The notes under the pieces are model-generated. The model did not search any database. It saw only the letters and a list, made by a program, of their open reading frames with translations, and was not told the DNA's origin. A stretch of DNA of 64,000 nt. Source: Phosphitispora fastidiosa. GTDB taxonomy: Bacteria > Bacillota > Thermincolia > Thermincolales > UBA2595. The stretch lies in assembly GCF_019008365.1 (NCBI RefSeq), contig NZ_JAHHUL010000005.1:62001-126000 (forward strand), written 5' to 3'. The translations under genes were made by a program, and so were the position numbers. This document shows positions 1-64,000 of the stretch, in pieces (within the stretch, counting starts at the first letter, position 1; each line of letters opens with the position of its first letter).

Positions 1-1
1 A

Positions 2-319
2 AAAGCTATGATTGACAGGACACAGCGTTTCTGGTCCACCAGGTTCATCCTGAAAAGGGATGTGATTCCCGACAAGGACCGGCGCCCGCCAAGGAAGGGA
101 ATCTTTATATCCGTTGCTGGTTCAGGACATAAAAAAGTATTTGACGGAGCTCTTCAGGTCGCCAAATACTTTTTTCTGATGCTTGAAGCTCAATTTGCAG
201 GAGAATATTGTTACCATGAGATTGACAGAAAAGGAGATATTCTGAATCACCCTGCTATACTCAAGGAAGTTTACCAGGCAGGCTATAACCTGGCAGGTTC
301 CACAGCTTCCCTTTCATGA
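2..319 (+). CDS. NADPH-dependent FMN reductase / flavodoxin-fold protein, C-terminal part (5' end cut by window)
   Basis: The reading frame is open from the window edge, so the gene starts upstream and only about 105 C-terminal residues are present. The segment begins with KAMIDRTQ, followed by a basic stretch, then ISVAGSG and a long helix. This pattern resembles the C-terminal half of NADPH-dependent FMN reductases and iron-sulfur flavoproteins, which bind FMN and reduce quinones, metals or other acceptors in the cytosol. The flavin-binding N-terminus cannot be seen. The stop codon lies 37 bp inside the convergent oxidoreductase gene. The family call rests on overall pattern only. Confidence 0.55.
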   Translation, partial: KAMIDRTQRFWSTRFILKRDVIPDKDRRPPRKGIFISVAGSGHKKVFDGALQVAKYFFLMLEAQFAGEYCYHEIDRKGDILNHPAILKEVYQAGYNLAGSTASLS

Positions 320-1371
320 TGCTCATATGACGGTAAATATTCCGGAACATCATCCACTTTTACCGCCCGTCCTTCCCGGATGGACCTGATAATATCCAGC
401 ACCATCTTGGTATCACCATATTCCATTTCCGGTGGGACCGAAATGGGTTCTTTGCCTACAGCCGCATTGTAGAAATTCAACAGTTCATTATAATAGCCCC
501 GCTGAGGGCGGTAAGGGACCTGTTCCGACCTCCCATCGTCATAAGCCACATTTATAGTGCCACAGTCACGTTCCTCAAGAAATATCATTCCATTGGAGCA
601 GAAAATCCTAAGCCCGGTTAACGGTCTCTGCATTTCCCTGCCTGCACAGTAAAAGGTAAACTGACCGGTAACCCCGCTCCGGAATTTTATATTGGAATTA
701 ATCACAGCATAGGGAGCCCACTGGTCATCCTGGGGTACTCCATAGGCATGGACCTCATCGACAGCGCCGAAAAAATGCCTTAGTGCTGCAATATCATGAA
801 CCGCAGTGTCTAAAATGATGCCCCCGGGAAATTCCGGATGCTGCCGCCACTCTTTGGCGGCAAATTTATTTTTCAGCATATCCCGGGGGAAATTCATCAC
901 CCTGTTCTGAAGGAAATATACCGGACGACCTGCCTTCTCTGTCCTGACCATGTCCCTGATCAAATCAACCTCTTCATTATAGCGATAATTTTCTGCAATC
1001 ATAATGGGAACCCCATACTTTTTGGGCAGTTCGGCACACGCCCGGGCCTGTGCCATATTGGGCGCCAGGGGCTTTTCACATATAAGGGGCTTTCCTGCCC
1101 TGGCAGCTTCCTCTGTTACAACAAAGTTCTGCCCTATTGGCACCATGATATCAAACATATCTACATCAGCGTTTTTAATCATCTCATTGTAATCATTGAA
1201 AACCTCCTGCTCAGGGATATTGAGCCTCCTGGCCCATTGCGCCGCCTTGCCGCTGTCAGCATCACAGAGAGCCTTTATTTCATACCTGTCCTGCAATTCC
1301 ATAAATGCAGGGTAATGGAGCCTTTCAAAGGCCATCCCTGTGCCAATAATTCCAACCCGCAACTTTCGCAA
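283..1371 (-). CDS. Gfo/Idh/MocA family NAD(P)-dependent oxidoreductase
   Basis: A 362-residue cytosolic dehydrogenase of the Gfo/Idh/MocA family. The N-terminal Rossmann fold shows GIIGTGMA at residues 7-14. The family signature EKPLAPN, whose lysine is catalytic in characterised members, is near residue 100, and a GGIILDTAVHD motif near 185 supplies the conserved substrate-site Asp/His. These enzymes oxidise or reduce sugars, inositols or related polyols; the substrate here cannot be read from sequence. The length is normal for the family. The gene is followed at its 3' side by a convergent flavin reductase end and preceded by the NDH-2-like gene on the same strand, 32 bp away. Confidence 0.88.
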   Translation of the reverse strand: MRKLRVGIIGTGMAFERLHYPAFMELQDRYEIKALCDADSGKAAQWARRLNIPEQEVFNDYNEMIKNADVDMFDIMVPIGQNFVVTEEAARAGKPLICEKPLAPNMAQARACAELPKKYGVPIMIAENYRYNEEVDLIRDMVRTEKAGRPVYFLQNRVMNFPRDMLKNKFAAKEWRQHPEFPGGIILDTAVHDIAALRHFFGAVDEVHAYGVPQDDQWAPYAVINSNIKFRSGVTGQFTFYCAGREMQRPLTGLRIFCSNGMIFLEERDCGTINVAYDDGRSEQVPYRPQRGYYNELLNFYNAAVGKEPISVPPEMEYGDTKMVLDIIRSIREGRAVKVDDVPEYLPSYEHHEREAVEPARL

Positions 1372-1403
1372 AAAAATTCCTCCTTATTATCATTTCAGAA
1401 TTA

Positions 1404-2597
1404 TCATTGCAGAAGTTTTTTGGCAACCAACCTGAGCCCCCCCAGAGAAAAAAGGTACTTCCACTGGATAGCTTCCTTAAGCAGCCCCGCTACCCGTCCA
1501 GTTGTCCGGTATTCCCTGCCAATTTTCCCCACGGCCACTTTCCGTCCCAGGGAGACAACCCTGCCCATCTCTCTTGGATTAAATTCCCGCAGCCCTTCTC
1601 CCCTGATGTCTGCAAGAACATTCAAGGCAGCCAGACGCCCGCTTTGAATAGCAACTTGCGCTGTTGGTCCCATAACCTCACCTGTAGCCTGATTGACTAT
1701 AAAGGCATTGTCTCCCACCATAAAAACATTAGGATATTCCACCGACTGGAGATAGCTGTTTACTTTGGCCCTTCCCCTGGCGGCAGTGGTAAAGCCTGAC
1801 AGGGCAATCAGCCTGTTTGCCCTGATCCCGCCTGTCCAGATAAAATTGCGCGTTTTGATGACCTCACCACTACTGAGCTTTACTTCACTTTCACTAACGC
1901 CCTCTATGGCTGTTCCGGTAATAATCCGGATTCCCTTTTGCCGGAGTATTTCGTAAGCATTTTCAATCAGCTTCCTGTCATAACCCTTAAGAATTGTATC
2001 TGCGGCTTCTATATTAACGATTGAAACCAGTTTTTTCTGGATATCATATTCTTTTGCCAGTTTAGGGAGCCAGTCCGCCATTTCACCGGCCAGCTCTATA
2101 CCCGTAAACCCGGCGCCCCCGACTACTATAGTAAGCAGTTCACGCCTCAGAGGATTACTTTTAAATGATGCGAAACTGTTTTCAATATGGGCCCTGATCA
2201 GTTTTGCGCTATTCAGGCTCCTCAGGGTCAGACTGTGCACCTCGAGACCCGGAATATTAAAGTACTCCGGCTCACTTCCCAAGCCTACAATAAGGTAGTC
2301 ATAATCAATTGTGCCATCCCCCAGGATTACTCTGTTATCCTTGGGCAGGATACGAAGAATCTCGTCCTTAATCTGTTTAACCCTTGTCTCATTAAAAATA
2401 TCCTTGAGGGAAATCCTCATATCTTCATTACCGGTGACCCCGGCAGCGGATTCATGGAGCTGGGCCATAAAGTGATGGTAATTATGTTTATTGACAAGAA
2501 CTATCTCTGGTTCATCCCTATGACCTGCCGTTTCCAGCGTAAGGGCGCTTCTGACCCCGGCATAACCGGCGCCCAGGATAACAACCCGTTTGACCAT
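1404..2597 (-). CDS. NAD(P)/FAD-dependent oxidoreductase, type II NADH dehydrogenase-like
   Basis: About 397 residues. The protein opens with VILGAGYAG, the FAD-binding Rossmann motif, and has a second GGAGFTGIELAG dinucleotide-binding motif near residue 165. A C-terminal VFMVGDNA box contacts the flavin. This is the pattern of NDH-2, a single-subunit membrane-peripheral enzyme that passes electrons from NADH to quinone or another acceptor without pumping ions. The start is placed at 2597 because an AGGAGGA ribosome binding site sits just before it. A longer frame upstream to 2696 lacks such a site and begins inside a palindrome. Other pyridine nucleotide-disulfide oxidoreductases such as ferredoxin reductases are possible alternatives. 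Confidence 0.85.
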   Translation of the reverse strand: MVKRVVILGAGYAGVRSALTLETAGHRDEPEIVLVNKHNYHHFMAQLHESAAGVTGNEDMRISLKDIFNETRVKQIKDEILRILPKDNRVILGDGTIDYDYLIVGLGSEPEYFNIPGLEVHSLTLRSLNSAKLIRAHIENSFASFKSNPLRRELLTIVVGGAGFTGIELAGEMADWLPKLAKEYDIQKKLVSIVNIEAADTILKGYDRKLIENAYEILRQKGIRIITGTAIEGVSESEVKLSSGEVIKTRNFIWTGGIRANRLIALSGFTTAARGRAKVNSYLQSVEYPNVFMVGDNAFIVNQATGEVMGPTAQVAIQSGRLAALNVLADIRGEGLREFNPREMGRVVSLGRKVAVGKIGREYRTTGRVAGLLKEAIQWKYLFSLGGLRLVAKKLLQ

Positions 2598-2651
2598 GAC
2601 ATTTCCTCCTTCTACATATATCTCCCCATTATCTCCGCAAATAACCATGAC

Positions 2652-2685
2652 ATATGGTGAGTCGTTGTACAACAACTTACCATAT
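2652..2685. repeat. 34-bp near-perfect palindrome sharing ends with the 21.0 kb repeat
   Basis: Two 17-base arms pair around a central TTGTACAA; the only two mismatches would be G-T wobbles. The arm begins ATATGGTGAG and reaches TTGTAC, the same end sequence as the long inverted-repeat element at 21023-21271. It lies in the 162-bp gap between capA and the NDH-2-like gene and may be a short relative of that element or a regulatory hairpin. Confidence 0.6.
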
Positions 2686-2759
2686 ATCTTTTCCAAAAAG
2701 GCTGAAAAAATATTACTTCAGGCAAAGTCGAAACTCCACCTGAAGTTAGAAACTTTTGC

Positions 2760-4004
2760 TTATATATGGCGGACCTCAGGCCCGTTCGGGCCTGCCAGGT
2801 GAGTAAGGGTCTCATCCCATACCTGCAGCAGCCTTTGATAGTCTTCGGAGGTAATCCTGGCATCGGTGGTCATCCGGTAATCGGTGATTGCCTTTTCGAC
2901 AGGAATTACCCTGGATTTAGTCCGGCCGCTTTCTCTGTACCTGTGTACCCATACTGGCACGTATTCTGCGCTGTCCAACTGAATGCCGCCGGTTTCAATT
3001 TCTTTTTCTAAGGTAAGGGTTACAATTATACCGGTATCCCTGTATCTGCCCTTTTGCCCTGAGACAAAGTTCCCCAGGGAATAAGCTGCAAACAGGCCTC
3101 CCTCCCGTTCTGTATCCCGTACAGCCATAGGCTGGATAACATGGGTATGGCTTCCGGCAACTATGTCAGCACCGGCAGCGAATAATTCCTCAACCATCTG
3201 CCTCTCCGTCTCACCGGGAGTGCGGCGGTACTCTACCCCATGATGGGGGCTGATAATTATAACTTCTGCTCCCTTTTCCCGCAGGACTTCGATATCCTGC
3301 CTCACCTGCCGCATATCCAGCAGATTCACCAGATATTCCTTGCCCTTCGGAACCGGAAGCCCATTAGTGCCATATGTGTATGACAGGATGCCCAGTTTTA
3401 CACCCTTAATATCCACTATCAGTGGCGTCTGGCGGCTCTCGGCAGACACACTGGTTCCGGTGTGCAAAATTCCGGCCTCATCCAGGTGTTCAATTGTTTT
3501 CAGAACACCATACTCTCCTCTGTCCAGGGAATGGTTGTTAGCCGTTGTCAGCACATCAATACCTGCTTCCCTCAGGGATAAGAGGATTTCTTCCGGACTG
3601 TTGAACTTAGGGTAGCCGGTATATCCCTGCTCCCGCCCTGCCAGTGTCGTTTCCAGGTTTGCAATGGTAATGTCTGCTGCCCCCAGATAATCGGCCACTT
3701 CATCAAACACACCAGTAAAGGAATACGTTCCTGTTTGCCGGTCATAGGCATAAGCTAATTGGTCAGAATGTACCATGATATCTCCCGCCAGTGCAATACT
3801 GATTTTAATTGTTTCAGGCGGCAGATACACTGTTTCGGATACAGCCGAACCGGCAGCCGGAACAGCCTGGTCTGCACCAAGGTTTATTAGTCCACAGCCT
3901 GTCGGTATCAAGGCGCTTAGAACCAGCGCTGCTGACAGCAGCAAACAGAAGGCTGAACATGGTCTGATTTTTAAGTATAATGCACGGAAGTAAATTTTTG
4001 GCAT
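2760..4004 (-). CDS. CapA family metallophosphatase-like protein, membrane-anchored
   Basis: A CapA/PgsA-like protein of the calcineurin-like metallophosphoesterase superfamily. Recognisable motifs are SIALAGDIMVHSDQ near residue 70, ADITIANLETTL, TTANNHSLDRGE and the late GSHTHVIQP, which supply metal-binding Asp, Asn and His residues. The family is linked to poly-gamma-glutamate or capsule handling at the cell surface, but no capB/capC genes are nearby. The N-terminus has a basic stretch, a hydrophobic segment and a possible lipobox ending in PTGC, so the domain should be extracytoplasmic. The start is uncertain: the ATG at 4004 has a GA-rich site very close to it, and a TTG at 4043 has no visible ribosome binding site. 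Confidence 0.83.
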   Translation of the reverse strand: MPKIYFRALYLKIRPCSAFCLLLSAALVLSALIPTGCGLINLGADQAVPAAGSAVSETVYLPPETIKISIALAGDIMVHSDQLAYAYDRQTGTYSFTGVFDEVADYLGAADITIANLETTLAGREQGYTGYPKFNSPEEILLSLREAGIDVLTTANNHSLDRGEYGVLKTIEHLDEAGILHTGTSVSAESRQTPLIVDIKGVKLGILSYTYGTNGLPVPKGKEYLVNLLDMRQVRQDIEVLREKGAEVIIISPHHGVEYRRTPGETERQMVEELFAAGADIVAGSHTHVIQPMAVRDTEREGGLFAAYSLGNFVSGQKGRYRDTGIIVTLTLEKEIETGGIQLDSAEYVPVWVHRYRESGRTKSRVIPVEKAITDYRMTTDARITSEDYQRLLQVWDETLTHLAGPNGPEVRHI

Positions 4005-4149
4005 CCCCTCTCGGAATCGCTGCAAAACGGCGTTAGTTATCAATCAATAATATAATACCATATATTGCCACAAATATGTTTGGTAATGCTGTAAAATACT
4101 AGACTTGAAAGTGGCTTTTTACTTACTATAAATTTAAGGAGGTGATAAA

Positions 4150-4557
4150 ATGACTTTTCACCAGCAAATTCAGAGTCAAATGCAGCAACTGCAGCAGGTT
4201 GAACGTAATGCAAGCCAGCAGGCCCAGCAAATTCAGCAAATGGCATCACAGCTAAGCCAGCAAATGTCCCAGATGAACAGCCTGATGTCCCAGATGTCAA
4301 ACCAGGTTAGTTCCCTTTCCATGACTCAGGCCGGGTTTAGCGGTGGAATCCAGGGCTCTTATCAGCCGGCAACTGACTGGTCTCAAAGGACCATTTCCAC
4401 TCCAAGCTATGGTCAAACCGGTCAGTTCAGTTCAGGCGGACAGTACGGTATGCCCGCACAAACAGGGCAATTCGGCTTTTCGGGACAATCAGGGAACCCT
4501 GGGGACATCCCTACAGGCCGTTCCGCATTTAATACTAACAAAGACCTTAATCAATAG
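4150..4557 (+). CDS. Small Gln/Met/Ser-rich protein, unknown function
   Basis: A 135-residue protein not recognised as any family. Residues 1-60 are extremely rich in Gln, Met and Ser with a heptad-like spacing that suggests a coiled coil or amphipathic helix. Residues 65-135 are Gly/Ser/Gln/Phe-rich and probably disordered. There is no signal peptide, Cys or membrane segment. A strong AAGGAGGTG site precedes the ATG, and a terminator-like hairpin follows, so it looks like a real monocistronic gene. Spore-coat-associated or structural roles would fit the composition, but nothing demonstrates this. Confidence 0.7.
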   Translation: MTFHQQIQSQMQQLQQVERNASQQAQQIQQMASQLSQQMSQMNSLMSQMSNQVSSLSMTQAGFSGGIQGSYQPATDWSQRTISTPSYGQTGQFSSGGQYGMPAQTGQFGFSGQSGNPGDIPTGRSAFNTNKDLNQ

Positions 4558-4589
4558 CAGGCATTAACTAAAAAGGTATGAAATGAGCC

Positions 4590-4623
4590 GGGATGAGTTT
4601 ATTTCTAAGGAAATACTCATCCC
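4590..4623 (+). terminator. Terminator-like hairpin after the Gln-rich gene
   Basis: The arms GGGATGAGT and ACTCATCCC enclose further pairing (TTATTTC with GAAAT). A TCTTTAATTT tract follows. It lies 33 bp after the stop codon of the Gln-rich gene. Confidence 0.6.
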
Positions 4624-4693
4624 TCTTTAATTTGGGGAACAGATTTTCTGAAAAGAACCGGACATTGGTGAGGCTTTTTGGCGTAATTTCTGG

Positions 4694-4699
4694 TATAAT
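4694..4699 (+). promoter_or_regulatory. Extended -10 promoter before the small acidic gene
   Basis: TGGTATAAT gives a consensus -10 hexamer preceded by the TGn extension, 51 bp before the next start codon. No good -35 hexamer at 17 bp was found, which is common for extended -10 promoters. Confidence 0.5.
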
Positions 4700-4750
4700 T
4701 AAACACAAGATATTAAGCAGATAAATATATTGAGATGAGGAGGTTAATTA

Positions 4751-5077
4751 ATGTCCAAAAAGCATATTGAGTTTGAAGCAAAAATAAAGATCAAAGATAA
4801 AGTGGATGCTAAAACCCTGCTGGGACTGCTGAAACAACTTACCAAGGACCTTGGCTTTGCTATTAAAAAAATCGAATCAGATGAAATAACGCTGTTTAGA
4901 GCAGGAAAAACTCCGCCGCCAAAGGGTAATAAAACAGAGCCGGCCGCCGAAGTTACCGAAGAGGCCGGAGCTGAAATTGAAATAGAGGTTTCATCTGATG
5001 AACTGGAAATTGAAATTGAATCAGAAAATATTGAGACAGTAAAAGACCTGGCGTCCAAAATAGCAGCGCTCTTATAA
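4751..5077 (+). CDS. Small acidic protein, unknown function
   Basis: A 108-residue cytosolic protein. Residues 1-60 are of mixed charge and look like an alpha/beta unit (alternating IEFEAKIKIKD strand, then a helix with LLGLLKQLTKDLG). A Pro/Lys linker with TPPPKG follows at about 54-60, then a strongly acidic tail with alternating Glu/Ile (EIEIEV and ELEIEIE), then a short amphipathic helix. It resembles small amphipathic-repeat proteins of unknown role. The start follows a GAGGAGG site and the promoter just upstream supports independent expression. The family is not recognised. Confidence 0.65.
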   Translation: MSKKHIEFEAKIKIKDKVDAKTLLGLLKQLTKDLGFAIKKIESDEITLFRAGKTPPPKGNKTEPAAEVTEEAGAEIEIEVSSDELEIEIESENIETVKDLASKIAALL

Positions 5078-5110
5078 CTGCGCCTCCGGGCTTAGATACA
5101 TATATTGTTA

Positions 5111-5935
5111 TTACTTCATGGTCTCAAACTGAAAACCCTGGTTCTGCAGCATACCAATAACGGTGGGCAGGGCTCTGGCTGTTGCCATGTGTCCCGTTCC
5201 ATCATGCATAATTATTATCATTTCCGGCCACAGGTCTTCTTTCAGGCTCTGCTGCCGGATTTTTTCAATTATCTCCGGAGCAGTCAGGTATGGTTTTCTG
5301 GAGTCATATGACTCTACGTTCCAGTCCACAAGCCGGTAACCCTCTTCAGCGAGAAATTTCTTCGCAGATCCGCTTTTACGGACTGCTCCTCCGGGGTCTC
5401 TTACAATTTGAGGTCTCTTCCCGGTAATCCGAAAAATGGTTTCTTCATTTTTTCTTAAGGATTCCATCAAACTGTTCTTTCCGGAATAAATCCCCTGATA
5501 CCGGTGATTAAAAGTATGATTTCCTATAGAATGGCCTCTTTCGGCCATATCCCGCAATATCTCAGGATGCTTCTCGATTTCGGTCCCTACAACAAAGAAA
5601 GTCGCTCTTATACCGTAACTGTCCAGGGTGTCAAGTATCAATGGCGTAACAACACTGTCAGGACCATCGTCAAAAGTAAGGTACACCTTTTTCGTCCCGC
5701 CTGCTGCTTCATCTGAGTTAGGTTCTATTTTTACAGTCATTTCACTGCCGGTTGATTTTGCACTGTCTCCGGATTCTTTCGCACCTGCACTGTAAAAAGT
5801 CTGGTCCATTAAAATTTTTGACTCCCTCAGAATATATGGAAATCCTGTGACCCCAACTTGTTTGGATACCACACACCCTTGATTCACAAATGCCAGAAAA
5901 AGTATGAAAAAGATTATCAGAGTTTTTTTACCCAA
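5111..5935 (-). CDS. Polysaccharide deacetylase (NodB domain) lipoprotein
   Basis: A 274-residue protein with an N-terminal hydrophobic segment and lipobox-like ending NQGC near residue 21, so it should be a membrane-anchored extracellular enzyme. The NodB domain occupies residues 80-270. Motif 1 is TFDDGPD, motif 2 is HSIGNHTFNH (metal-binding histidines), motif 3 is RDPGG, motif 4 DWNVESYD, and motif 5 MHDG in place of the usual LHD. Carbohydrate esterase 4 members remove N-acetyl groups from peptidoglycan, chitin oligomers or other surface glycans. Of the known types the PdaA/PgdA-like wall enzymes fit best, though the substrate is undetermined. It is convergent with the small acidic gene. 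Confidence 0.9.
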   Translation of the reverse strand: MGKKTLIIFFILFLAFVNQGCVVSKQVGVTGFPYILRESKILMDQTFYSAGAKESGDSAKSTGSEMTVKIEPNSDEAAGGTKKVYLTFDDGPDSVVTPLILDTLDSYGIRATFFVVGTEIEKHPEILRDMAERGHSIGNHTFNHRYQGIYSGKNSLMESLRKNEETIFRITGKRPQIVRDPGGAVRKSGSAKKFLAEEGYRLVDWNVESYDSRKPYLTAPEIIEKIRQQSLKEDLWPEMIIIMHDGTGHMATARALPTVIGMLQNQGFQFETMK

Positions 5936-6043
5936 CTTCAGGTCCCCCTGGTCTTAATTAATTTTGTTATCTAGATTATTTCGACATTTTTCGCGCATCG
6001 CCTTCCTTCAATCAACAATTCACTGTAAAAAAATAACTTCAAA

Positions 6044-6072
6044 TTGAAATTTAGGTAAGAATATATTAAAAT
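6044..6072 (+). promoter_or_regulatory. SigmaA-like promoter for the DUF1015 gene
   Basis: TTGAAA at 6044-6049 and TAAAAT at 6067-6072 are separated by exactly 17 bp. The start codon is about 60 bp downstream. Confidence 0.6.
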
Positions 6073-6131
6073 AGATGGGAATGATAACCTAAAACCTTTT
6101 CATATTTGATTACACTAAGGAGGTTCTACAA

Positions 6132-7433
6132 TTGGCGACAATAATTCCATTCAGGGGTATCAGATATAACTCCGAAAGAGTTGATATTAATGATGTAATC
6201 ACCCCTCCCTATGACGTCATAGATGCGTCAGGGCAGGATTATTTCTACGAAAAAAATCCCTATAATGTCATCAGACTCGAATTAGGCAAAAACTTTCCCG
6301 GGGATTCAGATGATGATAACAGGTATACCAGAGCAGCCAAACACCTGGAGGAATGGCTTAAATCAGGGGTTCTCAAACACGAAGAGAAACCCTCTGTTTA
6401 TCTGTATGAACAGGAGTTTGATGTTAAGGGAGAGAAGAAAATCCGCAGCGGTTTTATTGCCGGTGTACAAGCCAACGACTATAGTAAAGGCGAGGTCCTG
6501 CCTCATGAGGAAACACTGCCAAAACACAAGGCTGACCGCCTTAATCTGATGAAGGCAACAATGGCTAACTTCAGTCCTATTTTCGGTCTCTATGCCGATA
6601 GAGATCATGTTATCGAAAATACCCTGGAAAATGCCAGAGGAACCCGTCAGCCGGATGCTGAGGTTACCGACAGCCAGGGTGTAATTAACAGACTCTGGGT
6701 CATCTCAGACGAAATAGCTCTGGGATTGATAAAAGAAAAGATGTCTGGTGAAAAAATATTTATTGCCGACGGTCATCACAGATACGAAACTGCCGTTAAT
6801 TTTGGCAGGGAAATGGCAGCCCAGGGTAAAGAAGGTTATGACTACCTGATGGTCTGCCTGGTGAACCTGTATAATAAAGGACTGGTAGTCTTCCCCACCC
6901 ACCGGGTAGTTAAAAATATTGCCGACCTTGATGTCACCGGCCTCCTCAACAGACTGAGTACAGATTTTTCGGTTACTGAACTCCCTGCCGGAACATCACC
7001 CGAAAAATTTACAGAGCTGCTGGAAGCCAACGGTACGGCTGGGCCTTCCTTTGGTGTTTATGCAGGTGACAGCAAATACTATATTTTAACCCTGACGGAA
7101 CCCGGGAAAGTAAACCCACTGACTGATAATGAACACTCAGCCGGATGGAAACGGCTTGATGTTACTATACTGCATACACTGATTCTGGAAAAATACCTTG
7201 GCATAGGAAGTAAGCAGAGGGCAGATGAAAGCAATCTTGTTTATGTCAGGGATGAAGCAGCAGCCAGGAACTTTGTGGATAGCGGTGAAGCCCAGCTAGT
7301 GTTTTACATGAATGCAACCAAGGTGCAGGAAGTTACCGACATTGCCACCGGCGGAGAAAAAATGCCTCAGAAATCAACCTTCTTTTACCCCAAGGTGATC
7401 ACCGGGCTGGTTATGAACGATTACGAGAGATAG
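6132..7433 (+). CDS. DUF1015 family protein
   Basis: A 433-residue protein of the DUF1015 family, recognised by the N-terminal PFRGIRYN with ITPPYDVI and by the central ADGHHRYETA motif near residue 215, which holds conserved His and Arg residues. The family is widespread in anaerobes and archaea, often beside serine or phosphoglycerate metabolism genes, and no activity is firmly established here. There is no signal peptide, so it should be cytosolic. The start is a TTG with AAGGAGG eight bases upstream; no ATG fits the conserved N-terminus. It is monocistronic and followed by a long palindromic repeat. Confidence 0.88.
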   Translation: MATIIPFRGIRYNSERVDINDVITPPYDVIDASGQDYFYEKNPYNVIRLELGKNFPGDSDDDNRYTRAAKHLEEWLKSGVLKHEEKPSVYLYEQEFDVKGEKKIRSGFIAGVQANDYSKGEVLPHEETLPKHKADRLNLMKATMANFSPIFGLYADRDHVIENTLENARGTRQPDAEVTDSQGVINRLWVISDEIALGLIKEKMSGEKIFIADGHHRYETAVNFGREMAAQGKEGYDYLMVCLVNLYNKGLVVFPTHRVVKNIADLDVTGLLNRLSTDFSVTELPAGTSPEKFTELLEANGTAGPSFGVYAGDSKYYILTLTEPGKVNPLTDNEHSAGWKRLDVTILHTLILEKYLGIGSKQRADESNLVYVRDEAAARNFVDSGEAQLVFYMNATKVQEVTDIATGGEKMPQKSTFFYPKVITGLVMNDYER

Positions 7434-7434
7434 G

Positions 7435-7653
7435 CAGTATCCCACAAGTTAACGGCAGGTATTCTTTTTAGCTATGAAATATAGGAAGTGGCAGACACAT
7501 TCCTCCAGAACGGCTACGACTCAGTTTGTTACCGGTTCCCGCATAGCGGGAACCGACAAACGGACGTCAGACTCGTTCTTCCGGAACATATCTGCCACTT
7601 CCCTAATTTATGCTCAAAATTAAACCTGCCACTTTTAACTTGTGGAATACTCC
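7435..7653. repeat. About 220-bp imperfect palindrome filling a convergent intergenic gap
   Basis: The two halves are imperfect inverted copies over about 110 bp each. The outer arms share CCACAAGTTAA and GGCAGGT, the middle arms share GGAAGTGGCAGA (7484 on, 7602 back), and the centre is GGTTCCCGC/GCGGGAACC. It occupies nearly all of the space between the convergent DUF1015 and ferritin-like genes. It has no coding capacity and resembles a MITE or a large hairpin repeat. Confidence 0.7.
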
Positions 7654-7667
7654 TCCTACTCCAGAAA

Positions 7668-8240
7668 CTAATCCGCCTCACATTCATCCACGTGGCAGTC
7701 TGCCATACTGTAGACAAAAGTGAACCTGGTGGCATGCTCCATCTCATCTGTCATGGCCACAAACATGATATCCCTTACCTTCATACTTGTTGTTGCCAGA
7801 AGCATTTCCCTATACATCTCGGCTGCCTCCAGTTCATCTTTTACAGATTCCATCACCCCGGTGCAAAATGCCGGTGTTTTAATATGTGGTTCTGCAACCA
7901 CAGGCTGTCTTCCTGTCAGTTCCAGGTAAAGCCGGCAAAACATGCTGTAATGCTTCTTCTCATCATCCCTGGCATGGATGATAAAATCCCTGGCCTCCTC
8001 ACAGGGCGCAATAGCAGCCAGTTCCGTGTAGAATTTAGCCGCTTCATACTCGTCATTTATAGCAGTTGCCAAGTCGCAGATAAATTTATTGAAATCTGAA
8101 AACATCATGTGCCCGCTCCCAGGATAAGCGCCTGCGGGATAACCACCCATTGGGTAACCACCGGAGCCGCCGACCGGCCCGTAAGGATTATTCGCTGCAT
8201 ATGGATTTATTGGCAGTCCTCTGTAAAACATATCAAGCAT
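7668..8240 (-). CDS. Ferritin-like di-iron domain protein with Gly/Pro/Tyr-rich N-terminus
   Basis: A 190-residue protein. Residues 1-45 are rich in Gly, Pro, Tyr and Asn (GGYPMGGYPAG), a low-complexity extension. From about residue 48 there is a four-helix ferritin-like domain with two ExxH-type half sites, DEYEAAKFY with DEKKHY and DELEAAEMY with DEMEHA, which would bind a di-iron centre. Ferritin-like proteins of this size in spore formers include coat-associated and rubrerythrin-related oxidative-stress proteins. The C-terminus carries several Cys, His and Asp residues (DCHVDECEAD), perhaps another metal site. The precise role is unknown. Confidence 0.75.
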   Translation of the reverse strand: MLDMFYRGLPINPYAANNPYGPVGGSGGYPMGGYPAGAYPGSGHMMFSDFNKFICDLATAINDEYEAAKFYTELAAIAPCEEARDFIIHARDDEKKHYSMFCRLYLELTGRQPVVAEPHIKTPAFCTGVMESVKDELEAAEMYREMLLATTSMKVRDIMFVAMTDEMEHATRFTFVYSMADCHVDECEAD

Positions 8241-8393
8241 ACCTCCTAATTAACTTCTACTCTTTAATCATTTTATGCACCAAATAAGTGATATGCTAAA
8301 TACTAAATTTGATGTATCCTAAGCAAAAATCTTAGGCAAAATGAATTGAAACAATACAAAAACAACTTCCTCTTTGTCAAAAGGAGCTGCTTT

Positions 8394-8865
8394 ATGAATA
8401 TTTCACCATTCAAAAACTCAGTATGGGTTTACCGCATTTTTGACATTACCGATGAAATCGACCTGAGGGGTGTGGAACGAATCCTATCACCGGAAAAGCC
8501 CACCTCCCGTATGCGGTTGAGCCGTGTCAGGCCAAAATCCATCCATATAGGCAACCCTCCGGTAACAGTTGAATTAGGGTCCAGTGATATTCACCTAAAC
8601 GGGGACTCATACGAAGTGATTGTATCGGCCAGGATATATGACCTAGGGGTCGTGAGTCTTGTGCTGAAAATAGGGCTGCCTGAGGATATCAGTTACCAAG
8701 AGCTCCGGGGTTTTTCAGTTCCAGCATAAGGTGAAGTTGATACAGGGTAATTATGCCATGCTCAGTGATGAGGTCATCAACCACCGTTCAATGCTGCTGG
8801 AAGTCGCTATTGTTGCTCTTTTTGTCTTTGAAGTCCTTCTCACTCTGGGTGAGAAGTTGTTCTGA
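8394..8865 (+). pseudogene. RMD1/DUF155-like gene with the middle deleted and a frameshift
   Basis: The first part (8394-8729, 111 residues) starts with MNISPFKN after a good AAAGGAG site and contains IHIGNPPVTVELG and ARIYDLGVVSLVL, then stops soon after YQEL. In the next frame, without its own ribosome binding site, 8728-8865 encodes HKVKLIQGNYAM, SDEVINHRSMLLEVA and a hydrophobic tail VALFVFEVLL. That ending, a helix with RSMLLE followed by one membrane segment, resembles the C-terminus of RMD1/YagE (DUF155)-type membrane proteins. The two pieces look like the ends of one gene of about 250-300 residues that lost its central part. The family name is from memory of the pattern. Confidence 0.6.
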
Positions 8866-9808
8866 AAGCAGCTCCATTGGTATAATTGAATTTTTTACCC
8901 TGCCAGGTATCCCTTTCTGCCATCACTTCCTCTATCCTTCTTCTGATTTTCCACCAGCTGGTACTCCAGTTGCAGAAATAAAGGCTGCCCTGGGGGCCCT
9001 TGCCGACAAGTCTCTGGATAACAATACGGGGATCGAGGTACTCCAGAAAAAGAACTACCCTGTTAATATACTCGTCAAGGGAAATCACCTCAAACTCACC
9101 ATTCTTGTACATCTGGCCCAATAAGGTATCCCTGATAATATACAGGGAATGAAGCTTGACATAATCGACTCCCAGCGCAGAACACACCTTGGCAGATTCG
9201 ATAACATCTATTTCATCATCCCAGGGTAGATTCAGGATTAGGTGGATAACTGTGTCGATCGACCTTTTTTTAGTCCTGAGAACCGCATCAATAAACTCTG
9301 CCAGCGAATGGCCCCGGTTTATCCTTTGCAGGGTATGATAATTAACCGTCTGCAGCCCGAGCTCGATATTGATATCAAGGCCTTTCTCCTCCTGAATGTC
9401 TTGCAGGAAATCAAGATAAGGGTCACTAATGCAGTCCGGTCGTGTGGATATTGAAATTCCGATAATATCAGGGACAGCGGCGGCTGCCAGGACATTTTGC
9501 CTGAAGGTTTCCAAATCACAATATGTATTGGTAAATGCCTGAAAATAGGCAAAAAAGCGTCTCGCATTAAACCTTTTTCTAAAAAAAGCCTTGTTTTGCT
9601 CAAGCTGGCGGGGAATATCCATACTGCTGGGCAGACATTCAAAACCAGCCCCTTCTTCGTCACAGAAAATACAGCCCCCGGTGCCAAGTGTTCCGTCCCT
9701 GTTAGGACAGGTGCCGGGAAGGTTGACAGGCAGCTTGTAGACCTTTTCACCATACTTATTTTTCAGGTAAGATGAATATTCGTTATACCTGATTCTTTCT
9801 TCTGACAC
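8840..9808 (-). CDS. TIGR01212/YhcC-type radical SAM protein
   Basis: A 322-residue cytosolic radical SAM enzyme. The CPNRDGTLGTGGCIFC region near residues 34-49 holds the cysteines for the 4Fe-4S cluster in the unusual long spacing of the TIGR01212 (E. coli YhcC) family. GISISTRPDC and IELGLQT are further family segments. The members' substrate is not established; a role in tRNA or sulfur-related modification has been suggested for relatives. The start is a GTG at 9808 with GGAGGTG upstream. The 3' end overlaps the convergent pseudogene by 26 bp. Confidence 0.9.
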   Translation of the reverse strand: MSEERIRYNEYSSYLKNKYGEKVYKLPVNLPGTCPNRDGTLGTGGCIFCDEEGAGFECLPSSMDIPRQLEQNKAFFRKRFNARRFFAYFQAFTNTYCDLETFRQNVLAAAAVPDIIGISISTRPDCISDPYLDFLQDIQEEKGLDINIELGLQTVNYHTLQRINRGHSLAEFIDAVLRTKKRSIDTVIHLILNLPWDDEIDVIESAKVCSALGVDYVKLHSLYIIRDTLLGQMYKNGEFEVISLDEYINRVVLFLEYLDPRIVIQRLVGKGPQGSLYFCNWSTSWWKIRRRIEEVMAERDTWQGKKFNYTNGAAFRTTSHPE

Positions 9809-9950
9809 AGTTTACACCTCCGTTACACCTAGTTTGCAGTCCGGCTTAGTATTGCCAGTTGGACAGGTTCACCATTCCATCTACAACTTACCTCCTATTG
9901 TAACACACTTAAAAAGCCATACTATAAAAGGACAATAAGGAGGTGGTCCT

Positions 9951-11312
9951 TTGTTAGCATGTCTCCCTGAACTGCCTTTCGAACCACATGATTACCAGGT
10001 ACAGACAGCCAAAAGAGTTCTCCGGGATATGGACTGCCGGGCCCTGATTGCCGATGAGGTCGGACTTGGCAAAACCATTGAAGCAGGGCTCATTATTAAA
10101 GAAATGATTGCCACCGGGCAGGCAAAAAAAGTCCTCATTCTGACCCCGGCCTCGCTGGTCCAGCAGTGGTGGTCAGAATTAAACGAAAAATTTGGGCTTA
10201 ACTTTTGGGTCAGCCGCAAAGGCCCCTGGGCCTGGTCCGGAAACTTTGTCATCGGGTCTCTGGACAAGGCAAAAAGAGAAGAACACAGCACGCTTATCCT
10301 GGAAAATAAATACGATCTGGTAGTCATAGATGAGGCCCATAAACTGAAAAACCGAAAAACCGGGAACTGGACCTTTGTATCCAAACTCAACACCAGTGGG
10401 CTTGTCCTGCTTACGGCAACACCTCTGCATAACAAGCTTGAGGAAGTATATAACCTGGTGTGCCTTCTGAAACCGGAGCTGTTCCCTGATTACACCAGCT
10501 TTCTCAACCACTACCAGTTGAATCCCAAATCACTGATAAGTGAAATGCGGGAGAAACTTCAGGATGTTATGATTCGAAACCTGACCCGGGAACTGGGAGT
10601 TAAAAACATCTCCCGCAAAGTGAGCCTGATTCCGGTGGATACGACTGAACTCGACAAACAAATCTACGCCAAAATCAAATTATACCCGGGCACATTCCTT
10701 TCACTGCTGCTGCGTAAGGAATTCTGTAGCAGCTACTCAGCACTCTATGATACCCTGCAAAAAAAGGGGGATACCGAGATCCTGGCTCTTTTAGAAGAAT
10801 GCGACATCTCCGCAAAGCTGAAAAACCTGGAAATGATTCTCAGAAACCACAAGGGAAAAATTTTGGTATTTACAGAATATATTCAGACACAGCACTATAT
10901 CGCCCGTTACCTAATGATGCATAATATCAGGTTTATTCTCTTCAATGGGAAACTGGGGAGGAACCAAAAAGAATGGGTAAAACACCTCTTTGAAAAAAGG
11001 GATATCCCGGTGATGATTTGTACTGATTCCGGTTCCCAGGGTCTAAACTTCCAGTACTGTGATGTTATTGTCAATTTTGACCTGCCCTGGAACCCCATGA
11101 AGGTTGAACAGCGAATTGGCCGGATTGACAGGATCGGACAAAAATCCAGCAATGTATATATATATAACTTTATCATGAAGGATACTATTGAAGAAAAAAT
11201 ATTTTCCGTCCTTGGAGAAAAAATCACCCTATTTAATGAGTGTATTGGAGAACTTGACAAGATTCTGGTTGATAATGAAGCAGAGCTTTACAGCATGATG
11301 AGCAAAATGTGA
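9951..11312 (+). CDS. SNF2-family DEAD/DEAH helicase-like ATPase
   Basis: A 453-residue SNF2-type double-stranded-DNA translocase core. Motif I is DEVGLGKT (about residue 35), motif II DEAH (about 125), motif III LLTATPLHN, and the second RecA lobe has GSQGLNFQ and the arginine finger motif QRIGRIDRIGQ (about 380). It lacks the long N-terminal and accessory regions of RapA or HepA, so it is a near-minimal engine. Such proteins remodel protein-DNA complexes or work in defence and restriction systems, but no partner gene lies beside it. The start is a TTG with AAGGAGG upstream; it is divergent from the radical SAM gene and ends at a strong terminator. Confidence 0.85.
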   Translation: MLACLPELPFEPHDYQVQTAKRVLRDMDCRALIADEVGLGKTIEAGLIIKEMIATGQAKKVLILTPASLVQQWWSELNEKFGLNFWVSRKGPWAWSGNFVIGSLDKAKREEHSTLILENKYDLVVIDEAHKLKNRKTGNWTFVSKLNTSGLVLLTATPLHNKLEEVYNLVCLLKPELFPDYTSFLNHYQLNPKSLISEMREKLQDVMIRNLTRELGVKNISRKVSLIPVDTTELDKQIYAKIKLYPGTFLSLLLRKEFCSSYSALYDTLQKKGDTEILALLEECDISAKLKNLEMILRNHKGKILVFTEYIQTQHYIARYLMMHNIRFILFNGKLGRNQKEWVKHLFEKRDIPVMICTDSGSQGLNFQYCDVIVNFDLPWNPMKVEQRIGRIDRIGQKSSNVYIYNFIMKDTIEEKIFSVLGEKITLFNECIGELDKILVDNEAELYSMMSKM

Positions 11313-11340
11313 CCCTTATTTTTCACTTTCCTCCTGACCG

Positions 11341-11378
11341 AAAAAAGCAGCTCAGCCATACTGGCAAGCTGCTTTTTG
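11341..11378. terminator. Bidirectional terminator between convergent genes
   Basis: AAAAAGCAGCT pairs with AGCTGCTTTTT around a 14-base loop. A-rich and T-rich flanks allow it to act for both the SNF2 gene and the diguanylate cyclase gene. Confidence 0.8.
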
Positions 11379-11395
11379 TTAATTAAACGCAATTT

Positions 11396-13021
11396 TTAGC
11401 CGGTGTTCTTTTGGATATTCACTCCCGGTCCGCGGGGACCAAAGCAGACAACTCTGTTGCGGCCGCTGCCTTTAGCCATGTAAAGGGCATCATCAGCGAT
11501 TTGAACAATCTCCTTGACTCCCATGGATGGTTTCCACGCCGCCAGGCCGATACTCAAGGTCATCTTACAGGAATTTCCCTTATATTGAAAAACATGTGCT
11601 TCCACAGTACTGCGCAGCCTCTCCATAAGTTGATACGCGCCGGTAAGCTCGGTATGTGGCATAATAACCGCAAATTCCTCTCCACCATACCTGGCTACCA
11701 GGTCTGAAGCCCGCACCTTATCCCTGACCAGGACGGCCAGTTCTTTCAGAACCATATCTCCAAAAACATGCCCATACCTGTCATTAACTTTTTTGAAGTA
11801 ATCCAGGTCCATCATGGCAACAACAAACTTAAGATGATATCTCTCTGTCTTTTTCACCATCTCCCCCAGACGCTGGTAAAAATATGCATTATTAAACAAC
11901 CCGGTTAACCCGTCAGATGCAGACTGCATCTCCAGTCTTTTGAGGTGGGCAACATTCCGGAAACCTGCGGCAGCGATTTCAGCAACCGTTTTGAGGTATC
12001 TTTCGTAATAATCTGCCTGCAGGTAATCCCGCTGCCCGCGGATAATAATGATACCCGATTCCGCCTTGTTACCCAGTGGTAAAATAAAGAACCCGAAATC
12101 ATAGCCGAGGTTTTTTAGAATTTCAGGTCTGAGTTCTTCCCCGGTCTCAAATCCCAGTTCGACACCCCAGTCAACCTGTTCAGATTCGTAAGAATATATT
12201 TCTGAACATATTCCGTTATCACCGGGGCCGAAAAACACTTTTATCCCCTTAACTGGTATAACCGGATCTATTGTCTCAAAGAGCAGGTCACATATTGTCT
12301 GAAAGTCCCGGGCCTGATTCAGTTCCTTACTAAACCTGTAGAGGAGTTTACTCTTCCGGTATTCCTGGTCAAGTATGTTTTTTTCCCTTTGGGTATCGCT
12401 CTCTGTCTGGATCATAATACCAACATAATGTGAAAAGGCAAAATACAGGGGTAATATAACTGCCGCAAAATTAAACGGTTTCAGCGGGTGGTAGCCTGGG
12501 GACGCCATAACAGTGCCGAGATATGTTCCCAAACATATCACTGTCACAATGACCCCATATTTTGCGCCATATACAATCCGGCAGTTAACCAGAGCTAACA
12601 GGTACAGCAGCAAAAAGGGACTGACAATGCCACCCGACAGGTAAACACCTGCAGAGCTAAAAACCACATCTGCCACTGCAAAAAACAACACCACCTGGCC
12701 ATCAAATCGCAAAGCCCTGGAATAAACTGAAAACATGATCCATTCTGCAGCCAGGAGATATACAAAACCCGCTATAATCAATGCACTAAAGGCAGATAAA
12801 GAAAAGTCCCGTTCAAAGGACTTCCAAATAAACATCAGTTTGGTCCAGATAACGGCAACAACAAATGAAAGGTATCTGAAATTCTGCAGATACCGCATTA
12901 AAATACCGTGAGGACTTCTGTTGTAAGGATAACCGGCCTTAAACAGGCTCAGAACAATCATAAGATACCCTTCTCCCCCCAAAAAGACTACCTTATATAA
13001 TAAATTCACCCGATAAACCAA
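11396..13021 (-). CDS. Membrane-bound diguanylate cyclase (GGDEF) with GAF-like sensor
   Basis: Up to 541 residues. The first 200 or so residues form about six membrane helices, followed by a coiled linker (TQREKNILDQEYRKSK), a GAF-like region (about 225-360) and a C-terminal GGDEF domain. The active-site loop is GGEEF at 446-450 and an intact RxxD inhibitory site, RASD, is at 437-440, five residues upstream. It should make cyclic di-GMP from two GTP and be subject to product inhibition. There is no EAL domain. The start is uncertain: TTG at 13021 has a close-set AAGGA, while ATG at 12961 has a weaker AGAAGG nine bases away. Confidence 0.88.
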   Translation of the reverse strand: MVYRVNLLYKVVFLGGEGYLMIVLSLFKAGYPYNRSPHGILMRYLQNFRYLSFVVAVIWTKLMFIWKSFERDFSLSAFSALIIAGFVYLLAAEWIMFSVYSRALRFDGQVVLFFAVADVVFSSAGVYLSGGIVSPFLLLYLLALVNCRIVYGAKYGVIVTVICLGTYLGTVMASPGYHPLKPFNFAAVILPLYFAFSHYVGIMIQTESDTQREKNILDQEYRKSKLLYRFSKELNQARDFQTICDLLFETIDPVIPVKGIKVFFGPGDNGICSEIYSYESEQVDWGVELGFETGEELRPEILKNLGYDFGFFILPLGNKAESGIIIIRGQRDYLQADYYERYLKTVAEIAAAGFRNVAHLKRLEMQSASDGLTGLFNNAYFYQRLGEMVKKTERYHLKFVVAMMDLDYFKKVNDRYGHVFGDMVLKELAVLVRDKVRASDLVARYGGEEFAVIMPHTELTGAYQLMERLRSTVEAHVFQYKGNSCKMTLSIGLAAWKPSMGVKEIVQIADDALYMAKGSGRNRVVCFGPRGPGVNIQKNTG

Positions 13022-13063
13022 ATTTCCTTCTTTTTTGATGGATTTACCCTTTTCTGTTGATGG

Positions 13064-13357
13064 TTACAGGATTTTAGCCGAAAGGTCTATTACAAGCAAA
13101 GCAAAACCCATACTCAAAAGAGTAATGACAAAATTAACGGCCAATTGTTTGGGCCCTGTTTCCTTAAACAGTTTTTTCAGAATTATATTTGTTACCACGA
13201 GATAAATCGTTGGAGCCAAAATGGCAAAGATGATTGAATTGGCGGTTTTATTTATAGGCATAAATGCATATACCATAAAAACCATAAAGGCAAAAAACCA
13301 GAAAACCAGCCCGGCAGTCAGGGACAACAAGACTTTGAGCATAATTGTAAACACCAT
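13064..13357 (-). CDS. Small membrane protein with three predicted helices
   Basis: A 97-residue hydrophobic protein with three or four membrane segments (about 5-30, 38-60 and 72-95) and a short Lys-rich loop, KKLFKETGPK. It is not recognised as a named family. GAGGTGG precedes the ATG. It lies 56 bp after the MacA-like adaptor gene on the same strand and before the diguanylate cyclase, so it may belong to the exporter operon as an accessory subunit or be independent. Confidence 0.6.
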   Translation of the reverse strand: MVFTIMLKVLLSLTAGLVFWFFAFMVFMVYAFMPINKTANSIIFAILAPTIYLVVTNIILKKLFKETGPKQLAVNFVITLLSMGFALLVIDLSAKIL

Positions 13358-13413
13358 AATACCACCTCAGTGCCTATTATCCCACAAGAGACCTTGGAAG
13401 TATGTGATTTGGC

Positions 13414-14922
13414 TCACTTTCCGGTCCTAAAAGCAGGGTTTTCCAGGACTTCTTCCCCTTCTGTTATTCCACCTACAATTTCAATATACTCATCACCCTT
13501 AAGTCCGATATCCACAGTTCTGGTCTTTGCCTCCTCAGGCCCGGGTATCATTACTACAGACTTGCGACCTTCGAAAATAACCGCCGAAACCGGTAACCTC
13601 AGCACTCCTTCTTTTTTTGCGATAATAACATCTGCATCCCCGGTCATTCCTACCTTCAGAGGGCCGGGAGCCTCGATTTGAATCTTCGTTTCAAATACCA
13701 CACTACTGCCCTCAGCTTCACCCTGGCTGGCGATATATACCACCTGCCCGGGAAAAGACCGGTTACCAAAGGCTCCTGCATAAACCGCTGCCTCCTGCCC
13801 TAACCGGAGTACCGGCATATCGACTTCTTCCACCGTTGCTTTTAGTTCCATGCCCCGGGCTGCCGAGATAACTATAGCCGGTCGGTCCTGAAGAGGTTCC
13901 TGGCCGGAACTGATGTTAAGTTCAGTGACAATGCCTTCCTGTCCTGCATAAACACGGTATTTCTCGATTTCATTCTGTTTTATCTCCCACGCCAGTTCAG
14001 CCTGCCTCAGAGCAAGCCTGCACCGGCCAATTTCCGCCCTGCTTTCACTGGTATCAATTCTGGCAATAACATCATTTTTCACGATATTCTGCCCCTCCCT
14101 GACCTCCAGCTGCAGCACAGCCCCGGGAGCAGCAGCTCTGGCGATACCCACATCAGGCTCCTCAACCTCAGCGCTGCTGAAAGAATTGACCGCTCCACCC
14201 CCGGCAAGGGCAACCGCGACTGAAGCCTGACTGCCTGCAGCCACTGCACCCGGATTCCTGAAGCGCACGGTAACATCATAGATTTTTCCCCCACCGGAAG
14301 CAGCCCTGCCGGCCCTGTCAACATCAACAACAATACCCTCCAGGTAAGACATGAACTCCGAAAGACATACCGTTGCTTTTAATCCATTACTAATTTTTTC
14401 AATACCCATAGGCCCAAAGGGCGCCGTTACCTCCAGAAAACCCGGATCGGTAATTTTGGCCACCGGTGTATTCTTTTCAACCCTGTCACCTTCTTTAACG
14501 AGTAGCTGTGTTACTCTCCCGGAAGCCTGAGCCGTTACCAAATCAGAAGCGGCGGCCAAGGATGCCTCTTCCAGATCCCGTTTCCTGCTCTCACACTCCA
14601 GTTCCGCCTGCTCCAGGGCAAGCCTGGCATCTTCATCTTCCATGGTGAAAAGCAGGTCCCCGGCCTTTACCGTTTGCCCTTCCTGAACCAGAATCCCGGT
14701 AACTCTGGCTTTGACCTCCGGGGTTAACTCCTCCCTGGAGGAATCGGAGATGACCCCCTGAGCAAACACCGATTTAATCACACTGCCCCTGGTGACCTTT
14801 ACAGTTGGAACATTAACGGCTGCCGGCGCGGATTTGGCGGCGGAGTACTTCCACATAGCGATACCGCAAACTATTGCACCTACTAATATAGTTATACCTG
14901 TGACCACATACTTCTTTTTCAT
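13414..14922 (-). CDS. MacA/HlyD-type efflux adaptor with duplicated lipoyl-hairpin units
   Basis: About 502 residues. An N-terminal membrane anchor (residues 5-25) is followed by a lipoyl half-domain (VQEGQTVKAGDLLF), a helical hairpin (ALEQAELECESRKRDLEEA), and the second lipoyl half (VKEGDRVEKNTPVA). A second, similar unit follows: VREGQNIVKNDVIARI, another hairpin with ALRQAELAWEIKQNEIEKY, then a beta-barrel and membrane-proximal domain. Adaptors link inner-membrane ABC transporters to the outside; in monoderms they act with MacB-like permeases. Two hairpin units in one chain is unusual. The start is set at the ATG after GGAGGTACAT, not the in-frame ATG 12 bp upstream. Confidence 0.88.
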   Translation of the reverse strand: MKKKYVVTGITILVGAIVCGIAMWKYSAAKSAPAAVNVPTVKVTRGSVIKSVFAQGVISDSSREELTPEVKARVTGILVQEGQTVKAGDLLFTMEDEDARLALEQAELECESRKRDLEEASLAAASDLVTAQASGRVTQLLVKEGDRVEKNTPVAKITDPGFLEVTAPFGPMGIEKISNGLKATVCLSEFMSYLEGIVVDVDRAGRAASGGGKIYDVTVRFRNPGAVAAGSQASVAVALAGGGAVNSFSSAEVEEPDVGIARAAAPGAVLQLEVREGQNIVKNDVIARIDTSESRAEIGRCRLALRQAELAWEIKQNEIEKYRVYAGQEGIVTELNISSGQEPLQDRPAIVISAARGMELKATVEEVDMPVLRLGQEAAVYAGAFGNRSFPGQVVYIASQGEAEGSSVVFETKIQIEAPGPLKVGMTGDADVIIAKKEGVLRLPVSAVIFEGRKSVVMIPGPEEAKTRTVDIGLKGDEYIEIVGGITEGEEVLENPAFRTGK

Positions 14923-14969
14923 ATGTACCTCCAAAAAAACACGTTAAACTACTCCTGAAACACGTTAAA

Positions 14970-16331
14970 CTATTCCTGCCTGATTGCATTCAGGGGGCTC
15001 AACCTGGCTGCCCTGACCGCAGGGTATATCCCTGCCAGCACTCCCACCAGGGTGGCAAAGGAGAGCGCAAACAAAGCCAGCCAAACCGGGATAACTGCAA
15101 TATTTCCCACCGCTTCCTCAGGAATTTGCAGGAAATTGGTGCTCCTGTATATTAGATTAATGATTCCGGCAATTGCATAAGAAATGGCTAAACCGGCCAT
15201 ACCTCCGAGAAATCCAATCGTACCTGCCTCAATAAGAAACATTTGGCGAATGTTGGGAATTGTCGCCCCCAGAACCTTGAGGATACCGATTTCCCTGGTG
15301 CGTTCCAGGATAGACATGACCATTGTGTTAATGATGCCTATTGTAGCTACCATCAGGGAAATGGCGCCGATACCACCCAGAATCATCTGAATTATAATAA
15401 AGGCCTTGTTAATTTCCTTCAGTTCAGTAATCGGTGAAAACGCCCGAAACCCCATTTCCCGGATGCGGTCAACCACATACTCAACCCTCTCTCTTTCGGG
15501 TACTCTGACAACCAGGTTCATGTAGCTTTCCCGGCCTTCTCTCGGGGAGGTCCCGCCTTGTAATTCTCCGGCCCAGTTACTGAGTTCCCTTACCGTATCC
15601 AAAGGTACATAAACCACGCTGGAACCCGGAGAACTCCGGGTCTCTGAAAGCATACCCACCACCTTCACCTTTATGGTCTTAGAAACACTTGCGCCCCCCG
15701 GACCTGTTTTGGCTGCGGTCAGGGTTACTGTGCGGTTAACCAGCGGAGTCCTGGGAACATCATCTGACAACCGATCCGCTGGGACTACCGCAGCCGGGGC
15801 AGCGGCTGACATTTCCTGCTCCTCCCCGGAGTCCCTGCGGGGACGCCTCTTCTCCCGGAGCATTTCAGGCACATAATAGCCTATTACCGCTTCATTACTG
15901 CCTCCTGTGAGGTATTTCCCTTCTGCCATATCATAGTCAAAATTAATGCCTGCCAGGGCATCAACCCCGATCACCTCCGTATCACACGTCTTCCGGTCAA
16001 CCTGCAGTTCCACCTGACCCGAATTGTACCTTGACTTGGGCATCACTGCCTTGACTCCCGGGATGGACCTTATCTTTTCGGCAGCGCCTTCATCAAGTTC
16101 GCTCACCTGCCTGTGGGTATTCACATCATAGTTGGGATATACCTCTATCTCTGTAAGACTGCCAAACATACTGATACTGCGCACTGCATTTTCCTTGAGT
16201 CCGATAGCCAGAGACATCATGGCAACTATGGCTGCAGTTCCAATGGTAACTCCTATAGCCGTAAGCAGGGTCCGCCCTTTACGGCGCTTCAGGTTGCGGG
16301 TAACAATTTTCAATGTATCACTAAACGTCAT
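14970..16331 (-). CDS. MacB/FtsX-type ABC transporter permease
   Basis: A 453-residue permease with one N-terminal membrane helix (TLLTAIGVTIGTAAIVAMM), a large extracytoplasmic MacB-type periplasmic core domain (about 45-310), and three C-terminal helices of the FtsX fold. The RTREIGILKVLGA motif before the second helix is typical of this family. A low-complexity Arg/Glu/Ala/Pro insertion at about 160-200 is not typical. Such permeases drive mechanotransmission export of peptides, antibiotics or lipoproteins. Its start overlaps the stop of the ATPase gene by one base, so the two are translationally coupled, and the adaptor gene follows 47 bp later. Confidence 0.9.
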   Translation of the reverse strand: MTFSDTLKIVTRNLKRRKGRTLLTAIGVTIGTAAIVAMMSLAIGLKENAVRSISMFGSLTEIEVYPNYDVNTHRQVSELDEGAAEKIRSIPGVKAVMPKSRYNSGQVELQVDRKTCDTEVIGVDALAGINFDYDMAEGKYLTGGSNEAVIGYYVPEMLREKRRPRRDSGEEQEMSAAAPAAVVPADRLSDDVPRTPLVNRTVTLTAAKTGPGGASVSKTIKVKVVGMLSETRSSPGSSVVYVPLDTVRELSNWAGELQGGTSPREGRESYMNLVVRVPERERVEYVVDRIREMGFRAFSPITELKEINKAFIIIQMILGGIGAISLMVATIGIINTMVMSILERTREIGILKVLGATIPNIRQMFLIEAGTIGFLGGMAGLAISYAIAGIINLIYRSTNFLQIPEEAVGNIAVIPVWLALFALSFATLVGVLAGIYPAVRAARLSPLNAIRQE

Positions 16332-17029
16332 TACAAGCCTCCACTACTCTCTTCTTCTCTGTCTATCAGGCCATCTCTCAGATAAATCACCCGGTCGGCG
16401 CGCCCAGCAACTGCATGGTCATGGGTTACCACCACAAAGGTCTGGCCCTTATCCCTGTTCATTTCCTGCATCAGGTCCATGATTTCCTGTTCAGTACGGC
16501 TGTCAAGGTTTCCGGTTGGTTCATCGGCCAGCACCAGCCGGGGACTGTTTACCAGTGCGCGGGCAATACTGACTCGCTGCTGCTGTCCTCCACTCAGTTC
16601 ACTTGGTTTATGGTCAGCCCGTCCCGAGAGGCCTACCATTTCGAGGACTTGCCGCGCCATATCTCTTCTCCTGGCTGTCGGGACCTCGGCAAAAATAAGG
16701 GGAATTTCTACATTTTCTAATGCCGTGAGGTCAGGCAGCAGATTGTAGGACTGAAAAATAAAGCCTATCTGCTCCCGCCGAAACAGGCTTAACTGGTCTT
16801 CACTCATTTCTGTGATCTCACTGCCGCAGCACATTATTTTACCACCGGTCGGTCTGATCAGGCCTCCAACCAGATTAAGCAGAGTTGACTTTCCCGACCC
16901 CGAGGTGCCGCAAAGGGCTATAAATTCACCATCCTGGACTTTCATGTCAATTCCGAACAAAACAGGAATTCCAATTTTGCCCAAGTTGAAGGAGTGCTTT
17001 AAACCCTTAGTTATAATAAGTTCAGGCAT
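16331..17029 (-). CDS. ABC transporter ATP-binding protein (MacB/LolD type)
   Basis: A 232-residue ATPase. Walker A is GTSGSGKST (about 36-44), the Q-loop is FIFQSYNLLPDLT, the signature motif is LSGGQQQRVSIARAL, Walker B is LVLADEPTGNLDS and the switch His lies in VVVTHDH. The sequence is typical of the MacB/LolD branch that pairs with FtsX-fold permeases. It is the first gene of an operon with the permease and adaptor; the promoter should lie in the 245-bp divergent gap shared with the O-antigen-ligase-like gene. The substrate of the exporter is unknown. Confidence 0.93.
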   Translation of the reverse strand: MPELIITKGLKHSFNLGKIGIPVLFGIDMKVQDGEFIALCGTSGSGKSTLLNLVGGLIRPTGGKIMCCGSEITEMSEDQLSLFRREQIGFIFQSYNLLPDLTALENVEIPLIFAEVPTARRRDMARQVLEMVGLSGRADHKPSELSGGQQQRVSIARALVNSPRLVLADEPTGNLDSRTEQEIMDLMQEMNRDKGQTFVVVTHDHAVAGRADRVIYLRDGLIDREEESSGGL

Positions 17030-17207
17030 AGTCTCTCTCCCGTTTATTTGTCATTACAGCGCTTACCGGCAAAATACTATTACAAACCCTTTCACAAGCC
17101 TTAGACGCACAAAAGAGCAAAAATTCTTCACCTGAATCAAAAAATATTTTGTGCGGTTCTGCCACGACCCAATTTTGACAGGAATCGCCCGGATGCGCCA
17201 AGCTGCG

Positions 17208-17236
17208 TTGTAGGCTGCTGCATCATATGATATAAT
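17208..17236 (+). promoter_or_regulatory. SigmaA-like promoter for the O-antigen-ligase-like trio
   Basis: TTGTAG at 17208-17213 and TATAAT at 17231-17236 are separated by 17 bp. A GGAGG site and the ATG at 17275 follow about 30 bp later. Confidence 0.65.
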
Positions 17237-17274
17237 ACTCAGGATAACATATACTACTGGACGGAGGATTCAGA

Positions 17275-18525
17275 ATGCTCTGGTGGAAAGAACGCTCACT
17301 GACAGACAGGTTTGTGGTTACCCTGCTTTCCCTGCTGATGCTTTACCCCGGTATAGACTATATACTGCGCAGTGTTTTGCCCATCCCGGTTTTTGGCTCA
17401 CTATGGGACGAGCTTACCCTGATTACCCTGTTGACACTACTTGGTCTTAAGCTTATTTTCAGTCCCCCGGAAAGGTCAACCGGGACTACCAGAGTGATGG
17501 GTCTCGTCATGGCAGCCGGCCTGGCTCTTTTAGCGCTAAATCTGACTGACCTGAAAATCAATATCGAAGGCTACCGGGCTATGTTCCAGTATATGCTGGT
17601 GTTTTTCACCGCCTTTTACCTGATACATAAAAACGAAGATGCCAAACTGCTGCTGACAGTTGCTGTCATTTTAGGGACGGTACTCGCTGTCCACGGCATC
17701 TGGCAGTACATTGTCGGCGTCCCCATGCCCGGTCGCTGGGTGGATGCCGGTGAAGCCGTGCGTACCAGGGCTTTTTCCATCATCAACAGCCCTAATGCCC
17801 TGGCAGGCCAAATGGCATTTCTGGCCCCAATCGCTCTGGGACTGGCAGCATCGGAAAAAACCTGGCCGAAAAGACTGTTGTGGCTGGCTGCTGCCGGTTT
17901 ACTGGTGCTGTGCCTGCTGTTTACCGGGACCCGGGGGGCTTGGCTGGCTTTTGCCTTTGCACTGGCAGTAATCGGGGTTATTTTCGACCGGCGTCTGCTG
18001 GCTGCCGGGGTTGTAGCTGTAATTCTGATAGTTCTGTTCGTACCGGCTGTCAGTAACCGGATTTCTTACCTTTTTACTCCTGAATATATGTCCAAAAGCG
18101 CTGCCAGCGGCCGTATCAAAAGGTGGCTGGACGCTTATGACCAGATGACCCTTGAGCCCCTGTTCGGCACAGGCCTGGGACATTACGGCGGCGCTGTGGC
18201 TGACCGGGCTTTTGGGACCCCTTCGGTTGACAATTACTATATGAAAACCCTTGCCGAAACAGGGTTGGTCGGCCTGGGGCTGTTTCTCTGGCTGGTAGGC
18301 ACAGTCCTGCACCAGGGTTATCGCGCCTGGCAGGCACTGGCTGATCCACGCTGGCGTTATGCCGCCGCTGGAATTTTTACCGGTCTCCTGGCAGTACTGT
18401 TTCACAGCGGGGTTGAGAACATATTTGAAATACCCTATTTGAGTACATATTTCTGGCTGGCGGCAGGCCTCCTGGCAGGAATGCCTTATAATGATGCCGA
18501 GGCAGGAGGTGCCGCCAATGAATAG
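17275..18525 (+). CDS. O-antigen ligase / Wzy_C domain membrane protein
   Basis: A 416-residue polytopic protein with about ten membrane helices and the O-antigen-ligase/polymerase (Wzy_C) pattern. There is a TGTRGAWLAF segment near residue 222 and an extracytoplasmic loop with GRIKRWLDAYDQM and FGTGLGHYGG, then VDNYYMKTLAETG. These Arg, His and Asn residues are characteristic of WaaL/Wzy-type enzymes that join undecaprenyl-linked glycans. In a monoderm the likely role is glycan polymerisation or glycosylation of a surface polymer or protein. It is the first gene of a trio whose coding regions overlap by a few bases. Confidence 0.8.
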   Translation: MLWWKERSLTDRFVVTLLSLLMLYPGIDYILRSVLPIPVFGSLWDELTLITLLTLLGLKLIFSPPERSTGTTRVMGLVMAAGLALLALNLTDLKINIEGYRAMFQYMLVFFTAFYLIHKNEDAKLLLTVAVILGTVLAVHGIWQYIVGVPMPGRWVDAGEAVRTRAFSIINSPNALAGQMAFLAPIALGLAASEKTWPKRLLWLAAAGLLVLCLLFTGTRGAWLAFAFALAVIGVIFDRRLLAAGVVAVILIVLFVPAVSNRISYLFTPEYMSKSAASGRIKRWLDAYDQMTLEPLFGTGLGHYGGAVADRAFGTPSVDNYYMKTLAETGLVGLGLFLWLVGTVLHQGYRAWQALADPRWRYAAAGIFTGLLAVLFHSGVENIFEIPYLSTYFWLAAGLLAGMPYNDAEAGGAANE

Positions 18526-20227
18526 ACCGGCAAAATTTGCAGTCAATACCCTTATATACATAGTCTTTGCCGGTTACCTGTTTCTACTGTATGAATTATT
18601 GATTGTCCCGGCCATTCTTGACTGGTCTCTTTATGGTATCCTTCTCTCTCTCAGTATTGCCGGGCTGCTGGTCTACGCCCTGCCCCCTGCGCACCGCAGG
18701 AACCTGAGCGTTCTGGGCCTGACATTCCTGCTGATGGTCAGAGCCCTGGACAACATCTCATTCCTGGAATGGTATTTGAGGATACCGGGAGTGCTGGCCG
18801 TTTTTATCATCCTGGGTTTTACCAGCCGGGTCCTCGGCAGGATTGCACCCACCCGTTTTCTTATAGTGTTCCTGGTAGCCCTGGTTATCAATTTCAGCAT
18901 CACCCTGGACGAGGTGCCTCTCTGGAGCGAATTCAGCATCAAGTGGCGCAGCCCTGTACTCTACCTGCAGGGCGGCACTGTCGACTACTTCCCGCTGCAG
19001 TCTGCTGACCTGAATGAAGATGGGATGGCAGAAATTATCACCCAGGGAAACCTAAAGGCTGTGGAAAAAGCACGCGAGAACCCCCTGGACAGAGATAAAG
19101 AAAACAAACTGCTGTGGAATGAGAATAATGAATATATGGTATTTGGCTGGAACGGGCGGACCTTTGACCAGTTGGAAAGCACCGGTTATTCACCAAAGCT
19201 TTTGGTCGGTGCCCTGCAGAGGGACTATATTAATTTCCCTTATTATACCACAGACTGGAGCCGGTCAGAAGAAACCCTGAAACAGAATCTCAATCCCCTC
19301 GCTGACCTGGACGACATTGTCAGCAAAACTATGCGTTTTGGAGATGCTCCTTTTTATAACCTGGCCCTCAGTCTGGATAGTACCCGAATGAGACAGGAAA
19401 GCTGGAACCGCCTGATAAACGGCATGGTTCAACAGCAGGAGGCGTCCCCAGCGAAGGATGTTCCAGTGTCATCAGTAAAGATCTCGGAACCTTTCGAACT
19501 CTCTGCTGAAATCACAAATTCACAATTGCAGGGAACTTTTGCCGGAGAACAATTCTCTGAGACCACAGAAGCTACCGCCATTCTCGGCGCCGGACGCCTG
19601 CTAAGTGGCATCTCCGCCCAGTTGGCAGTCCTGGGGACCAAACTCCAGATACTGAATGTCAGCCCTTCAGGTGAAATTAAACTAATTAACGAAATCACCG
19701 GGGAACAGATACCTGACATTAGCAGCGCTGAAGCGCTGCTGGCTGATGTGGATGCCGACGGTACAGATGAGCTGATGCTGAATACTGAACAGGCCAGGAT
19801 CCTGAAACTGGATGATGCAGGCAGCTGGAAAGTACTCTGGGCCAGCACGGATGATAGTTTCCGTTTTGAGGGGTTCGCCTCACTGGGCCCGGATCAGAAG
19901 CCACACATTATCGCACTCTCCAAGAGTAATGTCCGCAACAACAGGACCCGTTTCATGACGGGTTATGAATATACTTCACAGGGGCTGCAGCAAAAGTGGC
20001 GGGTGTTCTCGGGAATGATTAACCTGACTGCGGCAGATTTTGACGGTGATCAGGAAAATGAGTTGGCAGGTTCCGTCTATAAAAAGCATGTGGTCATGGT
20101 GCTGGAGAAACACCGCCTGCCGGTAGTTCCGGCCTTATACGGCCTAACCCTGCTGCTGATACTCACAGGAATTGGCATCAGGCTAAGACAACCTCACACC
20201 AGGGAAAGGGGTGGTGCAGATGTATAA
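18518..20227 (+). CDS. Membrane protein with extracytoplasmic FG-GAP/VCBS-like repeats
   Basis: About 569 residues. Four or five membrane helices occupy residues 8-130, then an extracytoplasmic region runs to about 540, and one further helix closes the protein (VVPALYGLTLLLILTGIGI). The extracytoplasmic part has calcium-binding-like Asp-rich loops of the FG-GAP/integrin repeat type: ADLNEDGMAEII, LADVDADGTDELML and AADFDGDQENELAG. These suggest a beta-propeller. The start ATG at 18518 follows GGAGGTGCCGCC and overlaps the ligase stop codon by 8 bp. The function is unknown; the coupling suggests work with the ligase at the cell surface. Confidence 0.7.
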   Translation: MNRPAKFAVNTLIYIVFAGYLFLLYELLIVPAILDWSLYGILLSLSIAGLLVYALPPAHRRNLSVLGLTFLLMVRALDNISFLEWYLRIPGVLAVFIILGFTSRVLGRIAPTRFLIVFLVALVINFSITLDEVPLWSEFSIKWRSPVLYLQGGTVDYFPLQSADLNEDGMAEIITQGNLKAVEKARENPLDRDKENKLLWNENNEYMVFGWNGRTFDQLESTGYSPKLLVGALQRDYINFPYYTTDWSRSEETLKQNLNPLADLDDIVSKTMRFGDAPFYNLALSLDSTRMRQESWNRLINGMVQQQEASPAKDVPVSSVKISEPFELSAEITNSQLQGTFAGEQFSETTEATAILGAGRLLSGISAQLAVLGTKLQILNVSPSGEIKLINEITGEQIPDISSAEALLADVDADGTDELMLNTEQARILKLDDAGSWKVLWASTDDSFRFEGFASLGPDQKPHIIALSKSNVRNNRTRFMTGYEYTSQGLQQKWRVFSGMINLTAADFDGDQENELAGSVYKKHVVMVLEKHRLPVVPALYGLTLLLILTGIGIRLRQPHTRERGGADV

Positions 20228-21014
20228 GAAAACCATGCTGCCGTTCTTTCTAGTCCTGGTAATACTTATTTTTTCCGGTGGGTGTACCTATAAGTCTGGG
20301 CCTAAAACTATGCCCCAGGGTGCAGTAACGGAAAAGGTGAAAACGCTTTTGCCTGACCCTGAAAATACGGCGGAACTCCTGAAAGAGGCTGCCGCCAAAA
20401 CCGACCGCGAAGGCCGCAGGTTCTGGTTTCAGGGCTGGACTTCCTCAAAAATACAAAAAAGAAAGACCACCAGTATGTTCAACCAGGGTACAGTCGACCG
20501 GGATAAAGGCTTTATCATTGATTCCAGTATCCTGCAAAAGAAATACACCTATTACCGGTGGAACGATAAGCTCTATGTAAATAAATACGGAAAGTGGCGG
20601 CGTGCCGGATCTGACCAGGTTCCCCCCGACCCCTTTGCCGGATTCGAAAAGCTTACCGCAGCCGCAGAAAAAATGCGCCAGCTTCCCAATGAAATAATAA
20701 TGGGCCAACAGTGTCTGGTCCTTCAGGCTGAGCTCAAGGATTCCGAAATAGCCCAACTGGCGCCTACAGGTATTGAACTGCCTGAAGACAGCTACTCCCA
20801 GGGCCTGTTGGACAGGGCTGCAATGGTCTTAACGGTGTGGATAGGAACAGAGGATAATTTTATCTATCAATATAAAACCAGTCTGGAAATGCCTGTTCCG
20901 GGAGCCGGAAGCCTGACCCAGGAGACCTTTTATAAGTTCTGGGACTACAACAGCCCCAGTGTCCAGCTAACCACCCCGGATCGTGTGGAGCGGTATCTGG
21001 ATGAAGAATCATAA
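20220..21014 (+). CDS. Lipoprotein of unknown function
   Basis: About 264 residues, with a short basic start, a hydrophobic helix and a lipobox ending in FSGGC near residue 23, so a membrane-anchored lipoprotein. The mature part is rich in aromatic and charged residues (RWNDKLYVNKYGKWRRAG) and has a predicted beta-rich fold reminiscent of LolA/LppX-like lipid-binding barrels, but no motif is decisive. Its ATG overlaps the stop of the FG-GAP-like gene (ATGTATAA), completing the coupled trio. An alternative GTG start lies 9 bp upstream in frame. Confidence 0.65.
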   Translation: MYKKTMLPFFLVLVILIFSGGCTYKSGPKTMPQGAVTEKVKTLLPDPENTAELLKEAAAKTDREGRRFWFQGWTSSKIQKRKTTSMFNQGTVDRDKGFIIDSSILQKKYTYYRWNDKLYVNKYGKWRRAGSDQVPPDPFAGFEKLTAAAEKMRQLPNEIIMGQQCLVLQAELKDSEIAQLAPTGIELPEDSYSQGLLDRAAMVLTVWIGTEDNFIYQYKTSLEMPVPGAGSLTQETFYKFWDYNSPSVQLTTPDRVERYLDEES

Positions 21015-21022
21015 GACAGGCT

Positions 21023-21271
21023 CGGAAATGGCCGGAATGCATATGGTGAGCCATTGTACCGATTTTCCGCAGTGGCGCCGGAGAAATTTAACCTTATTCC
21101 TGGCGAAGTACGGGAACACCGCCAATTCGCCATCCGTGGCTCAATGGCGGCGCGGGCCGTCCGTGGCCCGCGTCCCGTATTTCGCTTAGCGCAATTGCGG
21201 TAAAATTTCTCACGGCGTCACTGCCAGGAAAATCTTGTACAACACCTCACCATATTCCACGGTCATTTCCG
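21023..21271. repeat. 249-bp imperfect inverted-repeat element (MITE-like)
   Basis: The element begins CGGAAATGGCCG and ends with the inverted counterpart CGGTCATTTCCG. Both arms continue with ATATGGTGAG, TTGTAC, GATTTTCC, CAGTG(G/A)CGCCG and AGAAATTT over roughly 100 bp. The centre is a GC-rich hairpin (CGCGGGCC, CCGTCCGTGGCCCGCG). It has no coding capacity. The end sequence is shared with the short palindrome at 2652-2685. It lies directly after the lipoprotein stop codon. Confidence 0.75.
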
Positions 21272-21339
21272 AAACCAATGATTGAAATTTTTTTTCCTTT
21301 AATCGTATGGATTCATCGACCGCACCAAACATTGAAGTT

Positions 21340-21373
21340 AAAGCCTTTGCAAGATAGTCGCAAAGGCTTTTTT
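21340..21373 (+). terminator. Rho-independent terminator downstream of the trio
   Basis: AAAGCCTTTGC pairs perfectly with GCAAAGGCTTT around a nine-base loop, and further T residues follow. It lies 326 bp after the lipoprotein stop codon, beyond the inverted-repeat element. The rest of the 21015-21640 gap holds no convincing gene. Confidence 0.8.
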
Positions 21374-21509
21374 GTAGAAAAACAGAAACCTATGACACAG
21401 CGCACTGTTCAAGAAACACATCAGCCACTCCCTCACCTCTTAAATAAAATGAAAGGGTGCCCCATTTACTTAAGGCAAATTCTATTTCCGGGATATCTAT
21501 TATCAAGAT

Positions 21510-21621
21510 AGGGGTAGATGTGTTCTGAAAGGCGGTGTCTGTCGTCCGCCCGGCCCACGACCCGCGAAGCGGGAGTGGATGCCGGCGGAGACGTTGCCCG
21601 CCGGAAGAACATATCTACCCC
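21510..21621. repeat. 112-bp imperfect palindrome between convergent genes
   Basis: The ends are GGGGTAGATGTGTTCT and its inverted counterpart (GGAAGAACATATCTACCCC). The centre is a GC-rich hairpin, CCCGCGAAGCGGG. The right-hand end, GGAAGAACATATCTACC, resembles the inner right arm of the 7.4 kb element, GGAACATATCTGCC. It lies just downstream of the subtilisin gene and could also act as its terminator. Confidence 0.6.
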
Positions 21622-21640
21622 TTTTTAGATTGTAATTCTC

Positions 21641-22981
21641 TCAAAATAGAATTTCTCCCGCCCCCTGCGCGTCAGCCTCAAATCCTAAATCCACCGCATT
21701 ACTCACTACCTGCTCTTTCACCTCATCAGGCATCCAGTCAGGATTCTGTTCCAAAAGCAAGGCAGCGGTTCCTGATACCACCGGAGTTGCCATAGATGTC
21801 CCCGAAGCGGTAATATAGTATTCAGATATAGCAGCTTGCGCAGGTTTTACCGGCGTTTTTGCCATTGAGGCGGCTTTGGGTTTACCGCCAGAATTAATAT
21901 TCTTTTTGGGTAAATATGACGTATCTGCAGCCAGAGACGTGATCCCAACTCCCGGAGCAGCCAAATCAGGTTTGCTTAATCCATCAATGGTTGGCCCGCG
22001 GCTGGAAAACTCGGCGATAACATCATCCCCCATATCGATCGTTCCCAGGTCATCTGCTGCTCCCACAGTAATTATCCTTGGGTTGATTCCCGGTGTGCCT
22101 ATGGTCCCCGGTTCCGGTCCGCTGTTTCCGGCAGCTGCCACTACCACCAGTCCGGCATCCCAGGCTGCTTCAACGGCCTGACTCATTGGGTCTGTAGTGT
22201 AAGATTCTTTAGCCACAGCGCCAAGGGACAGGTTAACAACCTTGATATTGTATACCGCCTTGTTCTGTACTACCCACTGAACTCCGGCAATTACGTTGCT
22301 AATCGGGCCGCTGCCTTTCGCGTTCAGTACCTTGACACCTACCAAATCAGCTTCCGGCGCCACTCCCTTATATTGCCCGCCAGATTCTGTCCCATTTCCC
22401 GCTATAATGCCTGCCACATGAGTACCATGGCCGCAATCATCATAAGGAGAGGTCTTTTTCTTCACAAAATCTTTGAATCCTATTATCCGGTTATTGGGCT
22501 CAACCAGGTCCGGATGCGGATAAATCCCGGTGTCGATAACAGCTACGGTAACCCCTTGACCCGTTAACCCTGCTTCCCAGGCAGCAGGTGCATTAATTGC
22601 GGGGACTGCAGTATCCAGACAGGTTTGGACTTCAGCGTCATAGGTGATTTTGATGACGTCATTATCCTGAGCCATTTTTTCGATGGCTGCAGCAGGTAAA
22701 TCAGCAGAGAAACCCTTGATTATGGAGAGGTTATGCCTTATTTGGCCGCCCCTCTGCTGCACCCAGGTTTTATGCTTTTGCTGCAAACCCTGCTGTGTCT
22801 GAATTATTACGGGGATTACGGAATCAGGACTTTCGTCAATTTTGCCGGCCAATTCAGCAGAGATTTTTTCATGAGAGTTCTTTTCAGGGGCAGCAAACGA
22901 TGATGTGGAAATAGAGAAAATTGACAGGAGCAGAAGTATAGTTAGGAGCAATGTTATTGCCTTGGTAAATCGCTTGTTCAC
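21641..22981 (-). CDS. Secreted subtilisin-like serine protease (S8) with I9 propeptide
   Basis: About 446 residues. A classical signal peptide covers the first 30 residues, a propeptide-inhibitor (I9-like) domain follows to about 115, then a subtilase domain. The catalytic triad is visible: Asp near 150 (VAVIDTG), His near 185 (GHGTHVAG) and Ser near 396 (GTSMATP), with the oxyanion Asn in AAAGNSGPE. An insertion rich in Lys, Ala, Pro and Ser (about 355-385) precedes the Ser motif. The start is a GTG at 22981 after GGAGGTGG; an upstream in-frame ATG at 23011 has no ribosome binding site. It is expected to be exported and self-processed. Confidence 0.93.
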   Translation of the reverse strand: MNKRFTKAITLLLTILLLLSIFSISTSSFAAPEKNSHEKISAELAGKIDESPDSVIPVIIQTQQGLQQKHKTWVQQRGGQIRHNLSIIKGFSADLPAAAIEKMAQDNDVIKITYDAEVQTCLDTAVPAINAPAAWEAGLTGQGVTVAVIDTGIYPHPDLVEPNNRIIGFKDFVKKKTSPYDDCGHGTHVAGIIAGNGTESGGQYKGVAPEADLVGVKVLNAKGSGPISNVIAGVQWVVQNKAVYNIKVVNLSLGAVAKESYTTDPMSQAVEAAWDAGLVVVAAAGNSGPEPGTIGTPGINPRIITVGAADDLGTIDMGDDVIAEFSSRGPTIDGLSKPDLAAPGVGITSLAADTSYLPKKNINSGGKPKAASMAKTPVKPAQAAISEYYITASGTSMATPVVSGTAALLLEQNPDWMPDEVKEQVVSNAVDLGFEADAQGAGEILF

Positions 22982-23055
22982 TTTTCCACCTCCTTTCACG
23001 TTACTTTGCATGCCAATATTTTACTACATAACCCATATGTTTCCATACATTTTGG

Positions 23056-23133
23056 TTTAAAATACCGCTTTCAGGGCTCAAAAAGCGGCTTTCAAGGGAC
23101 AACCGGTATTATATGATAAAGCGGTATTTTAAA
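23056..23133. repeat. 78-bp element with perfect 16-bp inverted ends
   Basis: TTTAAAATACCGCTTT at 23056-23071 is exactly complementary to 23118-23133. The 46 bases between contain further AAGCGG/CCGGTA echoes. It lies between the subtilisin start and the hemY terminator, and might be a MITE-like remnant or an operator for the subtilisin gene. Confidence 0.65.
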
Positions 23134-23158
23134 TAGTTCTGCCGCCTTGTCTTTTTTT

Positions 23159-23212
23159 CCAAAAAAAATCGGGGCAGCTGTAGTTCCGAAAGAAGGAACT
23201 AAGCTACCCCTA
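23159..23212 (-). terminator. Terminator of the hem operon
   Basis: On the minus strand GGGGTAGCTTAGTTCC pairs with GGAACTACAGCTGCCCC with one bulge, followed by GATTTTTTTT. It begins 13 bp after the hemY stop codon. Confidence 0.85.
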
Positions 23213-23224
23213 TCTCTGATGTTA

Positions 23225-24646
23225 TTAAATACCAAGGTATTCCAAAGCCCCTTGAGCTGCCTTTTTCCCCACATTGATACAATCCGGGACACCTACTCCC
23301 CGGTAGGAGCCGCCGGCCACAAAAAACCCGGGATTGGCTGCAGCCCTGGCTTCAATAGCAGCCACCCTGTCCAGATGGCCTATTGTATATTGAGGCATAC
23401 CCTTGACCCACCGGAAAATTTTGTGCATTACAGGGGCAGCAGTAAGACCGATAATATCCTTCAATTCATCAAGCACCATCTTTAGCAAGGTTTCATCATC
23501 CTGAAACACCAATTCCTGGTTCATGGCCCCGCCAACAAAAGCCCTGATGAGTACATGCTCCTTATCCGGGGTACGGTAGTCCCACTTTGTTGAGCTATAA
23601 GTTCCGGCCTTGATTTTCCTTTTCTCCGAGATAGGCACGATAAATCCAAAGGCTTCCAGGGATGAACCTACATCAGAACGCCTAAAGGCTAGGTTCACAG
23701 TAGCCGATGTAGCCTGAGGGATTCCTGCCAGATTATCTGACATGGCTTTATCCATATCTTCTACCACTTTGGCTGCCTCATGAGCCGGTGCGGTTACGAT
23801 TACGGCATCGGCAGCAACCGGTTCCATGCCGTCTATATGAATCATGTACCCACCGCCGGTTTTCTGCTCAATGTGGGTGACGGTTTTTCCGGTAAGAATC
23901 TTGTTAGGCTCCAGTTTTGCCGCCATTGTATCGGTCAGCTCCCCCATGCCTCCGACAAAAGTCATGAAAAAGGTTTTTTTCGGCTTTCCGGGCTCCGGCG
24001 GCTTGGGTTTTGGCATCTTTCCACGAGCTGCCAGCATTGCCCTGAGAAGGCTTCCGTAGTTCTGTTCCATCTGAATAAACCTGGGGAAGGTTGCCTTGAG
24101 GCTCATCTTGTCAGGATCCCCGGCATGAATCCCCCCGATTAGAGGCTCTGCTATTTTATCCAGCGCCTCTTTACCCAGCCGGCGGTTAACAAAACTGCCC
24201 AGGGTCTCATCCCCATCTGTCTGTTTTTTGGGGATAAAGAAGTCAAAGGCCATACGTATTTTACCTGGCCAGGAAATTAACGGACTCAGGGCAAAAGGTA
24301 CCAGTTTGGTGGGGACCAGACCCATCAGCCCATCGGGAAGCCTATTCAGCCTTTTATTGGCAAAAACATAAGTCCGCTTGCTGGCCTCATTACTGCCCAT
24401 GATGCGGTCTTCTATCCCTGTCTCCCTGGCCATATCGAAACAGCCGGGTTTATCTGCCAGGAAACAGTCCGGCCCGCCTTCCACTGTATATCCGTCAATC
24501 TGCTCGGTCCAGATTTTACCGCCCAGGCGATTATCTTTTTCAACAAGGAGATAATCCACCTTTTCTCCGGACTCCAGCGCCTTCTGCAGCATATATGCAG
24601 CTGACAGTCCGGTGATTCCGCCACCGATTACAACTACCTTTTTCAT
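23225..24646 (-). CDS. hemY: Protoporphyrinogen/coproporphyrinogen III oxidase, HemY type
   Basis: About 473 residues. The N-terminal VVVIGGGITGLSAAY is the FAD-binding motif; EGGPDCFLADKPG, GDEVLGSF-like SFVNRRLG and the C-terminal FVAGGSYRGVGVPDCI box are typical of HemY. The flavoenzyme removes six electrons and protons from the porphyrinogen, with O2 or another acceptor. In Firmicutes the HemY orthologue acts on coproporphyrinogen III (CgoX), before iron insertion; that is the likely reaction here though not provable from sequence. The start is the ATG at 24646 with GGTGG upstream, two codons inside a TTG. It is the last gene of marR-hemE-hemH-hemY. Confidence 0.93.
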   Translation of the reverse strand: MKKVVVIGGGITGLSAAYMLQKALESGEKVDYLLVEKDNRLGGKIWTEQIDGYTVEGGPDCFLADKPGCFDMARETGIEDRIMGSNEASKRTYVFANKRLNRLPDGLMGLVPTKLVPFALSPLISWPGKIRMAFDFFIPKKQTDGDETLGSFVNRRLGKEALDKIAEPLIGGIHAGDPDKMSLKATFPRFIQMEQNYGSLLRAMLAARGKMPKPKPPEPGKPKKTFFMTFVGGMGELTDTMAAKLEPNKILTGKTVTHIEQKTGGGYMIHIDGMEPVAADAVIVTAPAHEAAKVVEDMDKAMSDNLAGIPQATSATVNLAFRRSDVGSSLEAFGFIVPISEKRKIKAGTYSSTKWDYRTPDKEHVLIRAFVGGAMNQELVFQDDETLLKMVLDELKDIIGLTAAPVMHKIFRWVKGMPQYTIGHLDRVAAIEARAAANPGFFVAGGSYRGVGVPDCINVGKKAAQGALEYLGI

Positions 24647-24665
24647 GCTCAACCACCCCGTTTTC

Positions 24666-25625
24666 TTAGTGATGTTCTTTGCTGTCCAACTCCCTCAACA
24701 CTATATCTGCCATAGCCCTGATGAAGAGTTCTGCGGTGTTCAACGCAGCTGACCTGTGGAAATTAAGCCCAATTGATTGGGCGTGTTTTTTTTGGGCTAT
24801 GTCAATATCATAAAGGGTCTCAATGTGGTCGGAAACAAACCCGATTGGTACTACCATGACATCTCTGGCCCCATTTTCCCGGAGGCGTTCCATGACATCT
24901 TCCACCATGGGGCCCAGCCATTCCCCGCGGCCGCCTCCCTTGCTTTGGTATGCAGTTTGCCAATTGCTGAGATGAAGCTTCTCCACAACCTGCTTCACTG
25001 CGGAATCAAACTGAGCGACATAGGGATCGCCGCCTCTGATATATTCTACAGGCAGTGAATGGGCGCTGAAGATGACCGGAATATCTGCCCTTTGCTCTTC
25101 GGGGAAGTGTTCCAGACCCTGAATAACCCTCTCGGCAGCTGCATCTATAAACAGCCTGTTGGCGTACAGCGGCCCTGCCACCACGGTCTCCGGAAACCTT
25201 GCTCCCTCCGGCAGGCTGCTTTTGATTTCGGAAATTGCCTTGTCCAGTTCATCTTGGTAGGCGCCGGTACTAACTTTTGAGAAAAAAGGTGCAAGGCTGA
25301 CCGCAATAATCTTCTCTACCCCGCTGTCAATCAATTCTGCAAGGCCTTCCCTGATAAAGGGATGCCAATGACACATACCAACTGTCACCCGGTAATTTCT
25401 GTTGCCGGCACAGAGGTATTTCTCCAGTCCCCTGGCCTGTTCCCGGGTTATTTCAGGTAGTGGAGAATGACCACCAATCAACCGGTAACGGGCTTTGACC
25501 TTTTCCACCAGCTCAGGCGGAGGCGTCCTGCCTCCCATTAAGTTTTTCATAAACGGCTCGATAGCTTCAGGGGCATCCGGGCCCCCGAAGGCCATGAGCA
25601 GCACACCTATGGGACTGACACTCAA
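24666..25625 (-). CDS. hemH: Ferrochelatase (coproporphyrin ferrochelatase likely)
   Basis: A 319-residue chelatase with the family features GVLLMAFGGPDAPE at the N-terminus, HSPLPEIT, and the conserved His in IFSAHSLP near residue 184. PIGFVSDHIETLYDID carries the second-site Glu. It inserts Fe2+ into a porphyrin ring in the cytosol; by Firmicute precedent the substrate is coproporphyrin III. It lacks the long C-terminal extension seen in eukaryotic enzymes. The start is a TTG after AGGAGG. It follows hemE by 25 bp and precedes hemY by about 20 bp, in the classical hemEHY order of Bacillus. Confidence 0.94.
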   Translation of the reverse strand: MSVSPIGVLLMAFGGPDAPEAIEPFMKNLMGGRTPPPELVEKVKARYRLIGGHSPLPEITREQARGLEKYLCAGNRNYRVTVGMCHWHPFIREGLAELIDSGVEKIIAVSLAPFFSKVSTGAYQDELDKAISEIKSSLPEGARFPETVVAGPLYANRLFIDAAAERVIQGLEHFPEEQRADIPVIFSAHSLPVEYIRGGDPYVAQFDSAVKQVVEKLHLSNWQTAYQSKGGGRGEWLGPMVEDVMERLRENGARDVMVVPIGFVSDHIETLYDIDIAQKKHAQSIGLNFHRSAALNTAELFIRAMADIVLRELDSKEHH

Positions 25626-25650
25626 CCTAATCCCTCCTCATCTGCGTTCC

Positions 25651-26682
25651 TTAACGGCGGCTGTACTTATGAACTGCCTCCACAAGGGCAATAGCATGTT
25701 CAACAGGAGTTTCCTTATTTATTCCATGGCCCAGGTTAAATATATGTCCGGGTCTGTTACCGGCCATATCAAGTATCTTCCTGACCTTTTCTTCAATTAC
25801 GCTGGGAGGAGCAAACAGTGTAAAGGGGTCAAGATTCCCCTGTACTCCCCGGTCATAACCCACCCGTTTCCAGGCATCATCAAGGTTTATTCTCCAGTCA
25901 AGGCCAATCACATCCCCTCCCGCCGCAGCAACCAGCTCCAGCATTGAGGAGGCATTGTTGGCAAAATGAATTACCGGAACTCCCTCATCCCGCAGTCCGT
26001 CCAGGACATATTTTGAATGTGGCAGCACATACTGCTCATAATCGTCCGGTGAAAGCGCTCCTACCCATGAATCAAACATTTGTACAGCCTGGGCCCCTGC
26101 CTTTATCTGGGCTTTGAGATACTTCAGCAAGACTTCCGAGATTTTTTTCATCAGGGAATCCCATACATCAGGGGCCTGCCACATCATTGACTTGCAATTT
26201 TTGTAGTCCTTGGAACCGCCGCCCTCGATGATGTAGCTGGCTATAGTAAACGGCGCCCCCGAAAAACCAATCAGGGGGACCCTTCCCTCAAGTTCCTTAC
26301 GAATTAAGCGTATGGCATCCAAAACGTATGGAGTCGCCTCTTCAGCTTCAAGAATACGAATCTTATCAACATCGTCTTTGGTCCTGACAGGATTGGAAAT
26401 CACCGGTCCTTCATTTTTGGCAAAAGCCAGTTCAATTCCCATCCCCTCAAGGGGCAGCAAAATATCCGCAAATAGTATTGCGGCATCTACACCCAGCCTG
26501 TTTACCGGCTGCAGGGTAACTTCAGCGGCCAGGTCCGGTGTCTTACACATCGTCAGAAAGTCATATTTCTGTCTGATTTCCATATATTCAGGCAGATAGC
26601 GCCCAGCCTGCCTCATCAGCCAAACCGGAGTACAATCAACCTCTTCTCTCCTGCATGCCTTTAAAAATCGGTCATTCTGCAT
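25651..26682 (-). CDS. hemE: Uroporphyrinogen III decarboxylase
   Basis: A 343-residue enzyme beginning with NDRFLKACRREEVDCTPVWLMRQAGR-like sequence (the MRQAGRYLPEY motif binds the substrate carboxylates) and FADILLPLEGMG, which contains the essential Asp. IGFSGAPFT and DSWVGALSP are further signatures. It decarboxylates the four acetate side chains of uroporphyrinogen III to give coproporphyrinogen III. It is a true HemE, unlike the UroD-fold methyltransferase at 57.6 kb. It follows the marR gene by 70 bp on the same strand, so the repressor and pathway genes appear co-transcribed. Confidence 0.95.
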   Translation of the reverse strand: MQNDRFLKACRREEVDCTPVWLMRQAGRYLPEYMEIRQKYDFLTMCKTPDLAAEVTLQPVNRLGVDAAILFADILLPLEGMGIELAFAKNEGPVISNPVRTKDDVDKIRILEAEEATPYVLDAIRLIRKELEGRVPLIGFSGAPFTIASYIIEGGGSKDYKNCKSMMWQAPDVWDSLMKKISEVLLKYLKAQIKAGAQAVQMFDSWVGALSPDDYEQYVLPHSKYVLDGLRDEGVPVIHFANNASSMLELVAAAGGDVIGLDWRINLDDAWKRVGYDRGVQGNLDPFTLFAPPSVIEEKVRKILDMAGNRPGHIFNLGHGINKETPVEHAIALVEAVHKYSRR

Positions 26683-26752
26683 TACTGTGCCTCCTCGTCA
26701 TTTGTTTGTAAAATTAACTTTATTTTGTCCCAAAAGCAGGGCTTAAACCCCG

Positions 26753-27166
26753 TTATTCCTCAGCCAGGGATTTAAGCAGCAGTTTTATTCCCCTGACAAT
26801 GGTTTCCTGTTCTTCCGGAGACAATCTCTCAAACATCTCTTCAATAACCCTGTCCCTGCGCCTGCCAAGTGTTTCCATAAATTTTCTGCCTTCGGAAGTC
26901 AGCTCCAGCCAAAAAACCCGCCGGTCTTGTTCATCCTGTCTCTTTACTATCCAGCCTTTAATCTCCATCCTCCGGAGAAGTCTGGCAGCAGCTGACAGCT
27001 TACTGTTGATATGGTTTGATATTTCCCCTACAGTCACCGACCCGCGGCCAATTATGCGCAGGACCCGAAACTGCTGTGCGGTAATATCAGCATCCCCGTA
27101 AATCTTAGGTCCCATATAAACCATTACCTGGGGGAAGAGTTCGCTGAATTCCTGATATGGATACAT
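26753..27166 (-). CDS. MarR family transcriptional regulator, first gene of the hem operon
   Basis: A 137-residue winged-helix regulator. The core has TAQQFRVLRIIGRG, SVTVGEISNHINSKLSAAARLLRRME (recognition helix) and the wing DEQDRRVFWLELTSEGRKFM with the conserved D-x-R-D/R pattern. The dimer helices are at both ends. MarR proteins usually repress their own operon and respond to small ligands, redox or metals. Here the upstream DNA holds five TTAC-N4-GTAA half-palindromes in tandem, a likely autoregulatory array. Its position ahead of hemE, hemH and hemY suggests heme or a porphyrin precursor as the signal, as in HrtR-like or HemR-like control, but this is inference. Confidence 0.9.
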   Translation of the reverse strand: MYPYQEFSELFPQVMVYMGPKIYGDADITAQQFRVLRIIGRGSVTVGEISNHINSKLSAAARLLRRMEIKGWIVKRQDEQDRRVFWLELTSEGRKFMETLGRRRDRVIEEMFERLSPEEQETIVRGIKLLLKSLAEE

Positions 27167-27219
27167 TTATTTCACCTGCTTCATCATTTTGGTGACTAAA
27201 AAAACCTACCCATGTTAAT

Positions 27220-27304
27220 ATGTTACTAATGTAAACACATTACCAATGTAAATATATTACTAATGTAAACATGTTACTAATGTAAACTGTTTACGTCTGT
27301 AAAT
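27220..27304. promoter_or_regulatory. Tandem array of five 17-bp operator-like repeats upstream of marR-hemEHY
   Basis: Four units of ATGTTACTAATGTAAAC or close variants occupy 27220-27236, 27237-27253, 27254-27270 and 27271-27287. A fifth, more divergent unit runs 27288-27304. Each contains TTAC, four bases and GTAA, an inverted repeat, with TTAC at 27223, 27240, 27257, 27274 and 27291. The exact 17-bp step places successive sites on different helix faces. The array is 54-138 bp upstream of the marR start codon and is the probable binding site of the MarR protein. Confidence 0.8.
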
Positions 27305-27344
27305 AATTATACCAATCAAACCTGCAGAAATCAATAATAATGTT

Positions 27345-27356
27345 TTACATATGTAA
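27345..27356. promoter_or_regulatory. Isolated sixth TTAC-N4-GTAA site
   Basis: TTACATATGTAA is a perfect palindrome of the array type, but lies out of the 17-bp register, overlapping the stop codon of the B12 radical SAM gene. It may extend the operator or be chance. Confidence 0.45.
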
Positions 27357-28664
27357 AGATTTTTTCTGCCATGCATTTTGAGCCTTCTTCATTTCCAGAT
27401 GCATGCCAATTTCCTTCATAAAACTGAGCAAATGGGTTGACGGGAAACCTTTCAGAGGTATCCTGGAAATTCTCTTAACCACTCTTCTCAAGCTGTAGAG
27501 CTCGCGGCGCAGCCGGTGGTATTCCTCTTCCCGTCTGAACGCCGTCATTTTGGGATCAGGATGCTCAAATACAGCATTGATACCGGTGAAAGACTCCCAT
27601 CCCTGTCCCGGCAGCAGATAATCCCGGTATTCTTCAAAAAGTTCGGTCCCGGGAAGAGGCATCAGCAGAATCGGATGGATGCCCACATTCAGGGAGTCGG
27701 CAATCTCCAGAGTTCTTCTAAAGCTTTCAATGTCATCATACCTGCCGCCCACTACTACAAAAAGGACAACATATATGCCATGGCTTTGGATGCGCTTAAT
27801 AGCTTCGACCCTGTCCGAGCCCTGCTTACCCGCCGCCCCGAAGTATCTCAACCCGGCCTCAGAATTGCTCTCCCACCCGGCCATTACTGAAAAAAGCCCG
27901 CTTCTCCCTGCCGCAGCAAGTAAGCGGTCACCATAATCCTGCTGAACGGTTTTCAAATCCCCAAATCCGTACCAGCGCTTCTTCGTACCCTGTGACAATT
28001 CCTCAAACAGGTTTAAATTTCTCTTAATGTCCCCACCCCAGATATTGTCATCACCGTTAAACCATATTTTACCCGCACGTGATTCTATCTCTGCAGCAGC
28101 TTCATAAACCGGGCGATAGCGCATTGATTTACCGTAAACGCCGGGTACGCTGCAGAACCTGCAGCTATATGGGCAGCCCCTCATGGTAAAAAAAGCCCGG
28201 AACCGGTAGTCCCTTTTCAGATCACTGTCATAGGGAATAGGAATACCCTCCAGCGCCATCTTCCGGCCCCGGTAAATGCCTTTGAGTTTTCCTGCTTTGG
28301 CATCGCCCAGCAACTCCGGCCAAACAGACTCGGCCTCTCCGATAACCACAGCATCGGCATGACTCGCTGCCTCTCCGGGAAGAATTGTGGGGTGAATCCC
28401 TCCCATTACCACGCGAAGCCCCCTCAGGCGGCATTCATCAGCAAAGCGGTATGCCCAGGGGGCGGTGACTGTCATCGTGCTGACAGCTACAAGGTCGGTG
28501 TTCAGTTGTGCCGGATTAACCGGGGTCTTATTGGCATCAATCAGCTCAACTTCAGCCGACGGGTCAGCCTGAAGGGTAAGCGCCGCCAGATATTCCAGTA
28601 TTGGCGGGAGTACCGGAGACCGTTCCGAAAACGGATACCTGGCAAAAATTATAGTTATTTTCAT
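27345..28664 (-). CDS. B12-binding domain radical SAM protein
   Basis: A 439-residue protein. Residues 1-140 form a cobalamin-binding-type Rossmann domain with VVMGGIHPTILP and VIGEAESVWPEL, though no DxHxxG motif is visible. The radical SAM core starts at about 155 with CPYSCRFC, the CxxxCxxC cluster motif, and includes a GYDGDDNIWG-like stretch (FNGDDNIWGG) and MAGWESNSE. Relatives methylate, rearrange or couple unreactive carbons in hopanoid, bacteriochlorophyll or antibiotic pathways. The start codon overlaps the stop of the LuxE-like gene (ATGA), so the two are coupled and probably act on the same acyl-type substrate. Confidence 0.85.
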   Translation of the reverse strand: MKITIIFARYPFSERSPVLPPILEYLAALTLQADPSAEVELIDANKTPVNPAQLNTDLVAVSTMTVTAPWAYRFADECRLRGLRVVMGGIHPTILPGEAASHADAVVIGEAESVWPELLGDAKAGKLKGIYRGRKMALEGIPIPYDSDLKRDYRFRAFFTMRGCPYSCRFCSVPGVYGKSMRYRPVYEAAAEIESRAGKIWFNGDDNIWGGDIKRNLNLFEELSQGTKKRWYGFGDLKTVQQDYGDRLLAAAGRSGLFSVMAGWESNSEAGLRYFGAAGKQGSDRVEAIKRIQSHGIYVVLFVVVGGRYDDIESFRRTLEIADSLNVGIHPILLMPLPGTELFEEYRDYLLPGQGWESFTGINAVFEHPDPKMTAFRREEEYHRLRRELYSLRRVVKRISRIPLKGFPSTHLLSFMKEIGMHLEMKKAQNAWQKKSLHM

Positions 28665-29848
28665 TGCTCTTTCATCCTTATCATCCCGTCTGCCACTGTG
28701 GAACAGGGGTGCCCGCCGCCAGTGCCCAGGATCCAGTCTTTCAGGGTTCCTCCGGGCAGCTGGAGATCATAACCCGGGACGTTTACGGAACGCCCCAGTA
28801 TTTCAAAGCCCCGTTCTGTTTCGTAACCTATATTGTCGGTCTGCACAGCCAAAACGGTTGCCCTGTTGGTCAGGTCATAATGCCTGATAAGGCCCAGTTC
28901 CCCTTTGGGCATGCGCTGACCGGTCCTAATTCCCACAACTATCGTCCTGGTCCAGGGCAGGTCACATTTATAGCGCTCCCCTGCGGTTATCCCATCCAGG
29001 TAGTCCCGAAGTACATTGTCAAAATAATTTGTCCCACTCTCACCCATGCCCAGAGTATTTACACAGAAGTGTGCAGGGATTCCCAGCAGATCATTGACCA
29101 CCTGGTAAAACCGTTCCCGGGAACAATCGCCAAAAGTGCCCTGATAGCCGCCGCCGTCACATACCCGGCTTCCGGGTGGCAGTGCAAAACGAATTCCCTG
29201 TTCAGAGCATTGGTTGTAAAAAAACACAAATCCTGAAGTAGCCCCCATCACACATATAGGATCGCCCTTTTCCTCTGCCTCCCTGAGGTCTGATATCAGT
29301 TCAGATACTTCCAGACCATTTGGCGTTATATAGTACTTACTGTCTGCCGTCCCAAATTCATTCTTTGCCTGTTCCAGACCATAAGCCATGGGCATACCCG
29401 GAGCTGCCTTAGGAGACGGCACTAAAAGCATTATTCGCATCCGCTCAACATCAGGAAAAACGAACTCCTTGGTAAGCATATAATTACAGCGTTTAATCAT
29501 CTCAAGGCTGTTTTTATCCCTGTATATCTTACCTCTGGCATGTGGATCAGTAGTACCGCTGGTCAAAAGGGAAAGCTCGGTCTCAGACAGAGGAAATGAT
29601 GCAATCACGGCCTCCTTGAATGCATTTGTGGGCAGTGGTGGTATCTCTGACCAGTGAATAACGGCCCCAGGGCTAACCCCCTTGGACCGGCACAGGTTTT
29701 GATATATTTGGTTTCCATAATACTGATGATTAAACTCCTTTAATGCCAGATTATTAAACATCTCTTCATCATGATAGCCGATACCCTTTTCTATAAAATC
29801 GAGAATCTCTCTGTCCAGATCTTCTCTGGCCACAGGATTTTCTCCCAT
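28661..29848 (-). CDS. LuxE-like acyl-protein synthetase / adenylate-forming enzyme
   Basis: A 395-residue member of the LuxE family in the adenylate-forming superfamily. The ATP-binding P-loop is LLTSGTTDPHARG near residues 94-106, and SRVCDGGGYQG, LGMGESGTNYFDN and GELGLIRHYDL are further segments of the acyl-adenylate fold. LuxE activates a fatty acid as acyl-AMP and carries it as an acyl-enzyme to the LuxC reductase. No luxC, luxD or luxAB is present here, so the role is not bioluminescence. It lies between the cytochrome biogenesis genes and a B12 radical SAM gene; it could activate a carboxylate for that enzyme. Confidence 0.82.
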   Translation of the reverse strand: MGENPVAREDLDREILDFIEKGIGYHDEEMFNNLALKEFNHQYYGNQIYQNLCRSKGVSPGAVIHWSEIPPLPTNAFKEAVIASFPLSETELSLLTSGTTDPHARGKIYRDKNSLEMIKRCNYMLTKEFVFPDVERMRIMLLVPSPKAAPGMPMAYGLEQAKNEFGTADSKYYITPNGLEVSELISDLREAEEKGDPICVMGATSGFVFFYNQCSEQGIRFALPPGSRVCDGGGYQGTFGDCSRERFYQVVNDLLGIPAHFCVNTLGMGESGTNYFDNVLRDYLDGITAGERYKCDLPWTRTIVVGIRTGQRMPKGELGLIRHYDLTNRATVLAVQTDNIGYETERGFEILGRSVNVPGYDLQLPGGTLKDWILGTGGGHPCSTVADGMIRMKEQ

Positions 29849-29863
29849 GCTGCAATCCCCCTT

Positions 29864-30730
29864 TTAGTCTGACCCCTGCAGGTATATGCTATTGGCATCA
29901 ACAAACCTGTCGTGAATAGTTGGGTACAGATACGGCGCACCATAAAATGAAAACACCACAACAGCAATTACAGCTATATGCAGCCAGGAAGCCAGCTTCC
30001 CTTTGATGCCGGTTAATCTTAAATGCAGGTAAAGTCCATAAACCAGCCAGCTGATCAGAGACCACGTTTCGATAGGATCCCAGCCCCAGTAACGGCCCCA
30101 TGACTTATAAGCCCATACCGCTCCTGAGGCAATCATAATGCCAATCATCAGAAACGCAAAAAGGGTAATCCGGTGGCCCATGTAGTCCAGCCTGTCCAAA
30201 TCCGGCAGTTTTTCCAGTAAAGGATTGACTCTGCCTCCTGCTTCCTGCCGCCCCTTAATCAGGTAGGCAATACTCAAACCAGCGGCTACCAGGACTCCGC
30301 CAAGAGCCAGAGTGGCAAACAGCATGTGAATTCCCAGCCAGTAGGTGAAATAAGTCTTGGGCAGTTCAGTAAGCTCAGTTGAACTCATCACACCGATCCC
30401 GGTCATCAGGGTCACCACAGGCAGGACTACAGTCCCGGCAATGGTAACCTTTGGTTTCCAAAATTGAATAACATTATAAAATAAAAGGACCCCTCCGGCA
30501 TATATGGTGTACACTTCATAAGCCCCAATACTGGGGACATGTCCGGTTTGTATCCAGCGCAGGACCAAGGCTGCCGCCATCGGCAAAATAGCAATATGGG
30601 CACAGGTAACCCCGTAGTTCTGCAGCTGTTCCTTTTTAAAACTCAGGGCGCTGAAAAAACAAACTGTGGCCAAAAAACAAAAGCTGACTGCTAACCATAA
30701 CAATACCAACTGAGTCTCTACACTACTCAT
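29864..30730 (-). CDS. resC: Cytochrome c biogenesis protein ResC/CcsA
   Basis: A 288-residue integral membrane protein with about eight helices. The tryptophan-rich heme-handling motif WGRYWGWDPIETWSL lies near residues 208-222, flanked by conserved His residues. With ResB it forms the system II cytochrome c synthetase that exports heme and joins it to CxxCH motifs outside the membrane. It follows resB by 21 bp and precedes the LuxE-like gene by 15 bp. Its place just after the giant cytochrome gene suggests a dedicated maturation machine. Confidence 0.93.
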   Translation of the reverse strand: MSSVETQLVLLWLAVSFCFLATVCFFSALSFKKEQLQNYGVTCAHIAILPMAAALVLRWIQTGHVPSIGAYEVYTIYAGGVLLFYNVIQFWKPKVTIAGTVVLPVVTLMTGIGVMSSTELTELPKTYFTYWLGIHMLFATLALGGVLVAAGLSIAYLIKGRQEAGGRVNPLLEKLPDLDRLDYMGHRITLFAFLMIGIMIASGAVWAYKSWGRYWGWDPIETWSLISWLVYGLYLHLRLTGIKGKLASWLHIAVIAVVVFSFYGAPYLYPTIHDRFVDANSIYLQGSD

Positions 30731-30751
30731 AATATTTCTCCTTTTCCGGTC

Positions 30752-31864
30752 TTACATACTTCGGCTCTTCACAGCGGGAAATGGCCGGCTTAACATGACG
30801 ATTGAGAGTCCGGAAATGGCCATAATAATTCCGGCAAATACCGGGTTAGCTCCCGGGTCATAAACCGCCAGCAATTCCGTCCAGGGTTTTACCTGCTCAA
30901 AAGTCAGGGTGTAACCGCCAAGTTGGACAGTTCCTCCCAGAGGCACGATTTCCTGTGCCATAATCTCATTATTATTGCTCGCCGTAATAAACAGTCCGGG
31001 GTTTTCCAACCGGTTTGACCTGTTAATCGATTTTGCGGCTTTTCCGTCAACAGCTATATCAGTGTAGAAGTTCACGGACAAAAGGTTGGGTAAAGAAGCT
31101 ATCTGCAGGTTTTTTGCGGAATAAGACCTGATACCATCTGAAAACTCTTTGGTCTGTAATGGTATAGTAATCTTCTCTGTTTTCCCCTCACTGCTCCTGG
31201 CGCTAATTATTACCGCATAGCCATAGGCATTGGGAAACATATACAGGCCCCGGTAGGAAAACTGTTCCAAATCAGCCACACCGTAACCCCTGTCAGGACC
31301 GGTTTTATCAGATATGGTCAGGTGTGATAATATCTCTTTGATTCCCCCTGAATTATTAAATGTCATCTCTTGTTTGTCCAGAGTAAAGCTGATATCCGGT
31401 TCGCCGGCGCGAATGTTGATATCCGCTGCCAGGCCGCGGGTAGACTGCTCCTCAGCAATCAATGCCCGGTAAGGTATCTGTTTGGTGTCACCTTCAATCA
31501 GTTTAATCGTACAATATGTCCGGTAAGAACCGCTAACCAGGGTCCCAACAATTATCACTGCCAAGCCGGCGTGAAATACCACCGAACCCCAACGGCTCAA
31601 AACTCTGCCTTTTGATCTAAGCTGCCTGATGAACCTGTCTGCTGTACATACTGCAAGATTAACCAACAGGACAGCCGCTAATGCCTTAAACCACCAATAG
31701 CGGAATACGTTTCCGGTCTGGGGAACAGTTGAAGGGTCCCAGCGGCCCATCAGTTCAAAGGCATCCACAGTAACTGCAGCAGAGATGATGAAAATTAACA
31801 CTATTGCCAGAACCTTGGATTTGGCTAAAGTCCATACTTTTACCAGATGCCGCTTTACAGCCAT
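30752..31864 (-). CDS. resB: Cytochrome c biogenesis protein ResB
   Basis: A 370-residue ResB-type protein. There are three N-terminal membrane helices (about 15-35, 60-80 and 90-115), a large extracytoplasmic beta-rich domain (about 115-335) and a C-terminal helix (FAGIIMAISGLSIVML). The first extracytoplasmic segment has GSYRTYCTIKLIEGD. ResB is the partner of ResC/CcsA and helps hold reduced apocytochrome during heme attachment. It starts after a GGAGGGG site. No ResA-type thioredoxin or CcdA gene is visible in this window. Confidence 0.92.
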   Translation of the reverse strand: MAVKRHLVKVWTLAKSKVLAIVLIFIISAAVTVDAFELMGRWDPSTVPQTGNVFRYWWFKALAAVLLVNLAVCTADRFIRQLRSKGRVLSRWGSVVFHAGLAVIIVGTLVSGSYRTYCTIKLIEGDTKQIPYRALIAEEQSTRGLAADINIRAGEPDISFTLDKQEMTFNNSGGIKEILSHLTISDKTGPDRGYGVADLEQFSYRGLYMFPNAYGYAVIISARSSEGKTEKITIPLQTKEFSDGIRSYSAKNLQIASLPNLLSVNFYTDIAVDGKAAKSINRSNRLENPGLFITASNNNEIMAQEIVPLGGTVQLGGYTLTFEQVKPWTELLAVYDPGANPVFAGIIMAISGLSIVMLSRPFPAVKSRSM

Positions 31865-31899
31865 ATTCCCCTCCAGTCCACTATTTCTGCAGCCACAGA

Positions 31900-33108
31900 C
31901 TACTCCTGTCCCGAACCGGCATAAACATCTTCTGTAACTTCTCCAATAGCCTCGATATCATATCTCGGGGTGTTTTTCGGACCTTTCCTGGCATTGTTTA
32001 TTTTGACCCACTTATCAAGGACCAGCTCTTTTTTTAGCTGGGTAGCATTACCCAGGTAGTCTACAGGAAAGGAATTTTCCAAAGAGATGAATTCTTTGTG
32101 TTTTTTCAGTACTTTTTCATCGGAAGGACGGAAGCCGAACTTGGCAAAGCTATTCTGGGAATCTGCGGTAAACAGAAAATCAATAAACTCGTTGATCAGC
32201 GCTTCATATTCCTCATTCTTGATTTTTTTCATCTTATACACTGTCAGGTCTGCCATCACCGTATTTGGCGGGATAACCATTTCCACTGAATCATCTTTTC
32301 TGGCTGTAGTAAGGGCCCTGCTCTCAAACCAGAGGAGAACATCACCGACTTCATGTTCCAGAAACTGAATTCCGGCTCCGAGTGAAGTACTCGAATTATA
32401 TACAGTATTTTGCTCCACCTTCCGGAGTAATTCCAGGGCAGCCTGCTTGTCCCTGCGACCGGTTTCCACCTCAGAACCCTTGAGCGCTGAACCATAGATA
32501 CCGTAAACAGGCCAGAAACCTGCTGCATTTATTGGATTGGGGTGAACGACCATTACCTCCGGTCGCGTCAGATCCTCATAAGTATAAATTCCCTTGGGAT
32601 TTCCCTGGCGCACCAGAAAAACAACAGGGGTACTGTATACAACGCCACGGTTGGCTTCCTTCTGCCACCTGGTGGTTTCATAACCTCTTCTGATAGAGTC
32701 ATGAGCTGAAGTCGAAATAAGTACATGAGCCGATTCCCCATTAACCTTGGTGGCAATCTTATCAAAGTCCAGTGTGGAATAACCGGCCTCAAACCTTACC
32801 TGCTCTCCTGTTTTCTGATACCAGTATTCTTTAAAAGCAGGTATGATTTCATTAAAGAGTGGTTTATTGCTGACACAGGTAAAGGCCAGATAAATGGTTT
32901 TGACACCGCCGCCTTTAGAGGTGGGGTCAACATAGTCCCCGGCAATTGTATTGCCATCGTCCCCGATGATAATATCCCTCTGTCCAACCCTGTACTTCTC
33001 TTTTCCGGGAGAGGCTGCCTGGCCCTCATGCTGCCACGCGTAAACCGCCATTGCGGTCAGCAGGGTGGTTACAAGAATCATTCTAATGATAACAGACCTT
33101 TTTTTCAT
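31900..33108 (-). CDS. Extracytoplasmic solute-binding protein, sulfate/molybdate-type fold
   Basis: A 402-residue exported protein with a signal peptide (residues 1-32). The core has IYLAFTCVSNKPLFNEIIPAFKEYW-type N-terminal lobe, VNGESAHVLISTSAHD, RQGNPKGIYTYEDL and VVHPNPINAAGFWPVYGIYG, the pattern of Sbp/ModA-like periplasmic-binding proteins that trap sulfate, thiosulfate, molybdate or related oxyanions. No ABC permease or ATPase lies beside it. Instead it sits between the giant cytochrome (23 bp) and ResB (35 bp), so it may capture an oxyanion for the cytochrome system or work with a transporter elsewhere. GGAGG precedes the ATG. Confidence 0.82.
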   Translation of the reverse strand: MKKRSVIIRMILVTTLLTAMAVYAWQHEGQAASPGKEKYRVGQRDIIIGDDGNTIAGDYVDPTSKGGGVKTIYLAFTCVSNKPLFNEIIPAFKEYWYQKTGEQVRFEAGYSTLDFDKIATKVNGESAHVLISTSAHDSIRRGYETTRWQKEANRGVVYSTPVVFLVRQGNPKGIYTYEDLTRPEVMVVHPNPINAAGFWPVYGIYGSALKGSEVETGRRDKQAALELLRKVEQNTVYNSSTSLGAGIQFLEHEVGDVLLWFESRALTTARKDDSVEMVIPPNTVMADLTVYKMKKIKNEEYEALINEFIDFLFTADSQNSFAKFGFRPSDEKVLKKHKEFISLENSFPVDYLGNATQLKKELVLDKWVKINNARKGPKNTPRYDIEAIGEVTEDVYAGSGQE

Positions 33109-33131
33109 GGATATACCTCCTCACGGAGTTT

Positions 33132-36100
33132 TTAAAAGGCTTTAACCGGCTGGCCAAGGTAACAGTGGTCACATCCGGAAGTATGTGCCGGATAGGTAGC
33201 GCCATGATAATGGCAGCTGGCACACGCCCTGCCAAAATCATCTGCCATCGGCGGATTGCTGTCCCCATGGTCCTCCCGGTGACACCCCAGGCATCCCTGA
33301 TGGAAATTGTACAGAGTTCCGGCATGGCAGCTCTGGCAAAAACCAAGAAACTCAGTGTTATTGGCCAAGCCGGTACCGGAAATTTTCCCCGGTGTCTGCC
33401 CATTGGGATTATCCTTCAGGTGATAGAGACTTTCTGAACCGTGCAGGTCGTGGCAGTCATAGCACTGCAAGGTCGTATTGCCCCGGGTATATGGGTTCTT
33501 AATAGTCCCGTTAACACGCCCAATGCCATAATCCGCCTGGTAGGTCTGATAACCGCCGGCGCCGCCATGGATATCACCGGTATAGGTAGAACCAATGTTC
33601 CTGGTTATCGGACCCAGGTCCACACCCTGGGGCGCCGCACCATCGTGGCACTTATTACAGTATGGCTTCATATCAACCGTCTTTGGGATACTGATACTGG
33701 TTTCTGAACCCATTTTCTGGTTAACAACATCATCCCACCTTGAGTAAACAAAGTTCCATACTCCTAAGTTAACATTGTAGCCATCAGAGTTTTCCCCATA
33801 GCCCTTCCAGAAAATGTTGAAGCTATACAGGTTTGCCGGGTCTTCATTGATGGCAAACCTAAACATCTGGTAATTGTATTCCCCATCATCCTGATTGGGG
33901 GTCAGATAATAGTCAGTGGTGAAATACTCACTATCATCACTTAGGACTGCAGAGAATTCATCAGATGCCGGGCTGCCAGGCGCTGACGGCGTAGGTTCAG
34001 CGCTGCTCTGCCACATGCCAAACCCTGCAGAATTCGCATCATACACGCTGATCGCAGTACCTTTGTCTGCCTGTAACTTAATATAGTTTGTATTTAATGA
34101 ATAATGGCCTTCAGGAGGCTGCTCCAGGAAATCTTCCGGATAATAATGGGGTTGATATGGTATTTCCTGATATACCGATTCAGCTATCCTGACATCTGAC
34201 CCGCCGAATAACCTGGCCCACAACCCCTGCAGCCCATCCAGTATCCCGCCCAGGAATCCCTTAAGCCTGGTAAGGATGCCGGATTTGTCCTCATTTGAAC
34301 GGTATTCAGCGATATCATTGGCATCACCATGAATTCGGGTGTTCCATTCTGCCACGTATTCCTGCAGCTCCCTGGGATATTCCCCTAACGAATCAGGCCA
34401 TTTAGACATATCCATATCCCGGAAAGGCATAGGATAAGTTTTGGCATACTGATATTCCTTATAATACTGCCACGGCTTTAAGACGAAAGTCCTGGTCATG
34501 CCCGGCGCGGGAGGCGGCAGAGCCTTAAAAGTCACGGTAAGCTCATCACCTGTATCCATTGCTACCATCTTGTCATCTATTTTCTTAACCAGTGGTAGCA
34601 CATCTCCGTAACGGGTGAACCTACCTTCATGAACCAGGGTTTTGTCTGTTACTATATCATAATCGTGATATGGCGATGGAAACTTGGTATACTTTGCCAT
34701 TCCGCGAAACTGCAGCTGTGCTGTCAATGGTTTCAGGCTGGTTTTTTTGGCAATGGAATCAGGGGTCGTATCGACACCAATAAAATCAAAGTGTGGTCTG
34801 TACATGCCTCTGAGCCTGACTATATATTTTGTCGTCCCTTTGGGAAATTTCCCTGTCAGGTCAATAGCTACCGGCTTGGTATAACCGGAAAAGTGCTTAA
34901 TTTTTTCAGATTTCCAGGTGCCATCAGGCTGCAGAATTTCTAATAATCTCGCGGCTGGTTTAATCCCCTTTTTAATGTTTTCCACCCGCTGCGCCCGTTC
35001 CCGGGCATCGGCATACTCAGTCCAGCCAATGGCTACCAACTTAATGTTCCTGGCGCCACTTAAATCTCCCAGGTCAAAGATAAACTCATTATCATCAAGC
35101 AGTGTCCCACTGGCGTGCCGGTTGTCAATTTTACTTACCTCTGCAGTAATATCAATAGGTTTGGACCTTGGGCCGCCATTATATGTGGGATTGTTAATAT
35201 AGGTGGCTCTTTTAACAGGTTTAATATCCTTGGCATAACTATGAATAACCGGCGGGTTGTCCTCCCGCTGAAAATCATTTAAAGCTAATCTGGTATCCTC
35301 CGGATGGTCTACAGCCTGCAGGACCAGGTTGTCTATAAAATCGACTTCGTCCCGTTCTGTTTTGATTTTAATTGTATATAGACCGTCTTTTTCCTGCAAT
35401 TTACCCCACGGAACAATCACCGGCAGGTCCGGAATCGGCACCGAATACTGGCCCGGGGCCTTCTCCAGTCCCACATTGGAACTGGCGAGGTCAGTAATAA
35501 ACTCAAACCCTTCCCCATTCCAGGTATACAGGACAGGACATGAACTGGGCGGCCCGTAATGAGTAATTGATTTTGCCGTTGACCAGGCAGATTCAGTTCC
35601 CCAGTTATCCCGGGATTTTACCCTGAAATAATAAGTAATCACCGCATCATAATCACATGATTGGGCAATATCCCAGCTGGTGGTACTTATCCAGCCGGAA
35701 TTGCCAATCGTATTGGTAAAGTTACTGGTGGTGCTCACCTGCATATAATACTCAACTGTATCACCCGGATCAGGGTCATAAACCGTACTCCAGACAGAGC
35801 CTAATGTAAAATTAAATTCATCAGGTGCCGAATCAGTGACAGTCGAGATAGTCGGTACTCCGGGAGATCTGCTTGTCATTATGGTGAAATTATCACTGGT
35901 AGTTGTGTTGCCGCGCAGATCCTGTGATGTCAGCCGGTAAGTATATTCCGTTCCCGCAACCAGTCCGCTCAGGTGAACACTGTGAGAAGTGCCCGGCGTG
36001 CTGTTGGTTCCTTCCGAATATGCAAAACCATAAACAGCATAATTAACAGTATCATTATACTCTACCCACCGGGAAGCCTTTTCATTGGTTGTCCAGGTGA

Positions 36101-39100
36101 CATCGAACGAAGCGCCTGTTGAATTAACAATTGACGGCCCGGAATTTATCACCGGAGGGGTGCTGTCGAGTACCCGGTCATCTGAAAGCACATAGTTTCC
36201 TGACGGGTCAACAGCATAAACCCGGTAATGATAGTTGGTATATAGCTGCAGTCCCGACATGGCTCCGGTAAAGGAAGTAGCCAGATAATTTTTGTTAACC
36301 TTGGTCCCGTAAGCAGTGGTAGGACCATATTCCAAATAACCCGATACCTTTTCATTGGTAGCCCAGATAATGCTGGCAGTGGTTTCATCCATAGCAGATA
36401 CATAGGGATTTGTGGTAAATGCCGGTTCTTGTCCATCATGCTTGGCTCTAACCCGCAGGTAGACCTTCCCGGAATCATCCACATATTCAGGTATGTTGCT
36501 GGTAAGAGAGTAAAGGCTGTACCTGTTATCGGGGTCTACCAGCCGTTCTGTGGCTGTATTCAAATGTGGTTCATGGCAGTTAAAACAATCCAGCTTGGTT
36601 CCCTGAGCCGTTTGTTCCGCGGCATCAACACTGTGATGTGACAGCGGATCGGAACTGGCGGTGAACTTTTCATAGATGTTTACGCCATGGACGGAATTAT
36701 CCGGGTCACTGTGACATCCCAGCCCCCCGCCAAAGCATGTAGTGCTCTGCCCCATCTGGAGCTGCTTGGGGAAGGGAATTCCGGAGGCATCAGCTTTACC
36801 GTGAGGAGTATGGCAGTTGCCGCAATAGCCCTCCGAAACCCACGGGTCAACAGCCCGCACTTCCAGTTCCACATAATCGGTATTCAGTGAATAATGATTA
36901 ACCGGATTAGCAGTAAGTCTCTTTGAATTGGAAGAGATGGCAGAACTCTTATTTGCCGGACGGTCAGTTGTAAAACCGCCTGCAAGGTTGTCCAGCTTGA
37001 CTGCCACCCAGTCAAATACCCTCGTACCCAGTAACTTAAACCTTTGCAGGATACCGGACTGGCCCCGGTCGTAAGTCCGGATTTCTTTGTTATTTTGAAC
37101 GGAATTGTCCCCAGCTTTATGGACTCTGGTATTCCACTCTTTAACGTATTCCTTCAGTTCCTGGGGATATTCCCCCAGCGAAACAGGGTACAGTGACATG
37201 TCCATGTCCCTGAAAGGCATAGGCTCAACCTTGGCCTCCGATAATTCCTTATAATATCCCCAGGGCTTTAAGACAAAGGACCTGGTCATCCCGGCAGCCG
37301 GAGGGGGAAGGGCCTTAAACGATACTGTAAGTTCATCACCTGTGTCCATAACTACCAGCTTATCATCAATCTGCCGGACCAGGGGTAGAACGTCACCATA
37401 CCTGGTGAAGCTGCCCTCATGAGTCCAGAGGTTGAAGCTCCTGCCATCATAATAATCAAAGTATGGAGACGGAAATTTTATGTAGGATGCAGGGGTGGCA
37501 TAATTGAGCTCAGCGCTATCCAATCTAAGAGGTGTTACAGTTGTATCTGCCTGCGGGGTAGTGTCAACCCCGATAAAATCCAGATGGGGCCGGTATAATC
37601 CCCTGAGCCTGACCACATATTCTTTGGTACCCTCTGCAAATTTTCCGGTAAGATCGATTACAGCGGTCTTGGTATACCCTGGGATGTGCTTTATTTCCTG
37701 AGACTTCCATGTACCGTCCGGCTGGAATACTTCAACGTAGCTCTTCGCCGTTTGCAGTCCCTCTCCGGCCGTCTGCACCCTTAGCTCCCTGTCAGCAGCG
37801 GTGGCAAACTCGGTCCAGCCAACCACCACAAGCTTGACTTCCTGAGCATCACTCAGGTCCCCAAGTTCGAGAGTAAATTGGTTATCATCAAATAACTTGC
37901 CGACAGCGTGTCTATTGTCAATCCTGCTGACAAGCTCTGTCACATCTATGGGAGCGCCGGCGTCGCTGCCGCTCCAGGTAGGATTATTGACATAAGTGAC
38001 CCTTTTAACCGGCTTAAGATTTTCACTGTAGGTATACAGCTTATATGGTTCCGCTCTCCGGACAAAGTCATTGAGGCCGATACGGGTGTCTACAGGATGG
38101 TCTACTGCTTCCAGGACCAGGTTGTCAATAAAGTCTACTTCATTTTGTTCGTTCTTAATTTTAAGGACATAATACCCGTCTTTTTCTTTAAGAAGGTCAT
38201 CCGAAATTGTGACCTGTTCATCCGGATAAGGGGTCTTGTATTTGCCCGGGGACATCTCAAGCCCAACATCTGACCCTGCCACAATATCAGTAACATATTC
38301 AAATTTCTCACCATTCCAGGTATATAAAATTGGGCAGGAGTTGACCCAAGTCGTGAAGCTGTCGGTTGACCAGTCTGATACCGAGCCGTAGCTGTCTTTG
38401 GCCCTCACTCTCCAGTACCAGGTATTGGAAGTATTGACCCCCCCCGAATGGGTTACGGTAGTGGACCAGCTGGTGGAACTGAGATTAGGCTCTTCTGAAT
38501 AAGAACTGAAATCTGCAGACTTGCTGATTTGAATGTCATAGGTTAATGGCTGACTGTCAAGGTCAGGAACACCGTTCCAGTTAAAGGTCACACTGAAATT
38601 AAAGACACCGTCCTGTTCCAGATCCCCCTCCGGCGTAAGCACCGGAGAACCACACCGGGCATCAAAAGAACTCGTTTCAACTGTCTCATTGCCCAGCCTG
38701 TCCACAGTAGTAATCTTATAATAATATGTTTGGCCGGCCACAAGGTCTGACAGCCTCACTGAATGGGAGGTCCTGTACCCGGCAACAGTAAGCTGTGTCC
38801 CATAAGCAGTTGTTGTGCCGTAATCTACTGTGGTTGTAGCCTCCTCATCTGTAGTCCAGACTATATCAGCCCATTTCGATGTCGTATTGAACCGGGGCCC
38901 CCAGCTCGATACCGCCGGGCCTGTCCCGTCGTGCTTGGCCCGGGCCAGAATATATATATCATTATCTTCATCAAGATATCTGTCGAAGTCTGATGTCCTC
39001 TGCCATGTAAATGTCCCGGGGGAACCAAGTTGCTGTGATGCCAGGGCCTCCCAGCCGGGTGTGTTTTCATTCCAGACAAACAGTTCAGTGGGGTAGCCTG

Positions 39101-40367
39101 TCGTGGGTTCACCGTAACCCACCCATTTCCCGCTAAGCTGCCTGATGTCATCAATTTCCTGGGTGACATGAAATTTGTAAACCTGATAGTTGTACTCATC
39201 CTGAGCCGCAGCAAGGTCAGTAACCCAGAATGCCGAATCTATAACAGAGATGCTGTTTTTGGAACCGACACCGGCCGGAGTACCCGGCTCTTCTGGAACC
39301 GGCTGCTCTTCAACAGATCCGGAGGCCTGCCAAATTTCGGTGCCATCTGTACCGGTTGTATAAAGATACTGCATCGCCATGGGGTCAATATTGCCATGAG
39401 GAGTATTATTATATATTTCTATCCCACGATAAGAATAATTATCAGGACGAACAACTGACTCGTCATCATGACATGTGGTACAAAGCGCATTTCCCTCAGC
39501 TCTTCGATAGTACGAGACACCTGTTTTCCCATGGGGTTCGTGGCAGTTCATGCAGAGTGTGGCCTCATATTCGGTTCCGCTGTATGTAGTCGTGGCCACA
39601 GTCGAGGAGGTCTTAGAACCATGGTAGGTCGCATTAAACACCGCACTCCCCGCATAGCCGCCGATACCATCAGTATGGCAGCCAAAACAAACGGAATTGT
39701 TATTCCCGGTTACCTGGTACACCACTCCACTGGGACCGGTTATCGTATTCCGTAAAAGCATATCATAAGGCGAACCGTGGGGCTGGTGGCAGCGGGCACA
39801 TTTAATCCCGGTCCCCGAGGCCGGCGGGTCCATATTTATATCATGTGGAGTATAGACAAAATCTGCCAGAATATCCCCGCCAGGCAGACTGCTCCCGCCG
39901 CCGTGACATGCGCCACATACGGAATTCCCTGAGGAATAAGCGGCCTCACCTACCGCTAACAGCCCCGCAGTCCCGCCAGCTGACTTTTCGTTTGCCAGGT
40001 GAGGATCATGGCAGTTGCTGCATTTTTGGGTGCCTGTAGGTACAGGGTGCAAAGAACCGGTACCTGAGTATACCGAGGACCCGATGGTTTCCTCACCAAA
40101 CTCCCCCCTGATATTGGGGCTTGAGTTGCTTCCATCATGGCAGGAATAACAGGTCTCTTTCTGGCTGGACTGAAGCACCAGATACGACCCAAAAGAGCTG
40201 TGAGTGGAATGGCATTTATGACACAGTGAGTTAACCTCATAGTTGCCATGTGGATTTACAGCAGGCTCCGCCGCAGCTTCAAACCCGCCTGCTAAAATAT
40301 AAATCAAACCACATGCTATCAGGGAAAATACGGTTATAATGAGTATCGTTTTTCTTGAAATGCCCAT
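33132..40367 (-). CDS. Giant multiheme c-type cytochrome with FnIII domains and a duplicated module
   Basis: A 2411-residue exported protein with an N-terminal signal/anchor (residues 5-30). Fifteen canonical CXXCH heme sites lie in three groups: eight at about 49-320, two in the middle (CGNCH near 1180 and CFNCH near 1260) and five near the C-terminus (2236-2390). A CX6CH site lies in the middle group and a CxxCY near the end. Between them are about five fibronectin type III-like domains (about 475-670, 1300-1600) and two copies of a 410-residue beta-rich module (about 675-1085 and 1607-2015), each starting SCP(I/V)LYTWNGE. It should carry electrons across or outside the wall. It opens an operon with a binding protein and resBC. 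Confidence 0.92.
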   Translation of the reverse strand: MGISRKTILIITVFSLIACGLIYILAGGFEAAAEPAVNPHGNYEVNSLCHKCHSTHSSFGSYLVLQSSQKETCYSCHDGSNSSPNIRGEFGEETIGSSVYSGTGSLHPVPTGTQKCSNCHDPHLANEKSAGGTAGLLAVGEAAYSSGNSVCGACHGGGSSLPGGDILADFVYTPHDINMDPPASGTGIKCARCHQPHGSPYDMLLRNTITGPSGVVYQVTGNNNSVCFGCHTDGIGGYAGSAVFNATYHGSKTSSTVATTTYSGTEYEATLCMNCHEPHGKTGVSYYRRAEGNALCTTCHDDESVVRPDNYSYRGIEIYNNTPHGNIDPMAMQYLYTTGTDGTEIWQASGSVEEQPVPEEPGTPAGVGSKNSISVIDSAFWVTDLAAAQDEYNYQVYKFHVTQEIDDIRQLSGKWVGYGEPTTGYPTELFVWNENTPGWEALASQQLGSPGTFTWQRTSDFDRYLDEDNDIYILARAKHDGTGPAVSSWGPRFNTTSKWADIVWTTDEEATTTVDYGTTTAYGTQLTVAGYRTSHSVRLSDLVAGQTYYYKITTVDRLGNETVETSSFDARCGSPVLTPEGDLEQDGVFNFSVTFNWNGVPDLDSQPLTYDIQISKSADFSSYSEEPNLSSTSWSTTVTHSGGVNTSNTWYWRVRAKDSYGSVSDWSTDSFTTWVNSCPILYTWNGEKFEYVTDIVAGSDVGLEMSPGKYKTPYPDEQVTISDDLLKEKDGYYVLKIKNEQNEVDFIDNLVLEAVDHPVDTRIGLNDFVRRAEPYKLYTYSENLKPVKRVTYVNNPTWSGSDAGAPIDVTELVSRIDNRHAVGKLFDDNQFTLELGDLSDAQEVKLVVVGWTEFATAADRELRVQTAGEGLQTAKSYVEVFQPDGTWKSQEIKHIPGYTKTAVIDLTGKFAEGTKEYVVRLRGLYRPHLDFIGVDTTPQADTTVTPLRLDSAELNYATPASYIKFPSPYFDYYDGRSFNLWTHEGSFTRYGDVLPLVRQIDDKLVVMDTGDELTVSFKALPPPAAGMTRSFVLKPWGYYKELSEAKVEPMPFRDMDMSLYPVSLGEYPQELKEYVKEWNTRVHKAGDNSVQNNKEIRTYDRGQSGILQRFKLLGTRVFDWVAVKLDNLAGGFTTDRPANKSSAISSNSKRLTANPVNHYSLNTDYVELEVRAVDPWVSEGYCGNCHTPHGKADASGIPFPKQLQMGQSTTCFGGGLGCHSDPDNSVHGVNIYEKFTASSDPLSHHSVDAAEQTAQGTKLDCFNCHEPHLNTATERLVDPDNRYSLYSLTSNIPEYVDDSGKVYLRVRAKHDGQEPAFTTNPYVSAMDETTASIIWATNEKVSGYLEYGPTTAYGTKVNKNYLATSFTGAMSGLQLYTNYHYRVYAVDPSGNYVLSDDRVLDSTPPVINSGPSIVNSTGASFDVTWTTNEKASRWVEYNDTVNYAVYGFAYSEGTNSTPGTSHSVHLSGLVAGTEYTYRLTSQDLRGNTTTSDNFTIMTSRSPGVPTISTVTDSAPDEFNFTLGSVWSTVYDPDPGDTVEYYMQVSTTSNFTNTIGNSGWISTTSWDIAQSCDYDAVITYYFRVKSRDNWGTESAWSTAKSITHYGPPSSCPVLYTWNGEGFEFITDLASSNVGLEKAPGQYSVPIPDLPVIVPWGKLQEKDGLYTIKIKTERDEVDFIDNLVLQAVDHPEDTRLALNDFQREDNPPVIHSYAKDIKPVKRATYINNPTYNGGPRSKPIDITAEVSKIDNRHASGTLLDDNEFIFDLGDLSGARNIKLVAIGWTEYADARERAQRVENIKKGIKPAARLLEILQPDGTWKSEKIKHFSGYTKPVAIDLTGKFPKGTTKYIVRLRGMYRPHFDFIGVDTTPDSIAKKTSLKPLTAQLQFRGMAKYTKFPSPYHDYDIVTDKTLVHEGRFTRYGDVLPLVKKIDDKMVAMDTGDELTVTFKALPPPAPGMTRTFVLKPWQYYKEYQYAKTYPMPFRDMDMSKWPDSLGEYPRELQEYVAEWNTRIHGDANDIAEYRSNEDKSGILTRLKGFLGGILDGLQGLWARLFGGSDVRIAESVYQEIPYQPHYYPEDFLEQPPEGHYSLNTNYIKLQADKGTAISVYDANSAGFGMWQSSAEPTPSAPGSPASDEFSAVLSDDSEYFTTDYYLTPNQDDGEYNYQMFRFAINEDPANLYSFNIFWKGYGENSDGYNVNLGVWNFVYSRWDDVVNQKMGSETSISIPKTVDMKPYCNKCHDGAAPQGVDLGPITRNIGSTYTGDIHGGAGGYQTYQADYGIGRVNGTIKNPYTRGNTTLQCYDCHDLHGSESLYHLKDNPNGQTPGKISGTGLANNTEFLGFCQSCHAGTLYNFHQGCLGCHREDHGDSNPPMADDFGRACASCHYHGATYPAHTSGCDHCYLGQPVKAF

Positions 40368-40463
40368 TAGTCTGCACCACCTGTGGTCTCCATTGAGACA
40401 GTGTTCTAAACGATTTTTGAGAAGGAATATTTTGGTTATTTAACGCGGGGGTTTTAGCGCCAG

Positions 40464-40481
40464 TAAGTACTATAGTGCTTA
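40464..40481. promoter_or_regulatory. 18-bp palindrome upstream of the cytochrome operon
   Basis: TAAGTACTATAGTGCTTA is an inverted repeat with one mismatched pair, about 100 bp upstream of the cytochrome start codon. It has the form of a regulator-binding site or a promoter-overlapping operator. The surrounding 40368-41023 gap otherwise holds the SLH remnant and no clear gene. Confidence 0.4.
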
Positions 40482-40543
40482 GTATGAAATATTCTACAAT
40501 ATCGCAATAATTCCTCCTGCCATTGGATGAACCGGTAATTTTT

Positions 40544-40831
40544 TTACAAATTGTTAACTTTTTTGCTAAATTTCGCAGACCAGCAGCAAATCAGGATTGC
40601 GGCCTGCCCTGCAGCCCAACTTACACAGCCCTGCTCAAAACCGTCAGCATACCCCTGAAGTATACCCTTTTCAACAAGGGGACGGATAGAACTCTCAGCC
40701 CAAAAACCGGCAGGTACGTCAACTGTTTTCAGCTTTTCCTGTTCTGTCCATTGGGGGTGATAACTTAAAATCTCGATTCCATTAGGCCCGGTATAAGTGG
40801 CAAGTAAAGGATCACTAAACGGTTCCGCCAA
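40544..40831 (-). pseudogene. Remnant of an S-layer-homology (SLH) protein
   Basis: The 95-residue frame contains AESSIRPLVEKGILQGYADG, a good match to the core of an SLH domain, then a degraded FEQG and GQAAILICCW segment where RAQAA-type motif is expected. A stop codon lies just upstream in frame, there is no ribosome binding site, and the upstream half of a normal SLH protein is missing. SLH domains anchor proteins to the cell-wall polymer. It is likely the decayed end of an S-layer protein gene. Confidence 0.45.
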
Positions 40832-41023
40832 GACATGTTATTTTTTCTACTTTTTGCTGCTTTTTCCTCCAAAGAAACTACTTATTTTACTTTAGCTGTT
40901 ATGGTAAATAAAGTTAATAGAAAATTGAAACTATCTTTTCCCAAAAAGGAGGAGTCAGCGGCATCAAAGAAGAATTTATATAGACTTTAGATAATTGAGC
41001 AGTAAGCATTACGGAGGTATGGT

Positions 41024-42379
41024 ATGATAGATAATAATAATTCTGAATTTATTGACCAGCTCACAGCACTGGCCAAAAAGAACAATAAAATAAGAAGCGA
41101 AAATTATGCCCGGTATGATGTCAAAAAAGGGCTCAGGAACAGCAATGGGACAGGTGTGCTGGTTGGCCTGACAGGAATCGGTGAGGTTCACGGCTACATT
41201 ATAGATGAAGGTGAAAAAATCCCGGTTGAGGGTCGGCTTAATTACCGGGGTATCAACGTAAGTGACCTGGTCAGCGGGTTTCAAAACGAAGCCCGCCACG
41301 GTTTCGAAGAGGTGTGTTACCTGCTGCTTTTCGGTGAGCTTCCCAGTGCAGAGCAGCTGGAGAAATTCAGTGATCTTGTTGGCCAGTTCAGGATACTGCC
41401 TGAAGGTTTTCTCAGGGATATGATTCTCAAGGCGCCCAGTAAGGACATTATGAATAAACTGGCCCGAAGTATCCTGGCCAGCTATTCTTATGATCCCAAC
41501 CCCGATGATACCAGGATGAAAAATGTCCTCAGGCAGAGTATTGAGTTAATCGGACAATTCCCGACCATGACGGCATATGGGTATCAGGCAATGGCTCACT
41601 ACCACAAGAATGAGAGTATGTTTATTCACAAGCCTAACCCGAAGCTGGGGACGGCAGAGAATTTCCTGCTGATGATTCGCCAGGATGGTAAATACAGCAA
41701 GACAGAAGCCGACACTCTGGACCTGTCTCTTGTTCTCCACGCCGAACATGGCGGAGGAAATAATTCCGCTTTTACAACACGTGTAGTCTCTTCCTCTGGA
41801 ACAGACACATACTCGGCCATAGCCGCAGCCGTCGGCTCCCTTAAAGGTCCCCGGCACGGCGGGGCAAATATAAAAGTAATGCAAATGATGACAAATATTA
41901 AGGAAAATATCTCGGATTGGAAAGACATGAATGAAATAGAATGGTATCTTGAAAAAATTCTGGCCCGGGAAGCCTTTGATAAATCAGGGCTCATTTATGG
42001 TCTGGGACATGCCATCTATACAGTTTCTGATCCAAGGGCTGAACTGCTTAAACAGAAGGCCTTTGAACTGGCCGAAGAGAAAAACAAGGTGGATGAGTAC
42101 AATCTCTACTTGGCAATTGAAGATTTAGCCCCAAAGGTATTTTCAAGGGTCAGAAAATCAAACAAAAATCTCTGTATTAATGTTGATTTTTACTCAGGTT
42201 TCGTATACAGCATGCTAAACATTCCCCTGGAGCTGTGCACACCACTGTTTGCGGTTGCCCGGGTACCGGGGTGGTGTTCTCACAGAATAGAGGAAATGGT
42301 AACAGTTAAGACGATAATGCGTCCTGCTTATAAAAGTGTAGTTAACCAAAAAGATTATGTGCCTTTGCACGACAGGTAA
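41024..42379 (+). CDS. Citrate synthase / 2-methylcitrate synthase family
   Basis: A 451-residue cytosolic enzyme of the citrate synthase family. EGRLNYRGI is the small-domain signature. The catalytic His and Asp are seen in LHAEHGGGNNS, in YGLGHAIYTVSDPR and in NVDFYSGFVY. It condenses oxaloacetate with acetyl-CoA (or propionyl-CoA) to citrate. The sequence is of the longer type found in Clostridia and differs from the approximately 370-residue Bacillus CitZ; the Re-type enzyme of some clostridia is unrelated. The ATG follows GGAGGTATGGT and an 8-bp-stem terminator follows the stop codon, so it is monocistronic. Confidence 0.9.
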   Translation: MIDNNNSEFIDQLTALAKKNNKIRSENYARYDVKKGLRNSNGTGVLVGLTGIGEVHGYIIDEGEKIPVEGRLNYRGINVSDLVSGFQNEARHGFEEVCYLLLFGELPSAEQLEKFSDLVGQFRILPEGFLRDMILKAPSKDIMNKLARSILASYSYDPNPDDTRMKNVLRQSIELIGQFPTMTAYGYQAMAHYHKNESMFIHKPNPKLGTAENFLLMIRQDGKYSKTEADTLDLSLVLHAEHGGGNNSAFTTRVVSSSGTDTYSAIAAAVGSLKGPRHGGANIKVMQMMTNIKENISDWKDMNEIEWYLEKILAREAFDKSGLIYGLGHAIYTVSDPRAELLKQKAFELAEEKNKVDEYNLYLAIEDLAPKVFSRVRKSNKNLCINVDFYSGFVYSMLNIPLELCTPLFAVARVPGWCSHRIEEMVTVKTIMRPAYKSVVNQKDYVPLHDR

Positions 42380-42385
42380 CATGCA

Positions 42386-42409
42386 GGGATGCCAGATGGC
42401 ATCCCTTTT
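42386..42409 (+). terminator. Terminator after citrate synthase gene
   Basis: GGGATGCC pairs with GGCATCCC around a four-base loop and TTTT follows, seven bases after the stop codon. Confidence 0.9.
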
Positions 42410-42494
42410 ATAATCACTGAATAATACCACCTGCCAATTAGTATAATATCTCATGTGGGGTCCAAATAAAATTTAGGGAAAGGGGTATTATACA

Positions 42495-43007
42495 ATGGTG
42501 CAGATTGGTAATATTCATTTTGGAAAAGCCCAGACTGCGGTTGAGCCTACCATCAGTATCATGGAAGCAGGCATGCTGTGGGATTTGACCACAGCCAGAT
42601 ATAAGTGTCTTGAGGAAACAAGGATCTATCACAGTTTCGCCCACGATGAGGAACTAAAGGCAATGTTGGCCTATGGAATCAGATTCCTGGAAGACCAGGT
42701 GAATGTACTGGAAAAACAGATGTCCCTATACAGAATTCCGATGCCCTACCAGCCACCTAAAAGTGTCAATAGGGCCGAAAACGACATGGTATTCAATGAC
42801 AGTTTTATTTTTGCCCAAGTCTTTGACGGCTGTCAGATTTTTATTGACCAAATTGCGCGGGTCAGTCGATGCATTTTGACAAATGACCCACTGCGCCACA
42901 TAATGGTAGATTTCCTCACCAGTGAACTTTCCCTTTTTGATAAGCTGGTCAAGTTTGCCAAAGTTAAAGGCTGGCTCCAGGTAACTCCGGTATTTAAACC
43001 GGAATAA
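42495..43007 (+). CDS. DUF3231 family protein (ferritin-like spore-associated type)
   Basis: A 170-residue protein of the DUF3231/CotF-like family. The helical pattern has EAGMLWDLTTARYKCLEETRIY (residues 24-45), YGIRFLEDQVNVLEKQM and a final helix with SELSLFDKLVKFAKVKGW. Members are predicted four-helix bundles found in spore-forming Firmicutes; several are linked to the spore coat or forespore. There is no signal peptide. The ATG is preceded by AGGGG at a ten-base distance. It is followed by a 12-bp-stem hairpin and a convergent lipoprotein gene. Confidence 0.7.
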   Translation: MVQIGNIHFGKAQTAVEPTISIMEAGMLWDLTTARYKCLEETRIYHSFAHDEELKAMLAYGIRFLEDQVNVLEKQMSLYRIPMPYQPPKSVNRAENDMVFNDSFIFAQVFDGCQIFIDQIARVSRCILTNDPLRHIMVDFLTSELSLFDKLVKFAKVKGWLQVTPVFKPE

Positions 43008-43015
43008 ACAAAATG

Positions 43016-43045
43016 ACAATGAACGTCAAAAAAGACGTTCATTGT
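43016..43045. terminator. Strong hairpin between convergent genes
   Basis: ACAATGAACGTC pairs perfectly with GACGTTCATTGT around six A residues. There is no clean T-run on either side, so its termination strength is uncertain, but its position between convergent stops fits a bidirectional terminator. Confidence 0.6.
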
Positions 43046-43081
43046 ATCCGCTATCCAATTATTTAATTTTTTAAAACCGGG

Positions 43082-43579
43082 TTATTGGGCTGCCTTAGTA
43101 TATGTAACAGTGCCCTCTTTTGCTGTAATATTATAAATAAAGCTTACACTTGAACCATCATCCTTGGTCCCTGCCAGCATTAGGCTTTCCTGGTCAGCTA
43201 TATTCATGCCGTCCTTATAGCCGAGTTCGGTGAGTGCCGCGATGTATTCCTTGGCATCGTCAGAAACCATCTCAGTAAAGGTAACCGTGCAGGACTCCGC
43301 ACCGGCTTTGATAACTCCGGTCACCGCGGCCTTCGGTTCAGGCAGGTCTCCCATAGCATCCTGCGGCCAATCCATATCCTGGCCAGCTTCAAATGAACCA
43401 CCTTCACCTTCCACCTTGACGCTGCCTTTGTCGACATCTACCTGGGCTCCGGTTGCCCCTTCCACAATTTTTTCCGTAGCCTTTTCAGCAATCTTGTCTT
43501 CAATGCTGCTACAGCCCAGAAGGCCAAACATGAGAAATGCAAAGAGTAAAAGCGCCAAAATCCTGTTTTCCTTCTTCAT
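43082..43579 (-). CDS. Small lipoprotein of unknown function
   Basis: A 165-residue protein with a lipoprotein signal ending in the lipobox GLLGCSS near residue 23. A Lys/Glu-rich amphipathic helix (IEDKIAEKATEKIVEGAT) follows, then a Gly/Asp-rich linker and an alpha/beta domain of about 80 residues with GVIKAGAESCTVTFTEM and EYIAALTELGYKDG. The last part resembles small extracytoplasmic domains found in many clostridial lipoproteins (a DUF6591-like pattern), whose function is not known. GGAGG precedes the ATG. Confidence 0.7.
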   Translation of the reverse strand: MKKENRILALLLFAFLMFGLLGCSSIEDKIAEKATEKIVEGATGAQVDVDKGSVKVEGEGGSFEAGQDMDWPQDAMGDLPEPKAAVTGVIKAGAESCTVTFTEMVSDDAKEYIAALTELGYKDGMNIADQESLMLAGTKDDGSSVSFIYNITAKEGTVTYTKAAQ

Positions 43580-43771
43580 CTCGCCCCTCCTTAAACGTTT
43601 ATTCCCGCCTGCGATGATATCATTGCATCATAATGCAATTATACTGCCGTACCCATATTTTTTCAACAATATATTATTATGGATATTGTTATGGATATTA
43701 TCACCGCAGAATTTTAAACCGAAGCAATAAAAGCAGCGATTCTCGCAAACCGCTGCCTTAACTGCATTTAC

Positions 43772-45208
43772 CTATGAAATCTTCTTAGATCTTTTGGGCC
43801 TCTTATTATTAGACCTGAAGCTTTTATTTCTTTCACCTCTGCCCTGAGGAGCTGTACGACTGCGCTTATCGTAGGACTGCTTCTTTTGCCGCATCGCAAC
43901 CGGTTCGGTCAAGGTTACCGGTGTGGTGTCGGTTTCTTTAGCCAAAAGTTTCAGCGCCGCTGATAATAAAGAAACCGAATCATTGGTCTCAAGCAGACTT
44001 TCCGCCATTTCCTTATATTGGTGAGTACCACCCTCATCAAGTGTTTGCATCAGCTTATTAACTGCTAACTGCTGTTGGCTCTCTATGGCTTCATTCACGG
44101 TCGGGATTGGTTTCCGCATAATTTTTCGCTTGGTGATTTGCTCAATTAACCTTAGCTGATTGAGTTCTCTGGGAGTAACTAAGGTTACAGCCATTCCGCT
44201 TTTACCTGCCCGCCCTGTTCGTCCAATCCGGTGGACATAACCCTCCGGGTCCTGAGGAATATCGAAATTATAAACATGGGTAACATCAGTGATGTCCAGA
44301 CCGCGGGCAGCGACATCAGTAGCCACCAATATTTCGGTAACACTTTTCTTGAAATTACGAATGACACTGTCCCGCTTGCTCTGGGTAAGATCCCCATGTA
44401 TCCCTTCAGCAGAGTATCCCCGTTTGTTGAGCCCTTCAGCAATCTCATCCACCCTCTTTTTAGTCCGGCCAAATATAATGGCCCGGTCGGGTGACTGAAT
44501 ATCAAGTAAACGGCAGAGCACATCGAACTTCTGCTTTTCCTGTACCTCAATGTAAGTCTGCTCTGTATTTGGGACCGTAACCTCTTTAGTCCCCACACTG
44601 ACAGATTTCGGGTCAATCATAAACCGCCGCGCCAAATTTTGGATGGCCTTGGGCATTGTGGCCGAAAAAAGCAAGGTCTGCCGCTCTGTGGGGACTTCCT
44701 CAAGAATTGTTTCAATATCCTCTATAAACCCCATATTCAGCATCTCATCTGCTTCATCAAGGACCACTACAGATACCTGCTGCAGTCTGACAGTTTTCCT
44801 TCTCATGTGGTCCATCAAACGCCCCGGTGTCCCCACAATTATCTGAGGCCGGTTTTTCAGCGCCCTGATCTGGCGGGTAATATCCTGCCCTCCGTAAATA
44901 GGCAGCGCCCGAACACCCTTATGCTGACCAATCTTGTTTATTTCCTCAGCTACCTGAATAGCCAGTTCCCTGGTTGGTGTAACCACTAATCCGTCGATTT
45001 TGTCATTTCCGGTATCCGCCTTTTCCACCAGTGGAATCCCAAAGGCCGCTGTTTTACCGGTCCCGGTTTGAGCCTGACCGATAATATCCCTGCCGCTTAG
45101 TGCAGGTATAATTGTTTGTTCCTGAATGGGAGTTGTTGCTTCAAACCCCATATCTGTTATAGCCCGGGCAACCGGTTGGCTTAACCCAAGCTCGTTAAAT
45201 GTTTGCAA
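43772..45208 (-). CDS. DEAD-box RNA helicase (CshA/DeaD type)
   Basis: A 478-residue ATP-dependent RNA helicase. The Q motif is [14 protein letters not shown], motif I AQTGTGKT (about 46-53), motif II DEAD (about 153-156), motif III SAT, and motif [13 protein letters not shown] (about 325-335). The C-terminus, from about 430, is rich in Lys, Arg, Ser and Asn ([16 protein letters not shown]), an RNA-binding tail. Such helicases unwind RNA during cold growth, ribosome assembly and mRNA decay. The start is TTG after AAGGGG. The cold-shock protein gene lies immediately upstream on the same strand, though separated by a terminator. Confidence 0.93.
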
Positions 45209-45273
45209 TATTTAAAACCCCTTTCTTTTTCTTACTATAATTTGCAATTTTACTTAAAGTTATTTATTCTGCC

Positions 45274-45315
45274 AAAAAAACAAGGACATTTCCCCTCAAC
45301 CAGGAAAATGCCCTT
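45274..45315 (-). terminator. Terminator after the cold-shock gene
   Basis: On the minus strand a hairpin with arms AAGGGCATTTTCC and GGAAATGTCCTT is followed by GTTTTTTT. It separates the cold-shock gene from the helicase gene. Confidence 0.85.
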
Positions 45316-45337
45316 CTTTGTTTAATTTGATTTAATC

Positions 45338-45535
45338 TTACAGACCGATTACATTGGCTGCTTGTAAGCCGCGGTTGCCTTCGACAACATCAAATTCTAC
45401 ATCCTGGCCTTCGTTCAGAGTCTTGAAACCTTCGCTCTGAATCGCTGAGAAGTGAACAAAGATGTCGCCACCCTCATTACTTTCAATAAAGCCAAAACCT
45501 TTTTCTGCATTGAACCATTTTACTTTACCTTGCAT
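45338..45535 (-). CDS. Cold-shock domain protein (CspA family)
   Basis: A 65-residue single cold-shock domain. [15 protein letters not shown] contains RNP1 and IFVHFSAI contains RNP2, the aromatic and basic residues that bind single-stranded RNA and DNA. The C-terminal [13 protein letters not shown] is typical. It acts as an RNA chaperone and antiterminator. The start is the ATG at 45535 after GGAGG with a nine-base spacing, and the longer frame upstream is not translated in known relatives. A sigmaA-type promoter lies about 120 bp upstream, giving the long leader common in cold-shock genes. Confidence 0.94.
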
Positions 45536-45659
45536 ATTGTATAGCCTCCTTCTAAATAAATTTGAATCAAAAAGCAGATACCCAAACACTTTTTGTCAAA
45601 CCATTACAGGAGACTCAAAGCTCGTTCAAGTTTTTCACTACTTCTTAACACCAATTGAT

Positions 45660-45688
45660 AGTGTATCATGAATATTTTGGAATTGCAA
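45660..45688 (-). promoter_or_regulatory. SigmaA-like promoter for the cold-shock gene
   Basis: On the minus strand TTGCAA (45683-45688) and TACACT (45660-45665) are separated by exactly 17 bp. The predicted 5' leader is about 118 nt, as expected for temperature-responsive csp mRNAs. Confidence 0.65.
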
Positions 45689-45754
45689 GTATTTTTTTTA
45701 ATTTTTTTCTGAATATCACGACAAATGCCTGCTGTAAGTGCAAAAACAGCACAA

Positions 45755-46129
45755 TTAGTCATCCAAAGGTCGTACTTCTTCTGTCAAACTATAAGGAATA
45801 AGCTCATTAGGTCTTGTCTTTATATAAGCTGCTTCACTATGCATATACGCCACAACCTCGTCTGTGTTTTTGGTTCTAAAAAAGTTGGCAACTCGTTGTA
45901 GAATATTTAACTCATCAAGTGAAAATGACGAAATATTAATTTCCTGATTAGGGTGAATTTTGTAACCAACGTAATCGTTAATATATTCTTCCTCTACTTT
46001 AATTGACGGCAATGAGAGAATTTCATTATATCCCAATGGAACGGCTCCCATTGGCAAATGTTGATACACTAGTCCTGTCATAGATTTACCGTGCCCTTTA
46101 AAATTCAGGACATCAGAATACCATTCCAA
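45755..46129 (-). pseudogene. Truncated Panacea/SocA-like (DUF4065) antitoxin-type gene
   Basis: The 124-residue frame contains WYSDVLNFKGHGKSMTGL and VYQHLPMGAVPLGYNEIL, the central motif of Panacea/DUF4065 proteins, which act as antitoxins or as accessory chaperone-like domains of toxin-antitoxin pairs. The first 30-40 residues of the domain are missing: a stop codon lies immediately upstream in frame and only a TTG with no ribosome binding site could start it. No toxin gene is adjacent. It is best read as a decayed remnant. Confidence 0.6.
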
Positions 46130-46177
46130 TTACCTGCATCTTCGACACAAAATTATATATTATCTTCCACCTTCACT

Positions 46178-46912
46178 CTACAAACGGTCTACGGCGCTCA
46201 TCAGCCCATGTATCAGCGCCTGAGGCCTGGGCGGGCAGCCGGGAATATAAACGTCTACCGGCAAAATATTATTCACTCCGCCTGAACTGGCGTAACTCTT
46301 GCCGCAAATCCCCCCGCTGCAGGCACACGTACCTACAGCCACCACCAACTTAGGGGCAGGCGCTGCCTTAAAGGTTTTCCGCACAGCAATTTCAAGATTT
46401 CTGGTGACCACACCGGTAACCATTAAAATATCGGCATGCCTGGGTGAGGCCGCGAAATTGAAACCAAGGCGCTGGATATCGTAAACAGGTCCGGTCAAAG
46501 CCCCCATTTCCCAATCACAGGCGTTGCATGAACCTGAATCAAGGTGGCGGATATGTACAGAGCCGCCAAATATTTTGCTGATTTTTTCCCTGCATACTTT
46601 TTCTGTCAGTTCATAGGTTGTTCCTAAGGAGACAGCGCCACCGGCACAGGCATCCTGGCAGTAGCCACAGAAAATACATTTTTTAGGATCAATTGACCAG
46701 TAACCTGCCAAGTCGTTTAGCTTAGTTTCGCCGGTGTCATTTAGCTTAATAGCTCCGGTTGGGCACTTTTCAGCACATTTACCACATTTAAGACAGCTGT
46801 TCTCCTGCCATTCCGGAAGCCCTCTAAAGCCCTGTGGAGCAAAATCCTTTTCTTCAGGGTATCCGGTGGTGATCACCCCGGTCTGAAAACTTTTTCGAAA
46901 AATCCTTAGCAT
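46178..46912 (-). CDS. Fused ferredoxin and small subunit of group 4 [NiFe]-hydrogenase (HyfH-HyfI)
   Basis: A 244-residue cytosolic-side subunit. Residues 36-95 form a two-cluster ferredoxin domain with CLKCGKCAEKC (C40, C43, C46, C50) and CIFCGYCQDAC (C79, C82, C85, C89). Residues 110-244 form the NuoB/HyfI-like small subunit, whose proximal 4Fe-4S cluster would be held by C129, C132, C196 and C226. In E. coli Hyf and Hyc these are separate polypeptides. It should relay electrons between ferredoxin or another donor and the nickel-iron site of the large subunit. It is the last gene of the operon, 11 bp after the large subunit gene. Confidence 0.85.
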   Translation of the reverse strand: MLRIFRKSFQTGVITTGYPEEKDFAPQGFRGLPEWQENSCLKCGKCAEKCPTGAIKLNDTGETKLNDLAGYWSIDPKKCIFCGYCQDACAGGAVSLGTTYELTEKVCREKISKIFGGSVHIRHLDSGSCNACDWEMGALTGPVYDIQRLGFNFAASPRHADILMVTGVVTRNLEIAVRKTFKAAPAPKLVVAVGTCACSGGICGKSYASSGGVNNILPVDVYIPGCPPRPQALIHGLMSAVDRL

Positions 46913-46923
46913 GTATTTCCCCC

Positions 46924-48537
46924 CTACCTGTCAAAACACGAATAACACAGCTCGAAACTTTTATTAATCAGCGGGAAATCAGGTACAATATTTCCCGGCA
47001 CTGTAGTGGGTAGAACTGCCCAGTTGCAGTATGATGCCGACCTGACCATATGCCTGAATATAGTGCCGTCCTCGCCCGACATTACAAAATGGACATTTTC
47101 GCCCCGGGCAGATTCGGTGATTCCGACGGCACAGCAGAAGGGGCTCATCTCCCCTAATGATTCTCTGATGACGCCCGCCGGCATAGATTCCAGAGCCTGC
47201 CTGATAATTCCCATCGAGGCAGCGGTTTCATCGATCCTGATTTTAAACCTGGCTAACACATCCCCCTGTTTATATACCGGGACTCTAAACGATACTCTGT
47301 CATAAGCAGCATAAGGGTGATCCCTTCTGACATCCCGGTCTGCTCCCACTGACCTGGCAGCAGGTCCGACAGCATGCAAATCAACAGCAGTCTGCAAGCG
47401 AAGAATACCCGTTCCTTCAACACGGTCAAGATAAGACTGCGTACTCAGCAATATATCTGTCAGTTCGATAAAATCCTTTTCAACAGCCTCTAATGTATTA
47501 AGTATGACCCCACAGTGATTTTCGTTAATATCCCGCCGAACTCCCCCAGGTATGTTTACACCCCGCAGGAACCTGCTGCCAAAAACCTTCTCATTCAGCC
47601 TCATGATTTCTTCCTTGAGCCTGGCGCCGTGCATGGTGCCAAAGGCGAATCCAACCCCGGCACAAATATTTCCGATATCTCCGATATGATTATAGAGCCG
47701 CTCTAGTTCCAAACCAATGGTTCTGATAAAATTGGCTCTGTGCGGTACTTTCGTCTGTGTCAGCTTTTCAACAGCCATACAAAAGGCTGTGGAGTGGGAC
47801 AGAGAGCACGCGCCGCAAATCCGTTCGGCAATTAAAAGCCCCTTGTCCGGGGTGGTTCCTTCGGATAGCTTTTCAACCCCCCTGTGGGTATAGAAAAGCC
47901 TGGCTTCCAGGTTAATAACGTTTTCACCGACGGCGCTGAACCTAAAGTGACCTGGTTCAATTATGCCGGCATGGATAGGTCCCACAGGGATCTCAATGAC
48001 CCCTTCGCCCTCTACCTTATCAAAGAAAAAGTGCCCCTCCTGTCTTGGAACCTCACTCTCCAATTTAAAGTCACGCCGCATCGGGAAAAGATTTTGGGGC
48101 CAATCCTTATGCAGGGCCAGCCGGCGGTCATCAGGGTGATCCTTAGGCTTTAGCCCGAATAAATCCTGTATTTCCCGTTCATACCAGTGTGCAGCCGGCA
48201 CATGTTTTGTAATCGAAGGAAATACCGGGTCATTTTCGGCTATAGCTGATCTGATTACCGCAATAAACTTATCACGGTCACAGGCAAAAGTATAATACAA
48301 CATAAAATTACCGTTGATTTCTCTCTCATCATTGGCAGTCATTTGAATTAGTGAAAACCCCAAATTATTGGTTAATTTAACCGCCGTAGATCTGATAAAA
48401 GTCTTCTGAATTTCAAGATGAACTTCATCCGGATAAGGAATTGAGGCATTTGTTATAATCTGCTCTCCAAGTAATTCCATAAGGGAGGTCACAAATTGTT
48501 TGGGTCCGGTAAAATGAGGGATGCCCAATGCTGCCAT
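46924..48537 (-). CDS. Large subunit of group 4 [NiFe]-hydrogenase (HyfG/HycE-like, fused NuoC and NuoD domains)
   Basis: A 537-residue subunit. Residues 1-150 resemble NuoC/the 30-kDa complex I subunit and the rest the 49-kDa/hydrogenase large subunit. Nickel ligands are present: RICGACSLSH (C241, C244, H248) and the terminal CYSCFDR (C531, C534). All four cysteines required for a Ni-Fe site are there, so it is a hydrogenase and not a complex I relative. The chain stops right after the last motif without the extension that the maturation protease removes in HycE, so processing may not be needed. It should catalyse H+ reduction or H2 oxidation. Confidence 0.88.
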   Translation of the reverse strand: MAALGIPHFTGPKQFVTSLMELLGEQIITNASIPYPDEVHLEIQKTFIRSTAVKLTNNLGFSLIQMTANDEREINGNFMLYYTFACDRDKFIAVIRSAIAENDPVFPSITKHVPAAHWYEREIQDLFGLKPKDHPDDRRLALHKDWPQNLFPMRRDFKLESEVPRQEGHFFFDKVEGEGVIEIPVGPIHAGIIEPGHFRFSAVGENVINLEARLFYTHRGVEKLSEGTTPDKGLLIAERICGACSLSHSTAFCMAVEKLTQTKVPHRANFIRTIGLELERLYNHIGDIGNICAGVGFAFGTMHGARLKEEIMRLNEKVFGSRFLRGVNIPGGVRRDINENHCGVILNTLEAVEKDFIELTDILLSTQSYLDRVEGTGILRLQTAVDLHAVGPAARSVGADRDVRRDHPYAAYDRVSFRVPVYKQGDVLARFKIRIDETAASMGIIRQALESMPAGVIRESLGEMSPFCCAVGITESARGENVHFVMSGEDGTIFRHMVRSASYCNWAVLPTTVPGNIVPDFPLINKSFELCYSCFDR

Positions 48538-48539
48538 GA

Positions 48540-50015
48540 TTAAATTCCCCCTGCCATTACTGAGACAACCTGTCCCAGGATGTTATCGAAAAATGAAGGT
48601 ACATAGATTCCCATTACGGTTACTATAATCAGTGGCAGCAGAACCATTGCCGCTGACCATTTGCCCATTTCTCCCGGCGCTATTCTCTCTGGCGGGGACC
48701 CCAGGGCCATGCCGCTGACAGCGTAAACAATTCCGGCAAATACTAAAGTAATGAGGACTAACATTAACCCTGTAACCATGTATCTTCCCTGAGCAAAACC
48801 CGAGCTTAAAATACTGAATTCACTTAAGAAGATGCTAAAGGGCGGCGCCCCGGCAATAGCAAGACCCCCAAGAAGCATTGCCGGCCCAGTTATAGGCATT
48901 GTCTTGATTACACCTTTGATTTTGCCTATCTTTTTTGAATTATATTTCTGGGTTACATTGCCGGCCACAAAAAACAGCGATGTCTTTGTTAACGCATGGT
49001 TAAACATATGGAAGAAGGCCCCGTACAGTCCGATTTTGCCTCCTAACCCTATAGCCGCTGTGATGATTCCTATATGCTCTATGCTGGAATAGGCCAGGAG
49101 CCGTTTCAAATCATGCTGCACAATAATAAACGGCAAGGACACAGCGATGGAAAGCAGGCCAAAAATAAGCATTAAATTCGACGAAAAATCCGGCCCCAAG
49201 GAACCTGAAACAATTAAATGGAACCTGATTATTCCATACAAAGCACAGTTTAACAATACCCCTGACAGTACCGCACTAACGGGAGAAGGCGCCTGGCTAT
49301 GGGCATCGGGCAGCCAGGTATGCATGGGGGCCAGACCTGCTTTGGTCCCATACCCGACCAGAATAAAAATAAAGGCAAGTTTGACTATTTTGGGGTTCAA
49401 TTGGTCTGCTATAAGGATCAGGGATTCCCAATTTAAAGCGCGGCTCCCTTCTCCGAGTACAGGTATCGCGGCGTAGTATAAGAGAATTGTCCCGAACAGA
49501 GCAAATACAATACCGACTGTACAAATTATAATGTATTTCCACGCCGCCTCCAGGGAACTCTTTTTATCGTAATATCCTACCAGAAGCGCTGAAGCCAAAG
49601 TTGTCCCTTCAATAGCTACCCACATAACACCTAGATTATTCACAACCACTACGAGAAACATTGTAAAGATAAATTCATAAAACCAGAAATAGTACCATCT
49701 CAAACGGCTTTCAGGGACTTCTCCATGATCTGTTTCGCGAGAAGTATACCCAAGAGAATATAAGCTTGCAGCCAGTCCTACGATAGCTACAATGCCGATA
49801 ATGAAAGCCCCTAAAGCATCAATATAAATAAGCTGCCTATAAGCTAAAATTGCCCCTTTGCTAAAAACACTGCGGGCTACCTCAAAAGCTGCCCCAGCAG
49901 TCAGGACTCCGCCGGTTATACTGATGACTCCAATAATTTTTCTATTAGTAAAAAAGATACACATTATTGCTGTTATTAAAGGCAAAGTCAGTAAAACTAG
50001 CGGCACTATCATCAT
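48540..50015 (-). CDS. Membrane antiporter-like subunit of hydrogenase (HyfF type)
   Basis: A 491-residue subunit with about 14 membrane helices and the ND2/4/5 (Mrp antiporter-like) fold. GYGTKAGLAPMHTWLPDAHS contains the conserved Lys and His in the proton-path helix, and SSIEHIGIITAAIGLGG is the second lysine/histidine region typical of HyfF. The LKRLLAYSSIEH segment is shared with NuoN/NuoM. These subunits couple electron transfer to ion translocation. The gene overlaps hyfE by 4 bp and is separated from the large subunit by 2 bp, so it is tightly coupled. Confidence 0.9.
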   Translation of the reverse strand: MMIVPLVLLTLPLITAIMCIFFTNRKIIGVISITGGVLTAGAAFEVARSVFSKGAILAYRQLIYIDALGAFIIGIVAIVGLAASLYSLGYTSRETDHGEVPESRLRWYYFWFYEFIFTMFLVVVVNNLGVMWVAIEGTTLASALLVGYYDKKSSLEAAWKYIIICTVGIVFALFGTILLYYAAIPVLGEGSRALNWESLILIADQLNPKIVKLAFIFILVGYGTKAGLAPMHTWLPDAHSQAPSPVSAVLSGVLLNCALYGIIRFHLIVSGSLGPDFSSNLMLIFGLLSIAVSLPFIIVQHDLKRLLAYSSIEHIGIITAAIGLGGKIGLYGAFFHMFNHALTKTSLFFVAGNVTQKYNSKKIGKIKGVIKTMPITGPAMLLGGLAIAGAPPFSIFLSEFSILSSGFAQGRYMVTGLMLVLITLVFAGIVYAVSGMALGSPPERIAPGEMGKWSAAMVLLPLIIVTVMGIYVPSFFDNILGQVVSVMAGGI

Positions 50016-50677
50016 CCCCGTAAATTTTTTAGATTTTCTGTATCGATGGTGTCAAAGCTCCGGTTTATCCTGAAAGCCAGGATTCCCATGATTAAAACTC
50101 CAATCAGGACATCCAGGAATATCCCCAGTTCAACAACCAAAGGCATTCCATGGGTGGTCCCCACTCCGGCTAAAAAAATACCGTTTTCCATTATAATCAA
50201 GCCCATTATCTGCATTACAGCCAATTTGCGGGTAATCATAACAAATAATCCTATCAGAATCAAAGATATTGCCGCCGGCAGGGCTTCACTAATAATACCT
50301 GCATTTGGGCCCATGATTCTGCCTGTAACCGAATACGCTATAATTATCAAACCGGCACAGATGACAAACGACATTTTTACATTTATGTATGATTTTACTT
50401 CCCTGCAGGCCACCACCCTGCCTACCACCTTACGTAAGATATACGGAATGATTACTGCCTTAACAACTACTGTCAACAAAGCGGCTATGTAAATCTCTTT
50501 ATTACCGGTAGCCCAACCCAGTGTTGCCGTTACCCCTGCCAACAAAACAGCCTGAGCGACGGCAACCTTGATAGCCGTATCCAGCCTCCGCCCTCCAACA
50601 ACCATAAACGATGTTGCTATGGTAAAGGTAATTAGTAAATTCATTACAACTTGATAAACATTAACATCAGCCATCAT
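50012..50677 (-). CDS. Membrane subunit of hydrogenase (HyfE type)
   Basis: A 221-residue hydrophobic protein with about six membrane helices, homologous in pattern to HyfE: an N-terminal helix, TATLGWATG, then helices with PYILRKVVG, and the NuoK-like end with GLIIMENGIFLAGVG near residue 160. NuoK-like subunits carry conserved Glu residues in proton translocation; E162 in MENG is the likely one. The start overlaps the stop of the next upstream subunit by one base. Confidence 0.85.
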   Translation of the reverse strand: MMADVNVYQVVMNLLITFTIATSFMVVGGRRLDTAIKVAVAQAVLLAGVTATLGWATGNKEIYIAALLTVVVKAVIIPYILRKVVGRVVACREVKSYINVKMSFVICAGLIIIAYSVTGRIMGPNAGIISEALPAAISLILIGLFVMITRKLAVMQIMGLIIMENGIFLAGVGTTHGMPLVVELGIFLDVLIGVLIMGILAFRINRSFDTIDTENLKNLRG

Positions 50678-51627
50678 CAGCTACCCCCAAACAGGAACTT
50701 GGAAATAAGACCTAAAAATGCCAGCAGGAAAGATCCCATGAGAAGCTCAGGAACTTTAAACAGCCTCATTTTAGTAAAGGATGTTTCTATGACCGCAATT
50801 GTTAACCCAATTAACAACACTTTGCCTAAATAGGCCAGTAATGCAATTGCCAGCGCACCAATACCGGTTCCGGCAGCAATGCCCCACGGGAAAAAAAGGT
50901 TCGCCAAAAGAGTAAATATCAGCAGTTGTTTTACAGAGGCTCCCAAGGTCAGGATAGCCAGCGGCTTACCGGAGTACTCCAGCAGCATTCCTTCATGGAT
51001 CATGGTCAGCTCAAGATGGGTATCCGGATTATCGACCGGAATACGCCCCGTTTCAGCCAAAGCTACAATATAAATCGCCCCAAAAGTCAGGATGTGGGCC
51101 GGCGTAAAAGCTGCAAGTCCGGCATTGTTAACACCGGAGATGATTCCGGTAAGATTTGTGGTGCCTCCATTAATTGCCATGGTAAACAGAGAAAGCATCA
51201 GCGCCGGTTCAGCAACCGACGAAACAGCCATTTCCCGGCTGCTGGCCATGCCTCCAAAGGCGCTTCCGGCATCCAGTCCGGCCAGGGTAAGAAAAAAACG
51301 TCCCAGAGCGAACAAATAAATTACCAAAATAGCATCACCCGTATAACTTAGCAAACCTGATGTAGATATTGTTGGCATCAGCATAGCCGCTGCCAGCAGT
51401 GCGCCAAAGTATATGTAAGGGGTTACCCTGAAAATCCAGGATGCATGTTCCGATATCACCGATTCCTTTTGCATGAACTTGTATAAATCAAGGTACGGCT
51501 GAAAAATACCCGGTCCCCTGCGAGTCTGAAAAAACGCCTTGAATTTCATAATTATTCCGGAAACGAGCGGGGCTGCCAGGACAATTATGATCACCTGAAG
51601 CAGACTCGCGGCCAAAGCCTCTGTCAT
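50677..51627 (-). CDS. Membrane-anchor subunit of hydrogenase (HyfC/NuoH type)
   Basis: A 316-residue membrane protein with about eight helices, of the NuoH/HyfC/HycD family. Conserved pieces are KFKAFFQTRRGPGIFQPYLDLYK, the loop that contacts the soluble arm, and ETGRIPVDNPDTHLELTMIHEGMLLEYSG, which contains the essential acidic residues. It anchors the hydrophilic part to the membrane and forms the ion or quinone-side channel. It is followed by hyfE with a one-base overlap and preceded by hyfB by 11 bp. Confidence 0.92.
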   Translation of the reverse strand: MTEALAASLLQVIIIVLAAPLVSGIIMKFKAFFQTRRGPGIFQPYLDLYKFMQKESVISEHASWIFRVTPYIYFGALLAAAMLMPTISTSGLLSYTGDAILVIYLFALGRFFLTLAGLDAGSAFGGMASSREMAVSSVAEPALMLSLFTMAINGGTTNLTGIISGVNNAGLAAFTPAHILTFGAIYIVALAETGRIPVDNPDTHLELTMIHEGMLLEYSGKPLAILTLGASVKQLLIFTLLANLFFPWGIAAGTGIGALAIALLAYLGKVLLIGLTIAVIETSFTKMRLFKVPELLMGSFLLAFLGLISKFLFGGS

Positions 51628-51638
51628 TGGATTTCCCC

Positions 51639-53675
51639 CTATCTGGCAAAAATAAGTAAGGTTACCAGCGTCACAAAAATATACGCCAAATATAAATGGA
51701 TACTCCCTGATTGCAATACCCTGATTTTATCCGAAACCTTTATTAGAGTTCGGGTTACCGGACTATAAATGGTGTCTTCAAACACAGGTTTAATTGACGC
51801 CTTATATTTTATAGCGCTGGTGAAATACGGCTCCTGACTGTATTCTTTCTGAATTTCACGCCTCGGCTGAAATATTTTGCGGAAGATAATCCGAATAGGT
51901 TTGGAAAAAGAAGTTGCACTATATTCCATTTTGGAAGAAAGATTCATGCCACAGTTCCAGGTTTCGTCTACCCTTACTGAACCACCCTTGCCGATGGCCC
52001 GGAACACTAAGAATATCAATAAGGTCGCCGCAGCCAAAACAATCAGCAAACTCAGGGGAGAAATCCCGGTTTGAGGTTCCAGTACCGGTAATACATTAAT
52101 CCAGTGATACCCGCCCATGAGAGGCAGTGTTTCGACTCCCAGCAAGGATTTTGTAACAGGACTTAAAAGGCTGATAATTAATATAGGGCCGACCCCAAAA
52201 ACGAAACAAAGCAGAGCCAAAAGTCCCATCCCCAGCCTCATACTGACAGGAACTTCCCTGGCGTTTTCCGCATTAGCGCTCCTTGGCAGGGCCAAAAACT
52301 GAATTCCAAACGCTTTCACAAAACACGTCGCCGCTAATGCTCCCGTTAAGGCAAGGGCGGCCCCGCAAAGCGGTCCTAAAATATTCAAGGAGGGGGACAG
52401 GCTTCCTGAACCTAGCATTAACAGTGATTGAAATGTAAGCCATTCACTGACAAAACCGTTAAACGGGGGTATCGCTGATATGGATATGGAGCCAATCAAA
52501 AAGAAGAAACCTGTCCAGGGCATCCTCTTCAAGAGACCTCCCAGTTTTTCTATATCTCTGGTGCCTGTTGCAAAATGAATCGAACCGGCGCCAAGAAAAA
52601 GCAGCCCTTTAAATATGGCATGATTAAATACGTGAAATAATGCGGCCGTCAAACCTACCATGGCCATTTTATTATCACCATTGCCAATAAAAACAAGGGA
52701 TGCTCCAAGGCCGATTAATATAATGCCAATGTTTTCAACACTGTGATAAGCAAGTAAACGTTTAATATCGTGTTCCATCAGAGCATACATTACGCCTAAC
52801 AATGCGGAGATACTGCCTATGACCAGGATAAGCACCCCCCACCAAACAGAACCGCCGCCCAGTATCTCAATGACTACCTTTACAAAACCGTAAATTGCTG
52901 TTTTTATCATTACCCCTGACATGATTGCCGACACATTGCTTGGCGCAGCCGGGTGAGCTCTGGGCAGCCATATATGCAGTGGCACTATCCCGGCTTTGGT
53001 GCCGAAACCAAGGGTTACCAGGAGAAATATTATTGTTTTAAGCCGCAGCGGAAGAGCACGGCCTGCTTCAGCGTACTGTAAAAAGCTGAAACTGCCGGCC
53101 TCCTTATATAGCAGCATAAAGGCCGCAATAATAAACAATGTGCCAATATGGGTCATCACTAAATAAATGAACCCGGCTTTTCTTACACTTAAATTACAGT
53201 GATCATAAACCACCAGAAAATAAGATGAAAGTGACATTAACTCCCAGAAAAACACGAACATCAAGGCATTGTCACTGGCCACCAGGGCAATCATGGAAAA
53301 TATAAACAGATTATATAATAATCCCAAAAAACCGATATTATGTTTTCCAATATATTCGGTAACATAGCCATAAGAAAAGACAGATACTGAGAGACAAATT
53401 ACAGATATCACAGTAATAAAGAAAGCCGCCAGGGGACCAATCGTAAATCCCAGCCCTACACTTAACAATGACCAGGGCAGCATAAAATGCGCCGGTGTCC
53501 CGGTTGATAACACCATTATGCCAAGAGCCAATCCGCTTAGGGCGGCAATATTGGAGCAGGTGAATCCCAGAATAATGCTTAATTTAGGCTTTTTTTGACA
53601 TGCAAAAGAAAACAGGCCCCCTAGTAACGGGAGGCCCATCGTGATTAAAAACAGGCTTCGGGTTAGACTGGACAT
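51639..53675 (-). CDS. Membrane antiporter-like subunit of hydrogenase (HyfB type, NuoL-like)
   Basis: A 678-residue subunit with about 15-16 helices and a C-terminal extension. FGTKAGIVPLHIWLPRAHPAAPSNVSAIMSG is the conserved NuoL/M helix pair with essential Lys and His, and EHDIKRLLAYHSVENIGII is the second. The last 130 residues include a soluble, Cys-containing stretch (DETWNCGMNLS), as seen in HyfB. It is the first gene of the operon; the promoter is about 50 bp upstream and the start follows a modest GAGGCG site. Confidence 0.92.
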   Translation of the reverse strand: MSSLTRSLFLITMGLPLLGGLFSFACQKKPKLSIILGFTCSNIAALSGLALGIMVLSTGTPAHFMLPWSLLSVGLGFTIGPLAAFFITVISVICLSVSVFSYGYVTEYIGKHNIGFLGLLYNLFIFSMIALVASDNALMFVFFWELMSLSSYFLVVYDHCNLSVRKAGFIYLVMTHIGTLFIIAAFMLLYKEAGSFSFLQYAEAGRALPLRLKTIIFLLVTLGFGTKAGIVPLHIWLPRAHPAAPSNVSAIMSGVMIKTAIYGFVKVVIEILGGGSVWWGVLILVIGSISALLGVMYALMEHDIKRLLAYHSVENIGIILIGLGASLVFIGNGDNKMAMVGLTAALFHVFNHAIFKGLLFLGAGSIHFATGTRDIEKLGGLLKRMPWTGFFFLIGSISISAIPPFNGFVSEWLTFQSLLMLGSGSLSPSLNILGPLCGAALALTGALAATCFVKAFGIQFLALPRSANAENAREVPVSMRLGMGLLALLCFVFGVGPILIISLLSPVTKSLLGVETLPLMGGYHWINVLPVLEPQTGISPLSLLIVLAAATLLIFLVFRAIGKGGSVRVDETWNCGMNLSSKMEYSATSFSKPIRIIFRKIFQPRREIQKEYSQEPYFTSAIKYKASIKPVFEDTIYSPVTRTLIKVSDKIRVLQSGSIHLYLAYIFVTLVTLLIFAR

Positions 53676-53722
53676 CTTATTTACGCCTCTTATTCATTTT
53701 GAATTTCAGAAAACATGCTTTT

Positions 53723-53750
53723 ATTTTATCACTTTCGCCACTGTTATCAA
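53723..53750 (-). promoter_or_regulatory. SigmaA-like promoter for the hydrogenase operon
   Basis: On the minus strand TTGATA (53745-53750) and TAAAAT (53723-53728) are separated by 16 bp. A transcript would begin about 40 nt before the hyfB start codon. Of the 53676-54012 gap the rest is AT-rich. Confidence 0.5.
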
Positions 53751-53756
53751 AACAGC

Positions 53757-53782
53757 ATACTTGTCTAAATTTTGACAAGTAT
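53757..53782. promoter_or_regulatory. Palindrome just upstream of the hydrogenase promoter
   Basis: ATACTTGTC and GACAAGTAT, separated by eight bases, form a perfect 9-bp inverted repeat that ends next to the -35 hexamer. The position, about -50 to -65 from the predicted start, fits an activator site; the protein is unknown, though the AraC-like gene lies 250 bp away. Confidence 0.5.
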
Positions 53783-53883
53783 AGTCATGCTATCCGATAT
53801 TAGTATATTATGACCGATTTCCTCGGCTTTTTATAAAATATACTCATCATCTCTTGATATCCTATATGTCGATATTAAAACAC

Positions 53884-53915
53884 TAAAAAAACGGCGAGCA
53901 ATACAGACCGCCGTT
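53884..53915 (-). terminator. Terminator after the AraC-like gene
   Basis: On the minus strand AACGGCG pairs with CGCCGTT around a 12-base loop and TTTTTT follows. It lies about 100 bp after the AraC stop codon. Confidence 0.7.
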
Positions 53916-54012
53916 CGTCGTATAAGCCGCAGCAAGCGTTGGGGTGCTCCTTAGCGTTGCCCAATTTATGCTACAATAATATTATCGACTACTTTTAGGA
54001 TGATTATTCCAT

Positions 54013-54702
54013 TTACACTATAGGATATTCACACCTAGTAACCCTGGACTTGAGGTTTCTGTACTCTGCCGGAGGCATTCCGATTTTATTCTTAAATATT
54101 CTTCCAAAATATTTTTCATCTGGATATCCCACTTCCCAAGCCACTTGTTTTACCGGTATTGTTATATTAGAAGCCAATAATATTTTAGCTTTTTCTAATC
54201 TAAAATCAATCAAATATTGTTTTATACTTTTACCTGTCGTCTTTTTAAAAACCTTACTCAAGTAATACATGTTAAAGTTAACTTCATTAGATATTTCTTC
54301 CAAACTAATTTCCTTTGAATAATTCTTTTCAATGTAATTAGTAATAAAATTCACTATTTTTGAATGTTTGCAAATCGGCTCAATCAGTTTAATATAATTT
54401 TTAAATATATCACTCCTTATCCAACTACAAAATTCAATTTTATTGTTAAATTCGTGGAATTTACGCAAAAATCTAAAGTCTTCCCTAATAACATCACCAC
54501 AGTAGGGCAAAATATCTTTAATTTCAGACGAAATCCCCATTATTAATTCTACAGTTCTAATCACCACAGCTTCAGTGTTGCAAACGTTGGAACTTATTTC
54601 TGAACAAAAAAGTTCCAATAAATCGTCAGCACCCTCTAGATCTCTAAGACGAATCTTTTCTAAAAGTTGCCGTTCGCTGACTTTAACCAACTCTAGACTC
54701 AT
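54013..54702 (-). CDS. AraC family transcriptional regulator
   Basis: About 229 residues. The C-terminal 100 residues form a double helix-turn-helix AraC/XylS domain: ISLEEISNEVNFNMYYLSKVFKKTTGKSIKQYL and, for the second helix, VAWEVGYPDEKYFGRIFKNKIGMPPAEYR. The N-terminal 120 residues are helical with no recognised ligand domain. AraC members usually activate nearby promoters; the hydrogenase operon lies just downstream on the same strand with a palindrome before its promoter. The start at 54702 follows GGGAGGT at a ten-base distance; an upstream frame to 54795 has no ribosome binding site. Its base composition is more AT-rich than its neighbours. Confidence 0.85.
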   Translation of the reverse strand: MSLELVKVSERQLLEKIRLRDLEGADDLLELFCSEISSNVCNTEAVVIRTVELIMGISSEIKDILPYCGDVIREDFRFLRKFHEFNNKIEFCSWIRSDIFKNYIKLIEPICKHSKIVNFITNYIEKNYSKEISLEEISNEVNFNMYYLSKVFKKTTGKSIKQYLIDFRLEKAKILLASNITIPVKQVAWEVGYPDEKYFGRIFKNKIGMPPAEYRNLKSRVTRCEYPIV

Positions 54703-54836
54703 TGTTGAAGATACCTCCCGTTTATGCCTATTTTGTTTGAAAGTAACTGATTGGAAGAACTTCGGTTTCAAATGGAATATAGCCCCATTCGTCACAGACC
54801 AGCAAATTCAGCTTACCTTGAAAGGTCATGAAATTT

Positions 54837-55094
54837 TCAAAGCCAGCCCCTCTTGGGTACAAATTCCAGCGGCATTTGGCGTTCCGGTTTCGGATATAGG
54901 ATAATTATTTCTCTTACTACATGATAACCTTTTGGGGCGAAGTTTGAAATATTTTGTCCTTCAATAAACAAAAATGATGCTTTAGCGGTTGTAATGTTTC
55001 CTGTATTGCTATCTAAATCGAATTTCCGCTTAGGTGCAATTTTACAGGTAATCTGGCCACCTTGAAGATCTGAAAAGATATATCCTGATCCCAT
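54837..55094 (-). CDS. Short hypothetical protein, doubtful gene
   Basis: An 85-residue frame not recognised as any family. It contains SDLQGGQITCKIAPKRKFDLD and a beta-rich GYHVVREIIILYPKP, without signal or membrane segment. No clear ribosome binding site precedes the ATG at 55094. It may be the tail of a lost gene, like other debris in this region, or a chance frame. Confidence 0.3.
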   Translation of the reverse strand: MGSGYIFSDLQGGQITCKIAPKRKFDLDSNTGNITTAKASFLFIEGQNISNFAPKGYHVVREIIILYPKPERQMPLEFVPKRGWL

Positions 55095-55745
55095 CGCTCA
55101 TTTCAAGCAGGTTGCAAAACAGCAGCAACTAAACGTTGATTTATAACTTAAATAGTATATTCAGCTTGTTAATTTTTAACCGGTTCTTTTTCCCTTCTGT
55201 TGCTGCTAACCCAAGGTGTCCAGCAAAAGACGGCTTATGCTGTCCATAAACTGACGGAAAAAGTGTCCAATCAGGCCCGGAATCGGGAGAGCTAAGAAAG
55301 CTCTCTCTCCTTAAATACCCCTAAGCTTTCGGAAGGTATAATCGGCGGGGGTTGAAGAAAAAGAAAAGTCTTTATGAAAAAGCTAAATCGTTATATCGGC
55401 TTTTTCATAAAGACTTTTGAGAATTTACCAAAAATATATAGGAATAAGACCGAATCTTTGCTGTTCTATAAGTCGTCACAACCTAAAACAGAAAGCAGGT
55501 CTTGTTCCTTATGGTCAGAATAGCAAAAAACAAGCAAAACACGGTGGCAAGCTGACGGAATTTGCGAAAACGATAAACAGAGAACAAACCACCAACCGTC
55601 CCCATACGTTAAGGATGATTGTATAAGAATCAGGTTTACTCGTAGAAATGGCAATCAGGGTAGACTTAGTTATCCATGCTCAAATAACTACTAAGAGTCA
55701 CCTGTTTTTTATTCAAAAAGCTTGCAAAGTCTATTGACAGCACAC
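55095..55745. other. 650-bp gene-poor stretch with IS21-like end and long hairpin
   Basis: No convincing gene was seen. Three TGTCC motifs at 55217, 55241 and 55264 recur at 23-24 bp steps, each followed by short A/G-rich sequence, a pattern like the repeated terminal sequences of IS21-family elements; no transposase is present. A perfect 20-bp inverted repeat lies at 55364-55418. The next 200 bases hold a short open frame that is not recognised. Confidence 0.4.
55364..55418. repeat. Perfect 20-bp inverted repeat with 15-base loop
   Basis: AAAAGTCTTTATGAAAAAGC at 55364-55383 is exactly complementary to 55399-55418. It contains T-rich and A-rich ends and could be a terminator or a remnant of an insertion sequence end. 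No gene stops close to it. Confidence 0.7.
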
Positions 55746-56138
55746 CTATAAAAGTTTTCGGCCTGCTTTTTTCTGCATATGCAAACGACTTAATACCCCC
55801 AATAATTTTGGCAGATTTAATGGCTGATTTAAAACATACGATGCTCCGAGCATTTTGGCCATTCTAAAGAGATTTATGTCCGGAGCGTGACCCCGCACGT
55901 TACCTAAGATAATTATTTGGATGCCGGGCCATTTAGACTTAATATCCATAATTACTTCTAGTCCATCTTTTTCAGGCATAAACAAAGCAACAATAACAAA
56001 GTCGACGGTTTCTGTACATCTCCGAAGCCCTTCTTTACCATTTTCGGCAACTAGAACTTCATGCCCGCAATTTATTAAGAAGTCCGAAATTAACTTTCTA
56101 ACTCCGGTATTTGATTCGATTACTACAATTTGAAACAT
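55746..56138 (-). CDS. Degenerate response-regulator receiver domain (pseudo-receiver)
   Basis: A 130-residue stand-alone receiver fold with typical spacing, VVIESN at the start, VALFMPEKDG in the middle and SYVLNQPLNLP near the end. The phosphorylation set is lost: the phosphoacceptor Asp is Ala51, the Thr/Ser is Gly79 and the Lys is Gln105. At the acidic pocket only Glu8 is retained (Ser9 in place of the second acid). It therefore cannot be phosphorylated in the usual way and probably works by protein interaction or has lost function. There is no output domain. The upstream winged-helix gene is 39 bp away on the same strand, so the two may act together. Confidence 0.8.
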   Translation of the reverse strand: MFQIVVIESNTGVRKLISDFLINCGHEVLVAENGKEGLRRCTETVDFVIVALFMPEKDGLEVIMDIKSKWPGIQIIILGNVRGHAPDINLFRMAKMLGASYVLNQPLNLPKLLGVLSRLHMQKKAGRKLL

Positions 56139-56177
56139 AATAAATTCCTCACTTTTTCAAAAAGGATAGGCCTCTAC

Positions 56178-56612
56178 TTAAAGGCTTGTATCTTTTTTCT
56201 TACTGTCATTTTGTGACTTCAAATAATATTTAGATGAATGCATGGATACATTTACCACTAAATTGGCTTTGGTTAGTTCCGTAAGCAATCCTTTAACCAA
56301 TTCACGAGAAATTCCAAAATGATCTGCTATTTCCTCGCCCGAATGTGGCGCTTTAGAGAGCAACCAGCAGATTGCTTTTTTTGCTCCTCTCTTTTTGAAA
56401 TTTCCGATCTTAGAAATATCGTGAATATCTATTGGAATATAATTGGTTTTATTTTGTGGCAGTGAAAATAAATTACTAGAAGTTATTATCTCTTGCATTT
56501 TTCCCATCTTCCAACCTTCCAAGATTTTATTAAAGAGAGTTGATAGTTTCACCTTTTGCACACTTTCCCAAAGGATTTCTGTAAGGTCCTTGGTCTTAAC
56601 TGTTTCAACCAC
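56178..56612 (-). CDS. Winged-helix DNA-binding protein, probably a regulator
   Basis: A 144-residue protein. The C-terminal half has a winged-helix pattern: KRGAKKAICWLLSKAPHSGEEIADHFGISRELVKGLL as helices 1-3 and then a beta wing with ANLVVNVSMHSSKYYL. The N-terminal half (MVETVKTKDLTEILWES) is helical without recognised ligand site. The start is a GTG after AAGG. It lies upstream of the degenerate receiver and downstream of the first TauE/SafE gene on the same strand, so it may regulate the methyltransferase island. Confidence 0.65.
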   Translation of the reverse strand: MVETVKTKDLTEILWESVQKVKLSTLFNKILEGWKMGKMQEIITSSNLFSLPQNKTNYIPIDIHDISKIGNFKKRGAKKAICWLLSKAPHSGEEIADHFGISRELVKGLLTELTKANLVVNVSMHSSKYYLKSQNDSKKKDTSL

Positions 56613-56744
56613 ATCTTTGCCTTGGTATTGTCTTCAAGGTTTGTTCCTTCCCCTAATCCCAGCTCATTATTTATTGGCATTATATTCTAATATAATAATG
56701 TTAGTGGTATAAAAACTTCCTTTTTATACCTTGATACATAGAAT

Positions 56745-57575
56745 TCATCTAGCCACCATTTCAACTATCAATTTCGCTGAAATTAGAAGTAAAATAACCC
56801 CATAGATACTTTTTACCCACGCTGGCTTAGCTTTTTTAGCCATAAAATTACCGCCTAACTGGGACCCAATTGCGACCGCTACTACCAGCCACAACATTAG
56901 CCAAGTAAACACCTGACCCCCGGCCATGTGGCCCAAGTATCCAGAAAACGAAGAAAAGGTAACTACAAAAGCTGTGGTTGCTGCTGCCTGTTTAGTAGGA
57001 TACCCCATAGTCATCAGGACCGGAGCAACAATAAATCCGCCCCCTACCCCCAAAAGCCCTCCCAGGAAACCAATACCCGCTCCCAAAGCGCCTCCAAAAA
57101 GCATTCTCTTTCTTATTGGCATCAAAATTTCTGTCCCAGTTTCATCCAACGGAGGCCTTTGCTGCAAGGTTTCAACGGCTACATCGGTAGCCACCAAATA
57201 TTTTTTTTGCCAAAAAGGCCTTAATACATCATTGAGTATCTTAAGCGCAGCAGCTAACACAGCGACAGTGAAGAAAATAATTAAGAACTTATTTGACACA
57301 AATTTTGTAACATAAGCACCTACAGGTGCCAGCAGCATTGCCATCAGTCCCATCGGCCAGGAACCCTGATAATCTACCAACCTAGCCCGGTGGTAAGGAA
57401 TAAGTACTAGTAAGGTGTTCAAGCCGTTCAAAAGTAACCCCAATGGAATCGCCATCTGTTTTAAATCCAGGCCAGCCCACTTCAGCATGGGAACATAAAC
57501 CATGCCACCACCTAGGCCAAGCATGGCAAACACGAACGATGTCACTAGAACAATTATAAATAGAACGGCGCTCAT
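56745..57575 (-). CDS. TauE/SafE family permease, first copy
   Basis: A 276-residue permease with about eight membrane helices. The repeated TauE signature is seen as LGLGGGMVYVPML near the N-terminus and FLGGLLGVGGGFIVAPVLM in the second half. The family moves small anions, known cases including sulfite, sulfoacetate and other organosulfonates or acids. It follows the UroD-type methyltransferase gene by 67 bp on the same strand. A second, different TauE/SafE gene is at 60.9 kb, so the island has one at each side. The anion here is unknown. Confidence 0.85.
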   Translation of the reverse strand: MSAVLFIIVLVTSFVFAMLGLGGGMVYVPMLKWAGLDLKQMAIPLGLLLNGLNTLLVLIPYHRARLVDYQGSWPMGLMAMLLAPVGAYVTKFVSNKFLIIFFTVAVLAAALKILNDVLRPFWQKKYLVATDVAVETLQQRPPLDETGTEILMPIRKRMLFGGALGAGIGFLGGLLGVGGGFIVAPVLMTMGYPTKQAAATTAFVVTFSSFSGYLGHMAGGQVFTWLMLWLVVAVAIGSQLGGNFMAKKAKPAWVKSIYGVILLLISAKLIVEMVAR

Positions 57576-57642
57576 TCGCTTTGCACCCTTTCCTCCTCTG
57601 GTTTTGCGTCAAAATAAGCTTCATTAAGTATACTTATTAATC

Positions 57643-58755
57643 CTAGCCCTTACTTGCGAGTGGATAGCTGCCGTATTTATGAGTAGCATCAACCCAGGCC
57701 TTAAAGTGTTTATTAGATGTATCCGGCAAAATCTGACAGCTTGGAGCCATGAAATAACCCAGTCCCGGCGTACCAATAGTTTCAATGGCTTCCTTTACAT
57801 GTTGATCAATTTTTTCTACAGGACCAGAAACGATCGGATTAGCGCCATGGACGATAATACCAGCAGGTACTTTCAATTTCTCTATTATATTTTCCTTAAT
57901 CCATTGGGGGTCATGTTTCTCATCTAGGTGTATTCCCGCTACCCCCGCTTCTTTAACCAGTTTTTCCAGGAGCTGGTACGATTTAGGACCTTTAAAATTG
58001 CCATGAATGTGCAGATAAGTTTTCTGTCCAAATTCTTTTTTTACCATCGCTACAGTATCAGCGATGTAAGGCAGAATGAAACGCTCGCCCATCTTAGGAG
58101 ACATTAGATCGGTTCCAAAATGATCTCCCAGATAGCAAAAACTGTTACAGCCGGCTTCATATTGAGCTCTAATCCAATCCTTGCAAAACTCGGTAGCTAC
58201 ACGGCACATCTCATCTACCAATTCAGGCACTTCCATGGCATCAATGGTCAAATCTTCCAATTTACGAAACAAAATGTTGGCAGCAGTAATTCCTGTGTAA
58301 TAGCTGGCAAAAATCGGGGTATGGTCGCCTACTTCTTTAGACACGATCTTGATAGACTCAAGCGCTCCCCTGCAGCGTCCATCTTTCAAAGGGTCAAGAG
58401 GAAGTTTTTTCTTAACTTCCGACCAGTCCTCTCTTTTCTCAACCGGTGGTTTCTTAATACTCACACTCACCCCAAATTTTTCTGGGATTTCCAGAACTCC
58501 TCCCAGCACCGGAACACCAAAGCCATGGTCGGTATAGGTGCCAAATGCCAGGTCATAATCCACTTCTTTCAGAGAAGTTAAGATGGCGTCCGCTACTTTT
58601 TCTCCGTCCATGTCGGTTTGAGTTGTTATGTCGCTTAGCTTCCAGCCCTTGGCATAGATGGCCTGGGCCATAATGCGCGGGAATACTGGCATCACATCAG
58701 GTTCTTGAAATGAATCCACCGCAGCCAATCGTTCTTTTTTAGTCATCGTTTTCAT
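57643..58755 (-). CDS. UroD-fold (MtaA/CmuA-type) corrinoid methyltransferase
   Basis: A 370-residue member of the uroporphyrinogen decarboxylase superfamily that is not HemE: it lacks the MRQAGRYLPEY substrate motif. It has the zinc-site pattern of methyltransferases, YLHIHGN (His-x-His) near residue 250 and the later Cys in APSCQILPD near 345. Relatives such as MtaA and CmuA move methyl groups between a substrate or coenzyme and a corrinoid protein. It is the upstream partner of the first TauE/SafE gene and the downstream neighbour of a corrinoid-cap protein. The methyl donor cannot be deduced. Confidence 0.82.
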   Translation of the reverse strand: MKTMTKKERLAAVDSFQEPDVMPVFPRIMAQAIYAKGWKLSDITTQTDMDGEKVADAILTSLKEVDYDLAFGTYTDHGFGVPVLGGVLEIPEKFGVSVSIKKPPVEKREDWSEVKKKLPLDPLKDGRCRGALESIKIVSKEVGDHTPIFASYYTGITAANILFRKLEDLTIDAMEVPELVDEMCRVATEFCKDWIRAQYEAGCNSFCYLGDHFGTDLMSPKMGERFILPYIADTVAMVKKEFGQKTYLHIHGNFKGPKSYQLLEKLVKEAGVAGIHLDEKHDPQWIKENIIEKLKVPAGIIVHGANPIVSGPVEKIDQHVKEAIETIGTPGLGYFMAPSCQILPDTSNKHFKAWVDATHKYGSYPLASKG

Positions 58756-58782
58756 TATCGTAAAACCCCCTTCGAATTTAAA

Positions 58783-59238
58783 TTAAGACTTTTTTGTTGA
58801 ATCCGCCTGTTTCTTACACGGAAGCCCAACCTGCGCCCGCAGTCCTTCCGAACACTCATCAATCAACAGTAACAGATTTTCGCCTTTAAGACCTTCCGCT
58901 TTCGCCACAAACTCAACCAAGTACTCTCCCAACACGAAAAGTTCGCCGTCTCCCTCCCAAACGGCAATATCTTCCGCAATCGGTTCATCTTGGTATTCCG
59001 CTTGTAAAGCTTGTAATACCGGGTCCAGAGCTTTCATAGACCCCATTACCTCAGGAAAGCCATATTCCTCATCCTGCATAAGCATGCCCACCTCCCTTAA
59101 GGCAGGTACCAATGCTTCACTCATTATTTCTTCACTAGAAATATCCCCTGCCAGAGCCTCACGAAAAATTTCTGCCGTATTAATGTTCCCTTTAACAACA
59201 GCTTCCTTTAATTGCTCTAATATTTCCTTTGTGTTCAT
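58783..59238 (-). CDS. Corrinoid-protein cap domain without the B12-binding domain
   Basis: A 151-residue protein. Residues 1-80 match the helical cap domain of methyltransferase corrinoid proteins (EQLKEAVVKGNINTAEIFREAL, ALVPALREVGMLMQDEEYGFPEVMGSMKAL). The rest, which should hold the DxHxxG and Rossmann fold, is instead an acidic stretch (ELFVLGEYLVEFVAKAEGLKG) with no B12 motif. The reading frame is intact with a GGAGG site, and neighbours are 27 and 52 bp away, so it looks like a real gene. It could act as an assembly factor, a partner for the corrinoid protein or a decoy. Nothing else like it is known to me. Confidence 0.6.
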   Translation of the reverse strand: MNTKEILEQLKEAVVKGNINTAEIFREALAGDISSEEIMSEALVPALREVGMLMQDEEYGFPEVMGSMKALDPVLQALQAEYQDEPIAEDIAVWEGDGELFVLGEYLVEFVAKAEGLKGENLLLLIDECSEGLRAQVGLPCKKQADSTKKS

Positions 59239-59290
59239 GCCAATGCCTCCTTTATTCTAGATTCACCGTCGTTACTGCAAAGCCTTTCTC

Positions 59291-60157
59291 CTATCCATTT
59301 TTCTTACTTTTTCGGTAAGCAGACAACCAGTTCCTTGCATTTTCGTCCGTACCCTTACACAGGTCCGCAGCAAGGATGGTCTTTTTCACTTGTTCTTCAA
59401 GTGGATTTGTAATCGGACAAGTCAGTCCGCTGTATATGGCCATTGCCATAAAAGTAGAATTAATTGAAGGACGATCAGGCAGGCCAAACGAAATATTACT
59501 GGCACCCAACGTAATATTTACGCCAAACTGCTTGATAATCTCTTCAATAGACTTCATTACTATTAAGCCTGCATCCTCTTCAGTTCCCATTGACAAGGCC
59601 AACGGGTCAATTATTATATTCTCAACAGAAATACCTTCTATTTCCGCCCGTTTAATAATTTTTTCGGCTAGAAACAGCCGCTTATCCACAGTTTTGGGAA
59701 TTCCTTCGTTGTCCAGCGTTAATCCAATTACCGCCGCACCATGTTCGGCAATGAGGGGCAGAATATTGCGCAGCTTGTCTTCCTCTGCATTAACGGAATT
59801 AACCAGGGCTTTTCCGTCATAAACTTTCAGGGCCGCCTCTAAAGCTTTAAAACTAGCGGTGTCTATGCAGAGAGGAACATCAGTTACTTCCCTAATGACT
59901 TTTATCAAGTCTACTAACAAAACAGCTTCGTCCACACCTGGAACTCCGGCATTAACATCCAGAATTGCTGCACCTGCTTCAACCTGCGCCACTGCGTCCT
60001 GCCGAACTGTGTCAAAGTTGCCCTCTTTCAGTTCCGTCTGTAGCCTCTTTCGCCCAGTGGGATTTATCCGTTCGCCTATTATAGTTGTTGGCATGCTCCG
60101 TGCAATTGTTACTTCGCGCGATGCCGAACTTATCGTTGTTTTAGCCTCTTGTGCCAA
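59291..60157 (-). CDS. Methyltetrahydrofolate:corrinoid methyltransferase (MtrH/AcsE-like)
   Basis: A 288-residue pterin-binding TIM-barrel protein of the DHPS-like family. IIGERINPTGRKRL near residue 26 is the signature of the methyl-pterin type. Conserved acidic and Asn residues are seen in ILDVNAGVPG, VPLCIDTASF, NSVNAEE, IDPLALSMG and LGASNISFGLP. It should transfer the methyl group from the corrinoid protein to tetrahydrofolate (or reverse), linking the island to the Wood-Ljungdahl methyl branch. The start is TTG after GGGAAG. It is 47 bp after the corrinoid protein gene. Confidence 0.88.
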   Translation of the reverse strand: MAQEAKTTISSASREVTIARSMPTTIIGERINPTGRKRLQTELKEGNFDTVRQDAVAQVEAGAAILDVNAGVPGVDEAVLLVDLIKVIREVTDVPLCIDTASFKALEAALKVYDGKALVNSVNAEEDKLRNILPLIAEHGAAVIGLTLDNEGIPKTVDKRLFLAEKIIKRAEIEGISVENIIIDPLALSMGTEEDAGLIVMKSIEEIIKQFGVNITLGASNISFGLPDRPSINSTFMAMAIYSGLTCPITNPLEEQVKKTILAADLCKGTDENARNWLSAYRKSKKNG

Positions 60158-60204
60158 GTTAATTCACTTCCCTTTCTTTTAATTAAATAGTTTCTGAACA
60201 GCCA

Positions 60205-60840
60205 TTAAGCTAGTAGCTTTTTGGACAGCGTAACAGCACTTGCCGCGTCTTTTGCAGTACCGTCAGCTCCGATTTCCTCAGCAAATTCTTCTGTTATAGG
60301 TGCACCACCAATAATTATTTTGACTCGATCACGAAGTCCCGCTTTTTCAATAGCCTGGATAGTTTTGGGCATTTCATCCAAGACCGGCGTAATCAGCGCA
60401 GACATTCCAAGAATCACTGTTCCTTCAGAAGAAGCAACCGCTTCCAAAAACTTATCACTGGTAACGGATATTCCCAAATCTTGCACAGAAAAGCCTGATC
60501 CCTTTAACAGCATAGCCACCATGTTTTTGCCAATATCGTGAATATCCGCTTCTACAGTACCTAGGATTACATGCCCCAATGTCTGGCTTTCCTCGGCCGC
60601 CAAAAGTGGTTCTAATAACTCCACACCCGCCCTCATTGCTTTGGCAGAAAGTAAAACATCCGGAATAAAATACTCTTCTTCGGCCATCAATTCCCCCACA
60701 TGGTTCATCCCGGGAATCATTAAATCAGATAAAATCGCCTGTGCACCCATGCCATCGTCCAAGGCCTCTTGCACCAGTTTTACAACTTCAGCTACTTTTC
60801 CATCGATTATTGCCTGTGTTAAAGGCTTAAATTCACTCAT
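60205..60840 (-). CDS. Methyltransferase corrinoid protein
   Basis: A 211-residue protein with an N-terminal cap domain (residues 1-85, ALDDGMGAQAILSDLMIPGMNHVGELMAEEEYFIPD) and a C-terminal cobalamin-binding Rossmann domain. The lower-ligand His is in EADIHDIGKN near residue 105; the usual SALIT and IIIGGAP loops for the B12 tail follow. It would carry the methyl group between the substrate methyltransferase and the MtrH-like enzyme. It is the first gene of the core island, upstream of the MtrH-like gene, and itself follows the second TauE/SafE gene by 84 bp. Confidence 0.93.
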   Translation of the reverse strand: MSEFKPLTQAIIDGKVAEVVKLVQEALDDGMGAQAILSDLMIPGMNHVGELMAEEEYFIPDVLLSAKAMRAGVELLEPLLAAEESQTLGHVILGTVEADIHDIGKNMVAMLLKGSGFSVQDLGISVTSDKFLEAVASSEGTVILGMSALITPVLDEMPKTIQAIEKAGLRDRVKIIIGGAPITEEFAEEIGADGTAKDAASAVTLSKKLLA

Positions 60841-60924
60841 GATGTCCTCCCTTATTAATTATTCTTGTTGAAGTTTTTATATTTCCAGAAAGCATGATCC
60901 GTTTTCAACCGTACGTTTTTTTAC

Positions 60925-61728
60925 TTACGTGAGAATGGTAACTAATTTGTATGCTGTCATTATAACTATTAAAATCCCAAAACCCTTCTTTAGTTTTTGA
61001 CCAGAAACGTAAACACTGGTAATTCTTGCACCAATAAAGGAGCCTATCGCACCAAGTACTAACAATACCGCCGTTAAACGGAAGTCCCACTGAGCCGTGC
61101 TCAAATGAGGAATTAGCGCCGAAAAAGAAGGTGGACATACTGCAAACGCATTTATCCCGGCTGCCATCTTTGGCTCAAAACCCAGGATAATTAGCGTAGG
61201 CATTAGTAAAAACCCCGGACCTACTCCCAAAAGACCACTGAGGATAGAAATAGGAATAGCTAACATAAGTGCCAACTTAAAGCTTCTGTTTTCATCGAAT
61301 TCTTCGCTTTTTTCAAGTACTGGTGAATCAGACGTAGCAGCAATCATTGACTTAGCATCTTTTCTATCTACCTTGCTTTTTACAGGTTTAAAGATCCTAT
61401 ATACCAAAAAGGTTACGGAAGCAAGGTACACAACCCAAATATACGTTGGGGAAATAAATTGAGCCAAATATGACCCAACCGGAGCTGCTATTGTAGCTAC
61501 AGCAGCCAGTCCAAGTGCTTTTTTCCAAACAATATAACCGCTTTTGGCAAACCCGAATACCGCAAACAACGCCGTTATCCCATTCAACAATAAGCTTAAT
61601 GGTTGAACCTGGTGTACAAGATCCGGAAGAAAAAACGATAAAAATGGAATTGCGGCAAAGGCTACTCCCAGTCCGAGCATCCCTGAAATAACCGCAAGCA
61701 CAAACAGTCCAATCGAAATAACGCCCAT
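60925..61728 (-). CDS. TauE/SafE family permease, second copy
   Basis: A 267-residue permease with about eight membrane helices and the TauE pattern MLGLGVAFAAIPFL in the first half and GLLGVGPGFLLMPTLI in the second. It differs from the first copy in length and in the central soluble loop (KPVKSKVDRKDAKSMIAATSDSP), so the two are not a recent duplication. The start is the ATG at 61728 with GGAGG seven bases upstream. It may import the substrate or export a product anion of the methyl-transfer island. Confidence 0.85.
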   Translation of the reverse strand: MGVISIGLFVLAVISGMLGLGVAFAAIPFLSFFLPDLVHQVQPLSLLLNGITALFAVFGFAKSGYIVWKKALGLAAVATIAAPVGSYLAQFISPTYIWVVYLASVTFLVYRIFKPVKSKVDRKDAKSMIAATSDSPVLEKSEEFDENRSFKLALMLAIPISILSGLLGVGPGFLLMPTLIILGFEPKMAAGINAFAVCPPSFSALIPHLSTAQWDFRLTAVLLVLGAIGSFIGARITSVYVSGQKLKKGFGILIVIMTAYKLVTILT

Positions 61729-61871
61729 CAAATTACCTCCTAACAGTATTTTATAAATACCTTACCTTATTTCCTCACCTCCATTTTCATAATTCTTCGC
61801 CTTCCTTAATATCAATTTGTAAGCTGATAAAATGACTGGCTTCTTTTATAAATACTGTATTTCTGAACAAT

Positions 61872-62294
61872 TTACCCCCGAACTTTCTGGATGAAAGTAG
61901 GATATTCTTGTTTTGTTTTATTCGGCATGCAGTGCAGTTTTTTAAAAACAGATTGGCTGAGGCCTTCCTCCAGCAGCATTTCAAGCCTATTTTTTTCGTA
62001 GCCAAAGACTATAATATTACATATTAAAGCAACCTGTTCGTATGATTTGTCAAACCAAGCCGGACCAGATCTAGTGGTAATATCGGGTAAACTGGTCAGG
62101 GACATTTGAACGTATTCCCCACCAGCTTCAGCCATAATCTTCAGGTGTCCAATAATTTTGCCCCTGTAATTCAGGTGTTGACCCAAGTGATTTAGAATCT
62201 TATTCATCTCGTCAGCAATTATTGTTCCGGTAATTGGTTTATCAAAAATACAGCTTAAGCTTCGGCTGACAACTTTGGCCCCTTCATCACTCAT
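61872..62294 (-). CDS. Unknown protein coupled to the CobW-like GTPase
   Basis: A 140-residue protein without recognised domain, signal or membrane segment. It has SRSLSCIFDKPITGTIIADEM near the N-terminus, HLKIMAEAGGEYVQMSLT in the middle and conserved-looking His and Cys residues (KKLHCMPNK). Its ATG overlaps the CobW-like stop codon (ATGA), so the two are translated together and probably interact. A metal- or cofactor-receiving partner for the GTPase would fit, but nothing in the sequence proves it. Confidence 0.6.
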   Translation of the reverse strand: MSDEGAKVVSRSLSCIFDKPITGTIIADEMNKILNHLGQHLNYRGKIIGHLKIMAEAGGEYVQMSLTSLPDITTRSGPAWFDKSYEQVALICNIIVFGYEKNRLEMLLEEGLSQSVFKKLHCMPNKTKQEYPTFIQKVRG

Positions 62295-62884
62295 AGCTGT
62301 ACCAACCCCCTCAGCTTCACTTCGTCTATGCCATTATCAGCGTTTAATTCGAAGATAGCTGCATTTTGATTTATTTGCTCCAAATCATTTTTTAATGCCC
62401 GAATAGTATCTTCGCTGGCTAAATCCACCTTATTAATAATAATCACGTCTGCAGCCTCAATTTGTGAAACTACAAGGGGCTCGACTACCTCCATTATTGC
62501 CGTCCACCTGGATACATCTGTTAACACAATAGTTTTAAGTGCCTCGAAGCTCCTGCACTGATTCTGCAATAAAGTAACTATTTTCCTGGGAACAGCTAAT
62601 CCCGTAGTTTCAATAATCAGCCAGTCAGGATTTACAGTTGTATGAATTTCATCAATAGCAGCGACAAGTTCGCCCGTAATCTGGCAGCATACACACCCGG
62701 CAAATACACCCTTCACTTTTAAGCCCTGTTGAGCTATAACCTGATCATCAATACCTGTTTGCCCGATTTCATTTTCAATAATGGCAACAGTTTCATTTCT
62801 GGTTTCTATCAGGTACTTAGCCAATTGTAGTATCACTGAAGTTTTACCAGAGCCCAGAAATCCTCCAAAAAGCAAAATATCCAT
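62291..62884 (-). CDS. CobW/HypB/UreG-type G3E GTPase
   Basis: A 197-residue P-loop GTPase. Walker A is FGGFLGSGKTS (residues 6-16), the CxCC metal-binding motif is GCVCCQ near 63-68, switch/Walker B is IIETTGLAVP and the base-specificity motif is NKVD. The family delivers metals or acts in cofactor insertion (cobalt in CobW, nickel in HypB and UreG). It is short: the C-terminal CobW domain of longer members is absent. Next to corrinoid methyltransferases it could load or reactivate a corrinoid protein, but a metal role is only inferred. AAGGAG precedes the ATG. Confidence 0.85.
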   Translation of the reverse strand: MDILLFGGFLGSGKTSVILQLAKYLIETRNETVAIIENEIGQTGIDDQVIAQQGLKVKGVFAGCVCCQITGELVAAIDEIHTTVNPDWLIIETTGLAVPRKIVTLLQNQCRSFEALKTIVLTDVSRWTAIMEVVEPLVVSQIEAADVIIINKVDLASEDTIRALKNDLEQINQNAAIFELNADNGIDEVKLRGLVQL

Positions 62885-62936
62885 AAAACCAACTCCTTAA
62901 ATACAGCTCAAATTTCCCTGGGTATGACCAAACAGC

Positions 62937-62962
62937 AAAAAAAGATAGGCCCTGGTAGGGCC
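62937..62962 (-). terminator. Terminator after the MBL-fold gene
   Basis: On the minus strand GGCCC-TACCA-GGGCC is followed by TATC and TTTTTTT. It separates the metallo-hydrolase transcript from the CobW-like gene, so the latter starts its own unit. Confidence 0.85.
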
Positions 62963-63050
62963 AAATTAAAAGAAGATTAGAGTTAGTGCCAAAACTAAAC
63001 CCTTAAAGTTCTCAAAGCACCCATATAAAGCATTTATTCAATGAATGCTT

Positions 63051-63809
63051 CTATACTTCTATTACGGTAAAATCATCAGGAACAATTACTTCACCTGCAA
63101 AATGTTCTTCTATTAATTTTTTGAAATCATCTTTTCTCTCTTCATATTCGGTAGGCCAGTGTACAACTGCCAAACGTTTTACGCCAGCCGCAGTGGCAGC
63201 ACGACCTAACTCTGCTGGGGAGATATGAAAATCATGAGGTTCAGTGACTACTACCGTACTGATAAATAAGTCGGCCCCTTGTGCCAGCTTAATAACTTCG
63301 TCTGTATATGAGGATTCCCCATTATAAAAAATTGACTTGCCGTTTCTCGTTATTCGGTAAGCGTGAGCTTCCGAGGGATGTTCACCCTTTACCGTTTGAA
63401 TATCATCAAACGCTTCTGAATTCCCTAATTCCCTGAATATTAACTGATATCCCCTTTGCTCATCGTTTGCCACCGGCAGTTCACACAGACTCATTAACCC
63501 TCGTGTTGCCTTTTCAATCCCCTGGGGACCAATGATTTCCAAAGGTTCTTTTCTATTTCTGACGTTCATCATGTCAAAAAGAACATGAACGATACCGATA
63601 AAGTGGTCCGAATGTTTATGAGAAATCATAATCCTCTTAATATTATTCAAATCCACTCCAAATGCATTAATATTTCTTAATGCACCATCTCCTGTTTCCA
63701 ACAAATAATCATCATCAATCAACATTACCAACTGACAACGTTTTGCAGTTACATTTAGACCTAATCCCCCAGGCACAAGTCCTGCCGTTCCCAAAAAATT
63801 TATTTTCAT
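63051..63809 (-). CDS. MBL-fold metallo-hydrolase (RNase Z-like fold)
   Basis: A 252-residue protein of the metallo-beta-lactamase superfamily. The metal motif HKHSDH is at residues 64-69, a further His/Asp set is in HPSEAHAY and in PHDFHISPAE, and the final His is in VHWPTEYEER. The opening FLGTAG is typical of RNase Z-like members, but the length is short and the tRNA-specific exosite loop is not visible, so a small-molecule or phosphonate-type hydrolase is as likely. It starts after TTGGAGG and follows an incomplete upstream gene by 24 bp, apparently in one operon. Confidence 0.8.
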   Translation of the reverse strand: MKINFLGTAGLVPGGLGLNVTAKRCQLVMLIDDDYLLETGDGALRNINAFGVDLNNIKRIMISHKHSDHFIGIVHVLFDMMNVRNRKEPLEIIGPQGIEKATRGLMSLCELPVANDEQRGYQLIFRELGNSEAFDDIQTVKGEHPSEAHAYRITRNGKSIFYNGESSYTDEVIKLAQGADLFISTVVVTEPHDFHISPAELGRAATAAGVKRLAVVHWPTEYEERKDDFKKLIEEHFAGEVIVPDDFTVIEV

Positions 63810-63833
63810 TCTTTAACCTCCAATTACAATAAA

Positions 63834-64000
63834 TTACGACTGTTTGAATTGTTTGTAGACACTATCCACTACAGTTTCGATACAACAGGCACAGGTTTCC
63901 ATCCATTCGCCCAATTCAATTTGCTCCTGAATCTCTTCGGAATACTTTTCATATTGCATCGGATCAAAACCCAGAATCTGTTGACAGTATGTAGTACCAA
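63834..64000 (-). CDS. C-terminal end of an unrecognised protein (5' end beyond window)
   Basis: Only the last 54 residues are inside the window. They read TTYCQQILGFDPMQYEKYSE, then further acidic helix, and ETCACCIETVVDSVYK before the stop. The CACC cluster and acidic helix are notable. The family is not recognised from this much. It is upstream of, and probably co-transcribed with, the MBL-fold gene. Confidence 0.6.
   Translation of the reverse strand, partial: GTTYCQQILGFDPMQYEKYSEEIQEQIELGEWMETCACCIETVVDSVYKQFKQS

Follow-up and report, generated by a model that had tools for sequence, protein, structure and literature searches.

A giant multiheme cytochrome operon with heme-attachment genes and a possible two-enzyme tailoring module

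Introduction

Why would an operon for a giant multiheme cytochrome also encode a binding protein, a LuxE-like acyl-protein synthetase and a B12 radical SAM enzyme? Within the window, the whole 64,000-nucleotide stretch of DNA that we analysed, six minus-strand open reading frames at 27345-40367 encode a 2411-aa cytochrome, a sulfate-binding-like protein, ResB, ResC, the LuxE-like protein and the radical SAM enzyme, at exactly the positions that an initial annotation had given. The answer that we favour, with a rough probability of 0.45, is that the operon is dedicated to assembling one giant multiheme cytochrome, part of a Gram-positive (Thermincola) electron-transfer system, and that it carries a two-enzyme tailoring module.

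Results

Table 1. Positions of the operon products, their motifs and the downstream genes, numbered from the first letter of the window.
Feature	Position	Strand	Remark
P0001 giant multiheme cytochrome, 2411 aa	33132..40367	-	15 CXXCH + 1 CX6CH
P0001 N-terminal group, 8 CXXCH, residues 49-300	39468..40223	-	
P0001 middle group, CXXCH at residues 1182 and 1261 either side of CX6CH	36573..36824	-	
P0001 CFGGGLGCH, non-canonical CX6CH, residue 1211	36711..36737	-	conserved in homologues
P0001 C-terminal group, 5 CXXCH, residues 2237-2386	33210..33659	-	
P0001 non-heme domain copy 1	36828..38390	-	54% identity to copy 2
P0001 non-heme domain copy 2	33963..35600	-	
P0002 secreted binding protein, sulfate-binding-protein-like	31900..33108	-	without transporter genes alongside
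P0003 ResB-like heme delivery/ligation protein	30752..31864	-	
P0004 ResC/CcsB-like heme handling protein, WWD-type motif WGRYWGWDPIETWSLISW	29864..30730	-	
P0005 LuxE-like acyl-protein synthetase, 395 aa	28661..29848	-	
P0005 Cys382 in C-terminal motif HPCSTVADGM	28703..28705	-	aligns with canonical LuxE tail
P0006 B12-binding radical SAM enzyme, 439 aa	27345..28664	-	
P0006 CX3CX2C radical SAM cluster motif, Cys164, 168, 171	28152..28175	-	
MarR-type regulator	26753..27166	-	178 bp downstream; neighbour kept in G001, G002
hemE, hemH (ferrochelatase), amine-oxidase-fold gene read as hemY	23225..26682	-	heme synthesis

The six genes are kept together in relatives

The genes are separated by gaps of 23, 35, 21 and 15 bp, with one 4-bp overlap, which bears out the close leftward packing (gaps of 15-35 bp or overlap) described initially, and a Shine-Dalgarno-like purine-rich stretch precedes most of the six starts. 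The count of intrinsic terminators was not above that in shuffled sequences and the count of promoters was somewhat above it (34 versus 22). All six genes are kept together in two genomes of the same genus, Thermincola (loci L024/L040 and L025/L039), and a third genome, from another genus of the family (L026/L041), has them in the block order LuxE-radical SAM, ResB-ResC, cytochrome-binding protein. Co-occurrence of the set, which had been proposed as a check, is therefore present in three further genomes, once permuted, and the grouping is more than chance because it holds both within the genus and, as rearranged blocks, in another. Heme synthesis genes (hemE, hemH and the hemY-like gene) lie downstream in all four genomes that carry the operon.

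Cytochrome, binding protein and heme-attachment proteins

The cytochrome has above-cut-off Pfam matches for paired CXXCH and cytochrome c7. Its 15 CXXCH motifs fall into three groups (8, 2 and 5), and the CX6CH is conserved as CFG[GDE]GLGCH in every homologue examined. The export signal was judged by eye, a hydrophobic N-terminal stretch being followed by EAAAEP; by this signal and its CXXCH count P0001 is a predicted extracellular multiheme cytochrome. Lipoprotein anchoring through Cys19 was considered and dropped, Cys19 not being conserved in one of the relatives (G003). P0001 also gave two fn3/purple-acid-phosphatase-N-like matches and contains two copies of a non-heme domain of about 510 aa. 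The model of this domain is middling (pLDDT 57) with a moderately confident core, and a fold search with it gave no firm match, the resemblance to APC10/jelly-roll folds being weak.

The binding protein P0002 is above the Pfam cut-off for SBP_bac_11 and scores 112.4 bits against the sulfate-binding subfamily TIGR00971, below the cut-off of 155.5. Its closest resemblance is to sulfate-binding proteins (1sbp, E 1.2e-28); in our reading of the alignment, however, Ser130, Gly131 and Trp192 of 1sbp, which we take to be its sulfate ligands, are replaced by Ala, Ala and Phe. The protein was originally described as lacking a transporter, and we likewise found no cognate ABC permease in the operon and no CysT over its cut-off in the genome. 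Linkage of this binding protein to a cytochrome is confined to Thermincola and one related genus. P0002 is probably a partner of P0001 outside the cell.

P0003 exceeds the cut-off for ResB (PF05140, 71.3 bits) and P0004, in which the WWD motif WGRYWGWDP is present, exceeds that for Cytochrom_C_asm (PF01578, 114.7 bits) and falls below that for the CcsB equivalog TIGR03144 (152.6 versus 187.6 bits). As in system II (ResB-ResC/CcsBA), these family members adjoin a cytochrome that they presumably mature; unlike system II, they form an operon-specific copy, one of several in the genome, and are joined with LuxE-like and radical SAM genes that system II lacks. The CcmF2 gene beside giant ANME MHC-B cytochromes (PMC9012536) offers a parallel, a giant multiheme cytochrome having its own maturation factor, although CcmF2 belongs to system I, is archaeal and has neither LuxE-like nor radical SAM genes with it.

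The LuxE-like protein and its cysteine tail

P0005 scores 55.8 bits against Pfam LuxE (PF04443), above the gathering score of 24.9, and 42.8 bits against the NCBIfam equivalog LCFA_lig_LuxE, below its cut-off of 550. LuxC is the usual partner of LuxE; it was found in none of the 14 genomes with a P0005-type LuxE and in all three with a canonical LuxE. Paired-CXXCH matches numbered 18-61 in the seven array-type genomes checked and 0-8 in the canonical-LuxE genomes. In alignments the tail motif CSTVADGM, which includes Cys382, corresponds to GCSxAVEEFI in the tail of canonical LuxE. In bioluminescence LuxE, which uses long-chain fatty acids, the acyl-transfer site of the P. phosphoreum enzyme is Cys364 (PMC8301110). 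P0005 has a single copy of the tail-cysteine motif and its relatives have arrays of up to six repeats, the cores of which are under purifying selection (pS 0.52 versus pN 0.04). In G003 the tail cysteine has been lost from the LuxE copy, yet the genome also carries an array-bearing fusion protein. A reading of the CSTVADGM repeats as a RiPP precursor is less likely because they are homologous to the LuxE acyl-cysteine tail. The P0005 type thus resembles the LuxE of the LuxC-LuxD-LuxE system in Pfam family, in adenylating fold class and in having a C-terminal acyl-accepting cysteine in a homologous motif, and differs from it in the missing LuxC, in its B12 radical SAM partner, often fused, and in the tandem multiplication of the cysteine site in relatives.

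Two kinds of B12 radical SAM enzyme

P0006 is over the Pfam cut-offs for B12-binding (43.8 bits) and Radical_SAM (41.9 bits). Its best NCBIfam match is TIGR04013 (80 bits, below cut-off), its closest solved sequence relative is 9ccb, titled as the MCR glutamine methylase MgmA, and its distant relatives stand alone elsewhere. BchE is a porphyrin enzyme; P0006, at 36.8 bits to it, lies outside the BchE-like clade and is, as a B12 radical SAM protein, more distant from BchE than the family found fused to LuxE-like domains. That fused family scores 408-458 bits against BchE TIGR02026 (the fusion itself 413.6), below the cut-off of 481, compared with 795-807 bits for true heliobacterial BchE, and forms a clade sister to BchE, outside the four heliobacterial sequences. 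It shares with BchE the architecture of B12-binding and radical SAM domains and differs in its below-cut-off scores, its non-phototrophic hosts and its linkage to ResB/ResC and cytochromes. Both ResB and ResC lie within 2.6 kb in 27 of the 33 BchE-like clade loci examined, from 11 families, and in none of eight outgroup loci; the radical SAM gene is directly beside ResC in many clade loci, at a gap of 4-75 bp in twelve.

Fusions of the two enzymes at paralogous loci

Fusions of LuxE-like and B12 radical SAM proteins occur in paralogous loci of eight genomes (G000, G001, G002, G003, G006, G007, G008 and G009), and these loci mostly adjoin ResB/ResC and giant cytochromes. In the fusion model a B12 radical SAM domain (AprD4 Z 30, CysS Z 27) is joined to a PaaK-type adenylating domain (Z 24), and the cysteine array sits in a low-confidence tail that is probably flexible. 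Our survey of the module covered genomes within one phylum, where its arrangement varies. The two genes are in one cluster with ResB/ResC and an 11-heme cytochrome in G113, are adjacent with no cytochrome nearby in G097 and G146, and are not neighbours in G013/G059, which have LuxE and also BchE-like copies in a gene run that, judged from ORF sequence, has HlyD/ABC exporter features and no cytochrome. The module is absent from G005, a genome of the same family that has many multiheme cytochromes, a P0001 homologue among them, and it is therefore not generally required. The initial annotation went too far in calling the pair's presence in a cytochrome operon not understandable, since it recurs in cytochrome/ResB/ResC clusters across the phylum.

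Some Thermincola bacteria can pass electrons to minerals or electrodes. The electron-conduit setting suggested for this locus fits its surroundings: neighbouring MAGs are labelled Thermincola ferriacetica, and in the same genomes a fused radical SAM-LuxE paralogue adjoins a cluster whose gene order and heme counts match those of ImdcA-CwcA (cf. PMC7911101). The comparison with the Thermincola ImdcA-PdcA-CwcA-OcwA chain is one of genus and of this neighbouring paralogue, P0001 being a different and far larger cytochrome. Our literature search found no paper linking LuxE-like or BchE-like proteins to multiheme cytochromes, and the tailoring module did not appear in the papers that it covered.

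Discussion

In the assembly operon that we tentatively propose, P0001 would be exported and ResB-ResC, as system II, would bring and attach 15-16 hemes outside the membrane, as family knowledge suggests. In the cytoplasm the LuxE-like protein, by its fold and its cysteine, may adenylate a carboxylic acid and pass it as a thioester to the cysteine of its C-terminal tail, and the B12 radical SAM enzyme, by virtue of the fusion in relatives, may then methylate or oxidise the tethered molecule. CysS is among the closest solved folds, and in the structures of CysS and TokK the bound substrates are pantetheinylated (thioester); these enzymes are a precedent for a B12 radical SAM enzyme acting on a carrier-tethered carboxylate, although the carrier proposed here is the cysteine tail of a LuxE-like domain and not pantetheine. 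The linkage to ResB/ResC suggests that the product would serve the maturation or function of the operon's own cytochrome. The last two genes had been thought to make a lipid or cofactor; because their activities are fused in relatives, that idea can be sharpened to a pair that most likely makes or modifies a small carboxylic molecule. The leading single candidate for this molecule is a tetrapyrrole propionate, given the sister position of the fused radical SAM family to BchE and its place next to heme-attachment genes, and the main alternative is a fatty or aromatic acid. The fuller and boldest scheme is a heme-tailoring branch of cytochrome c biogenesis, in which the LuxE-type enzyme makes a cysteine thioester of a porphyrin or heme propionate, the BchE-like enzyme modifies it and the ResB-ResC of the operon inserts the altered heme into the giant extracellular cytochromes; it seems to us unlikely as a whole. 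BchE needs a methyl ester, which the propionate thioester would replace.

Other roles for the pair have to be weighed against the tailoring of a small carboxylic molecule. A fatty acid, the substrate class of bioluminescence LuxE (PMC8301110), might be activated and its chain methylated or desaturated by the radical SAM enzyme, the product ending up on the cytochrome or as a special membrane or wall lipid that holds the cytochrome in place. P0006 does weakly match TIGR04072, a B12 radical SAM family of lipid biosynthesis, and HpnR/HpnJ are the second-rank matches of the fused radical SAM protein, but the recurrent radical SAM family scores far higher against BchE (413-450 bits) than against the lipid enzyme HpnR (143-174 bits) and its genomic partner is ResB/ResC, not lipid genes; we doubt this lipid route. 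We doubt still more that the apoprotein is the target, with the radical SAM enzyme C-methylating or otherwise altering cytochrome residues before export, as MgmA acts on methyl-coenzyme M reductase, and LuxE giving the cytochrome an acyl group. The kinship with MgmA and the closeness of the enzyme genes to that of their putative protein substrate speak for it; however, no conserved target peptide was identified, and a small molecule is a better fit to the exporter-like, cytochrome-free gene run of G013/G059.

Those exporter-like neighbours, together with the pairs that lie away from cytochromes in the cytochrome-bearing genomes G097 and G146, are what one would expect if the pair made a secreted electron shuttle or other metabolite and merely travelled with electron-transfer islands. 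The tight position directly beside ResC at many loci, though, is stricter than island membership predicts; we regard the shuttle as improbable. One role first suggested for the operon was that of an extracellular oxyanion-reducing system; such a system, with the binding protein handing the oxyanion to the cytochrome, is very improbable. P0002 does have its sulfate-binding relatives, and T. potens OcwA can reduce oxyanions (PMC7911101). This role is nevertheless not supported because the sulfate-ligand residues are replaced in P0002 and its linkage to a cytochrome is restricted to Thermincola and one related genus; moreover, P0001 has no known oxyanion reductase active site and the proposal accounts for neither LuxE nor the radical SAM enzyme.

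These findings bear on how Gram-positive bacteria assemble cytochromes with dozens of hemes and on why a genome should hold several ResB-ResC pairs. The recurrent linkage of ResB/ResC and giant cytochromes to B12 radical SAM and LuxE-like proteins suggests that there is a step of maturation or tailoring. It would be new biochemistry for an adenylating enzyme to bear a multi-cysteine acyl-carrier tail and, were heme tailoring true, the multiplied cysteine tail would act as a covalent carrier arm of a new kind. The recurrence of the enzyme pair in similar clusters points to an undescribed step in the building of cellular wires; if this is true, incompletely matured proteins may have been used in part of the electrochemistry done on cytochromes from E. 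coli expression.

Results

A conserved cytochrome operon

The six minus-strand open reading frames that the initial annotation placed in one operon were all found at the coordinates it gave (27345-40367), in the 4.09-Mb, 239-contig Phosphitispora fastidiosa assembly (G000) that contains the window. They are separated by 23, 35, 21 and 15 bp, and one pair overlaps by 4 bp. Their Pfam matches, all over the cut-off, were paired-CXXCH/cytochrome c7 (P0001, the giant cytochrome), SBP_bac_11 (P0002, the binding protein), ResB, Cytochrom_C_asm (ResC), LuxE (P0005) and B12-binding plus Radical_SAM (P0006, the radical SAM or rSAM protein). The question of conserved co-occurrence was answered positively: all six genes are retained in G001 and G002, of the same genus (taken to be Thermincola), with LuxE proteins 85-92% identical to that of the window. 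In G003, from another genus of the family, the three gene pairs are permuted and still together, in the order LuxE with rSAM, ResB with ResC, and cytochrome with binding protein; hemE-hemH-hemY lies downstream of the operon in all four genomes. A P0001 homologue in G005 (55% identity) has no ResB/ResC, binding protein, LuxE or rSAM gene beside it, so the module formed by the LuxE-like and rSAM proteins is not always needed by this cytochrome type.

The 15 CXXCH motifs of P0001 fall into three groups (residues 49-299, 1182-1264 and 2237-2385); the long non-heme stretches between them include two copies of a domain of about 510 residues, 54% identical to each other. A CX6CH site in the same protein is possibly a sixteenth, non-canonical heme site. 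Contigs C5, C6 and C17 of G000 carry several separate ResB/ResC sets, each beside a different multiheme cytochrome. NHL beta-propeller proteins are interleaved with multiheme cytochromes at L031, L033, L034, L140, L152 and other loci.

The nearest relative of P0002 is a sulfate-binding protein (1sbp), whose ligand residues Ser130, Gly131 and Trp192, which we take to contact sulfate, align with Ala, Ala and Phe. Homologues elsewhere in the phylum show about 30% identity and lie next to genes that look ABC-like from their size; the cytochrome-linked form was found in Thermincola and G003 only.

Features and their coordinates in the window and in compared loci (L)
Location	Coordinates	Feature	Remark
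Window	36711-36737	CX6CH site CFGGGLGCH of P0001	CFG[GDE]GLGCH in all homologues examined
Window	46178-53675	Cluster of Complex I/Mrp-like membrane genes	Right of operon
Window	21641-23011	Subtilase	Downstream of hemY, in place of congeners' second P0001 paralogue
L039	7150-14157	Second giant P0001 paralogue, 16 CXXCH	Congener; downstream of hemY
L167	1-4284	Second giant P0001 paralogue, 16 CXXCH	Congener; downstream of hemY
L031	6166-13965	2599-aa giant cytochrome, 73 CXXCH	G000; own ResB-ResC after it
L033	10542-19724	3060-aa giant cytochrome, 42 CXXCH	G000; own ResB-ResC after it
L032	9217-9705	~160-185-aa gene, no clear family	Adjoins ResB/ResC
L150	13034-13510	~160-185-aa gene, no clear family	Adjoins ResB/ResC
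L152	4390-4944	~160-185-aa gene, no clear family	Adjoins ResB/ResC
L135	6247-10759	BchE-like gene with HlyD-like, ABC ATPase and ABC-2 permease look-alikes	Cytochromes distant
L138	7155-11667	BchE-like gene with HlyD-like, ABC ATPase and ABC-2 permease look-alikes	Cytochromes distant
L071	7180-7521	~112-aa protein, CopD-like (weak Pfam match)	Beside BchE-like gene
L074	8509-8847	~112-aa protein, CopD-like (weak Pfam match)	Beside BchE-like gene
L072	14453-14788	~112-aa protein	Beside BchE-like gene

A LuxE-like family without LuxC

An alignment search found LuxE-type proteins in 17 of 398 genomes of the phylum. Three have canonical LuxE, with a single terminal GCSxAVEEFI or GCSxAVDQLI motif and LuxC adjacent; the remaining 14 form a cytochrome-type group, and LuxC was found in none of them. 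The seven array-type genomes checked (those with a repeated cysteine tail motif) have 18-61 paired-CXXCH matches each, whereas the three with canonical LuxE have 0-8. In eight of the 14 (G000-G003 and G006-G009) a B12 rSAM domain is followed in one polypeptide by a LuxE-like domain, and most fusion loci also have ResB/ResC and cytochromes of up to 73 CXXCH; in G001 and G002 a 34-heme cytochrome lies beside the fusion, with ResB/ResC further along. LuxE stands with ResB, ResC and 28- and 49-heme cytochromes in G013/G059, with an 11-heme cytochrome, ResB, ResC, a 112-residue CopD-like protein and an rSAM protein in G113, and with a protein of about 112 residues (CopD-like in G097) and an rSAM protein, cytochromes being absent nearby, in G097 and G146.

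P0005 ends in HPCSTVADGMIRMKEQ, a motif that contains Cys382 of 395 residues and can be aligned with the canonical LuxE tail; the acyl-transfer site of P. phosphoreum LuxE is given as Cys364 in PMC8301110, citing Soly and Meighen 1991. Elsewhere the tail repeats as a 15-residue unit such as HGAPCSTVADGMIKA, in three copies in G002 and four to six in the fusions. Within arrays, differences in the six-codon core amount to 0.52 per synonymous site and 0.04 per non-synonymous one, in a small set of arrays where recent duplication could bias the values, which suggests that the repeats diverged at the DNA level while the protein was kept constant. A structural model of a fusion (mean pLDDT 77) has a B12 rSAM domain (AprD4, Z 30.1; CysS, Z 27.3; MgmA, Z 26.1), a PaaK-like adenylating domain (Z 24.2) and a low-confidence tail with short helices. 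Crystal structures of CysS and TokK have pantetheinylated substrates bound.

A BchE-like clade linked to ResB and ResC

The rSAM proteins of the fusions, of G000 contig C17 and of G097, G113 and G146 score 413-450 bits against BchE, below the model cut-off of 481, and 143-174 bits against the next family, HpnR. At E 1e-60, BchE-type matches occur in 30 of 398 genomes; four of these have true BchE (795-807 bits) and are presumably heliobacteria, the phototrophs of the phylum. An IQ-TREE phylogeny groups 35 BchE-like sequences in a single clade (94/87), with the four BchE as its sister (node 100/99). ResB and ResC both lie within 2.6 kb in 27 of 33 clade loci examined, spanning 11 families, and 25 of the 27 have a cytochrome with at least 5 CXXCH within 4.5 kb; neither arrangement is present at any of eight outgroup loci. 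For comparison, we estimate that a gene placed at random would fall within one of five 20-kb ResB-ResC neighbourhoods of a 4.1-Mb genome in about 2-3% of cases. The six exceptions are a contig end (L155), two loci next to LuxE only (L071, L072), one without obvious context (L133) and two with exporter-like neighbours (L135, L138), genes which hint that the product of the BchE-like enzyme may be exported.

P0006 scores 37 bits against BchE and 80 bits, below cut-off, against its best family, TIGR04013. Its relatives outside Thermincola and G003 are at most 40% identical, and in the 16 short loci examined no such relative has ResB, ResC or cytochromes beside it. P0006 is thus unlike the BchE-like clade, which indicates that the LuxE-like protein is usually paired with a B12 rSAM protein, though not of one subfamily in every case.

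Discussion

No prior description of this system was found in the literature searched, the coverage of which is incomplete. The substrate of BchE is Mg-protoporphyrin monomethyl ester, which it oxidises on the side chain bearing the esterified propionate (PMC13142503); this makes a tetrapyrrole propionate a coherent candidate for the module's substrate. This proposal in a simple form is weakened by the different rSAM protein in the operon and by the fact that G003 has lost the LuxE cysteine. We infer a scheme in which the LuxE-like protein would load an acid onto cysteine and the rSAM protein would act on the acid so held, yielding a product that may serve the cytochrome.

Follow-up and report, generated by a model that had tools for sequence, protein, structure and literature searches.

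What methylated compound is the substrate of a cluster of corrinoid methyltransferase genes in Phosphitispora fastidiosa, and what is the function of the two TauE/SafE-type permeases encoded on either side of it? The cluster, termed island A, lies in a window of 64,000 nucleotides (contig NZ_JAHHUL010000005.1, positions 62,001 to 126,000), the whole stretch of DNA that was analysed. We conclude that the host, a bacterium of oxygen-free habitats, probably uses a vitamin B12 protein to demethylate a small anion containing sulfur, and that the anion is perhaps methanesulfonate. The atmospheric oxidation of dimethyl sulfide yields methanesulfonate as a major end product, and to our knowledge the characterised catabolism of methanesulfonate proceeds by an oxygen-requiring route. 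If the proposal is correct, anaerobes, including organisms without sulfite respiration, would have an oxygen-independent use of methanesulfonate, a gap in the sulfur cycle would be closed, and the cleavage of sulfonate C-S bonds would be added to the chemistry of Co(I).

Two islands and their methyl-transfer components

Island A comprises six genes on the minus strand, each with a Pfam family above its own cut-off. In order of transcription they are:

60925..61731, minus strand: TauE1, a TauE/SafE (TSUP) permease of 268 amino acids, with its ATG at 61728 (PF01925)
60205..60840, minus strand: C_A, a corrinoid protein of 211 amino acids with cap and B12-binding domains (PF02607 and PF02310)
59291..60157, minus strand: pterin-binding methyltransferase of the AcsE/MetH folate-domain type, 288 amino acids, the proposed methylcorrinoid:tetrahydrofolate MT2 (PF00809)
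58783..59238, minus strand: cap-only corrinoid-like protein of 151 amino acids (PF02607 only)
57643..58755, minus strand: UroD_A, a UroD-superfamily methyltransferase of 370 amino acids, the proposed substrate:corrinoid MT1 (PF01208)
56745..57575, minus strand: TauE2, a TauE/SafE permease of 276 amino acids (PF01925)

An earlier, sequence-only reading had placed six such genes at 56745-61728 on one strand, and both this arrangement and the families are confirmed. The gaps from TauE1 to TauE2 are 84, 47, 52, 27 and 67 bp, so that a single transcription unit is plausible. The limits set by that reading were too narrow, since the locus runs upstream past the end of the window and island A is half of something larger. 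The genes that flank the island within the window are:

54013..54795, minus strand: AraC-family regulator (PF12833, 67.9 bits), membership in the locus uncertain
55746..56138, minus strand: single-domain response regulator (PF00072, 46.5 bits), membership likewise uncertain
56178..56612, minus strand: small helix-turn-helix protein of 144 amino acids, a possible regulator (weak HTH matches, below cut-off)
61872..62294, minus strand: protein of 140 amino acids without a family, overlapping the CobW gene by 4 bases
62291..62884, minus strand: CobW-type GTPase of 197 amino acids (PF02492, 141.3 bits)
63051..63809, minus strand: metallo-beta-lactamase-fold protein of 252 amino acids (PF12706, 57.6 bits)
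63834..64000, minus strand: partial gene for a C_GCAxxG-like protein, running past the window (L006:11834-12238)

A paralogous methyltransferase island (island B) lies 12.8 kb upstream of island A, outside the window. It contains UroD_B, the corrinoid protein C_B, an SsuA-like ABC transporter and two YedE-type (Sulf_transp) permeases. Genes for a TusA-like and a thioredoxin-like protein are situated between the islands, with the TusA-like gene adjoining island B. TauE is absent from island B and ABC genes are absent from island A, and we infer that the two islands form one system.

C_A and C_B are 58% identical, and the DxHxxG motif is intact in both (DIHDIG). Alignments of the cap-only protein reveal ELFVLG at this position, with the remainder of the B12 domain missing. 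MT2 matches PF00809 with 110.6 bits and the model for methyl-H4F:corrinoid/iron-sulfur protein methyltransferases (NF005719) with 300.7 bits against a cut-off of 259, and its solved relatives are MetH (1q7m, 4o0q) and an AcsE-type enzyme (2e7f). No reductive activase was recognised among the genes of the locus. Elsewhere in the genome there is a RACo-type protein (L014:7908-9851 on contig C17; PF14574, 322.4 bits), which we infer to serve C_A and C_B and which would keep their corrinoid as Co(I). All the parts of a three-component system are present, namely a UroD MT1, a DxHxxG corrinoid protein, a pterin-binding MT2 and, in the genome, an activase. The methyl-transfer anatomy of the locus is well supported, and transfer of methyl from corrinoid to folate is very likely.

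The locus has much in common with the O-demethylases (MtvABC, OdmABCD, VdmB) and with CdmBCA, all of which combine a UroD MT1, a small corrinoid protein and a pterin-binding MT2 and pass methyl to tetrahydrofolate. It differs in having TauE, YedE, SsuA-like ABC and TusA-like genes and a degenerate cap-only protein. The shared architecture, including that of the chloromethane dehalogenase CdmBCA as described in PMC13222342, is consistent with a substrate that contains no sulfur, such as a haloalkane or a methoxylated or methylated carboxylate. The TauE-type permeases would then carry an organic acid or a different anion out of the cell, and the name would be misleading.

The predicted metal site of the UroD methyltransferases

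UroD_A (PF01208, 124.9 bits) is 51% identical to UroD_B. It carries the motif H249-x-H251...C340, and His-x-His...Cys is likewise found in UroD_B; all 13 further UroD methyltransferases encoded in the genome carry His-x-Cys...Cys. Arg27 is also present in UroD_A and UroD_B and absent from the 13 other methyltransferases compared. A structure model of UroD_A was obtained with a pLDDT of 88.8, an earlier and poor UroD model from two sequences (pLDDT 49.1) being set aside. Among the matches listed, its closest solved fold is MtaA (4ay7), with Z 35.1, rmsd 2.4, 331 aligned residues and 25% identity.

The metal-ligand positions of MtaA align with those of UroD_A, with the middle Cys ligand changed to His. 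Alignment to MtaA thus predicts a His-His-Cys metal site in UroD_A and UroD_B, and this predicted site is a departure from the soft His-Cys-Cys site. UroD_A resembles the soluble coenzyme M methyltransferases MtaA, MtbA and MtsA in fold and in aligned ligand positions, but besides the middle ligand it differs in its scores with curated models of this type, which are 62-89 bits where the cut-offs are 235-600 (in NCBIfam, PRK06252 gives 89.1 of 244 bits and TIGR01463 84.8 of 235.4 bits).

In PMC10418091, Kountz and Balskus relate His-Cys-Cys UroD enzymes to substrates reacting at sulfur or selenium, and carboxylate ligands to oxygen. The O-demethylase trait as described there is a carboxylate or non-coordinating residue instead of a Cys ligand; UroD_A has His instead of one Cys. 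In its His-x-His...Cys motif the UroD_A and UroD_B pair differs from CdmBCA. UroD_A used alone in phmmer found no match to CdmB (9rui) at E<=0.001. CdmB was matched via a profile of 15 sequences only, which may count against a non-sulfur substrate; its absence from the 50 entries listed in the structure comparison excludes nothing.

The site also bears on whether the locus scavenges sulfur or selenium. The type 1 mlp clusters of Kountz and Balskus resemble the locus in linking UroD methyltransferases and a corrinoid protein to sulfur and selenium genes, and are tied to methyl-selenium use (PMC10418091). By analogy, UroD-dependent demethylation of methyl-sulfur or methyl-selenium compounds could supply either element via YedE and a YedF-like TusA protein. 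The best models for the island B permeases and the TusA-like protein are indeed YedE/FdhT and YedF, and that for the CobW protein is a CobW-related selenoprotein, all below cut-off. However, type 1 clusters have multiple Mlps, an in-cluster activase and a His-Cys-Cys site, and by the same account those first described lack a folate methyltransferase. Our locus has a single MT1 per island, no recognised activase, the predicted His-His-Cys site and a folate methyltransferase, and its ABC and TauE genes indicate anions. We regard scavenging as distinctly unlikely.

Sulfur-linked transport genes

The permeases flanking island A match PF01925 well above its cut-off of 32.6 bits (TauE2 138.9 bits, TauE1 120.8 bits), and sequence search found no solved relative of either. 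They had previously been taken to be unrelated, which is refuted by an alignment of 276 columns in which they are 27% identical (E 5e-27). Genome-wide there are five PF01925 matches at four places, two of which flank island A; no methyltransferase genes lie near the other two. Chance clustering was considered and rejected on this distribution. By our own arithmetic, four randomly placed genes in 4.09 Mb should give about 0.015 pairs within 5 kb. The two matches relate the locus to the TauE/SafE (TSUP) sulfite and organosulfonate permeases, and sulfite export is a putative function here. Proteins of the TauE family and of the NMT1 type have varied substrates.

The ABC binding protein of island B has E. 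coli SsuA (2x26) as its best solved relative. SsuA_fam is its best-matching model at 144.2 bits, below the cut-off of 163.5, and the ABC genes have further matches, likewise below cut-off, to the SaoA, SaoP and SaoX transporter models. Four kinds of sulfur-linked gene surround two closely related MT1s: two TauE, two Sulf_transp, the SsuA-like ABC and the TusA-like gene. In the genome stretches examined, TauE, the TusA-like gene and the YedE half tested lie beside UroD_A or UroD_B, whereas none of them adjoins any of the 13 further UroD methyltransferases. The presence of two TauE, two YedE and a TusA-like gene at the only His-x-His MT1 pair is hard to explain without sulfur. SsuA-like ABC genes do adjoin two His-x-Cys...Cys UroD clusters on contig C17, so this transporter type is not specific to the UroD_A/B family, and to that extent a substrate without sulfur is favoured. 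On balance we consider such a substrate unlikely.

The sequence-only reading had proposed an anion, with methanesulfonate-like compounds or methylated carboxylates as candidates. The idea of a sulfonate or similar anion gains from the SsuA-like ABC and the two YedE genes of island B and from the TusA-like gene beside it, and loses from the similar ABC genes beside the unrelated C17 methyltransferases. Relatives without linked TauE genes were to count against it, and island B, the single close relative found, is of this kind, with other permease families.

The thioredoxin-like protein raises the question of arsenic. It scores 45 bits with TIGR00412 (cut-off 62), and as a member of the MTH895/ArsE family it might point to corrinoid demethylation of methylarsenate with release of arsenic. 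No ars regulator, transporter or reductase was recognised among the scanned locus proteins, and a methylated arsenical is very improbable.

Methanesulfonate as a possible substrate and the proposed fate of sulfite

We tentatively favor a three-component corrinoid system whose methyl donor is a methylated sulfur oxyanion, with methanesulfonate the likeliest, and whose acceptor is tetrahydrofolate; sulfite would be exported. That the donor is a methylated sulfur oxyanion is about evenly balanced. Methanesulfonate itself, a substrate indicated by the neighboring transport genes only, is a possible but doubtful donor. The anion would be taken up via the SsuA-like ABC transporter encoded in island B and bound by UroD_A, UroD_B or both at the predicted metal site, and its methyl group would pass to the Co(I) corrinoid of C_A or C_B. 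MT2, assigned to its family by sequence, would transfer methyl from methyl-Co(III) to tetrahydrofolate and hence into the acetyl-CoA pathway; the genome has two genes for acetyl-CoA synthase. Sulfite would leave through TauE1 and TauE2, or be handled by the TusA, YedE and thioredoxin-like proteins.

Taken in full, the scheme is of anaerobic methanesulfonate demethylation by a new His-His-Cys UroD subfamily, where attack by Co(I) cleaves the C-S bond to give methyl-tetrahydrofolate for the acetyl-CoA pathway and exported sulfite. This is somewhat unlikely as it stands. Methanesulfonate has a poor leaving group in sulfite, and we know of no demethylation of methanesulfonate by Co(I). Further counting against methanesulfonate are an ABC type that is not MT1-specific, a binding protein below cut-off, and YedE and TusA-like proteins that, from the model names, are also found in selenium metabolism.

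A methylated sulfur oxyanion other than methanesulfonate might be the substrate of the same machinery, methyl sulfate (CH3-O-SO3-) in particular, with unusable sulfate released and exported. The transporter evidence would be identical, and as a leaving group sulfate is far superior. No ATP-sulfurylase was found in the genome using curated cut-offs, so sulfate would be waste. Yet methyl sulfate is less common in nature, the name TauE refers to sulfite rather than sulfate, and TusA-like and YedE genes better fit reduced or intermediate sulfur. Reasoning from PMC10418091, we would expect a harder His-His-Cys site to suit an oxygen ligand. We judge methyl sulfate a rather unlikely substrate.

Returning to methanesulfonate, DsrAB was not found in the genome, where the only two siroheme proteins fail to reach the DsrA, DsrB or AsrC cut-offs. 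With ATP-sulfurylase also not found, released sulfite would not be respirable by these routes and its export would be necessary. In Filomicrobium, according to PMC4433239, the aerobic methanesulfonate genes msmABCD and msmEFGH have a TauE/SafE gene and SoxCD in their vicinity. Those operons share with our locus a nitrate/sulfonate/taurine-type ABC transporter and TauE/SafE in one region, but no monooxygenase (msmABCD) genes are among those recognised in the locus, and we propose methyl transfer to corrinoid in place of oxygenation. The available parts of PMC10199032 and PMC11022551 contain no reaction of methanesulfonate with a corrinoid; most subscription journals lie outside the coverage, and this absence is weak evidence.

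An orthologous cluster confirming the linkage of TauE to the methyltransferases was not found at the limits used. No relative was present in the 397 other genomes of a tool-drawn sample of the phylum (398 including our own, not the whole phylum) using UroD_A at E<=1e-40 or a profile of UroD_A and UroD_B at E<=1e-35, and the ABC binding protein matched our own genome alone in that sample at E<=1e-50. Relatives were found in none of 9 other genomes of the same class at 1e-60, none of 17 genomes from a different class at 1e-25, and no viral contigs. A scan of genome contigs gave three loci of 24-25% identity, which are background UroD methyltransferases and contain no counterparts of the TauE, MT2 or ABC queries, and a plasmid search gave two records of 22-24% identity. 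Even if the substrate differs, a subfamily of UroD methyltransferases with a predicted His-His-Cys site and linkage to genes for sulfur transport is a defined and testable target.

Scans for promoters and terminators gave counts at chance level (41 against 40.8 and 19 against 16.3), and no weight was given to them. Repeats within 53700-64000 are chance-like pairs, with the exception of one perfect hairpin of 20 bp at 55364-55418.

Gene content and extent of the locus

The six island A genes named in the sequence-only reading exist, are contiguous and all lie on the minus strand. Their reading order is TauE1, the corrinoid protein C_A, a pterin-binding methyltransferase, a cap-only corrinoid-like protein, UroD_A and TauE2, with successive intergenic gaps of 84, 47, 52, 27 and 67 bp. 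The two permeases had been described as unrelated; their 27% identity to each other makes them divergent representatives of a single family. A protein search of the same genome found a second UroD enzyme, UroD_B (51% identity; C5:132417-133520), in a paralogous island B beyond the end of the window (C5:62001-126000), likewise on the minus strand (stretches L006, L007 and L022). Together with their regulators the islands span roughly 19 kb as a single stretch (C5:116-135 kb).

Features flanking island A and in or after island B
Upstream of A, minus: 140-aa unknown protein
Upstream of A, minus: CobW-type GTPase
Upstream of A, minus: metallo-beta-lactamase-fold protein
Downstream of A: HTH protein
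Downstream of A: response regulator
Downstream of A: AraC-type regulator
B, minus: two half-length Sulf_transp (YedE-type) permeases (PF04143, 116.0 and 111.4 bits)
B, minus: corrinoid protein C_B, 58% identical to C_A
B, minus: SsuA-like substrate-binding protein, start 3 bp past C_B
B, minus: two permeases and two ATPases, nitrate/sulfonate/taurine type
After the ABC genes: TusA-like protein (PF01206, 86.2 bits)
After TusA-like: thioredoxin-like protein, MTH895/ArsE family
After thioredoxin-like: C_GCAxxG-like protein, followed by the genes at the window's end

CobW-type genes also adjoin several other methyltransferases of this genome. The third enzyme of island A belongs to the PF00809 type and passes the curated NF005719 cut-off, whereas the protein scanned from a cluster on contig C17 is a PF02007 MtrH. 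The recognised genes of island B include no folate methyltransferase; island A carries one.

A perfect inverted repeat of 20 bp, its loop 15 nt long, occupies intergenic window positions 55364-55418. A split-Soret cytochrome c (L007:1449-2312), which reaches 112.5 bits with NF047622, below the cut-off, and whose Tat-like leader lies in a different, overlapping frame, is flanked by short, similar reading frames (L007:1158-1358 and 2578-2709).

The UroD and corrinoid proteins

There are 17 UroD-family matches in the genome: HemE, UroD_A, UroD_B, 13 others and one broken fragment, of which all except the fragment were aligned. UroD_A and UroD_B have His249-x-His251 and Cys340, whereas all 13 others have His-x-Cys and a later Cys. 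With HMMER, LHIHGN and APSCQ aligned with LHICGN and APGCG of MtaA (4ay7). Arg27 is present in both enzymes and in none of the 13, to which their identity is 17-24%. According to Kountz and Balskus (PMC10418091), UroD S-methyltransferases have His-Cys-Cys, and O-methyltransferases have carboxylates or non-ligands; His-His-Cys matches neither pattern. The UroD_A model rests on 15 sequences and has high confidence (pLDDT 88.8, pTM 0.90). Its closest structure is MtaA (Z 35.1, rmsd 2.4, 331 aligned, 25% identity), tied with human UroD (Z 34.4, rmsd 2.6, 337 aligned). Zinc would be a plausible occupant of the His-His-Cys site, and the methyltransferase subfamily is unusual.

The DIHDIG motif is kept in C_A and C_B. 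The cap-only protein (window 58783-59238) keeps the cap and has ELFVLG at the DIHDIG position, and most of its B12 domain is lost; base-off cobalamin binding of the usual kind is therefore not expected of it. Self aside, its best relative in the fetched genome stretches is C_B (42.5 bits), and it could represent either a helper subunit or a duplicate in decay. Its gene stays in frame inside the operon despite the lost cofactor-binding domain.

Distribution and apparent insertion

In a phylum sample of 398 genomes, the 397 besides this one yielded no relative of UroD_A (E<=1e-40), of the A+B profile (E<=1e-35) or of the SsuA-like binding protein (E<=1e-50). In the congener G006 the adjoining stretch (window 46126-53845) is present and 97.5% identical; it is followed by other genes, of ABC-2 transporter type as read from translations, and the island is absent there. 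The locus lies between an intact hydrogenase-4-like subunit gene (window 51639-53675, read from translation) and, on the far side, remains of that gene that are scrambled and in part deleted (L007:3400-4006; C5:137453-138040). Its GC content, 36-45%, is lower than that of most of the window. Overall, the locus has the look of an insertion specific to this lineage.

Candidate substrate and metabolic setting

The gene families, the motif, the gene order and the genome context are established; the substrate, the direction, the metal and cooperation between the islands are inferred. On the favoured reading, a methylated sulfur oxyanion would be taken up and demethylated by UroD_A and UroD_B with C_A and C_B in a Co(I)-dependent reaction, the pterin-binding enzyme would pass the methyl group to tetrahydrofolate, and TauE would export sulfite. 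Corrinoid methyl transfer is ordinary as a kind of system; the set of sulfur transport genes around these methyltransferases is unusual.

In two C17 clusters SsuA-like ABC genes also adjoin MtaA-like UroD enzymes, so ABC genes alone are no proof of sulfonate. In both clusters the two profile halves (N- and C-terminal) of the binding proteins are swapped. The sulfur reading rests on the gene combination. In the stretches holding the 13 other UroD enzymes there is no relative of TauE, of the TusA-like, thioredoxin-like or C_GCAxxG-like proteins, or of the second YedE half; across all the stretches fetched, TauE relatives occur in island A and in two other places, those without methyltransferase genes. 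The earlier suggestion of a methylated sulfonate gains strength, short of proof. Rival readings are methyl sulfate, sulfur or selenium scavenging, and a non-sulfur substrate. In aerobic Filomicrobium (PMC4433239) a TauE/SafE gene lies close to the genes for the methanesulfonate ABC transporter and the monooxygenase, a useful analogy and not a case of homologous enzymes.

The C17 clusters (L014, C17:44000-63999, and L015) are near-duplicates, each with an MtaA-like UroD, a corrinoid protein and SsuA-like ABC genes; one copy additionally has MtrH and RACo genes.

Two acetyl-CoA synthase genes suggest that the organism uses the acetyl-CoA pathway. In this draft genome (239 contigs, listed as 99.96% complete) ATP-sulfurylase was not found, and DsrA, DsrB and AsrC had no match at cut-off; both PF01077 proteins (326 and 242 aa, nearest models NirB-type) score far lower. 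Sulfite, if produced, would most simply be exported. Elsewhere in the window, translations show a protein of 2411 aa carrying numerous CxxCH haem motifs (33132-40367), adjoined by cytochrome c maturation-like genes.
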